A stretch of 33,754 nt of DNA from Pyrodictiaceae archaeon (GTDB taxonomy: Archaea; Thermoproteota; Thermoprotei_A; Sulfolobales; WANQ01). Below, piece after piece: positions 1 through 33,754 of the stretch (within the stretch, counting starts at the first letter, position 1; the number at the start of each line of letters is the position of its first letter). The DNA lies in the NCBI GenBank assembly GCA_015521735.1, contig WANQ01000021.1, positions 1 to 33,754 of the forward strand, given 5' to 3'. Under the pieces are notes generated by a model, which worked only from the letters and a program-made list of their open reading frames with translations, ran no database searches and had not been told where the DNA came from. Position numbers and translations under genes: made by a program.

Positions 1-21
1 ATAGGATCCAAGGGATTGATT

Positions 22-1257
22 ATGGCTAACAATGTTAACAGTAGTTTTAGAGGATACCTTAAAAGTAAGGTTATATACAGGATATTTAGTAATACTGGAT
101 GGCCTGAGTGGATTGGAGGAATACTACTAGGACTAGTCAATATATTATTTGTTATATGGGCTCTAAAGCCATTTACTATCTATACGGGATACCTCAATTG
201 GGGTCGTAACATCTATTCTATGTTTGGAGTCCAAGTATTTGGTTTACCTAAGACTATTCCATTGTTTGAAAAAACAAGTGTAGGAGATATAGGATTATTC
301 ATTGGAGCATTCTTGGCAGCAATACTCTCTAATGAGTTTAGGATAAGGTTGCCCAATTCAAGACTAGACTATATTGAAGCAATAGCTGGAGGCCTTCTAA
401 TGGCTTTAGGCGTTGTTTTTGCTAGAGGTTGTAATTGGGGAGGTTTCTTCTCAGCCATAACAGTACTCAGTCTTCACGGCTACTTAATGTTTATAGGACT
501 ATTAATAGGAGGACTACTAGGCTCTATGTACATTAAATGGAGGGTAAGCTATGATGCTAAACGTTTAGAACTAGAACTAGATAAACTAGATACGGCTAAT
601 CCAGTTAATCCAGCTAGTAGTAGATTAAGACTACAGAAAATTACGGCTACAATACTCGTAATGCTATTATTAGCTATAGCTCTAACGACTTTTACCACGA
701 ATCCTAATGGTGACTTATATTTAGGTATACTATTATTTGGCATAATAGTTGGTATAGTTATTCAGAGGAGTAGATTCTGCTTTGCAACAGCATTTAGAGA
801 TATAGTACATGGGGGCGGAGAATTCCGTAGAAGCGTGAGATTACAGATAGGAATAGTACTTGGTATTATAGTTGGTGCTACTGGTGTATTTATACTAAAA
901 TATCAAGGAATAATTGATCCAATGCTATACGTAAAGTCTTCTAGTGTATTCAACATTTTAGGTGGTATACTATTTGGTTTAGGCATGGTTATAGCAGGTG
1001 GATGTGCTTCAGGTAGTTTGTGGAGAGCAGCTGAAGGGCACATTAAATTATGGGTAGCTCTAATAGCATCTGTTCTATCATATCCCGTATTTAAGACAGT
1101 AATCGAATCTAATGTTAAATGGATATTTGGTTCTCAAGTATCCTTAATAGACATTTTTGGATGGAGTGGCTCTATTCTATTTGTATACATATCTATGTTG
1201 GTTTGGCTCCTTGTAATACTATATTTAGACTATAGGAGGGGTGGTAGATATGGTTAA
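22..1257 (+). CDS. YeeE/YedE-family sulfur-compound permease
   Basis: Polytopic membrane protein of about 411 residues made of two YeeE/YedE-type repeats; the family imports thiosulfate or related sulfur (in some bacteria probably selenium) compounds. The repeats carry the family's conserved cysteines: RGCNWGG in the first half, then RFCFATAFRD and AGGCASG in the second, in the glycine-rich membrane segments where the transported sulfur species is thought to be handed along. An in-frame TTG lies at 16, but ATG 22 follows an AAGGG ribosome site (10-14) at a better distance. The gene overlaps tusA by 8 nt, so permease and sulfur carrier are translationally coupled. Family assignment is firm; thiosulfate versus another substrate is inference. 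Confidence 0.9.
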   Translation: MANNVNSSFRGYLKSKVIYRIFSNTGWPEWIGGILLGLVNILFVIWALKPFTIYTGYLNWGRNIYSMFGVQVFGLPKTIPLFEKTSVGDIGLFIGAFLAAILSNEFRIRLPNSRLDYIEAIAGGLLMALGVVFARGCNWGGFFSAITVLSLHGYLMFIGLLIGGLLGSMYIKWRVSYDAKRLELELDKLDTANPVNPASSRLRLQKITATILVMLLLAIALTTFTTNPNGDLYLGILLFGIIVGIVIQRSRFCFATAFRDIVHGGGEFRRSVRLQIGIVLGIIVGATGVFILKYQGIIDPMLYVKSSSVFNILGGILFGLGMVIAGGCASGSLWRAAEGHIKLWVALIASVLSYPVFKTVIESNVKWIFGSQVSLIDIFGWSGSILFVYISMLVWLLVILYLDYRRGGRYG

Positions 1258-1501
1258 ATTCATTGCTAAGTCAAGTAACAAGTATTTATTAGATGTTAGA
1301 GGACTAGTATGTCCTTATCCAGTAATCTATACACGTAAAGCATTGAGTAAGTTAAAGCCAGGTGACGAACTAGAGGTATTAACGGATAATCCACCATCAT
1401 GTGAGAATGTTCCAAGAGCTGTTAGAGAGGAAGGTCATGAAGTATTGGGAGTAGAACGTGTAGAGGAAGGAGTTTGGAGGATAATTATTAAGAAGAGGTG
1501 A
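1250..1501 (+). CDS. tusA: TusA-family sulfur carrier protein
   Basis: Small (83 aa) TusA/SirA/YedF-like protein. The signature LDVRGLVCPYPV contains the CPxP motif whose first Cys carries a persulfide. TusA proteins take sulfur from a donor and pass it on to tRNA thiolation, cofactor synthesis or dissimilatory sulfur enzymes. A GTG at 1241 is in frame, but the strong AGGAGGG at 1234-1240 directly abuts it and lies 9 nt before ATG 1250, so ATG 1250 is preferred. It overlaps the upstream permease and is followed 8 nt later by the SelD-like gene. YeeE-TusA coupling is well known and suggests TusA accepts sulfur from the imported compound. Confidence 0.93.
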   Translation: MVKFIAKSSNKYLLDVRGLVCPYPVIYTRKALSKLKPGDELEVLTDNPPSCENVPRAVREEGHEVLGVERVEEGVWRIIIKKR

Positions 1502-1509
1502 TTTCTTTA

Positions 1510-2943
1510 ATGTTTGAGGAGGTTCTTGAAAGAATAAAGTATTATAAGAAACTTGGTGTAAACCCGCTATCACTAGCTACTGGTTGTGCTGTAAAAGTAG
1601 ATTTACTAAGAGTAGTATATCCTGCATTAGGAGAACTAGTACCTAAGCTTAGAGAAAAGGGATTAGTAATAGCTCCTAGAGAAGATGCAGACATATTTCC
1701 TAGACCCAAAGATGGAGTAGAAATACATAGAAGAATATACAGTTTAGGTAAGAATACTAATGTTGACCCTAAGGAAATAAGGAGTATTAAGCCTAGTAGA
1801 GCTATAGTCTTAGTCCAAGTATATCAAAGATATGCTGATGAACCTGAAAAGTTTGCTGAACTAGTAGGCCCAGTTTATGAGAAAATAGCTGAATCACATG
1901 TACCAATACACATAGGTAAAGGTCACTCAATAGTAACGCCATTCAAGGAAGATCAGTTCATGATGGTGGACTTCATCAAGCCATTGAGTAGTGCTGTTGA
2001 AGGTTTTACTTTAGCTAACAACGATACAATACACATAATTGATCCTACAGATGATCCAGGAAGCTATAAACAAGTCTCTGGAGCACTAAGCAACACATTA
2101 AATGACCTATTCGTACTCGGTGCTTACGAGAATCTTAGACTAGCACTAGTGGTTAATGCGCCACTAGAAGAACTAGTTGATAAAATGATTAAACATGCAG
2201 AGAAATTTGCAAAAGAAGTAGAAGCTGAAATAGTAGACGTACCTTTACCTAAGAAAGGTAAACTGTTAATTGGTGCAACAGCACTAGCTGATACACTAAA
2301 GCATCCACCAGTATTCTATGATAAAGTTAAACCCGGAATGAAGTTAATAGCTACACGCCCCTTCGGTGAATTAGCTCCAATAAACGTATACATTGCATGT
2401 ATAATAGATGAATCAATAATAGGAGATCTAGAACAACAAGGATTAACAATAGAAGCACTAGAAAAGTATAAAGATGAAGCAGTAGAGACAATATCAAGAC
2501 CTAACAAGAAGGTAGCTAAAGTAATTAACAAATACCTACCAGAATACAATGAAGTATACCGTGAAGACGAGCACATAGCAGCTACAACAGATGTAACTGG
2601 TCCAGGAATATATGTTGTAAGAGAACTAGCTGAACAAACCAAGACAAAAATACTACTACATGATATACCATTACTATTCCCAGAAATATCCAGAATAGCT
2701 AGCTCACTATACCTTATACCAAATGCAACAGCAGGTACTAATGGAGCATTTGTAGTGATAGCACCAAATGAGATAGTAGATGACATACTAAGTGATCTTA
2801 AAGCAATTGGGTTAAATCCAGTAGTATTCGGTGAAGTAATTGATAAAGGGGAACCAGAAGTAATTGCTCCAAAGAAACTTAAAGAATACGTTGTTGATCG
2901 TAAAATACTATCGAAGTTTAAGATAGTAGAAGAGGTTAATTGA
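1510..2943 (+). CDS. SelD-like AIR-synthase-superfamily protein (selenophosphate synthetase paralogue)
   Basis: About 477 aa, longer than typical SelD (about 350). SelD/PurM-fold landmarks are readable: an N-terminal LATGCAVKVDL resembling the GxGCGCK catalytic loop of SelD (first Cys and Lys kept, second Cys changed to Val); DDPGSYKQV...SNTLNDLFVLG matching the SelD DDP...NALSDVYAMG metal/ATP segment; TTDVTGPG matching TDVTGFG; and GTNGAFVV in place of the TSGGLL loop. An extra stretch of over 100 residues separates the Cys/Lys loop from the first ATP-binding segment. ATG 1510 is preferred over GTG 1498 because GAGGTGA (1495-1501) lies 8 nt upstream of it. The neighbours are a YeeE permease and TusA, so the likely role is ATP-dependent activation of sulfur or selenium. 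The product is unknown; no selenocysteine machinery is visible here. Confidence 0.8.
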   Translation: MFEEVLERIKYYKKLGVNPLSLATGCAVKVDLLRVVYPALGELVPKLREKGLVIAPREDADIFPRPKDGVEIHRRIYSLGKNTNVDPKEIRSIKPSRAIVLVQVYQRYADEPEKFAELVGPVYEKIAESHVPIHIGKGHSIVTPFKEDQFMMVDFIKPLSSAVEGFTLANNDTIHIIDPTDDPGSYKQVSGALSNTLNDLFVLGAYENLRLALVVNAPLEELVDKMIKHAEKFAKEVEAEIVDVPLPKKGKLLIGATALADTLKHPPVFYDKVKPGMKLIATRPFGELAPINVYIACIIDESIIGDLEQQGLTIEALEKYKDEAVETISRPNKKVAKVINKYLPEYNEVYREDEHIAATTDVTGPGIYVVRELAEQTKTKILLHDIPLLFPEISRIASSLYLIPNATAGTNGAFVVIAPNEIVDDILSDLKAIGLNPVVFGEVIDKGEPEVIAPKKLKEYVVDRKILSKFKIVEEVN

Positions 2944-2944
2944 A

Positions 2945-3214
2945 TTGAAATGTACTAAAATAGTAGTGCATGGAGAAGTTCAAGGAGTAGGGTTTAGAAG
3001 ATACGTATGGTCCGTTGCTAAGAGGCTAGGGCTAAAAGGTTATGTTAAAAACCTTAGCAATGGTAGAGTAGAAATAGTAGTACAAGGAGACATTGAGGAC
3101 ATAGAGAAATTACTAAACAAAATACGTAGTACAAAAATCTTTACCATACAAGGTATAGAGCGTACTCTTATTGAATGTAATTCTTTTGATGACTTCGAAA
3201 TAATAGGATACTAA
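2945..3214 (+). CDS. acyP: acylphosphatase
   Basis: An 89-residue single-domain acylphosphatase, which hydrolyses carboxyl-phosphate mixed anhydrides in the cytosol. The signature is clear: VHGEVQGVGFRRYV with the phosphate-binding Arg, and GYVKNLSNGRVEIVVQGD with the catalytic Asn and the NGRVE motif. It starts at TTG 2945 one base after the SelD-like stop; the ATG at 2950 is out of frame. An AGAGGT ribosome site lies at 2931-2936. Tight coupling to an ATP-using SelD-like enzyme could mean it removes an acyl-phosphate or phospho-side-product, but that is inference; acylphosphatases also occur as housekeeping genes. Confidence 0.92.
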   Translation: MKCTKIVVHGEVQGVGFRRYVWSVAKRLGLKGYVKNLSNGRVEIVVQGDIEDIEKLLNKIRSTKIFTIQGIERTLIECNSFDDFEIIGY

Positions 3215-3237
3215 GTTACTCATAGGGGAATGATGTC

Positions 3238-3729
3238 ATGGTAAAATTCTATTGGATTATAAAGAAAAAACTTGCAGTAGTATCAGTACCATTAGATGAA
3301 GAAGACTTGAATACCGTAGTGGAAAACGGTATTAAGGCCATGGTTTCACTATACAACATCGCAGATATTTCAGCAACTTGGAATAGTCTAGAAGAGCTAC
3401 TTAGTAAAATAAAGGAGCGAGGCATAGAATTAATATCTTACCCAGTACTTAGTGGAAGAGCTCCTCCAGTAGAAAAAGCATTAGAATTGGTAAGATGGAT
3501 TGACTCAAAAATAAATGAGTTAAAACCAGTAGCTATAGGATGTAGAAGAGGTTGGGGACGAGGAGGATCATTAGCTGCAGCATACCTTGTATATAAAGGC
3601 TATGAACCTAGAGAAGCCGTAGAATATGTCTCTAAGCTTGCAGAAGAACATGGAGAAGAAGCTATGGAAACTGAAGAACAACTATTATTACCATATAAGT
3701 TATGGGAACTCGTTAAGAATAATAGATAG
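3238..3729 (+). CDS. Cx5R protein phosphatase (DSP/PTP-like)
   Basis: A 163-residue protein with a cysteine-phosphatase P-loop near residues 100-110: GCRRGWGRGG, i.e. C102-x5-R108, followed by a helix like that of archaeal dual-specificity phosphatases (SLAAAYLVYKGYEPREAVE). It would dephosphorylate Tyr/Ser/Thr or another phosphate ester. The usual His before the Cys is Gly, and the usual Ser/Thr after the Arg is Gly; both normally help thiolate chemistry. ATG 3238 follows AGGGGAATGA. It is the last gene of the permease-tusA-selD-like unit, 23 nt after acylphosphatase, and converges with the iron permease. Fold confident, substrate unknown. Confidence 0.8.
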   Translation: MVKFYWIIKKKLAVVSVPLDEEDLNTVVENGIKAMVSLYNIADISATWNSLEELLSKIKERGIELISYPVLSGRAPPVEKALELVRWIDSKINELKPVAIGCRRGWGRGGSLAAAYLVYKGYEPREAVEYVSKLAEEHGEEAMETEEQLLLPYKLWELVKNNR

Positions 3730-3740
3730 TGGCATATCCT

Positions 3741-4592
3741 TTAGCTTACCTTTCTATAAGCTCTAACTATTACTGTCAATGCTATAGCTAGGTAAGAAAA
3801 TTGAGCAATCATTCTAAGTAGCTCCATTTCAGTAGTATAACCCACTAGAACAGATAGAATAGAACCTACGACACCCTCCTCACTAAAGGGATTACTTGGA
3901 TCTAAGTTAATACTATAAACTTTTTCTCCAAGCAAGCCTAAACTTAGCCCAGAATCCTCTACATATTCTATTAGCTCATGTATGCCGTAACCCAGTATTC
4001 CACTGGCAATGAATACTAAGAGAATACTAGTTACATAGAAGAACGTTCTTATGTTCATTCTAATACTGTAATGTAGTAGAAAGTAGGATAACAATAATAC
4101 TGAGATTACTCCGAAAGCTAAGCCCATCAATGTACTAGCTATGTCACGTAGCAATAGTGGAGCCATGAATAAAACTGTTTCAACACCCTCTCTAAATACT
4201 ACTATAAAACCTAAAGTAGCCATACCTAAATAGAGACTTCTTCTCCGACGGACACGTGATTCTATTTCTCTTTCTATTTCATGTCTTATCCTGGGGCCCT
4301 TAATGGTCATCCAGTAAATTACACTAGTAAGTACTAGTACAGCTATGAAAGCACTAATGAATTCTACAAGAGCTTTATTAATGGTTTCTATAGCTATTGA
4401 AAACACTACGTGTACTATAATACCAAGGACAATGCTTGAGACTACAGCAGTTATACCCCCGGCTACTACTGGTTTTACTAATAATGATCTACCAGTTTTC
4501 TTTAGATAACCAATTATTATCACGGTAATTAGTAGTGCTTCAAATGCTTCTCTAAACGATATTATGAATGAAGCTATCACTTCTATCTCCAA
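3741..4592 (-). CDS. FTR1-family high-affinity iron permease
   Basis: A 283-residue membrane protein with about seven hydrophobic segments and two FTR1 iron-binding motifs: REAFE (residues 14-18) in the first helix and REGVE (134-138) in the fourth. Each is an RExxE motif whose glutamates carry iron across the cytoplasmic membrane. The frame opens at TTG 4592, but a GTG at 4580 has GGAG just upstream and yields a start closer to the family norm (MIASFIISFREAFE), so the true start is uncertain. No partner oxidase or periplasmic lipoprotein gene is adjacent. A TATA-like TTTATTAA lies at about 4614-4621 and a perfect inverted repeat at 4624-4640, suggesting metal-dependent control. Confidence 0.9.
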   Translation of the reverse strand: MEIEVIASFIISFREAFEALLITVIIIGYLKKTGRSLLVKPVVAGGITAVVSSIVLGIIVHVVFSIAIETINKALVEFISAFIAVLVLTSVIYWMTIKGPRIRHEIEREIESRVRRRRSLYLGMATLGFIVVFREGVETVLFMAPLLLRDIASTLMGLAFGVISVLLLSYFLLHYSIRMNIRTFFYVTSILLVFIASGILGYGIHELIEYVEDSGLSLGLLGEKVYSINLDPSNPFSEEGVVGSILSVLVGYTTEMELLRMIAQFSYLAIALTVIVRAYRKVS

Positions 4593-4613
4593 GAAAGTTA
4601 TACTTGTCTAAAA

Positions 4614-4640
4614 GTTAATAAACCTATAACTCTGTTATAG
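4614..4640 (-). promoter_or_regulatory. FTR1 promoter with an adjoining inverted repeat (candidate operator)
   Basis: Reading toward the iron permease, a TATA-like element sits at about 4614-4621. Directly upstream is a perfect 7-bp inverted repeat, CTATAAC (4624-4630), TCT, GTTATAG (4634-4640). A dyad next to TATA/BRE is where archaeal regulators block or recruit TBP/TFB. The half-site GTTATAG recurs at 4728-4734, near the opposite promoter. Regulator identity is not visible. Confidence 0.45.
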
Positions 4641-4710
4641 ATACTTAAGACAACTCAAAGTATACTTCCCCGTTAAATACTGTAATAGCTAATAAAGCCT
4701 CTATGCAGGA

Positions 4711-4722
4711 AAAATATAAATA
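4711..4722 (+). promoter_or_regulatory. TATA box of the glycyl-radical enzyme operon
   Basis: An AAAATATAAATA element lies about 60 nt upstream of the ATG at 4777 and predicts a start near 4743, giving a leader of about 35 nt that contains GGGGT (4765-4769) as ribosome site. A GTTATAG half-site, also found in the dyad at 4624-4640, lies just downstream of the TATA. Confidence 0.6.
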
Positions 4723-4776
4723 ACTGGGTTATAGGTATAGTGTATTACATGTAGTGATGTTTCTGGGGTAGTATTT

Positions 4777-6387
4777 ATGAAGACAAGAAGAGTTATTTCC
4801 TATGAAAAGGAGCCCACGGCTATCCAGCATGCTAAGCTTACTGGAAGTGTTGCTGAGAAAGCACTTAGTATTATTAGATCTAGAAGTCTCACCTATCAAC
4901 AAAAACTTAGAGCATTAGCAAAGGTAGCTGAAGACTCTATACCTTATCCCGAATTATCAGATCATACATTAAAGTTAATGAAGGAGGGAATACTACACGA
5001 TCTTGATGAAGGACATGCACCCTATAGACCAAGATATATACTACCAGACTACATGAAGCTCATTGAGAATGGCTCAAAGTTTCTTGAAATAGAACCACCT
5101 AAAAACATGTATGATGCTATAGGAGCATTAATATCTATGTACGCTAATGTTCCATCAATTACAAGTTACCCCGTATACCTCGGTGATATCGACAAGCTCT
5201 TACAACCATTTGTTAAGACTGTAAGTAGCTCTGAATTAGTGAATCTCCTAATAATGTTTTGGAGAATTATTGATAGAATGCTTCCTGACGCCTTTGTTCA
5301 CGCCAACTTGTCGCCAAATGACAATATTATAACACGTAAGCTCCTCGATATAGAGTTGAAGGTTAAACAAGTAGTCCCTAATCTTACACTAAAATTTGAT
5401 CTAGAACATACTCCCCGTGACCTAGTCATTAAAGCTATAGTAAATGCATTACATCTATCTAAACCTTACCTTGTAAACGATATACTTGTTAGAAAAGACT
5501 GGCCACAGGGGTACGGCGTAGCTAGTTGTTATAACATTTTACCATATGCTGGTGGCAGCTTTACACTCATAAGGGTAAACCTTTACAGAATAGCAACTAA
5601 ATACAATGGAGACATAGACTTAATATTAAATGAAGGTATACCTGAAGTAGTAAAAGCTGCAGCAGAACTAGTAGAAGCTAGAACATCATTTATAGTTGAG
5701 GAAAGCGGATTCTTTGAAACATCATTTCTAGTTAACGAGGAGTTCATATACGAAGATAATTTTACAGCAATGTTCGGAATCTATGCTTTAGCTGAAGCAC
5801 TAGAATACATAGCTAAAGCTAATAACTTGAAAGGAGAATACGGCTACGATGAAGAGGTTAATAAGATAGCTATAAACATTATAGAGAAACTATACAATGA
5901 GGTAGAAAAATACCATATAAAATACCTTAAAGCTAGTAATGGTAAAATGGTACTCCACTCACAAGCAGGAATAAGTACTGACAAGGAGACACCAGGTATA
6001 AGGGTAAAGTATGGTAAAGAACCTCACCCATACGATTACGTAGAATTATTATCAATAATGCATAAATACATCAAAGCTGGTACAAGCGAAATATTCACAT
6101 TCAATCAAACAGCAAGACACAACCCAGAAGCAGTATACGATATAGTTGTAGGGGCATTCAAGAAGGGCATGAAGTTCTTCTCAATAACTAGTACATTCAG
6201 TGAATTCATTAGAGTTACAGGCTATCTAATAAAGAAGGAGGATTTAGAGAAGTTCAAGGAAGGCAAAGTTGCTAGACACGATACAGCATATCTTGGTGCT
6301 GAAGCAGTGATTAACCAGAGAGCTCTTTCAAGAAGACCACTAGGCTTAGATGAACTATTTAAACTAGGTCTTAGGGTAACTCAATGA
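4777..6387 (+). CDS. YjjI-like glycyl-radical enzyme
   Basis: A 536-residue protein resembling the YjjI family (DUF3029) of glycyl-radical enzymes, not pyruvate formate-lyase or NrdD proper. The C-terminal radical loop reads EFIRVTGYL, placing the radical on Gly482. A single cysteine exists in the whole protein, Cys251 in GVASCYNILPY, exactly where glycyl-radical enzymes carry the thiyl-radical Cys mid-barrel. The absence of a C-terminal zinc-binding Cys set argues against class III ribonucleotide reductase. ATG 4777 has GGGGT upstream. The stop overlaps the activase start (ATGA). Family reaction is not known to me, so no substrate is given. The enzyme would be inactivated by oxygen, which fits an anaerobe. 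Confidence 0.85.
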   Translation: MKTRRVISYEKEPTAIQHAKLTGSVAEKALSIIRSRSLTYQQKLRALAKVAEDSIPYPELSDHTLKLMKEGILHDLDEGHAPYRPRYILPDYMKLIENGSKFLEIEPPKNMYDAIGALISMYANVPSITSYPVYLGDIDKLLQPFVKTVSSSELVNLLIMFWRIIDRMLPDAFVHANLSPNDNIITRKLLDIELKVKQVVPNLTLKFDLEHTPRDLVIKAIVNALHLSKPYLVNDILVRKDWPQGYGVASCYNILPYAGGSFTLIRVNLYRIATKYNGDIDLILNEGIPEVVKAAAELVEARTSFIVEESGFFETSFLVNEEFIYEDNFTAMFGIYALAEALEYIAKANNLKGEYGYDEEVNKIAINIIEKLYNEVEKYHIKYLKASNGKMVLHSQAGISTDKETPGIRVKYGKEPHPYDYVELLSIMHKYIKAGTSEIFTFNQTARHNPEAVYDIVVGAFKKGMKFFSITSTFSEFIRVTGYLIKKEDLEKFKEGKVARHDTAYLGAEAVINQRALSRRPLGLDELFKLGLRVTQ

Positions 6388-7145
6388 GAAAAAACAATAA
6401 AACTAGAAGCAGCCATGAAGCACTAGTTGCAGGAATAGTACCTTCAAGCTTTGTTGACGGTCCAGGTAACAGACTCGTAGTATTCCTACAGGGATGTAAT
6501 TTAAGATGCATCTACTGCCAAAACCCAGAAACCTGGGATCCAACAGGTAAGAAGAATCCATTATGCATTAAGGTTAGCCTAGAGGAACTTCTTAGAGTAG
6601 TTAACAAGTATATTGACTTTATATCAGGGATAACATTTAGTGGTGGAGAACCACTACTACAGTGGAGATTCATAAGAGAGTTTTCACGGAAATTCAAGAG
6701 CTTACATCCAGATAAGACAATAATAGTTGACTCAAACATAGATGTAGAGTCATCAATTTTAATTGAAGTAAGCAAATACGTTGACTACTTTACACCTGAT
6801 ATAAAGGCTCCTAACCCAGAACTTTATAGGAAAGTAACTGGTGGGCTAGGCAATTTTACTAGAATGATCAGCAATCTCAAGTTACTGGATAGTATGGGTA
6901 AGATTTATGAAGTAAGATTACCTATAATACCAACTATAACTGATAGTGAGGAAGTATTTAATGAATGGATAAATATTCTAAAAGAGCATGTTAATAGTAA
7001 CGTCAGGTTAAGAATAATAAAATTTAGACCTCATGGTGTAGCAAACAGTTTTCTTAAAAACAAAACAGTTAATGAGGAAGTAGTTAAGAACCTTATAAAC
7101 ATGCTTAAAATCAATGGTTTTACTAACATAGTCTACCTAGGCTAA
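6384..7145 (+). CDS. radical-SAM glycyl-radical-enzyme activase
   Basis: A 253-residue activating enzyme with the radical-SAM cluster motif CNLRCIYC (Cys38, 42, 45) preceded by FVDGPGNRLVVFLQG, and the SAM-binding SGGEPLLQ. The family uses a [4Fe-4S] cluster and S-adenosylmethionine to abstract hydrogen from the glycyl-radical Gly, here Gly482 of the preceding gene. It lacks the extra eight-cysteine ferredoxin insert seen in larger activases, including E. coli YjjW: only one further Cys, in NPLCIK, follows the motif. The ATG overlaps the enzyme's stop by 4 nt, so the pair is coupled. Role confident; partner assignment rests on adjacency. Confidence 0.9.
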   Translation: MRKNNKTRSSHEALVAGIVPSSFVDGPGNRLVVFLQGCNLRCIYCQNPETWDPTGKKNPLCIKVSLEELLRVVNKYIDFISGITFSGGEPLLQWRFIREFSRKFKSLHPDKTIIVDSNIDVESSILIEVSKYVDYFTPDIKAPNPELYRKVTGGLGNFTRMISNLKLLDSMGKIYEVRLPIIPTITDSEEVFNEWINILKEHVNSNVRLRIIKFRPHGVANSFLKNKTVNEEVVKNLINMLKINGFTNIVYLG

Positions 7146-7285
7146 TCCAAGCTAATAATCTCCACAAATGTTCTCCTCATTATTTATGCAGGCTCAATTC
7201 CTTCTTGGGTACTAGTTCTTTTCTTAGTTTCAGTCTTTAGCTTATCCAGGGTTATGGAGTAGTATAAGCCTTGTTTAGAGTAACG

Positions 7286-7295
7286 CTTATATATG
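7286..7295 (+). promoter_or_regulatory. TATA box for the M24-fold gene
   Basis: CTTATATATG about 36-40 nt before the GTG at 7326 predicts a start near 7316, giving a very short leader. The rest of 7146-7325 holds no gene; T-rich stretches at about 7195-7232 may end the upstream transcript. Confidence 0.55.
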
Positions 7296-7325
7296 CTGGT
7301 TTCCAATATGACACGCGGAATATAG

Positions 7326-8435
7326 GTGTTGGGATTGAGTAGGCTAAGATTTCCACCTCAAGTATTAAGACGAAGACTTGAAGCATTTAAAGAGAAGCTT
7401 AGGTTAAAGAACATAGATGCTGCTATGATACGTGTACAGTCAACTTATACATACTTTACTGGCACTAAGTGGCTTAGACCAGCATTACTAGTACCAGCTA
7501 ATGACGAGCCAATACTCTTTGCAGCTCAAGGTGAAGAAGAGGAGTTAGCTAGTAGGACTTGGATAGGAAACATAGTAACATTTAAAGATGGAGGAGACCT
7601 CATGGCTAAAGTATCAAGTATTATAAGGAATAACAAGTACAAAGTCGTTGGACTCGAATATGGAATTGAGAGAGATGCTTACATAGTATTCTTTGAAATG
7701 TTTAAGCGCTTGAATCCTGGAGTTAAGGTAGTAGATATATCAGATATAGTTTACGAGATGAGAATGATTAAAGACGAATATGAATTAGAGGCCATAAAGC
7801 GGGCAGGAGAGATAGCAGTAAAAGTAATGGAGAAAACCCTAAGCATTATTAAACCTGGGGTATCTGAAACGGAAATAGCAGGAGAAGCATACTATCATGC
7901 ATATAGGCTTGGCTCAGAAGAACCCAAGGTATACGTTAACGTAGGCCCTAACCCTAGGGTTCATGCAGAACCATTTAGAGACATAAAGGTAAGGGAGGAT
8001 GTAGCTATTACCATAGTACTTGGAATAGACTATAATCACTACTACATTAATATGTCAAGAACTATACTCTTAGGTAAAAGCGATGCAGGAGAAAAGGCAT
8101 TAAAATGTATGGACGAAGTATATGTTAAGGCATTAGAGCTAACTAAGCCTGGCGTAAAACCCATAAAGGTTATAATGGAGTTAGATAACATATACCGTAA
8201 ATATGGATTAATAAATCATAGAGTAGTAGGATACTTACATGGTGTTGGACTGCAAATAGAAGAGCCACCTATAACTACTATTATGCCTAAGCATAGATTT
8301 ACTGAAATAAAGCGGGGAATGGTTGTAGCATTCATACATGCACCTATAGTATTAAAGGGTGTAGGACAAGTAAAACGCGAAGACACATTCATTGTGACAG
8401 ATAAGGGTTTAGAAATAGTTACTAAGCTTGAATAA
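7326..8435 (+). CDS. M24 (creatinase/prolidase) fold protein with altered metal site
   Basis: A 369-residue two-domain protein with an N-terminal creatinase-like domain (about 12-140) and a C-terminal pita-bread M24 domain (about 150-365), the layout of Xaa-Pro dipeptidases. By eye against prolidases, His305 (LHGVGL) and Glu352 (REDTFIVT) are kept. The two Asp ligands of the DxG..Y..SD.TRT segment appear as Val231 and Asn242 (VLGIDYNHYYINMSRT), and the Glu of the usual tiEP segment is replaced in AFIHAP. Dinuclear metalloprotease activity is therefore doubtful; a creatinase-like metal-free enzyme or a binding protein are alternatives. Start GTG 7326; TTG codons at 7329 and 7335 are possible. 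It meets the NikR-like gene stop-to-stop with no spacer. Confidence 0.8.
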   Translation: MLGLSRLRFPPQVLRRRLEAFKEKLRLKNIDAAMIRVQSTYTYFTGTKWLRPALLVPANDEPILFAAQGEEEELASRTWIGNIVTFKDGGDLMAKVSSIIRNNKYKVVGLEYGIERDAYIVFFEMFKRLNPGVKVVDISDIVYEMRMIKDEYELEAIKRAGEIAVKVMEKTLSIIKPGVSETEIAGEAYYHAYRLGSEEPKVYVNVGPNPRVHAEPFRDIKVREDVAITIVLGIDYNHYYINMSRTILLGKSDAGEKALKCMDEVYVKALELTKPGVKPIKVIMELDNIYRKYGLINHRVVGYLHGVGLQIEEPPITTIMPKHRFTEIKRGMVVAFIHAPIVLKGVGQVKREDTFIVTDKGLEIVTKLE

Positions 8436-8840
8436 TCAGTCTATTCTTAAAGGTATAAACCATATATTATCCACACCCTGTATTTTGCGTAAGGACTTTA
8501 CTAGTAATTGTATTTCATTCCAAGTAGACTCAACTATAGCTATATTCAAACACCAACCTTTTTCAAGTAGTTGATGATAAAACGATTTAATCATGGTCTG
8601 AAATGTATGAATAGTATCAATTACTTTCTGGTCTACCGATGGCCTTAGCTCATGGTTAGTTAATATGATTACTATAGCGTATATCCTACCCGTAAACGTT
8701 TCTTCAGGGAATCTCTGTGAAAGATATTCTCTCAAAGCTTCTCTTATCAGCTCTGATCTCCCAGTATACCCGTATTCCCTAATGTATTCGTCTATTTTAT
8801 CTAGTAGATTACTTGGTAGTGATATACTTATTATAGGCAT
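8436..8840 (-). CDS. NikR-like ribbon-helix-helix metal regulator
   Basis: A 134-residue protein: N-terminal ribbon-helix-helix (ISISLPSNLLDKIDEYI...GRSELIREALREYL) that binds DNA as a dimer, then an ACT-like metal-sensing domain. Start ATG 8840 gives the usual NikR length and follows GGTGA at 8849-8853; an upstream in-frame ATG at 8903 would add 21 unlikely residues. Aligned by eye with E. coli NikR, ligands equivalent to His76 (DTIHTF), His87 (FYHQL) and Cys95 (GWCLNI) are present, but His89 is Leu. Metal choice may differ from nickel. It is divergent from a P1B metal ATPase, an obvious target for control. Confidence 0.85.
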   Translation of the reverse strand: MPIISISLPSNLLDKIDEYIREYGYTGRSELIREALREYLSQRFPEETFTGRIYAIVIILTNHELRPSVDQKVIDTIHTFQTMIKSFYHQLLEKGWCLNIAIVESTWNEIQLLVKSLRKIQGVDNIWFIPLRID

Positions 8841-8885
8841 AGGGTAGTCACCCATATAATAACTTGTACAATCCCAGTTAATAAT

Positions 8886-8896
8886 CTTTATATAAT
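8886..8896 (-). promoter_or_regulatory. TATA box for the NikR-like gene
   Basis: Read on the minus strand, TTATATAAAG lies about 46-58 nt before ATG 8840 and predicts a start near 8863. Between TATA and gene, GGGTGACTACCC (8842-8853) is a partial dyad and overlaps the ribosome site. Confidence 0.55.
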
Positions 8897-8909
8897 AACT
8901 CATCCTAGA

Positions 8910-8933
8910 GTTTAATAAAAAGGCTTATTATAT
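8910..8933 (+). promoter_or_regulatory. promoter of the P1B ATPase
   Basis: Two overlapping A/T-rich candidates, TTTAATAAAAA (about 8910-8920) and TTATTATAT (about 8925-8932), lie upstream of ATG 8967, which has GGGGG at 8954-8958 as ribosome site. The divergent NikR-like promoter is about 30 nt away, so one operator could serve both genes. Confidence 0.45.
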
Positions 8934-8966
8934 CACTTAGGGTAGTTCTAGCTGGGGGACTAGCTA

Positions 8967-10778
8967 ATGGGTTACGATAGTAAACATGGTCATGAAGACG
9001 AGGGTATCCCTATTCTGTGGGTAGCTATTGGTGTTACTAGTATACTTATGCTTCTCTTATCGGTATTGGGTCTTCACTATTATTTAATGGATTATGTATT
9101 GTTAGCTATATCATTGGTAATACTTTCAAGAATGGTTGTAGTGCTTTTACTAAAACGTAGACTTACAGTAGACTTATTGATGGGTGTAGCAGGTCTTGCT
9201 ACTTGGTATCTTCACGCAATTCTAGAAGGATTCCTTATCTTCACATTATACTCTATATCAGAGCTTATAGAGCATCTTGCTGAAAGGTATGCTAAGAGGA
9301 AACTAGTTGGTTTACGAGAGCTTCTTCCAAGCGAGGTTAGTGTTGAAGTAGATAACAATATTGTTAAGAAGAAATTAAGTGAAGTAGATGTTGGCGATAT
9401 ATTATTGATTAAACCTGGCGAAGTAGTACCTGTAGACGGAGTTATAGTTGAAGGTGAATCAGTATTCGATACATCGTATGTCACAGGTGAGCCTGAGCCA
9501 ACTCCTCTAGGTAAAGGAGACTATGTTACAAGTGGTTATATAAATAAGGCTAAACTAGTTAGAGTTAGAGCTTTAAGAAAACCTAGTGAGTCACTACTAC
9601 AGCTACTTATTGTTGAAGCTGAGAAAGCTCTGGAAAGGAAAGCATCTCTGCAGAAGTTTATTGAAAGATTCTCTCAACCCTATACATTACTCGTATTAGG
9701 GATTTTCGGTATAGCCGCCCTCATATTACCACCTTATAGAGCATTAGCTATACTATTAGCTGGATGCCCTAGTGCTTTCATCATTGCATCTAGTACTGCT
9801 ACAGCATTATCCATAGCACTACTTGCTAGACGCTCAACTGTTGTAAGAGGAGGAAGAGTTCTCGAGGATCTAAGTAAGGTTAAGGTTATGGTGTTTGATA
9901 AGACGGGTACAATTACATTAGGTGACATGAGGATAACAAGAGTATATGCCTATGGAGGTCGTAGTAGAGAAGAAGTATTAAGCCTAGCTGGGGGAGCAGC
10001 AAAAGCTAGCAACCATCCAGTAGCATTAACGCTATCTAAGTACAGTAGTTTGACTCCAACTAAAGCTGAAGAATACCCAGGCAAAGGCTTAAAAGCATTG
10101 ATTAATGGCTTTGAAGTCCTAGTTGGATCAAACACGTTCCTTAAAGAGCAAGGAGTACTCTTAAACGTAAGTGGCAGAATATGTGGTGATGGTGAAAGAG
10201 AAGTATATGTAGCAGTAAACAAGATGCATGTAGGTGTAGTATGTCTAGAAGAAGAAGTCTCAGATAGAGTAAGAAAAATATTTGAAGAACTACGTAGAGC
10301 AGGCTTAGATTTAGTTATAGCTAGCGGTGATAGAGTTGATAGAGTTAAAAAGATTGCTAGGTATCTAGGTGTAGACAAATACTATGGTGAACTAAGCCCT
10401 GACGATAAAAGAAGGCTAGTTGTGGAACTGAAGAAGAAGTATAGTAAAACAGCTTTCGTAGGTGATGGAATTAATGATGTAGAGGCATTAGCTGAAGCAG
10501 ATGTGGGTATAGCTATTGGTAGCTTACGTGTAGTATCAAATATAGGTGATGTCGTATTAGTTAAGGGGATAGAGACTATACCGCTATTGATAAAGCAGGC
10601 AAGAAAATATATTAAATCAATATATGCTTCGATATTGATTGCATTGGTTATTAAACTATTTGCTATGGTCCTAGGCCTTATGGGCATGATACCATTATGG
10701 CTTATAGTAGGTATAGGTGATGATGGATCCACGCTTGCAGCATTAGGCTTAATAACATTAATTCTATCTAAGCATTAA
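8967..10778 (+). CDS. P1B-type heavy-metal-translocating ATPase with CPS motif
   Basis: A 603-residue ATPase that would export a transition metal ion across the membrane. Visible in order: short His-containing N-terminus (SKHGHEDEG) with no CxxC metal domain; TGEP actuator loop (173-176); transmembrane CPS (Cys267-Pro-Ser269); phosphorylated Asp311 in DKTGT; His350-Pro351; GDGIND (499-504); and last helices with Lys563 and Asp585 in GDDGST, matching the Lys and Asp of ZntA-type Zn/Cd pumps. The usual CPC is CPS, so the metal site has one Cys fewer. Adjacent to a NikR-like gene and a ferritin-like gene. Family certain; Zn, Cd, Ni or Co specificity is inference. Confidence 0.92.
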   Translation: MGYDSKHGHEDEGIPILWVAIGVTSILMLLLSVLGLHYYLMDYVLLAISLVILSRMVVVLLLKRRLTVDLLMGVAGLATWYLHAILEGFLIFTLYSISELIEHLAERYAKRKLVGLRELLPSEVSVEVDNNIVKKKLSEVDVGDILLIKPGEVVPVDGVIVEGESVFDTSYVTGEPEPTPLGKGDYVTSGYINKAKLVRVRALRKPSESLLQLLIVEAEKALERKASLQKFIERFSQPYTLLVLGIFGIAALILPPYRALAILLAGCPSAFIIASSTATALSIALLARRSTVVRGGRVLEDLSKVKVMVFDKTGTITLGDMRITRVYAYGGRSREEVLSLAGGAAKASNHPVALTLSKYSSLTPTKAEEYPGKGLKALINGFEVLVGSNTFLKEQGVLLNVSGRICGDGEREVYVAVNKMHVGVVCLEEEVSDRVRKIFEELRRAGLDLVIASGDRVDRVKKIARYLGVDKYYGELSPDDKRRLVVELKKKYSKTAFVGDGINDVEALAEADVGIAIGSLRVVSNIGDVVLVKGIETIPLLIKQARKYIKSIYASILIALVIKLFAMVLGLMGMIPLWLIVGIGDDGSTLAALGLITLILSKH

Positions 10779-10829
10779 AACCATTGAAGTATATTAAGAT
10801 TGGTTTAAACCAAGTATACGGTGGTCTAA

Positions 10830-11303
10830 GTGTCTAGGGATTTCTTAAAGGAAGTAGAGGAAATGATTCGTAAAGAAGTAGAGTATGCTAAAGAATTAGA
10901 CGAGCTGTCAAATATGATAGACCACCCAGTTCTTCAGGCACTCTTTAAAGCTATAGCATTTGATTCAAGAAAACATAGCGTACTATACACATCAGCTCTC
11001 AGATTACTTCGTGAGGAAATTAAGGCTTTAACTGAAGAAGAACTAAAAATTATATCTGAGAAAGTGAGGAAGCATATAGAGTTAGAAAAAGAAATGATTG
11101 AGAGAACACTAGAATTAATGAAGCAAACAGATGATCCTAAGTTAAAGTTAATACTTGCATCAATACATGAAGATGAGGTAAAGCATCATAAGCTACTAAC
11201 CGATATAGAAAAGAACATAGCATCAAAGTATGGTGTAACTGAAGAAGAACTATGGGATATGGTTTGGAAGGATAGTCCTTGGCATGGTACTCCTGGAGGT
11301 TAA
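10830..11303 (+). CDS. ferritin-like four-helix diiron protein
   Basis: A 157-residue, nearly all-helical protein with the charge pattern of ferritin/rubrerythrin-like domains. Probable ligands: Glu in RKEVEYAKEL, Asp/His in AFDSRKHS, Glu in KHIELEKEMIE, and Glu/His in HEDEVKHHKL. No rubredoxin CxxC pair is present. It starts at GTG 10830, 51 nt after the metal ATPase, and may be cotranscribed. A T-rich stretch after the stop (about 11341-11366) could end the transcript. Roles consistent with the fold are metal storage or peroxide/oxygen handling; which one cannot be told. The C-terminal tail is Trp/Gly rich (WKDSPWHGTPGG). Confidence 0.75.
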   Translation: MSRDFLKEVEEMIRKEVEYAKELDELSNMIDHPVLQALFKAIAFDSRKHSVLYTSALRLLREEIKALTEEELKIISEKVRKHIELEKEMIERTLELMKQTDDPKLKLILASIHEDEVKHHKLLTDIEKNIASKYGVTEEELWDMVWKDSPWHGTPGG

Positions 11304-11344
11304 GGATGGAGAAGAACTAAGTAAACAAACCATACAGGAATTAT

Positions 11345-12238
11345 TTATTCTTTTACTTGTCTTTTATAGTAGCTTTTCAAAGTTATTAATATAGCTAACA
11401 ACAATATTAACATGATACCCGTAAACTGTAGAGATGAATATTTTTCACCTAAGACTATTAATGATAGTATAATAGCTGATATGGGCTCTAGTGTAGCAAT
11501 AATTGACGCATCTAGTGCTCTTATGTATTTCATTCCATTCATGTATAGGATTAAGGCTAAGCCTATGCTTATACATCCTCCCCATACTATAGCTAACATT
11601 GTTCTAAGTTCAACTAATATTATTGTGGGGCTACCGTGATTATGGTCTAGTAGGCTCATTACAGCTAATACTGGTATAGATGAAAGAGTTGGTTGAACTA
11701 ATACCTCTTCTACCCTATAGCCTTTACCGTAAAAGTATTTAACTGCTATAATAGTGGATGCATAGATTGCAGCTAACCCAATTCCTATAAGAAAGCCTTG
11801 AATACTTGTAAGCTTAAGACTTGGATTAGAAGAAATATATGCTCCTGCAACAGCGGTAAGTGTAAGCAGGTAATCACTTAGTGTTGGCACTTCACCAATA
11901 GTGATAGGTGATATGATAGCTATTATCAGTGGGGCAACGTACAATAGTGAAGCAGTAAGACCTGCTCCATTTACCTGAACTGATAAAGCATAGAGTAGCC
12001 TAAACAATGGTATAACTATAACTCCATATGGTAGTAAGTCTACTCTAATCCTATGTAGCCTGGTTTTACCACTAACTATTAAAAGTACTAGTGAACCCGT
12101 AGAAGTTAATGTAAAGGCTATAGTGAATAATCCAATGCCAATGCTCAGTAAATACCGGACTACTATGCTAGTTGTACCCCATAAACTAGTAGCTAATGCT
12201 ACAAGGATAAACCCTTTAAGCCTACTTGAATATCTCAA
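11345..12238 (-). CDS. EamA/DMT-superfamily transporter
   Basis: A 297-residue membrane protein with ten predicted hydrophobic helices arranged as two EamA repeats. The second repeat ends in the typical LEPISAIILSLIVLGEK motif, and the N-terminal LVALATSLWGTTSIVVRYLL is also characteristic. DMT transporters move metabolites such as amino acids across the cytoplasmic membrane; the substrate cannot be predicted. The start is TTG 12238 with GGTGA at 12243-12247; a TATA-like CTTTATAC lies on the minus strand at about 12285-12292. It is separate from the downstream ferritin-like gene, with which it converges. Confidence 0.88.
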   Translation of the reverse strand: MRYSSRLKGFILVALATSLWGTTSIVVRYLLSIGIGLFTIAFTLTSTGSLVLLIVSGKTRLHRIRVDLLPYGVIVIPLFRLLYALSVQVNGAGLTASLLYVAPLIIAIISPITIGEVPTLSDYLLTLTAVAGAYISSNPSLKLTSIQGFLIGIGLAAIYASTIIAVKYFYGKGYRVEEVLVQPTLSSIPVLAVMSLLDHNHGSPTIILVELRTMLAIVWGGCISIGLALILYMNGMKYIRALDASIIATLEPISAIILSLIVLGEKYSSLQFTGIMLILLLAILITLKSYYKRQVKE

Positions 12239-12402
12239 GGATTCACCATCTACTCCACATAATCATCAACAATATTTCATGTATGTATAAAGTGTAACTG
12301 TCATATACCACTGTGCAGGTTTCTTGCCTAGTATTAACCTAGTTGAATAGTACTGCTAAAAGATTCTCTATTCTAGCTAGCTATAAGGATTAGAGAGAAA
12401 GT

Positions 12403-12407
12403 AAAAA
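12403..12407 (-). terminator. oligo-T terminator of the C/D sRNA
   Basis: TTTTT on the minus strand a few bases after the D box, the usual archaeal termination signal for short RNAs. The rest of 12239-12594 shows no other gene. Confidence 0.5.
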
Positions 12408-12408
12408 T

Positions 12409-12464
12409 ATGATCAGCAAGACCAATCTTCATCACCTACTCAGTGATAGCTAGCTTCATCACTT
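12409..12464 (-). ncRNA. C/D-box sRNA, dual 2'-O-methylation guide
   Basis: On the minus strand every element is canonical: C box GTGATGA (12456-12462), 12-nt guide (12444-12455), D' CTGA (12440-12443), 4-nt spacer, C' GTGATGA (12429-12435), 12-nt guide (12417-12428), D CTGA (12413-12416). Such RNAs bind L7Ae, Nop5 and fibrillarin and direct methylation of the target base paired five positions from D/D'. Complement of the D' guide, TGATAGCTAGCT, resembles the conserved 23S segment GAUAGCUGGUU; complement of the D guide, CAAGACCAATCT, resembles the nearby GGCCAAUC segment (rRNA recalled from memory). An AT-rich TATA-like element (about 12488-12493) lies 25 nt upstream and a T5 run follows. Confidence 0.85.
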
Positions 12465-12594
12465 AAGGCTACTTGTTAGTGTCTAAGCTTATTCTTGCTT
12501 AGTCAGTATCTCCCCTTATAGATAGTGTATACGTGGTTATGATCTCTACGCTACCCAAGCTCTATTTTCTGATAGTTAGTTATTGGTGTTTACT

Positions 12595-14376
12595 TTATTG
12601 CTTCAAATACTTTTCTAGGAATATGAGTGCCGGTAGTAGTATTTTTACTGCATCCTCCATTTTTATGATGACGTGCCCCATATCTGGTATAATGTGTGCT
12701 TCAAAGGTTTTGTTCTTGTCTAGTAGCTTCTCTATGTATTTCAGAACGGGTTTAAGTGGTGTTCTCGTATCATTTTGAGGGTGTATTATGCATAATGGTT
12801 TCTTCACGTTGTCTACGTAGATTATTGGTGAGCGTTCTCTCAATAATTCTTTCTTACCAGCAAATAGGACTTCTATGAACTGCTTGAATATAGCATCACT
12901 TAACCCGTACATTTCCTCCCAATCAACTATGCCTGCACCAGCTACACCACACTTCCAGATATCTGGGTATTTACCCATTGCTAGGTAGGTCATGTAGCCT
13001 CCATAGCTATAGCCCATTACCGCTATCTTATCTTGGCTAGCTATCTTATTGTTAACACCCCATTTTGCAGCATATACTATGTCTTCTAAATCTCCTCCTC
13101 CAGGATCACCTATATCCAATACCCTGAACTCATCCCCATATCCAGTAGATCCACGGAAGTTTGGTGCTAGTACATGGTAGCCCATAGCTACTAGTGAAGC
13201 AATCATTATACTCCATACATCTCTTACCTCACTCCAAGGACCTCCATGTACATACACTATACTTGGTCCAGGCTTCGGTGAAGTATTAGACAATGCTACA
13301 TACATTGGTATTTCTAGTCCATCAAATGATTTATACTTAACAAACCTTACCTCACCAAAGCTTTCTTCTATGAATTCTGGTAGTCTGTTCTCAACTACTA
13401 CTCTAGTATTGTTCTTCTCTAAATCTACCTCCAATATCTCTGGAGGCTTAAGTAATCCCGAAATAGCTACAAGAACCTTACCATCAGTAAACACTGGATG
13501 TCCATGAATAGTTCCTTCGGGTAGAGGAATTAACTTGCCGTCTAGGAATAGCTTTGACCTACCATTCTTCTTGCCAACGGCCCATAATATTCCATCGTTA
13601 GTCCAACCATAAGCATCATGCTCAACTGGATCATACTTCTCGTAGTCATCGTGTTTGAATACTAGTTTTTCTAGAGCACCTGTTTCTGGGTCATAGAGAT
13701 ACAGTCTGTTTTTACCCTCATAGTTGCTTTCAAATAATATTTTACCATTCCTTATAATGGGAGCTTTGTTTTGTGAACCAGGTTTTGGTGTATACATCTT
13801 GAACTCGTTTGTGTCTAGGTCATATATGAATAATTCAAAAGTACGTGGATCACCACGTAGGTTACCAAAGCCAACAATATACTTACCCTCAATATCTGTT
13901 ACAAACATAAGCTTATCAACGACACGTAGCTTCTCCCAACTACCATCGAGTTTAGCAAGGTATATTGCTACATCCCTAGCCGTAGCTCCAGTAAATGCAA
14001 CTCTAGAACCATCGAACCCCAATCCAAAAATCCTCATAGGAGGAGTATCAGCTAGTAATTTCTCCTCACCACCACGGGCGTCAACGTAGAATACTCGGTG
14101 GAGCTCTTGTCCACGAGTAACATCCCTAATAAACACTACGTAAGGACTCCAAGGCTTAGGAAGAGTGGCACCATTAATTGGCTCAATAGTAAGTCTCTTT
14201 CTATCACCGCCATTCTTATCCATTGACCAGAGGCTTAATACACCCTCTAATGTACTAAGATAGACAATTCTCTCATCAGCTAATCCAAGAATGCTATATG
14301 TTGGAATACGAATAAGAGACTCAAGAATACCGACGATACGTGAGATTTCAACCATACCTAGAACACCACAAATCAT
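12595..14376 (-). CDS. S9-family acylaminoacyl-peptidase-like serine peptidase
   Basis: A 593-residue prolyl-oligopeptidase-family enzyme: N-terminal beta-propeller (about 20-330) and C-terminal alpha/beta hydrolase. The catalytic triad is readable as Ser457 in GYSYGGY, Asp536 in HPQNDTRTP and His568 in DMGHVI; the oxyanion HGGPW motif also occurs. The family removes acylated or free N-terminal residues from short peptides in the cytosol. ATG 14376 is the longest start; ATG 14355 (MVEISRI) is also possible, each with a weak ribosome site. Stand-alone gene, divergent from the ATPase gene; an AT-rich element at about 14395-14405 may be its TATA, implying an almost leaderless mRNA. Confidence 0.92.
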   Translation of the reverse strand: MICGVLGMVEISRIVGILESLIRIPTYSILGLADERIVYLSTLEGVLSLWSMDKNGGDRKRLTIEPINGATLPKPWSPYVVFIRDVTRGQELHRVFYVDARGGEEKLLADTPPMRIFGLGFDGSRVAFTGATARDVAIYLAKLDGSWEKLRVVDKLMFVTDIEGKYIVGFGNLRGDPRTFELFIYDLDTNEFKMYTPKPGSQNKAPIIRNGKILFESNYEGKNRLYLYDPETGALEKLVFKHDDYEKYDPVEHDAYGWTNDGILWAVGKKNGRSKLFLDGKLIPLPEGTIHGHPVFTDGKVLVAISGLLKPPEILEVDLEKNNTRVVVENRLPEFIEESFGEVRFVKYKSFDGLEIPMYVALSNTSPKPGPSIVYVHGGPWSEVRDVWSIMIASLVAMGYHVLAPNFRGSTGYGDEFRVLDIGDPGGGDLEDIVYAAKWGVNNKIASQDKIAVMGYSYGGYMTYLAMGKYPDIWKCGVAGAGIVDWEEMYGLSDAIFKQFIEVLFAGKKELLRERSPIIYVDNVKKPLCIIHPQNDTRTPLKPVLKYIEKLLDKNKTFEAHIIPDMGHVIIKMEDAVKILLPALIFLEKYLKQ

Positions 14377-14593
14377 ACTCAGCTAAGACATGGTAAATTA
14401 AATTAACGGTTAAAATGAAAACGAGTAAGAAGTCAATATTAGGAGAGAAGCCAATACTATAAGTATATTCAAGGAGAGAGTATTCAATCTCCCATAAGCA
14501 TTGTCAAGTAGTAAGAGCATAAGACCATTATGCTACTATGTACATGGTTTATAAGCTTTTCATATCTCCAAGTAAGTGTAGAGGGTATATTCT

Positions 14594-15586
14594 GTGCTCC
14601 ACTATATACCCTTTGTCAATCGTATTGAAGAGTTAAAAGTACTTGAAGAACTTAGTGCTAGAGGTCTCACTAAGCCCTTATATCTTTACGGTCCCGAAGG
14701 TTGTGGTAAAACTAGGCTCTTAAAAGAATTCATTAATTCTTACAATAATGTTGGTATATACATTGATGCTTTAGAAGGAGGAGACATTGAATCAGCACTT
14801 CAATTGAGTAAAGTCTTAAATAAGGCTATCCCGTTTATCGGGGAATTAGTTGAAAGTTATAGTGGCAGTATAGGTAGGATTTTAGCTGAGAGAATACATG
14901 AGCTCTTAAGGAGACTTATTGTTAAGCTAAGTTTAAGGAAATCAAGGCTTGTTGTCGTAGTTGATGATGTTGTTAAAGCTATAGGTATCGATAGAATTGA
15001 ATGGTATATTAAATGGCTCTACGAACTCATATGGAAAATTAGGGAGAAATATGAAGTTAAGAGTATATTAATAATTGTTACAACTAGTGAAGGATTAAGC
15101 TTAGACATAGTTTCAAGACATACCCATAGCCATATTAGAATGTTATGGAATCTAGATAAGAAGGCATTCTTAGAGTTAGCATCTAAACTAAATCCTCCAG
15201 ATACTGCTACTACAGAAGAAGTATGGAGGGTTACTGGAGGTAATCCTAGAGCAGTAATAGAAATAGCAATAGACTATAACTGGGATGTAAGTAAATGGTT
15301 AGTGGATCTAAAATATAGGCTACTAAGAGTAGTTGAGAGAGTAAAGCATAGACAGCTAGCCAAACACTTAAGAACAGTTATTGAAGACGTAGACGTAATT
15401 CACAGCGAGTTTTCCGAAGAAATGTATAATTTATATAAAGTACTTGTTGAAGAGAACCTAATTATCTATAAATACATGAACATGTTGGTGGGCCGAGAAC
15501 TAGTAGAGAACCAGGAACTAGGTATAGGGAAATACTATGCATGGCAAATACCAGCATATAGGAAAGTATTGAGTCAACTACTATGA
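14594..15586 (+). CDS. archaeal-type P-loop ATPase (STAND-like)
   Basis: A 330-residue ATPase of the family common in crenarchaea (archaeal ATPase, PF01637-like). It opens with FVNRIEELKVLEEL, then Walker A GPEGCGKT (33-40), Walker B LVVVVDD (119-125), and the sensor/winged-helix region with TGGNPRAVIEIA typical of Orc/Cdc6 and MalT-like ATPases. The start GTG 14594 has GAGGG at 14581-14585, and a TATA element TTTATAAG lies at about 14548-14555. Function of these proteins is mostly unknown; DNA or signalling roles are proposed. It converges with the HExxH gene after 37 nt. Confidence 0.85.
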   Translation: MLHYIPFVNRIEELKVLEELSARGLTKPLYLYGPEGCGKTRLLKEFINSYNNVGIYIDALEGGDIESALQLSKVLNKAIPFIGELVESYSGSIGRILAERIHELLRRLIVKLSLRKSRLVVVVDDVVKAIGIDRIEWYIKWLYELIWKIREKYEVKSILIIVTTSEGLSLDIVSRHTHSHIRMLWNLDKKAFLELASKLNPPDTATTEEVWRVTGGNPRAVIEIAIDYNWDVSKWLVDLKYRLLRVVERVKHRQLAKHLRTVIEDVDVIHSEFSEEMYNLYKVLVEENLIIYKYMNMLVGRELVENQELGIGKYYAWQIPAYRKVLSQLL

Positions 15587-15623
15587 GGCCCCAAACAGCG
15601 AGGAAGTATAAGCATAGAACATA

Positions 15624-16418
15624 CTATTGCTGGATCTCACCAGTTACCTCCATTACTCTCTGCAGCACCCTGTATGTTTTCTGGTCTAGATTTCCCTCTT
15701 GTTCTACGATCTCCTTTAGTATTGTTAGTATTCTGTCTATTCTACCTCTACAGCTACTTGGTAGCTTCTTTTCCAGGTTTAAGAGTTCATCAATGTATAC
15801 TAGTGGTGATATAAGTTTTGCTAGTTGTAGATTCTCTAATAGGCTTCTACACCCAATGTCCTCAAATTGTTTCTCTAATACGAATTCCATGTATGCTCTC
15901 ACCTGGTCTATGTATCCTTGTCTTACTAGAAACCCATGTACCTCAAGATCCTTAACTATAGTCGACGCCGTGTATACTAGCCTTAAAGCATTCTCAAAAC
16001 CATAGGTTTCTATGAGTTCTGGACTAATAGATACTAGATAGTAGAGTGGTGAACCATGAAGAATGCTATGAGTAGCTTCATGTACTAGCAATGCTTTAAC
16101 GTACCTATTCTTTAGACTACGTGTCTTCTCGTAATCTACATGTATTCGCGGCCACCCACGCCAAGCTTCATGTAATGTTATGAAGTCTCCAATAACTAGT
16201 ACACCACTACTCCTTGCTTCTTCTTCAAGTACGCGTAACTTCAATATAGTGTTCTCATACACGAACACCTCCACTAGTAAGGGAAGAGAAGTAGTCCTAA
16301 TACTATCGTAAAACTTCTCTAGGGTATCAATAACCATGTTGGTAAAAGAACTAGGTATATTGCCTATAACATGTAAGTATAGCTTAGGAGCCTTAACCAT
16401 AGTACATGTTTCACCCAT
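15624..16418 (-). CDS. HExxH-containing putative metallopeptidase, family not recognised
   Basis: I do not recognise the family. The 264-residue protein has an alpha/beta N-terminus and a helix with LVHEATHSILHG (His113-Glu114-x2-His117), the zincin zinc-binding motif; a third ligand could be Glu158 in KDLEVHG about 40 residues later. No signal peptide or membrane segment, so it is probably cytosolic. The start is uncertain: ATG 16418 is longest, but GGTGA at 16411-16415 favours ATG 16400 (MVKAPKLYLHV), giving 258 aa. It converges with the ATPase gene. 16419-16594 behind it holds no gene. Confidence 0.6.
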   Translation of the reverse strand: MGETCTMVKAPKLYLHVIGNIPSSFTNMVIDTLEKFYDSIRTTSLPLLVEVFVYENTILKLRVLEEEARSSGVLVIGDFITLHEAWRGWPRIHVDYEKTRSLKNRYVKALLVHEATHSILHGSPLYYLVSISPELIETYGFENALRLVYTASTIVKDLEVHGFLVRQGYIDQVRAYMEFVLEKQFEDIGCRSLLENLQLAKLISPLVYIDELLNLEKKLPSSCRGRIDRILTILKEIVEQEGNLDQKTYRVLQRVMEVTGEIQQ

Positions 16419-16594
16419 AACCTGGAACGGATTAAGTGAGAGCTGTTTCTAAACCCGGCATTCTACTAGACTTAGGCTTACAATCTAACCACTAGAGTCG
16501 TTCTAGCTAAAAGCTTGTATGGCTATGTGTTTAGCTTAGGTGTGATGGGATAGAGTGTTAGCAGAGTTAGTTAGAAAATAAGTTGAGCACATCT

Positions 16595-17509
16595 TTACTG
16601 ATTAGTGTTTAAACCATATAGTTTCTCAATGAGCTTTCTTTGATTATGGCTAAGGTCTTCTATAATCTTAATCTTCAATTCAGGATTATAAATGTACTTT
16701 GGTGTACGTAGTCTTTTGTCAAGGTATCCTAGTAGAGTTTTTCTTGTCATTAGAATAGCAGTATCCCTACTACCTCTCAGTAGTTCACGTTTTATACTCT
16801 TTCTATTCCTAGTAAAGTATGGGTCATCTATGTTCTCGTAAAGTCTTAGTGCTTTATAGACATATTCTATTCTAGTTTGCTTTAACCTATATATCTCTGT
16901 GAATTCTCCTAGAAGCTTATGTCTTATAGCTGAACTATAAGTATCCTTTGGATGTGGACTTGGATTTAAGCCTAATATCATGTCTTTAGCCATCAAGATC
17001 AAAGTGAAGGCATCCATTAGTATTAGTAGTGCTTCCAGTCTTCTACCTCTAAAAAGTAGATCATAGATCTTGTCTAACAAGTACTCGGCATATTCTTTAG
17101 CGTTTTCTATGTCTTTTCTACTCCATTTCCAAGCTTTCATTAACTCTAAGTAACGGTGTAAGATATTGTCTCTATCACATAGTATTAGCGGTTCCTCCAA
17201 GATCTTAAAGTATAGTGAGTGCGTTATCCATAGACTATTACTTGCTTTAGCATCTAATTCTTCTAAAATATCTTCTAATTTACTTAATGGAATGTAGATT
17301 ACGTCTAAGTCAACTACTCTTGTTTCCATGTAGACGTATTCTTCAACTCCTTTTTCATCCGTAAATACAGCTATGTCTATGTCACTATAGTTATCTGCTA
17401 ATCCTGTAGAGTAGGAGCCAAAAACTATTATGCTTAGTACCTTATCTCTACATTTAAGCCCATGCTTATTGATAAAATGTCGTAGATTCTGTAGATCTAT
17501 GCGTGTCAA
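16595..17509 (-). CDS. MNT-type nucleotidyltransferase with C-terminal helical domain
   Basis: A 304-residue protein whose N-terminal domain is a minimal Pol-beta-like nucleotidyltransferase: IIVFGSYSTGLADNYSDIDI (GS motif and DxD metal-binding pair) and a third acid in VVDLDVIYI. The rest (about 130-300) is helical and contains a HEPN-like stretch (AKEYAEYLLDKIYDLLFRG). MNT/HEPN proteins often form toxin-antitoxin or AMPylation pairs, but others tailor antibiotics or RNA. It starts at TTG 17509 and overlaps the upstream poly-proline gene by 4 nt, so the two are coupled. Catalytic residues look intact; the target is unknown. Confidence 0.75.
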   Translation of the reverse strand: MTRIDLQNLRHFINKHGLKCRDKVLSIIVFGSYSTGLADNYSDIDIAVFTDEKGVEEYVYMETRVVDLDVIYIPLSKLEDILEELDAKASNSLWITHSLYFKILEEPLILCDRDNILHRYLELMKAWKWSRKDIENAKEYAEYLLDKIYDLLFRGRRLEALLILMDAFTLILMAKDMILGLNPSPHPKDTYSSAIRHKLLGEFTEIYRLKQTRIEYVYKALRLYENIDDPYFTRNRKSIKRELLRGSRDTAILMTRKTLLGYLDKRLRTPKYIYNPELKIKIIEDLSHNQRKLIEKLYGLNTNQ

Positions 17510-18222
17510 TAACCTGATGCCTCACAATACCTCTTATAAGCTCTTTCTGCATCCTTTACAGCTGTATTATAGAGTAGTTGATTATTTACTCTTAGATTAG
17601 CCCATATACTATATAGTTTTTCAGCATCTACTCTATATCTTGCAATCTCATAGACGTTCTCAACGTTAACCTTACCCTTAACGTGTTTATTGTAGACACG
17701 TCTAATAAAGACCTTATCCGGCTCCAAAGCACTCATCCCAATAACTTCACCAATCATGTCAATGAGCCTCATGGATTCACCAATACCTTTACGGTTGAGT
17801 ACATAGGCTATAAGGCCTTGGGAGCCAGTTATCCTCCCCAGCTTAGAAACTTCAACCTCATAGTGCTTAAATATTCTCCCAACACTAACTAGTCGGGCTG
17901 TACCCACTCCAGTGTAGAGCATATAGGCAAGAGAAGCTGTAACCATAGCATGATACAATGATCTATGTGAAACCTTAACACCAGAATAAGGCGACTTAAA
18001 TCCTCCAACACTTACACTCCTAGCATACATCTCCGGGAATAAGTATACTAAAGCATCAGGAGGCAATGAAATGACATCAGTAACCTTTATGTCATCTCCT
18101 AGAGACTTTCCAACAGATCTGTTATCCAGGAAACCTGGAGGTGGAGGTGGCGGAGGTGGAGGGAATCTAAAGTCTTTACCCAATTTTAGCACAACGCAGA
18201 GCTTTTGATGTGTTTTCCGCAT
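17506..18222 (-). CDS. uncharacterised protein with nine-proline run
   Basis: Not recognised. 238 residues: a basic N-terminus, then nine consecutive prolines (21-29) encoded by mixed CCT/CCA/CCG codons, a polar linker, and a mixed alpha/beta region ending in basic helices rich in Tyr and Arg (about 175-238). No membrane segment is evident. Translating nine prolines should need aIF5A, so expression may be sensitive to it. The mixed codons argue against recent repeat slippage. The gene overlaps the nucleotidyltransferase by 4 nt (TTGA), suggesting a functional pair: possibly the partner or substrate. ATG 18222 is the only good start. Confidence 0.65.
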   Translation of the reverse strand: MRKTHQKLCVVLKLGKDFRFPPPPPPPPPGFLDNRSVGKSLGDDIKVTDVISLPPDALVYLFPEMYARSVSVGGFKSPYSGVKVSHRSLYHAMVTASLAYMLYTGVGTARLVSVGRIFKHYEVEVSKLGRITGSQGLIAYVLNRKGIGESMRLIDMIGEVIGMSALEPDKVFIRRVYNKHVKGKVNVENVYEIARYRVDAEKLYSIWANLRVNNQLLYNTAVKDAERAYKRYCEASGY

Positions 18223-18333
18223 GAAACATATATTAACTTATCTCTTCTACTAGTACTATTGTATTGTTCGTGGTTAATTATGTATCAGTACATAACGTTG
18301 AATGTGCTTTAATCTAGTTTATTTTACGTAAAG

Positions 18334-18343
18334 TTTTTAAATA
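18334..18343 (+). promoter_or_regulatory. TATA box of the aromatic amino acid operon
   Basis: TTTTTAAATA lies about 32-41 nt before ATG 18375 and predicts a start near 18367, so the operon mRNA would have a very short leader. No attenuator or riboswitch-like structure is visible in 18223-18374. Confidence 0.65.
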
Positions 18344-18374
18344 AGCTATGGGAAGGTTCTAGCACACCTAGAAA

Positions 18375-19178
18375 ATGTTTGCTCCGTGTGTGGTGGGTGG
18401 GGATGCAGCGCCAATATTGAATAATGACTTCCTACGTTCCCTAAATGCTAGCCTAAGTGATCATATTAGTCTTGATGTATTGGAAGATAAGGTTAAGAGA
18501 AGTAAGAGAAGACTGTTAAACCTTCTTAGTAAGGTTGGTGGATGGCATTCTTGGTCTTCACTATCTTCGCTAAATATCATAGCAGTATTGTTTAGCTCTT
18601 GGATTGCTGAAGGATACGCTATGGGTGTCGAGAGATTAGTAGTTGTTAGTAAGGGGCATGCTGCTCCATCAGTATATTCTTGGCTAGTTGAAATGGGGGT
18701 TATCAAGGAATCTGAGCTTGAGGATTTTGCTACACCTTGGTCAAGGCTTCAATCACATCTAGACGCATTGAGGTTACCGGGTATAGTTGTTTACTCTACA
18801 GGATCCCTTGGTCAAGGACTATCTATTGCTAATGGTATAGCTATAGCCTCTAAAATAGATTCTATAAGGAGAGAAGTAGCTGTTCTTCTAGGTGATGGCG
18901 AACTTGATGAAGGACAAGTATGGGAGGCTATTGCTACAGCTTCAGCATTAAAATTGGATAATGTCATAGCTATTATTGATCGAAATATGGTTCAACACAC
19001 TGGTTTCACTGAGAAGGTTAAGCCTAAGGAGCCTTTAGCTGCCAAGTTTAATAGCTTTGGATGGTATGTTCTAGAAGTAATAAACAATGTTAAAACCATA
19101 CATAGTGGTCTAAGGACACTATCAAGTATTAATGGTAAACCTAAGGCTCTAATAGTTAGAAGTAATAGAAGGTGGTAA
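18375..19178 (+). CDS. transketolase, N-terminal (TPP-binding) subunit
   Basis: A 267-residue half-size transketolase subunit. Thiamine-diphosphate features: GHAAPSVYSWLVE (substrate/TPP loop) and GDGELDEGQVWEAIATAS with the GDG...N Mg/TPP motif (ending near DRNMVQ). With the next gene it forms a split transketolase, which interconverts sugar phosphates and can supply erythrose-4-phosphate. As first gene of a shikimate operon it probably feeds E4P to DAHP synthase. Overlaps the C-terminal subunit by 7 nt. Confidence 0.92.
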   Translation: MFAPCVVGGDAAPILNNDFLRSLNASLSDHISLDVLEDKVKRSKRRLLNLLSKVGGWHSWSSLSSLNIIAVLFSSWIAEGYAMGVERLVVVSKGHAAPSVYSWLVEMGVIKESELEDFATPWSRLQSHLDALRLPGIVVYSTGSLGQGLSIANGIAIASKIDSIRREVAVLLGDGELDEGQVWEAIATASALKLDNVIAIIDRNMVQHTGFTEKVKPKEPLAAKFNSFGWYVLEVINNVKTIHSGLRTLSSINGKPKALIVRSNRRW

Positions 19179-20116
19179 TTATTGTATATTCAGGAAGCTT
19201 TAGAAAAGCCTTTGGAGAAGCACTTGTTGAAGCCGGCTACTTAAACGAAGACATTATAGTACTAGATGCTGATACACCAAAGTCTACGTGGACTAAGCTC
19301 TTTGCAAACACGTTTCCCCATAGATTCATTAACGTAGGTATTAGTGAACAAGACCTAGTATCTACAGCAGCAGGATTAGCAATAGCTGGTAAAATACCAG
19401 TTGTTGCAGGCTTCTCTATGTTTCTAATGAGAGGATGGGAGCAAATTAGGAATACTATCTCAAGAGACCACTTAAACGTTAAAATTGTTGGTACGCATTC
19501 AGGGCTATCTGATTACATGGATGGTGCATCACATCAATGCTTTGAAGATATAGCATTAATGAGAGTTCTCCCAGGCTTTATAGTACTTGTTCCAGGAGAT
19601 GAAATTGCAACGAGGAAGATAGTTCTTGAAGCACTACTTGAACACAAAGGACCTGTATACATAAGACTTGGAAGAGATAATGCTCCAAAAATATACGATG
19701 AATTCGAGGAGTTTCCTATAGGTAAGCTAAAGATAATAGAAGATCCTGGAGACATCGTATTATTCTCTAACGGCTTTACCCTAGGCCTAGCCTTAGAAGT
19801 AGCAAATGAGTTAAAAAGACATGGAATAAGCACTGGTGTAGCAGATGTCTATACAGTTAAACCATTAGACAAGGACGGCATTATAAAGTTGTCTAAGAAG
19901 GTAAACTTGGTTGTAGCTATAGAGGATCACAGCATCTATGGTGGCCTAGGATCAGCTATAGCTGAAGTACTAAGTGAATCATATCCTAAGAGAATACTAA
20001 GAATAGGAATACGTGACGAATTTGGTGTGAGCGCAAGAAGTTTTTCTCAACTCATCGAATATCTAGGCTTCACGCCAGCTAATATAGCCTTAAAAATAAT
20101 TGAGGTGTATGCATGA
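19172..20116 (+). CDS. transketolase, C-terminal (pyrimidine-binding) subunit
   Basis: A 314-residue partner of the preceding subunit. It has the pyrimidine-domain pattern RFINVGISEQDLVSTAAGLA, whose Glu activates TPP, a central GTHSGLSDYMDGASHQ loop, and the C-terminal transketolase domain (VAIEDHSIYGGLGSAIAE). The start at GTG 19172 sits within AGAAGGTGG, overlapping the upstream stop. Its last bases overlap the DAHP synthase start (ATGA), so all three are coupled. Confidence 0.92.
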   Translation: MVIIVYSGSFRKAFGEALVEAGYLNEDIIVLDADTPKSTWTKLFANTFPHRFINVGISEQDLVSTAAGLAIAGKIPVVAGFSMFLMRGWEQIRNTISRDHLNVKIVGTHSGLSDYMDGASHQCFEDIALMRVLPGFIVLVPGDEIATRKIVLEALLEHKGPVYIRLGRDNAPKIYDEFEEFPIGKLKIIEDPGDIVLFSNGFTLGLALEVANELKRHGISTGVADVYTVKPLDKDGIIKLSKKVNLVVAIEDHSIYGGLGSAIAEVLSESYPKRILRIGIRDEFGVSARSFSQLIEYLGFTPANIALKIIEVYA

Positions 20117-20910
20117 AGCTAAGATTAGTATCTAAAAACTATAGAGATAAAACTATTGTTAAAGTAGGTAACGTAGAGATAGGTTCAAGTAAGCCAGTTA
20201 TTATAGCAGGTCCCTGCGCTGTCGAATCTAGAGAACAAATCCTAGAGATAGCTAAAGTCTTAAAGAATATAGGAATTCACATACTACGTGGAGGAGTATT
20301 TAAGCCTAGAACATCACCATATAGTTTTCAAGGTTTAGGTGTTAAGGGATTAGAGTACTTAAGAGAAGCAGCTGATTCTACAGGATTACCCATTGTTACA
20401 GAAGTTCTTGACCCTAGAATGGTTAAGTTAGTTGCTGAATATGTTGATGCAATACAGATAGGTGCTAGGAATATGCAGAACTTCCCTCTTCTCCGCGAAG
20501 TTGGTAGAATAGAGAAGCCAGTACTCCTTAAAAGAGGATTTGGTTCAAGAATAGATGAATGGTTAAGTGCAGCCGAATACATACTACTTGAAGGAAATGA
20601 CCAGGTAGTTTTAGTTGAGAGAGGTATTAGGACATTTGAAACAGCAACAAGATTTACCTTAGATATAGCAGCAGTTCCAGTGCTAAGAGAGCTAACGCAT
20701 CTTCCAGTTATAGTTGATCCTAGCCATGCAGCTGGCCGTAGAGAACTTGTTAAACCATTAGCTAAAGCAGCATTAGCTGCAGGAGCAGATGGATTAATGA
20801 TTGAAGTACACCCAAACCCTGATAAAGCATTATCTGATGCACGTCAACAATTAACTCCCGAAATGCTTAAGGAATTGATTGGTGAGCTTAAATGGATGAG
20901 ATTACTCTGA
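20113..20910 (+). CDS. aroF: 3-deoxy-D-arabino-heptulosonate-7-phosphate synthase (type I-beta)
   Basis: A 265-residue DAHP synthase, first enzyme of the shikimate pathway, condensing phosphoenolpyruvate and erythrose-4-phosphate. Motifs: AGPCAVES, FKPRTSPYSFQGLG, QIGARNMQNFPLL, LLKRGF and VDPSHAAGRRE, the last with metal-binding His. It is the short I-beta form, with neither an N-terminal ferredoxin-like nor a fused chorismate mutase regulatory domain, so feedback control is not evident in this chain; the separate chorismate mutase downstream may play a part. It overlaps aroB by 19 nt. Confidence 0.95.
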   Translation: MKLRLVSKNYRDKTIVKVGNVEIGSSKPVIIAGPCAVESREQILEIAKVLKNIGIHILRGGVFKPRTSPYSFQGLGVKGLEYLREAADSTGLPIVTEVLDPRMVKLVAEYVDAIQIGARNMQNFPLLREVGRIEKPVLLKRGFGSRIDEWLSAAEYILLEGNDQVVLVERGIRTFETATRFTLDIAAVPVLRELTHLPVIVDPSHAAGRRELVKPLAKAALAAGADGLMIEVHPNPDKALSDARQQLTPEMLKELIGELKWMRLL

Positions 20911-21971
20911 GACTTAGAACTGAGAAGGAAGCTAGAATAATTATTGGTAAGAGTCTAATAGGGGAAATAGGAAGCATTATAGCTAACATGTACCCATACA
21001 AGGTCATGGTAGTAGCCGATAAAAATGTCCCAAAAACCATCATTGAACATGTCGTCCAAGATCTAAAAACCAATGATCTAGATACAAAAATTTTACTTGT
21101 ACCTGGTGGTGAAAGAATAAAGAGTTTGTCATTCATAGATAAGTTATGGAGGTTAATGATAGATAATGGTCTAACTAGAAAATCATTTATCGTAGTTGTA
21201 GGTGGTGGTACACTACTTGATTCTGTAGGTTTTGCAGCTTCCACTTACATGAGAGGTTGTAAGCTAGTATATATTCCAACAACTACTTTATCACAAGTAG
21301 ATGTAGCTATTGGTGGTAAGACGAGTATTAATATAGGTAATGTTAAAAACATTGTAGGAACGTTTTATCACGCAGACATAGTGCTAATAGATCCAAGTAT
21401 ACTATTAACGCTTAGCCATGAAATATATCTTTCAGGTTTTTCAGAAGTAGTAAAACATGCTATTATAGAAGGCATTGAAGGCGTTAAGTTCCTAGAAAAT
21501 AGAATAGCCGGTATTATAGAACGAGATTTGAATGTACTTGAAGAAGTAGTAAAGTTTAGCGTTATGGTTAAACTCAACATAGTAGAACAAGACTACGTAG
21601 AAGATAGGAATATTAGGACAGTATTGAATTTTGGACATACAATAGGTCATGCAATAGAGTCTGCTACAAATTACAGTATACCACATGGCTATGCAGTCTC
21701 CATTGGACTAGTCATAGAATCTTACATAGCTAATGGTATACTAGGTTTCCCAAGAGAAGACGTTGAAAGAATAGTTAGGATCCTTAAGCTACTAGGTCTT
21801 CCCACAAAACCTATGGTATCTTCAACTAGTTTATTGAAGGCTATGAGAACTGATAAAAAGTTCCTACACGGTAAGCCAGTTCTACCTCTACCTAGAAAAC
21901 TTGGGTTATTTGAAACCATAGAGTTAGAGTGGAGGGATATAGAGTTATGGGTGAAAAAGTTAATCCATTAA
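20892..21971 (+). CDS. aroB: 3-dehydroquinate synthase
   Basis: A 359-residue NAD- and metal-dependent enzyme converting DAHP to 3-dehydroquinate. Seen: VVGGGTLLDSVGFAAS (NAD loop), PTTTLSQVDVAIGGKT, SEVVKHAIIEG and NFGHTIGHAIES with metal-ligand His. Length matches the family. It begins inside the DAHP synthase gene and ends inside aroD, consistent with one mRNA. Confidence 0.95.
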   Translation: MDEITLRLRTEKEARIIIGKSLIGEIGSIIANMYPYKVMVVADKNVPKTIIEHVVQDLKTNDLDTKILLVPGGERIKSLSFIDKLWRLMIDNGLTRKSFIVVVGGGTLLDSVGFAASTYMRGCKLVYIPTTTLSQVDVAIGGKTSINIGNVKNIVGTFYHADIVLIDPSILLTLSHEIYLSGFSEVVKHAIIEGIEGVKFLENRIAGIIERDLNVLEEVVKFSVMVKLNIVEQDYVEDRNIRTVLNFGHTIGHAIESATNYSIPHGYAVSIGLVIESYIANGILGFPREDVERIVRILKLLGLPTKPMVSSTSLLKAMRTDKKFLHGKPVLPLPRKLGLFETIELEWRDIELWVKKLIH

Positions 21972-22684
21972 ATATAGTCTGTAGCGTTATTGCTACAAGC
22001 TCTCTAAACAAGATGCAAGTGCTTGCAGTAAATACTAAAACTAAGCTAGTAGAGTTAAGATTAGACCACTTGGAGAATCCTAGTATACTGAATCCTAGCA
22101 CATTAGAAAGTATAGGCAACTTAGTAACTAAACTTGAGGATGCGGGGAAGAGGGTTATCTTAACACTTAGAGATAAATCTGAAGGAGGAAAATATCATGG
22201 ACCCAACAGTGTCAAGGAAAGGATTTTAATAGAATTAGCACGTTATAGGCCGAGCTACATAGATATTGAGGCTAGAAATCCCATAATAAATAATATAATT
22301 GATAAATTAGCAAGTACTGTTAGGAGTGGCATTATAGTATCTATGCATTTCCTAGACAAGTCATTAACCCTTGATGCCATAAAGGTTTTAGCTAGGGAGA
22401 TACTTAGTATAGGATCTCGCTTTAATGGAAGACAAGTACTAGCGAAGATAGTCTATAAGTGCAATAGTGTTTATGAAGAATTACCAGCAATGCAAGCAGT
22501 AGTTGAATACAAAGGTAGGTTGATTTCTTTCGCAATAGGTGAATCATGTAGGATATCTAGGCTTCTAGCTCCATTTCTAGGAGCTCCCTTCACCTACGCC
22601 TACCATGGTTCTCTACGAGTAGCACCTGGGCAATTCAAGGTTAACGAGGTGTTTAGGTTATGGAGGTTAATGGGCATAGCTTAA
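21947..22684 (+). CDS. aroD: type I 3-dehydroquinate dehydratase
   Basis: About 245 residues; dehydrates 3-dehydroquinate to dehydroshikimate by a Schiff base. Motifs: VELRLDHLENP, LTLRDKSEGG, YIDIEAR, IVSMHFLDKS with the catalytic His position, and AKIVYKCNS with the Schiff-base Lys, then SFAIGESCRISRLL. ATG 21947 is chosen because GGAGGG at 21931-21936 lies about 10 nt upstream; an in-frame GTG 21929 would overlap aroB further. It overlaps aroE by 25 nt. Confidence 0.94.
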   Translation: MGEKVNPLNIVCSVIATSSLNKMQVLAVNTKTKLVELRLDHLENPSILNPSTLESIGNLVTKLEDAGKRVILTLRDKSEGGKYHGPNSVKERILIELARYRPSYIDIEARNPIINNIIDKLASTVRSGIIVSMHFLDKSLTLDAIKVLAREILSIGSRFNGRQVLAKIVYKCNSVYEELPAMQAVVEYKGRLISFAIGESCRISRLLAPFLGAPFTYAYHGSLRVAPGQFKVNEVFRLWRLMGIA

Positions 22685-23511
22685 AGTACTATCTAATAGG
22701 TCATCCTGTAGCACATAGTCTTAGCCCAATAATATACAATAGCTATTTCAAGGAACACGGTATACCAGCATCTTATGGTATAATTGATGTTGCTTCACAC
22801 AAACAATTAGTAGATACATTAAAGGATTTGAGAAGGAGGGCTCTAGGATTCAATATCACTAAACCACATAAGATATCCGTTACTAAGCTATTAGACTTCC
22901 TTGATAAGCATGCAAGGATTATTGGTGCGGTAAATACCGTTAAAAAGGAAAATAATAGACTTATAGGTTATAACACTGACTGGATAGGCTTTAGAGAAGC
23001 TCTTCAAAGATTTACAGGTTCCAAGAAGTATAATAAAGCTTTACTACTAGGTGCAGGTGGTGCTGGTAGAGCTGTTGCATATGCTTTAGTAGGTATGGTT
23101 GATGAACTTATTATTGTTAGTAAAAGCGGTATTACAGCAGAGCAATTAGCAGTAAAAGCTATTAAATGGGGCATACCTAGTGCCATAGGTCTTAAAGCTA
23201 ATTGGAATAACATGGCTGATCTTGTTAGAAATACCGAACTAATAGTAAACGCTACACCAGTAGGATTTAACAATTCTTTGTCAACACCTATTCCACCTAA
23301 GCTAATAACTAGTAAGGTAGTCGTATTTGATTTAGTCTATAGGCCGTTGAAGACTAGGTTATTAAAGGAAGCAGAAAGTAAGGGTTGTAATGTAATTGAC
23401 GGGCTATGGATGTTGGTATATCAGGCTAGCATGAATATCAAGATATGGTTTGGCTTCAACGCTGATGCAATAGAACTTAGACGTTATGCCTTAAAAGCAT
23501 TGGAGGGTTAG
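22660..23511 (+). CDS. aroE: shikimate dehydrogenase
   Basis: A 283-residue NADP-linked reductase of dehydroshikimate. Substrate-domain motifs VAHSLSPIIYN and FNITKPHK (catalytic Lys), then TDWIGF and the Rossmann loop LLGAGGAGRAVAYAL; the C-terminal DGLWMLVYQAS is also typical. It starts within aroD and ends 5 nt before the shikimate kinase gene. Confidence 0.95.
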   Translation: MEVNGHSLKYYLIGHPVAHSLSPIIYNSYFKEHGIPASYGIIDVASHKQLVDTLKDLRRRALGFNITKPHKISVTKLLDFLDKHARIIGAVNTVKKENNRLIGYNTDWIGFREALQRFTGSKKYNKALLLGAGGAGRAVAYALVGMVDELIIVSKSGITAEQLAVKAIKWGIPSAIGLKANWNNMADLVRNTELIVNATPVGFNNSLSTPIPPKLITSKVVVFDLVYRPLKTRLLKEAESKGCNVIDGLWMLVYQASMNIKIWFGFNADAIELRRYALKALEG

Positions 23512-23516
23512 CAGGA

Positions 23517-24372
23517 ATGAGCATTGGAGTAGCAACTACACATGCAGCACTTAGCATCTTAAACGCTATACCTACAGGTATTGGTGGTGCAATTGGCATA
23601 GACTTAAAGGTAAAAGCAATTGTTAAGCTAACCAGTAAGGGTAATGCTATAATAGAATCTTGGGCTCCTAGTGGAAGAGTTAGGCCACCAAGAAAACTCG
23701 TAGAAGAACTAGTAAGATTAGCTAGAAGACATGGATACGAAGGTGGATTTTACGCTAAGGTTGACTCCTCAATACCTATAGCAGTAGGACTTAAGAGCAG
23801 TAGTGCAGTTGTAAATGCCTTAATTCATGCTCTACTTAGAGCTCTAGGTAAAGAGGTCTCGCCAACCAATATAGCTAAGCTAGGTGTTGACATAGCTAAG
23901 AAGTCTAAGCTAACTATTACCGGAGCATTTGATGACTCACTTGCCAGCCTCTTAGAGGGAGTATTCATCACAGACAATATAAGGGTTAAAATTCTCAAAC
24001 ACTACAGGTTTAACGATGAACTATATGCTGTAATAATAGTACCTAACAATAGTAATCCTATCAATAACGTTAACCCCAATATTTTCGCCAAGTACAAGAG
24101 CCACTATTTATCGGCTATCTCCTTTGCTCTGAGAGGTAATTGGCTTAAGGCGATGACTATTAATGGTTTAGCGACAATGAATGCTTTAGGATTGAGTATG
24201 AAGTATTCAAAACTAATTGAAAAGATACTTGGGCTATCATCTATTAAAGCTATAGGAGTTTCTGGTAAAGGACCAGCATTTTTTTGCTGTAACAAGTGAT
24301 CCTGAACAAGTAGCTATGAGGTGGGAAGGAGAAAAATTACTAATAGCTAAGCTTCTAGGTGGAAGTAGTTGA
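23517..24372 (+). pseudogene. GHMP-type shikimate kinase, frame interrupted at a T7 run
   Basis: Archaeal shikimate kinase of the GHMP (galactokinase-homoserine kinase) superfamily, phosphorylating shikimate. Motifs: PIAVGLKSSSAVVNALI (ATP loop), TGAFDDSLASLLEG and GVSGKGPAFF. The reading frame stops at 24297-24299 after 260 residues. One frame over, from the T7 run at 24279-24285, the expected C-terminus is readable (AVTSDPEQV...LLIAKLLGGSS) and stops at 24370-24372, overlapping aroA as TTGA, like every other junction in this operon. A single extra T in the run explains it. Either a sequencing/assembly error, a real frameshift, or a slippage site that still yields full-length enzyme. It is essential for the pathway, so true loss is unlikely. 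Confidence 0.88.
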
Positions 24373-25640
24373 GACTGATTGTATACCCTGTTCATTCAAG
24401 TATTGAAGGAGTAATTAAAGCACCACCTTCTAAAAGCTATACCCATAGAGTACTATTTGCTTCCCTCTTAGCATGCGGCGAATCACTGATTCTTAATCCT
24501 TTATTAGCAAGAGATACAATTGCATCTATCAATGCTATTAAGAAAATGGGTGCAGAAATAAAATGGCTTAAACAAGCTCTTCGCGTTAAAGGCGTATGCA
24601 GTGAAATAACTAATCCTCACTGGATAGATTGTAAAGGATCAGGAACTACTATCAGAATAGCAACAGCGGTTTCAAGCCTACTTGAAGAATACGTATTATT
24701 ATATGGAGATGAAACACTCAATAACAGGCCTATGTATCCTTTACTTAAAGCTCTTAGTAATGTGGGAGTAGAGTCTATATCAAGGAATGGTTATCCACCA
24801 ATTGTTATACGGGGACCTATAAGAAAGAGTAGCGAAGTAATAATTAATGGTAGTATTAGCTCACAATTCGTAACCGCTCTTCTAATGATTTCTCCTATTA
24901 CTGATCTTCAAGTAAGAGTTATAGGGGAAATTGTCTCTAGGCCATACATAGATATAACGATTAGGGTTCTTGAATCCTTTGGTGCAAAGATTAGAAGAGA
25001 TGGATATAGATTCTATGAGTCTCAAGGTAGTGGGCTAAGAGCCTCTATATTCGAGATTCCAGGCGATTATTCTTCTGCAGCTTTCCTACTAGCTTTAGGC
25101 GCTATTAAGGGAAGGATTAAGGTGATAGGACTTAATTCTAGAGATGTTCAGGGTGATAAAATAATAGTTGATATTTTGAAGAATATGGGAGCGCATGTAC
25201 ATGTAGGTGCTGACTATGTTGAAGTAGAGTCTTCAGGTATATTAGAGGGTGTTGAAGTAAATCTTAAGGATACACCTGACTTAGCACCTGTTGTAGCAGC
25301 ATTAGCAGCCTACGCTAATGGCACTACTGTTATAAGAGGGGTAAAGCATTTAGCGTTTAAGGAATCGAATAGACTACACACTATTACTAAAGTGTTAAGG
25401 TTTTTCGGGGTATATGCAAAGTATTCTGAAGACTACTTAGTCATTAAAGGAGGTAACATTAAGGGTGCAGTCATTAGCACATTTAACGATCACAGAATAG
25501 CTATGATGGCTATAATTGTTGCTTTAGGTGGGCAAGGTATAGCTGAAATACGTGGTGTTGAGAGAATTTCTGACTCATACCCATTCTTTATCAAAAATCT
25601 TAGGGAATTAGGGGTAAGAGTTGAGGTGATAAATGATTGA
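24369..25640 (+). CDS. aroA: 5-enolpyruvylshikimate-3-phosphate synthase
   Basis: A 423-residue EPSP synthase transferring the enolpyruvyl group of PEP to shikimate-3-phosphate. Seen: KAPPSKSYTHRVLFAS, CKGSGTTIRIATAVSS, NRPMYPLL, ISSQFVTALLMISP, DYSSAAFLLALGA, KESNRLHT and FNDHRIAMMAI, in family order. It starts at TTG 24369, overlapping the shikimate kinase tail, and ends overlapping aroC (TTGA). Confidence 0.96.
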   Translation: MRLIVYPVHSSIEGVIKAPPSKSYTHRVLFASLLACGESLILNPLLARDTIASINAIKKMGAEIKWLKQALRVKGVCSEITNPHWIDCKGSGTTIRIATAVSSLLEEYVLLYGDETLNNRPMYPLLKALSNVGVESISRNGYPPIVIRGPIRKSSEVIINGSISSQFVTALLMISPITDLQVRVIGEIVSRPYIDITIRVLESFGAKIRRDGYRFYESQGSGLRASIFEIPGDYSSAAFLLALGAIKGRIKVIGLNSRDVQGDKIIVDILKNMGAHVHVGADYVEVESSGILEGVEVNLKDTPDLAPVVAALAAYANGTTVIRGVKHLAFKESNRLHTITKVLRFFGVYAKYSEDYLVIKGGNIKGAVISTFNDHRIAMMAIIVALGGQGIAEIRGVERISDSYPFFIKNLRELGVRVEVIND

Positions 25641-26749
25641 TTGGTAAATTATTTAGAGTATCCATATTTGGTGAAAGTCATGGTAAAGGTGTAGGCGTAC
25701 TTATTGAGGGTTGTCCGCCTGGTATACCATTAGATGAAGGCTACATAGCTAAGGAATTAGAGAGAAGAAAGCCTGGAGGAATCCTAGTTTCACCTAGACA
25801 AGAAAGTGATAAACCTAGAATATTGTCAGGAGTATTTAGGGGTAGGACTACTGGTGGGCCACTAGTAATATTTGTTGAGAACCGTGACATTGATTCAAGT
25901 TTTTATGAGGAAATAAAGGATACTCCTAGGCCAGGTCATGCAGACTATGTTGCTAGGGTAAAATACTGGGGATTTAATGATTATAGGGGTGGAGGAATTA
26001 GTTCAGGTAGAATAACTGTAGGCATAGTGGCTGCAGGTGCTGTAGCTAAGAGAATTCTATCACTATACAATATAAGGGTATACTCATATATAGTTAGAAT
26101 TAACGGTGTAGAGGCAAACATTAAACCAGTTGACAATGAATCGTTTAGGCAGAAAATATACTCTAATCCCCTAAGATGCCCAGATTCTAGAGTAGCTAAG
26201 ATTATGGAGGAAGAGCTACGTAGAGCTTTAAGAGAAGGTGATAGTCTTGGAGGAATTGTGGAAACAATTGTATTTAATGTACCAGTGGGCCTTGGCGATC
26301 CACCTATGAATGGACTTGATAGTGATTTAGCTAAAGCGATGTTATCCATACCTGGTGCTAAAGGTATAGAATTCGGCTTAGGCTTTAAACTAGCCTCCAT
26401 GAAGGGTAGTGAAGCAAATGATTCATGGACTATTAGGAATGGAAAAATAGTAGCAGAATCCAATAACATGGGGGGAATAAATGGAGGTATAAGCAATGGC
26501 ATGCCAATTATCTTTCGAGTAGTATTCAAGCCCACGCCAACAATTAGGAAGCCTCAGAAAACAGTAGATCTTAGAACAAGAAGACAAGTAATCATTAGAG
26601 GACAAGGAAGACATGATCCCTGTATAGCCATTAGAGCAGTCCCTGTAGTTGAAGCTTATACAGCCATTGTATTAGTAGACCATCTTCTAAGGTGGCTTGC
26701 ATGGCAACCCCTAAAATCGAGGATCTTAGGCGTAGAATCGATCAAATAG
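25637..26749 (+). CDS. aroC: chorismate synthase
   Basis: A 370-residue flavin-dependent enzyme converting EPSP to chorismate. Signature motifs: FGESHGKGVGVLIEGCPPG, RTTGGPLVI, RPGHADY, GGGISSGRITVG and GRHDPCIAIRAVPVVEA. TTG 25637 overlaps the aroA stop. Needs reduced FMN, normally supplied by a separate reductase in monofunctional forms. Confidence 0.96.
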   Translation: MIGKLFRVSIFGESHGKGVGVLIEGCPPGIPLDEGYIAKELERRKPGGILVSPRQESDKPRILSGVFRGRTTGGPLVIFVENRDIDSSFYEEIKDTPRPGHADYVARVKYWGFNDYRGGGISSGRITVGIVAAGAVAKRILSLYNIRVYSYIVRINGVEANIKPVDNESFRQKIYSNPLRCPDSRVAKIMEEELRRALREGDSLGGIVETIVFNVPVGLGDPPMNGLDSDLAKAMLSIPGAKGIEFGLGFKLASMKGSEANDSWTIRNGKIVAESNNMGGINGGISNGMPIIFRVVFKPTPTIRKPQKTVDLRTRRQVIIRGQGRHDPCIAIRAVPVVEAYTAIVLVDHLLRWLAWQPLKSRILGVESIK

Positions 26750-26943
26750 ATGAGGAGATAATTAAGTTGATTACCAAGAGATTAGAATTGTGTAGAGAGA
26801 TAGGAAAGTTAAAGAAAGCATACAATATACCAGTAGTTGATAAGGGAAGAGAGCAACAAGTTCTTGAGAGGGCAGGCCCCTACAGAGAGGTATTTGAAAT
26901 ACTAATCCTCTTATGCAAGGAAGTGCAAAGGAGGCTAAAGTAG
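26701..26943 (+). CDS. chorismate mutase (AroQ class)
   Basis: An 80-residue all-helical mutase converting chorismate to prephenate. Active-site pattern: LRRRIDQIDEEIIKLITKRL, REIGKLKKA and GREQQVLERA. ATG 26701 is favoured over GTG 26692 because AAGGTGG (26689-26694) lies 6 nt upstream. The gene starts 49 nt inside aroC, and its stop overlaps the likely aminotransferase GTG start by one base. Confidence 0.93.
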   Translation: MATPKIEDLRRRIDQIDEEIIKLITKRLELCREIGKLKKAYNIPVVDKGREQQVLERAGPYREVFEILILLCKEVQRRLK

Positions 26944-28004
26944 TGTTTAACATCTATGAATTCTACGAGTACCTAACAAACATGAACGTAAGCATTAGAC
27001 TTGATGCTGGAGACCCTGATCTACCCCCACCATTAGAAATCATTAAGGTATTGAAAACAGAGATAAACAAGCTGGGTTACGCACCATCAAGTGGGATAAG
27101 AGAGCTTAGAGAGAAAATAGCTGAGTTCCATGGTGTAGACTTAAATGAGGTAGTAGTTACACCTGGCGCAAAAGCAGCTATTGCAGCTCTAATACATGTA
27201 CTAGGTAAAATAGGGTTAATAGCACCCTATTGGCCAGGTTATCTATCAGCAATTAAACTCTTCAATAAGGAGAAGATAGTAGTATACACGAGACAGGAGG
27301 ATCAATGGCTTCCAAAGACGTCATGGATAGAGGAACTAGCTCCTAAGGTAAACGCCTTAATCATAAACTATCCTCATAATCCTACTGGAATAGTACCTAC
27401 AAGAACATGGATTAAAGAATTAATCGACATAGCAGATGACAATGACCTAGTAATAGTATCTGATGAAGCTTATAGAGACTTAAACTATACTGATGAGAAA
27501 ATAGTACTTGCCGAGCTAAGGCCTACTAAGACAGTTTCAGTGTACAGCTTCTCCAAGACATTCTCGTTACCAGGCCTAAGAATAGGATATGCTATAGGTG
27601 ATCCAGAACTTATTTCAAAAATAAGGGAGTTTATAGCATCAACTTACACGTCCATACCAGTATTCTCTCAACTAGCTGCACTAAAAGCATTAGAGATAAT
27701 AGACCAAGCTGCTAAGAGAGCTAGGAACTACTACCATGGTAAGCTGAGAAAAACCATTGCCATCATCAATAAGAAGTTATTCGACTACGTTGAACCTAAA
27801 GGAGGATTCTACCTTTTCCTACGCATCAAGAAAAACATTGATGGCGTAGAATTGGCCTATAAATTAGCTGAGAAAGGAATCGGTGTATTCCCTGGAGTGG
27901 CTTTCGGAGGAGACCATTATTCTAAATACATTAGAGTATCCTTAACTGCTCCAATCCAAGATATAGTGAAAGCATTCAAAACCATGGAGGCGTTATTGAA
28001 GTGA
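26943..28004 (+). CDS. class I PLP aminotransferase of aromatic pathway
   Basis: Fold-type I aminotransferase of about 353 residues: VVTPGAKAAIAALIH, NYPHNPTGIVPT, SDEAYRDL and SFSKTFSLPGLRIGY, with the PLP-Schiff-base Lys in the last. An ATG at 26913 is in frame, but AAGGAGG (26928-26934) is 8 nt upstream of GTG 26943, the probable start. In this operon it most likely transaminates (hydroxy)phenylpyruvate or prephenate; aspartate aminotransferase is an alternative. Overlaps the next gene by 4 nt (GTGA). Confidence 0.88.
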   Translation: MFNIYEFYEYLTNMNVSIRLDAGDPDLPPPLEIIKVLKTEINKLGYAPSSGIRELREKIAEFHGVDLNEVVVTPGAKAAIAALIHVLGKIGLIAPYWPGYLSAIKLFNKEKIVVYTRQEDQWLPKTSWIEELAPKVNALIINYPHNPTGIVPTRTWIKELIDIADDNDLVIVSDEAYRDLNYTDEKIVLAELRPTKTVSVYSFSKTFSLPGLRIGYAIGDPELISKIREFIASTYTSIPVFSQLAALKALEIIDQAAKRARNYYHGKLRKTIAIINKKLFDYVEPKGGFYLFLRIKKNIDGVELAYKLAEKGIGVFPGVAFGGDHYSKYIRVSLTAPIQDIVKAFKTMEALLK

Positions 28005-28852
28005 GTAGTGTAGGTATTATTGGAGCAGGTAAAATAGGGCTTACAATAGCAAGATTCACCTTCATGAAAGGCTACAAGACAATCCTCTACGATATAGATC
28101 CATCTAAACTAAGTATAGCTAAAACGAAAGGCTACCGTGTAACAAGCACACTTAAGGAACTTGTAGGAGAAGGCAGCTACATAGTCATCGCTACACCATC
28201 TAGGAATGTAGGAGAGATTATAGAGAAGATACTACGAATAAGTAAAAGGATAAGTCTTAACGGGAAAACATTATTTGATACAACAACGTTTAAGAAGGAA
28301 ATAGTAAACTTGTACAAGAAAATCCCTAAAACAGCTTACGTAGCAAGCATACACCCCCTCTTCGGTCCAGGAGCAAAAAATGCTACTCACCATACCATAG
28401 CTGTTATACCCATACCGGGTAGAGAAGAAGGAGCACTTAAAACAGCAGAATTCATAAAATCACTAGGCTTTAAAACCATAATAGTAGACCATGAAACACA
28501 CGACAAAATAATGGGTACAGTAATAGGAGGATCATATGCTATAGCAGTAGCAGTAGCAAGCCTCATAGAAGAAACAGACAACCCAGAACTCACCATAGAA
28601 CTTGCTGGAACAACGTTTAAACACCTACTAATTCACCTCAAAAGCATATTAAACGATGACAACGAATTCATAAAATACATATTAAACAATACAAACACAC
28701 ATAACGCAGTAAAAACCATAATAAAATCCATGCAACAAATAATAGAAACCCCTAATCATAGCATAAAAACACTATCCAAGACAAGACAGTACTTTACTAG
28801 AAAAGAAATAGAAGAAGCCTATAGAAGACTATACAAATGCATAGAAGAATAA
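28001..28852 (+). CDS. tyrA: prephenate dehydrogenase-like (TyrA family)
   Basis: A 283-residue oxidoreductase with a Rossmann motif GIIGAGKIGLTIARF, a serine/threonine-rich TPSRNVGEII loop and SIHPLFGPGAKN, the His-Pro-x-FGP substrate motif of TyrA. It would make hydroxyphenylpyruvate or arogenate-derived tyrosine precursor. GTG 28001 overlaps the aminotransferase stop. Last gene of the operon; no prephenate dehydratase follows, so the phenylalanine branch must be encoded elsewhere. Confidence 0.9.
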   Translation: MSSVGIIGAGKIGLTIARFTFMKGYKTILYDIDPSKLSIAKTKGYRVTSTLKELVGEGSYIVIATPSRNVGEIIEKILRISKRISLNGKTLFDTTTFKKEIVNLYKKIPKTAYVASIHPLFGPGAKNATHHTIAVIPIPGREEGALKTAEFIKSLGFKTIIVDHETHDKIMGTVIGGSYAIAVAVASLIEETDNPELTIELAGTTFKHLLIHLKSILNDDNEFIKYILNNTNTHNAVKTIIKSMQQIIETPNHSIKTLSKTRQYFTRKEIEEAYRRLYKCIEE

Positions 28853-29489
28853 AATAACCAGTAAGTATAAGAAATCCATAAAATAAGAACGTTCTAGAGA
28901 AATACATGGAAAACATCAGTAAACCACATATGAAATCTTTACAAACACCGTAATTTAACGGATATCTTATAACTATTTCAGCTTTTATACATTTAATCTA
29001 AACTTCTATAATTTTATTTAAATTTAGCAAATTTTCACTAGGGCAAGTACTACAATATAAGTCATATTCTCATGTATGGTACGATGGGGTTTTAGCAAAA
29101 CATCTACATCAATACAAATTGATAAGATTATAGTGTTTTAGGCTTTATGTATAATCGGTAAGATTAAGGAAAGAATTTTTACTGTTTGATATCGTGGCTA
29201 GGGTCTAAATCCGGAATCCTTAACCTTGTAGCTAGAGCAATACGTAAGAAGTCGTACCAGCTGAATATGAAGGGCCTTTAAGCTGATAATCAACACGTAT
29301 ATCCATAAATACTATTACTTGATGGCCGATATAAAAGATCTATATAGGGCTATTGAAGTTCCTTAAACTTTAGCTAACTTACTTGCAAGACCTGTTATTC
29401 CGGTTGACCATAATATAACTAGGTATCGATATTAGCTAAGTAGATAACAATAAGTGCCTATACGATAATTATTCTATGCTATGTCTATA
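28853..29489 (+). other. 637-bp region without a convincing gene
   Basis: Only short broken frames occur. T-rich runs at about 29012-29030 (TTTTATTTAAATTT) may end the aromatic operon. Two protein-like fragments in different frames are visible: NLVARAIRKKSYQLNMKGL (from about 29219) and MADIKDLYRAIEVP (29322-29363), the latter followed in frame, past a stop, by TLANLLARPVIPVDHNI. They could be remnants of a decayed gene. No RNA gene, repeat array or insertion sequence was recognised. Confidence 0.45.
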
Positions 29490-29891
29490 CTACATGTTTG
29501 ACTTAGGTCTTAACTCTAGTTCTCTTCTCCATTCTCTGAACACTATTTCGAAATGCTCAAAGAATCCTTGCCGCCCAAGTATTGCTAGGTCTGAGGAAAT
29601 GTATTCTGTGAACGCTATTGGTACCTTTAGCTTTCCTAAACCCTCTATCTCTAGCTCTTTCTTTATGTAGGCTGGTGCATAGCCTCCAACACCAGCTGGG
29701 TACTCCTTCTCAGCATTTCTTAGATCTATGCCTGCATCATCAGCAACACTGATATGAAATAAGCTTATAGTTGCACCACTATCTACTAATGCGTACAGCT
29801 TGGTTACGTACCTAGCCCTAATCACTACCGGGATCATTGGATAGTATCTTCCACGAACATTAACGTAGCTGAATACTCTACGTACAGTCAA
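29490..29891 (-). CDS. retropepsin-like (clan AA) aspartic protease
   Basis: A 133-residue single-domain protein with the aspartic protease signature LVDSGATISLFH (DSGA) and the family's ILGRQGFFEHFEI C-terminal motif, as in archaeal clan AA proteins. Such small proteases work as homodimers, each chain giving one Asp. Start TTG 29891 with GGGTG upstream. It follows the DUF5678-like gene by 33 nt and is probably cotranscribed with it. Natural substrate unknown. Slightly richer in GC than the flanks. No signal peptide, so cytosolic. Confidence 0.85.
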   Translation of the reverse strand: MTVRRVFSYVNVRGRYYPMIPVVIRARYVTKLYALVDSGATISLFHISVADDAGIDLRNAEKEYPAGVGGYAPAYIKKELEIEGLGKLKVPIAFTEYISSDLAILGRQGFFEHFEIVFREWRRELELRPKSNM

Positions 29892-29924
29892 GAAGCTACA
29901 CCCAGAGTTGCTAAGGAGGTCTGC

Positions 29925-30146
29925 TTAGACAACTAGTAGGTCGTGGCTTGGAACTTTAATCACATAGTACTCATCACGTTTATATCCTTTCTTCTCCATA
30001 ACTCTGCGGAACTCTTCAAGGGAATTAGCCCACGCAACTACCTTTCCATCCTTTATAGCAGCCCATTTACCTGGAGGCACCCTATCAAGCTCGCCATGCT
30101 TTACAAGCTCTACAACCTTAACCCTAGGCAAATCTAGACACCACAC
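29925..30146 (-). CDS. DUF5678-like small protein paired with the aspartic protease
   Basis: A 73-residue protein: PGKWAAIKDGKVVAWANSLEEF...KGYKRDEYYVIKVP, the pattern of DUF5678-type proteins (a short beta hairpin plus helix). Known, as I recall, mostly from neighbourhoods of small aspartic proteases. Start is GTG 30146 or TTG 30131 (MPRVKVVELV); the latter has GGTGT about 8 nt upstream. First gene of a two-gene unit with the protease. A likely TATA (CATTTATTG on the minus strand) lies at about 30190-30200. Function unknown: partner, substrate or inhibitor. Confidence 0.7.
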   Translation of the reverse strand: MWCLDLPRVKVVELVKHGELDRVPPGKWAAIKDGKVVAWANSLEEFRRVMEKKGYKRDEYYVIKVPSHDLLVV

Positions 30147-30349
30147 TATACCTACAGCAAAACCCTTGATAACTCTTTACTACAACTAGAGACAATAAAT
30201 GCTGATACTTCCATAAACTTAGACCCTAACTTTAGGAGTTTTAAGGTTATCAACTCTGATATGCATGTCTGATCTGAGGATAGTGATATGCACGGTTGTC
30301 AACATTTGTTGGAAGAAGTCTTGGAGTTGAAGGAGGTTGTTCTATTGTT

Positions 30350-30428
30350 TGGTGCGGCGGCCGGGATTTGAACCCGGGACCTCCGGCTTGGGGGGCCGGC
30401 GCCCTAATCCAGGCTAGGCGACCGCCGC
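30350..30428 (-). tRNA. tRNA-Gly (anticodon CCC), CCA encoded, C33
   Basis: Full cloverleaf on the minus strand: 7-bp acceptor stem GCGGCGG/CCGCCGC; D arm GCCT...GGGC; anticodon stem CCGGC/GCCGG with loop CCCCCAA (anticodon CCC); variable AGGTC; T arm CCGGG/CCCGG with loop TTCAAAT; A73; then CCA encoded. Discriminator A73, C2-G71 and C35/C36 fit archaeal glycine tRNA. Position 33 is C, not the near-universal U. No intron. TATA-like GTTATTTAG at about 30466-30474 fits a start near 30442. Confidence 0.93.
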
Positions 30429-30488
30429 ACACTCTGTGTTCCTGGGAGTAAGAGTTAACTAGGGACTAAATAACCTTAACACTTATAG

Positions 30489-30548
30489 GTGATGAGCTCG
30501 GCAGAACCGACCCCTTATATGGGGGATGAATGGGGTCTTGAGTGCTGA
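30489..30548 (+). ncRNA. possible C/D-box sRNA (weak)
   Basis: Plus strand: perfect C box GTGATGA (30489-30495), 11-nt guide, D'-like CCGA (30507-30510), C'-like GGGATGA (30523-30529), 15-nt spacer, D box CTGA (30545-30548). D' and C' are degenerate, and the second spacer is longer than the usual 12 nt. GACCCC/GGGGTC pairing in the middle could indicate another structured RNA. Locally richer in G+C than the flanks, as expected of RNA in a hyperthermophile. Confidence 0.3.
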
Positions 30549-30712
30549 TGTCTCTGGTTAGGGAATTCTCATGGATGCAATGGTTTGTTTAAGCTAATAT
30601 GTAAATGGGGTTGAGGCTGTGATGTTAGGGGTACAAGGATTGTCTAAGGGGTTGGGATAGTTTAGGAAAAGTAAGAAAAGGTTTAGTCTAGTAAATGTTG
30701 GGTTTTCGGGAA

Positions 30713-30729
30713 TGCTTGTTTGACAAGCA
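30713..30729. repeat. perfect inverted repeat TGCTTGT-TTG-ACAAGCA
   Basis: Two 7-bp arms with a 3-nt loop, followed on the plus strand by GTTTTAT. Might be an intrinsic-like hairpin ending a plus-strand transcript, or a protein-binding dyad. It lies about 135 nt beyond the 3' end of the dtxR-like gene. Confidence 0.4.
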
Positions 30730-30862
30730 GTTTTATCTCTGCTAGGAGTGGTTACTGATTAATGTTATAGTGCAAATGTTATTTGTTTTATTAGTTATAT
30801 TAGTGTAAACATTATGTTCAAGGTTGTGTTCTTGGCTGTTAATTTCCTATTAGTTTACATGG

Positions 30863-31495
30863 TTATTTGTATGGTTTAATCACGTATATGTTTTTTGCGA
30901 TTTCTTCATCTAATGCTATTTGGGTGTTACCTACTTGAACTATATATGAGGGGAATTTCTTAAGCACTTTGATTCTCCTACCTGGAATTAAGCCTAAGCT
31001 CATTAGTCTATTGATGAGTTCTGGGCTTCTACTATATATGTAGCTTAGTTTTCCTTCATCACCGGGATAGAGCTCGTTAAGTGGATAGACTATTCTCTTT
31101 ACTAGTTTCTCGTGATTCACACAACATCTGCCTGGTGGAATTGGTTTGCCATGTGGACAGATTTTTGGGTGTCCAAGTAATGTACATATAGCTTCTTCAA
31201 GTTCTTCTGTAACTACGTGCTCTAAGCTACAGGCTGCTTTCTCATAAATTTCTTCTTCCATTCCCAGGATATCAAATAATAATCTTTCTGTTAGTCTATG
31301 AAGCCTAATGATTTTTCTCCCTAGTTCTTCTCCTTTATCTGTAAGCTTAAGCTTATCGCCATGTACTTCAATAAATCCTTGTTTTTCCAACTCCTTTAAA
31401 ATACTTGTATCTACTTCGCTGGTTCTTACTTCTCGTTTGTTTTCATTTATAGCTATCCAGAGATCTCTTATTACATCTTCAACCTTTTTACGCAT
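30863..31495 (-). CDS. DtxR/MntR-family metal regulator with FeoA-like C-terminus and shortened HTH
   Basis: A 210-residue protein with DtxR dimerisation/metal domain: RLHRLTERLLFDIL, ACSLEHVVTEELE (equivalents of metal-ligand Cys102, Glu105, His106 of DtxR) and LLGHPKICPHGKPIPPG. The C-terminal part (about 140-210) is the FeoA/SH3-like domain (RLMSLGLIPGRRIKVL). The N-terminal helix-turn-helix is unusually short: about nine residues between VRTSEVD and SILKELEKQGFIE, where most family members have the turn and start of the recognition helix, are missing. ATG 31495 abuts the zinc-ribbon stop, with AAGGTGG upstream. Last gene of the feo unit; probably an iron-responsive regulator or a FeoA-like accessory. 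Confidence 0.82.
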   Translation of the reverse strand: MRKKVEDVIRDLWIAINENKREVRTSEVDTSILKELEKQGFIEVHGDKLKLTDKGEELGRKIIRLHRLTERLLFDILGMEEEIYEKAACSLEHVVTEELEEAICTLLGHPKICPHGKPIPPGRCCVNHEKLVKRIVYPLNELYPGDEGKLSYIYSRSPELINRLMSLGLIPGRRIKVLKKFPSYIVQVGNTQIALDEEIAKNIYVIKPYK

Positions 31496-31663
31496 CTAAA
31501 CCACCTTTCTCCTAAATAGTTTTCTAAGAATGGAACTAGTTAAGGGAAACTCATATCCGCAATTAGGGCATTTTACAAGATTACATCTTCTAAAGAAAAT
31601 ACAACCCCTACATGTAGTTGAGGTTTCTTTAAACTCGTATCCACATAAAGGACACTTAACCAT
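31496..31663 (-). CDS. 55-residue zinc-ribbon protein in the feo operon
   Basis: A short frame between feoB and the regulator. It begins MVKCPLCGYEF and contains CRGC and CPNCGYEF: four Cys pairs or near-pairs (CPLC, CRGC, and C-x4-CPNC), enough for one or two zinc or iron sites. The two CPxCGYEF segments look like an internal duplication. ATG 31663 is 1 nt after the feoB stop (AGGGAT upstream), and its stop directly abuts the regulator's ATG, so it is translated as part of the operon. A FeoC-like or zinc-ribbon accessory role is possible; not recognised further. Confidence 0.85.
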   Translation of the reverse strand: MVKCPLCGYEFKETSTTCRGCIFFRRCNLVKCPNCGYEFPLTSSILRKLFRRKVV

Positions 31664-31664
31664 G

Positions 31665-33632
31665 TTAGATCCCTAAGAGGATTGCTATTAGGTTTACTAA
31701 GTATCCAACAGTAAATGCAAGTGGAATTATAGTGAAGAATATAGCAAGAGCAGTTTTAAGTCCTCGTTCCTTAATCATTACAGAGAACTGGGCTATACAT
31801 GGTACAAACAATGTTATTGTAACCATGGATACAAGTACTTGCCTTTCATTAAGTACCCCGGAGAGTCGAAGATCAAAGAATCCTGCAGCACCATAGTCTC
31901 TTCTAAAGAATCCATAGAGAAATGCTACTGCTGCCTCCTTAGGTAATCCTATCCATGTAGTAGGTATGGAGAGTATGGATATTATAATATCGAATACACC
32001 TGTAATCCTTCCTAGCCATATAAGTATGCTAGCAAGAATAAATAATGGTAGTACTTCTTTAATATACCACTCAAGTCTTACTAAAGTTTTCATTAACACA
32101 TTCTCCATTAGCGGAGGTCTAAGAGGTGGAAGCTCCATTATGAAATGTGATTTCTCGCCTGGAATTATTTTAGATGCTATGTATGCAACTGTTAATAGTA
32201 CTGAAAGTACTACTAAAGACCAAATAACCAGTGCTTTAAAACTTGGTAGTAATCCTAGAATTACACCGAGTTGAGCAGAACAGGGGATTCCTAGAGCAAG
32301 CATTAATGTGGCTAGTACTTTTTCTTTCTTGGTTTCTAAGGTTCTAGTAGTTACTGTAGCCATGGTATCGCATCCTGTTCCTAGGACGAGTGGTATTACT
32401 GCTTTACCGCTTAGACCTATTTTCTTTAATATTCTGTCTATGAACAATGCTAATCTAGGCAAGTATCCTGAATCCTCTATTATTGAGAATGCTATAAAGA
32501 AGAATGTAACTATAGGTAGTATGATGGCAAATGCATACTTTATTCCTAGAGTTACAATACCATATTCTCCACCTATAAGTTCGTAGACTAATGGATTTTG
32601 TATGTATGTAGTTAAGAAGTTATTTATCCAAGGATTTAGTATTCCTTCAAAAACCTCTCCTTCAAGAAAGTCAACGACTATTTGAGCTCCTAATACTCCA
32701 ACGAATAGATAGAGAAGCGTTAGTACTGCTATTAAAACTAGAGACCCAGTTAACGGGTTTATGAGGAATTCATCTAACCTACTTAAACCCCTACCACCGT
32801 TCTCCTCGACTATAATTGCATCTCTTAGTATTTCATCAGCAAACTTCTTAACACTATATTGAATTGTATATTGAAGCCCTAAGCTTTCTCTATTAACTTC
32901 GTTAAGAACTTTTAATATAGTATCTTTCTTAGGTTCCTTCCTTAATACATCGTTAATAATCTCAGAATCCTGTAATGCCAAGAGAATAGATATTATCCTC
33001 TTAGACACTGGATAGTCTTTTTCTAAAAGTTTTTCAATGTTATTAAGGATAGCCTCTACGTCACTACTAAATACTAGAACTCTCTTCTTAGGCTGTTTTG
33101 GCGTTGTTAATAAGTACTTTATGGTTTTCTTGAGTTCCTCTACACCAACCCCCTTAGTGGCTATAGTTGGTACTACTGGTATACCGAGTCTTCTACTTAT
33201 TACGTCGTAGTCTATTCTATAACCTAGTTTCTCTATTTCGTCTACAGCATTAACTACTAAAACAACGTTGTATCCTGCTTCAATGAGTAATAGGGTCATC
33301 CACAACATTTTATCAAGATTTATAGCATTGACTACATGAACAACAACATCTGGTTTTAAATCAAAGAGTACTCTTCGAGCTATCCTCTCATCCTCTGTTA
33401 CCGTAAAAAGTGAATGCATTCCTGGAGTATCTACAATCTCAATATCAAGGTCATCTATCCTAAGACGCCCAACACTTATGTCCACAGTTGTTCCAGGATA
33501 ATTAGAAATCCATGCATATTTTCCAGTCAATCTATAAAATAATGCACTCTTCCCAACATTAGGGCCTCCAACTAGTGCAACAACATATTTTCCTTTAACA
33601 CCACGTTTTTGAAATCCCCCATGACAACTCAT
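31665..33632 (-). CDS. feoB: ferrous iron transport protein FeoB
   Basis: A 655-residue FeoB: cytosolic GTPase domain (about 15-180) with G1 GGPNVGKS (22-29), G3 DTPG (68-71), G4 NAVD (128-131), a helical spacer to about 290, then the membrane permease with two Gate motifs containing CxxxA/C patterns (LVLGTGCDTMA, ALGIPCSAQLG, TLFVPCIAQFS). Imports Fe(II), suited to an anaerobe. ATG 33632 has GAGGG (33640-33644). First gene of an operon with the zinc-ribbon and DtxR-FeoA genes; no separate feoA is present. Confidence 0.96.
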   Translation of the reverse strand: MSCHGGFQKRGVKGKYVVALVGGPNVGKSALFYRLTGKYAWISNYPGTTVDISVGRLRIDDLDIEIVDTPGMHSLFTVTEDERIARRVLFDLKPDVVVHVVNAINLDKMLWMTLLLIEAGYNVVLVVNAVDEIEKLGYRIDYDVISRRLGIPVVPTIATKGVGVEELKKTIKYLLTTPKQPKKRVLVFSSDVEAILNNIEKLLEKDYPVSKRIISILLALQDSEIINDVLRKEPKKDTILKVLNEVNRESLGLQYTIQYSVKKFADEILRDAIIVEENGGRGLSRLDEFLINPLTGSLVLIAVLTLLYLFVGVLGAQIVVDFLEGEVFEGILNPWINNFLTTYIQNPLVYELIGGEYGIVTLGIKYAFAIILPIVTFFFIAFSIIEDSGYLPRLALFIDRILKKIGLSGKAVIPLVLGTGCDTMATVTTRTLETKKEKVLATLMLALGIPCSAQLGVILGLLPSFKALVIWSLVVLSVLLTVAYIASKIIPGEKSHFIMELPPLRPPLMENVLMKTLVRLEWYIKEVLPLFILASILIWLGRITGVFDIIISILSIPTTWIGLPKEAAVAFLYGFFRRDYGAAGFFDLRLSGVLNERQVLVSMVTITLFVPCIAQFSVMIKERGLKTALAIFFTIIPLAFTVGYLVNLIAILLGI

Positions 33633-33673
33633 AGAGTGACCCTCTTGATTCTTCTATTTTTCCATCATAGCTT

Positions 33674-33685
33674 AACTATATAACC
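33674..33685 (-). promoter_or_regulatory. feoB promoter (TATA)
   Basis: Minus-strand GGTTATATAGTT predicts transcription from about 33655, a leader of about 23 nt before ATG 33632. Confidence 0.6.
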
Positions 33686-33712
33686 TTCTCAAGATCTTTA
33701 ATTCTTCCCATA

Positions 33713-33736
33713 GGATACTGTATTAGTACGGTATCC
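33713..33736. repeat. 24-bp near-perfect palindrome upstream of feoB
   Basis: Arms GGATACTGTA (33713-33722) and TACGGTATCC (33727-33736) around TTAG; nine of ten positions pair. It lies about 30-50 bp upstream of the feoB TATA, at a place suited to an operator or activator site, but could also belong to a neighbouring gene beyond the window. Confidence 0.5.
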
Positions 33737-33754
33737 CTGCTTATAGTTTATACT

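Follow-up and report, generated by a model that had tools for sequence, protein, structure and literature searches.

The window, a stretch of 33,754 nucleotides at positions 1 to 33,754 of contig WANQ01000021.1 of a Pyrodictiaceae archaeon (assembly GCA_015521735.1), carries on its forward strand a gene for a 536-residue glycyl-radical enzyme of the YjjI family (yjjI, 4777..6387) that runs directly into a gene for its radical-SAM activase (6384..7145). The product of yjjI matches the YjjI glycine radical enzyme model (TIGR04040) with 616.3 bits against a cut-off of 498.3, over positions 2-496 of 497, and PF11230 with 605 bits; together with an AF2 model and its fold matches in the PDB, these scores leave practically no doubt that the ORF encodes a bona fide YjjI glycyl-radical enzyme, as an earlier note on this DNA had proposed. 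On the same strand upstream of yjjI, a TATA-box-like AT-rich element (aaaaatataaata, 4710..4722) is a candidate archaeal promoter, and a possible ribosome-binding site (GGGGT, 4765..4769) lies 7 nt ahead of the ATG.

The protein has a single cysteine, Cys251 (codon at 5527..5529), which is the predicted thiyl-radical residue, and an RVTGY glycyl-radical motif at residues 479-483 (6211..6225) that contains Gly482; both features, to which the earlier note had drawn attention, were read in the ORF, and both sites are invariant in an alignment of 58 divergent YjjI proteins. That the cysteine is solitary had been taken as a strong sign of glycyl-radical chemistry, but the count itself is not rare in a genome this poor in cysteine: the other ORFs of the window have 47 cysteines in 8,689 residues, so that 2.9 would be expected in 536 residues (P(<=1)=0.21). 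The weight of the observation comes instead from the position, since Cys251 is the only cysteine invariant in the 58 proteins. The archaeal protein keeps all 35 of the 35 columns that are identical in the alignment, among them, besides Cys251 and Gly482, Arg86-Tyr87 (5032..5037) and His394-x-Gln396 (5956..5964), of which His394 and Gln396 are candidate acid/base or substrate residues. Position 74 (4996..4998), in the segment aligned to the HxHDLD motif of class III ribonucleotide reductase (NrdD), is cysteine in 53 of the 58 proteins, histidine in the archaeal protein and in one from Bacillota (L165), and asparagine or aspartate in the other three; judging from the sequence, the archaeal enzyme, if active, would need no second thiol.

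The activase (253 residues, plus strand) shares an ATGA with yjjI, the four nucleotides at 6384..6387 serving as stop of one gene and start of the other, and has both a VDGPG motif and the CX3CX2C motif (C38, C42, C45; 6495..6518) of the SAM-binding 4Fe-4S cluster, which is conserved with E. coli YjjW; the overlap described in the earlier note is thus borne out. It scores 74.7 bits with PF04055 and 183.2 bits with the YjjW model TIGR04041, under the cut-off of 250.2 because the ferredoxin-type insert is missing. It is 35% identical to E. coli YjjW, which has this Cys-rich insert, and it is termed YjjW-like, a short form that also accounts for 8 of 99 partners of bacterial yjjI in our set; an activase gene adjoins yjjI in all 99 testable bacterial loci. 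E. coli YjjI/YjjW (b4380/b4379; TIGR04040/TIGR04041) is the closest familiar pair, with 40% identity between the YjjI proteins over their full length, the same invariant residues and the same activase overlap, but the E. coli proteins differ from the archaeal pair in having Cys74 and nine cysteines in total rather than His74 and one, a two-cluster ferredoxin insert in YjjW rather than a short activase, and adjoining deoCABD genes rather than no nucleoside genes nearby. In E. coli, yjjI and yjjW both appear among the genes activated by FNR (PMC2634741), as would suit a role in the absence of oxygen. A search of the open literature gave no reaction for any member of the family, in agreement with the earlier note.

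Searches of PDB sequences with the single protein and with a profile gave no strong match (best 0.011 for NrdD and 0.81 for pyruvate formate-lyase, PFL), so profile-profile and fold comparisons were needed to place the family. Profile-profile alignment (hhalign) of YjjI with NrdD has a probability of 99.4 and E=2.1e-21 over 439 columns. The AF2 model of the archaeal protein (pLDDT 85.8, pTM 0.87) was compared with the PDB by Foldseek: the 18 best matches are all class III ribonucleotide reductases (E to 1.4e-15, TMq to 0.70); next come PflD/YbiW structures, then other glycyl-radical enzymes and PFL, the last at rank 39. Cys251 is predicted to lie in a loop between strands 246-249 and 253-256, and Gly482 in one between strands 477-480 and 483-486, the strand-loop-strand positions expected of the thiyl finger loop and the glycyl loop. 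Fold and loop positions are in this respect compatible with the two loops meeting within a ten-stranded barrel, and nothing in the model contradicts the condition that the earlier note had set on Cys251 and Gly482. The (R)(I/V)TGY glycyl motif and the HDL and PN motifs are shared with NrdD as well. By profile alignment and modelled structure, YjjI is an offshoot of the class III ribonucleotide reductase fold.

It is not itself an NrdD. The NrdD model TIGR02487 gives the archaeal protein 26.2 bits against a cut-off of 326.35, so that it does not cluster with this characterised class. The ATP cone is absent, the alignment beginning at column 121 of the NrdD profile; the zinc ribbon is absent too, there being no zinc site in a protein with a single cysteine. 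According to both phmmer and profile alignment, Arg86-Tyr87 occupy the place of Asn78-Cys79 in T4 NrdD, of which Cys79 is the cysteine of the reductive half-reaction (PMC4493059). Thus, in YjjI an invariant tyrosine beside an invariant arginine stands where NrdD has a reducing cysteine. PflD/YbiW (PDB 8yjo, 8id0, 8id7), the next best fold class, shares the glycyl-radical barrel and provides a structure of such an enzyme with a sugar-phosphate ligand, but belongs to a PFL-type sequence family of about 760-810 residues with 10-13% identity to YjjI. We take PflD/YbiW to be a 1,5-anhydroglucitol-6-phosphate dehydratase.

The contig is archaeal, as is shown by its gene for a shikimate kinase of archaeal type (TIGR01920, 234 bits) and by the M24 peptidase downstream of the yjjI-activase pair, whose orthologues in genomes of the same family are 67-68% identical. 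In codon usage and GC3 the pair resembles the neighbouring genes. Within the host phylum, yjjI was found in one of 398 sampled genomes, and a search of 58 other relatives gave no copy. All other YjjI relatives found are bacterial and at most 46% identical to the archaeal protein in the alignment, a tblastn search gave no viral relatives, and the matches on plasmids were loci of Haliovirga and Chloroflexota with no pathway genes there. The archaeal protein forms a long branch of the tree (about 1.2 changes per site) that groups, weakly supported, with a second long branch, so no donor lineage is named. In genomes of the same family the M24 peptidase alone is kept and its neighbours are not conserved, so that an empty site is not demonstrable. 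The description of the protein in the earlier note as an archaeal type of enzyme is not supported, because its family is a bacterial one in which the archaeal copy stands alone: it is a new, isolated member of a family that is known but has yet to be characterised.

The neighbours of the archaeal pair are genes for FTR1, a phosphatase, a NikR-like protein and a P-type ATPase, with no pathway genes and no nucleoside genes among them. The earlier statement that no pathway genes adjoin yjjI therefore holds for this locus but not for the bacterial homologues, which are found repeatedly beside or inside nucleoside salvage operons. When neighbours were clustered for the first 80 loci, yjjW was the sole general partner, once a generic ABC-ATPase-like cluster and groups limited to related taxa are set aside, and in E. 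coli and other Enterobacteriaceae deoCABD lay next to yjjI; with the set of loci widened by genomes of Bacillota and Clostridia, nucleoside operons appeared. They include udp-deoB-bmp-yjjI-yjjW-ABC ATPase-permeases-cdd-add (L207), deoD-bmp-yjjIW-ABC-permeases-cdd(-deoC) (L208, L210), guaB-guaA ... yjjIW-bmp-ABC-permeases-cdd (L211), yjjIW-xpt (L160, L163), yjjIW-mtnA-class II aldolase (L159) and, in Providencia, nupC-yjjIW (L060). Udp, DeoB, Cdd, Add, DeoC, DeoD, XPRTase and MtnA were identified by NCBIfam equivalog models, and NupC by a subfamily model. In L159 (3424-5140), where a BMP gene is also nearby, the class II aldolase has a weaker match to haloarchaeal ribulose-1-phosphate aldolase, and the set of genes looks like a route from ribose-1-phosphate via ribulose-1-phosphate.

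The linkage was counted with 15 nucleoside-salvage queries, several of them proteins taken from the test loci themselves, over five genes on either side of yjjI. Nucleoside salvage genes were found at 11 of 39 Bacillota loci and in none of 58 control regions chosen away from yjjI in YjjI-bearing Bacillota genomes (P=1.7e-5), a comparison that controls the base rate alone, as the category was named after the neighbours had been seen; with only those genomes that gave controls, the counts are 6 of 18 and 0 of 58 (P=8e-5). On the YjjI tree the nucleoside-operon label needs 10 changes, of which supported branches require at least eight, so the linkage is a recurrent one in distinct clades. The remaining 28 of the 39 Bacillota loci, and every Bacteroidota or Actinomycetota locus examined, had no nucleoside genes within five genes. 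Because the operon partners differ, with uridine, purine, xanthine and MtnA branches, no single substrate is singled out.

Searches of the host genome, which covered selected families, detected deoxyribose-phosphate aldolase (DeoC, TIGR00126, 214 bits) and two loci of BMP-type ABC import systems that resemble nucleoside importers, which make a route for nucleoside use plausible. A class II B12-dependent ribonucleotide reductase (NrdJ, TIGR02504, 642 bits) is also encoded; its gene (L151, G000:C3:47000-53000) contains an intein N-terminal splicing region (TIGR01445, 53.7 bits). The only match to NrdD in the genome is YjjI itself. YjjI is not the enzyme by which the host makes dNTPs, since the genome has a class II reductase, and a role as a substitute for NrdD was rejected on this ground and because full-length NrdD is also present in 10 of 25 YjjI genomes.

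By the proposed mechanism, the activase would use SAM and its 4Fe-4S cluster to abstract a hydrogen atom from Gly482, and in each turnover the glycyl radical would be passed to Cys251 as a thiyl radical, which would take a hydrogen atom from the sugar moiety of a substrate derived from nucleosides; a nucleoside, ribose-1-phosphate or a similar pentose are candidates. In ribonucleotide reductase the 2'-OH is lost next, and active-site thiols or formate then bring about the reduction (PMC4390871). In YjjI the reducing cysteine is lost, an invariant Tyr87 being in its place, so the reaction should be redox-neutral, and thiol-based reduction at C2' is unavailable to the archaeal protein because it has no cysteine besides Cys251. 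Work on chemical models shows the C2 leaving group departing from a C3 radical whose 3-OH is free; 3-keto products result, as do furanones with loss of the base (PMC7321198). The ketyl radical in YjjI would thus most likely lose water (or another leaving group) before a hydrogen atom is returned from Cys251, and the product would enter nucleoside or pentose catabolism. Such a catabolic role is, on balance, probable. Chemistry of the dehydratase type is offered more tentatively, because dehydration is deduced from a missing residue, and isomerisation, C-C cleavage or C-N cleavage would be equally compatible with one thiyl cysteine. The two propositions taken together, a nucleoside-linked and redox-neutral reaction, make a reading that we consider plausible while stopping short of calling it probable. 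The undescribed anaerobic metabolism suggested in the earlier note is in this way narrowed, by the operon linkage in bacteria, to the catabolism of nucleosides or pentoses.

Against this reading may be set the view that YjjI is a simplified class III ribonucleotide reductase acting on nucleosides or nucleotides, which would make 2'-deoxy sugars with formate or another donor, Cys74 taking the reducing role in most members. Its fold and ancestry are those of NrdD, the second near-invariant cysteine is there in 53 of 58 proteins, and the nucleoside operons hold deoC, whose product consumes deoxyribose-5-phosphate; the difficulty is that the other five have His, Asn or Asp at position 74, that the archaeal protein, one of these five, would have to work with Cys251 alone, that an invariant tyrosine replaces the reducing cysteine of NrdD, that neither the ATP cone nor the zinc ribbon is retained, and that the host obtains its dNTPs from NrdJ. 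A reductase is accordingly considered unlikely. A lyase of carbon-carbon bonds or an acyltransferase resembling PFL would likewise use thiyl/glycyl logic in a common barrel, and PFL does appear among the fold matches, if at rank 39 and well after those of NrdD. PFL requires an adjacent pair of cysteines, which is missing from a protein with only one; a Pfam scan of YjjI gave no match to PF01228 or PF02901, no PFL-type family was among its Pfam and NCBIfam matches, and PF01228 had no match in the genome. We regard this assignment as extremely improbable.

The nucleoside-linked reading of YjjI has also to be weighed against service in an unrelated anaerobic pathway, such as one for amino acids, sugar alcohols or aromatic compounds, with the nucleoside operons as one of several incidental contexts. 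Most yjjI loci, including the archaeal one, are indeed without nucleoside genes nearby, and a study of expression biclusters suggested that E. coli yjjI acts in nitrogen assimilation (PMC3228777), whereas the recurrence of nucleoside genes in separate clades, with none in the control regions, and the failure of any function other than the activase to recur across phyla in the first 80 loci make incidental linkage rather unlikely. Finally, the archaeal gene might be a functionless or drifting transfer, as its occurrence in one of 398 genomes of the phylum, its long branch and its loss of the near-invariant Cys74 would allow. A drifting gene would hardly be expected to keep every invariant residue, an intact activase in an operon with a 4-nt overlap, codon usage and GC3 like those of its neighbours, and a plausible archaeal promoter, and we judge this explanation to be very unlikely.

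YjjI is an orphan glycyl-radical enzyme of E. coli, Salmonella and many anaerobes, and the value of these observations is that a testable function emerges for the whole family: its placement as an offshoot of ribonucleotide reductase, together with the nucleoside operons of several phyla, reduces the test to a short list of substrates. The archaeal protein, with one cysteine and probably stable to heat, would be a clean template, in that its radical chemistry would need no second thiol. In its fullest form the proposal, which is speculative but deserves consideration, is that YjjI is the first class of glycyl-radical enzyme devoted to the catabolism of nucleosides or their pentose phosphates, a class III ribonucleotide reductase that has shed its reductive cysteine and its regulation to become a radical sugar lyase or dehydratase, and that a hyperthermophile uses a single-Cys copy in an oxygen-free breakdown of nucleosides new to archaea. 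If this is true, a fold that makes DNA precursors has been turned into a catabolic enzyme.

Several other features of the window are recorded here. A cluster of sulfur/selenium type (16-3214) encodes a YedE/TsuA-like transporter, a TusA/YedF-like protein, a SelD-related protein (NF038049, 623.8 bits, cut-off 250) and an acylphosphatase-like ORF. A 157-residue ORF (10830-11303) has no more than weak matches to the rubrerythrin, fatty-acid desaturase, DIT1_PvcA and EncB families. The region of about 2 kb at 28853-30862 has no long ORF apart from a doubtful one of 133 residues on the minus strand (29490-29891), and a tRNA-Gly(CCC) at 30350-30428 is the only Rfam family there. Overlapping minus-strand ORFs at 16595-18222, for a nucleotidyltransferase-domain protein (304 residues) and a 238-residue protein that has no Pfam family, are possibly a toxin-antitoxin-like pair. 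A compact operon for aromatic amino acids (18375-28852) encodes a split transketolase, DAHP synthase, DHQ synthase, DHQ dehydratase, shikimate dehydrogenase, the archaeal GHMP shikimate kinase, EPSP synthase, chorismate synthase, an aminotransferase and a prephenate dehydrogenase-like protein.
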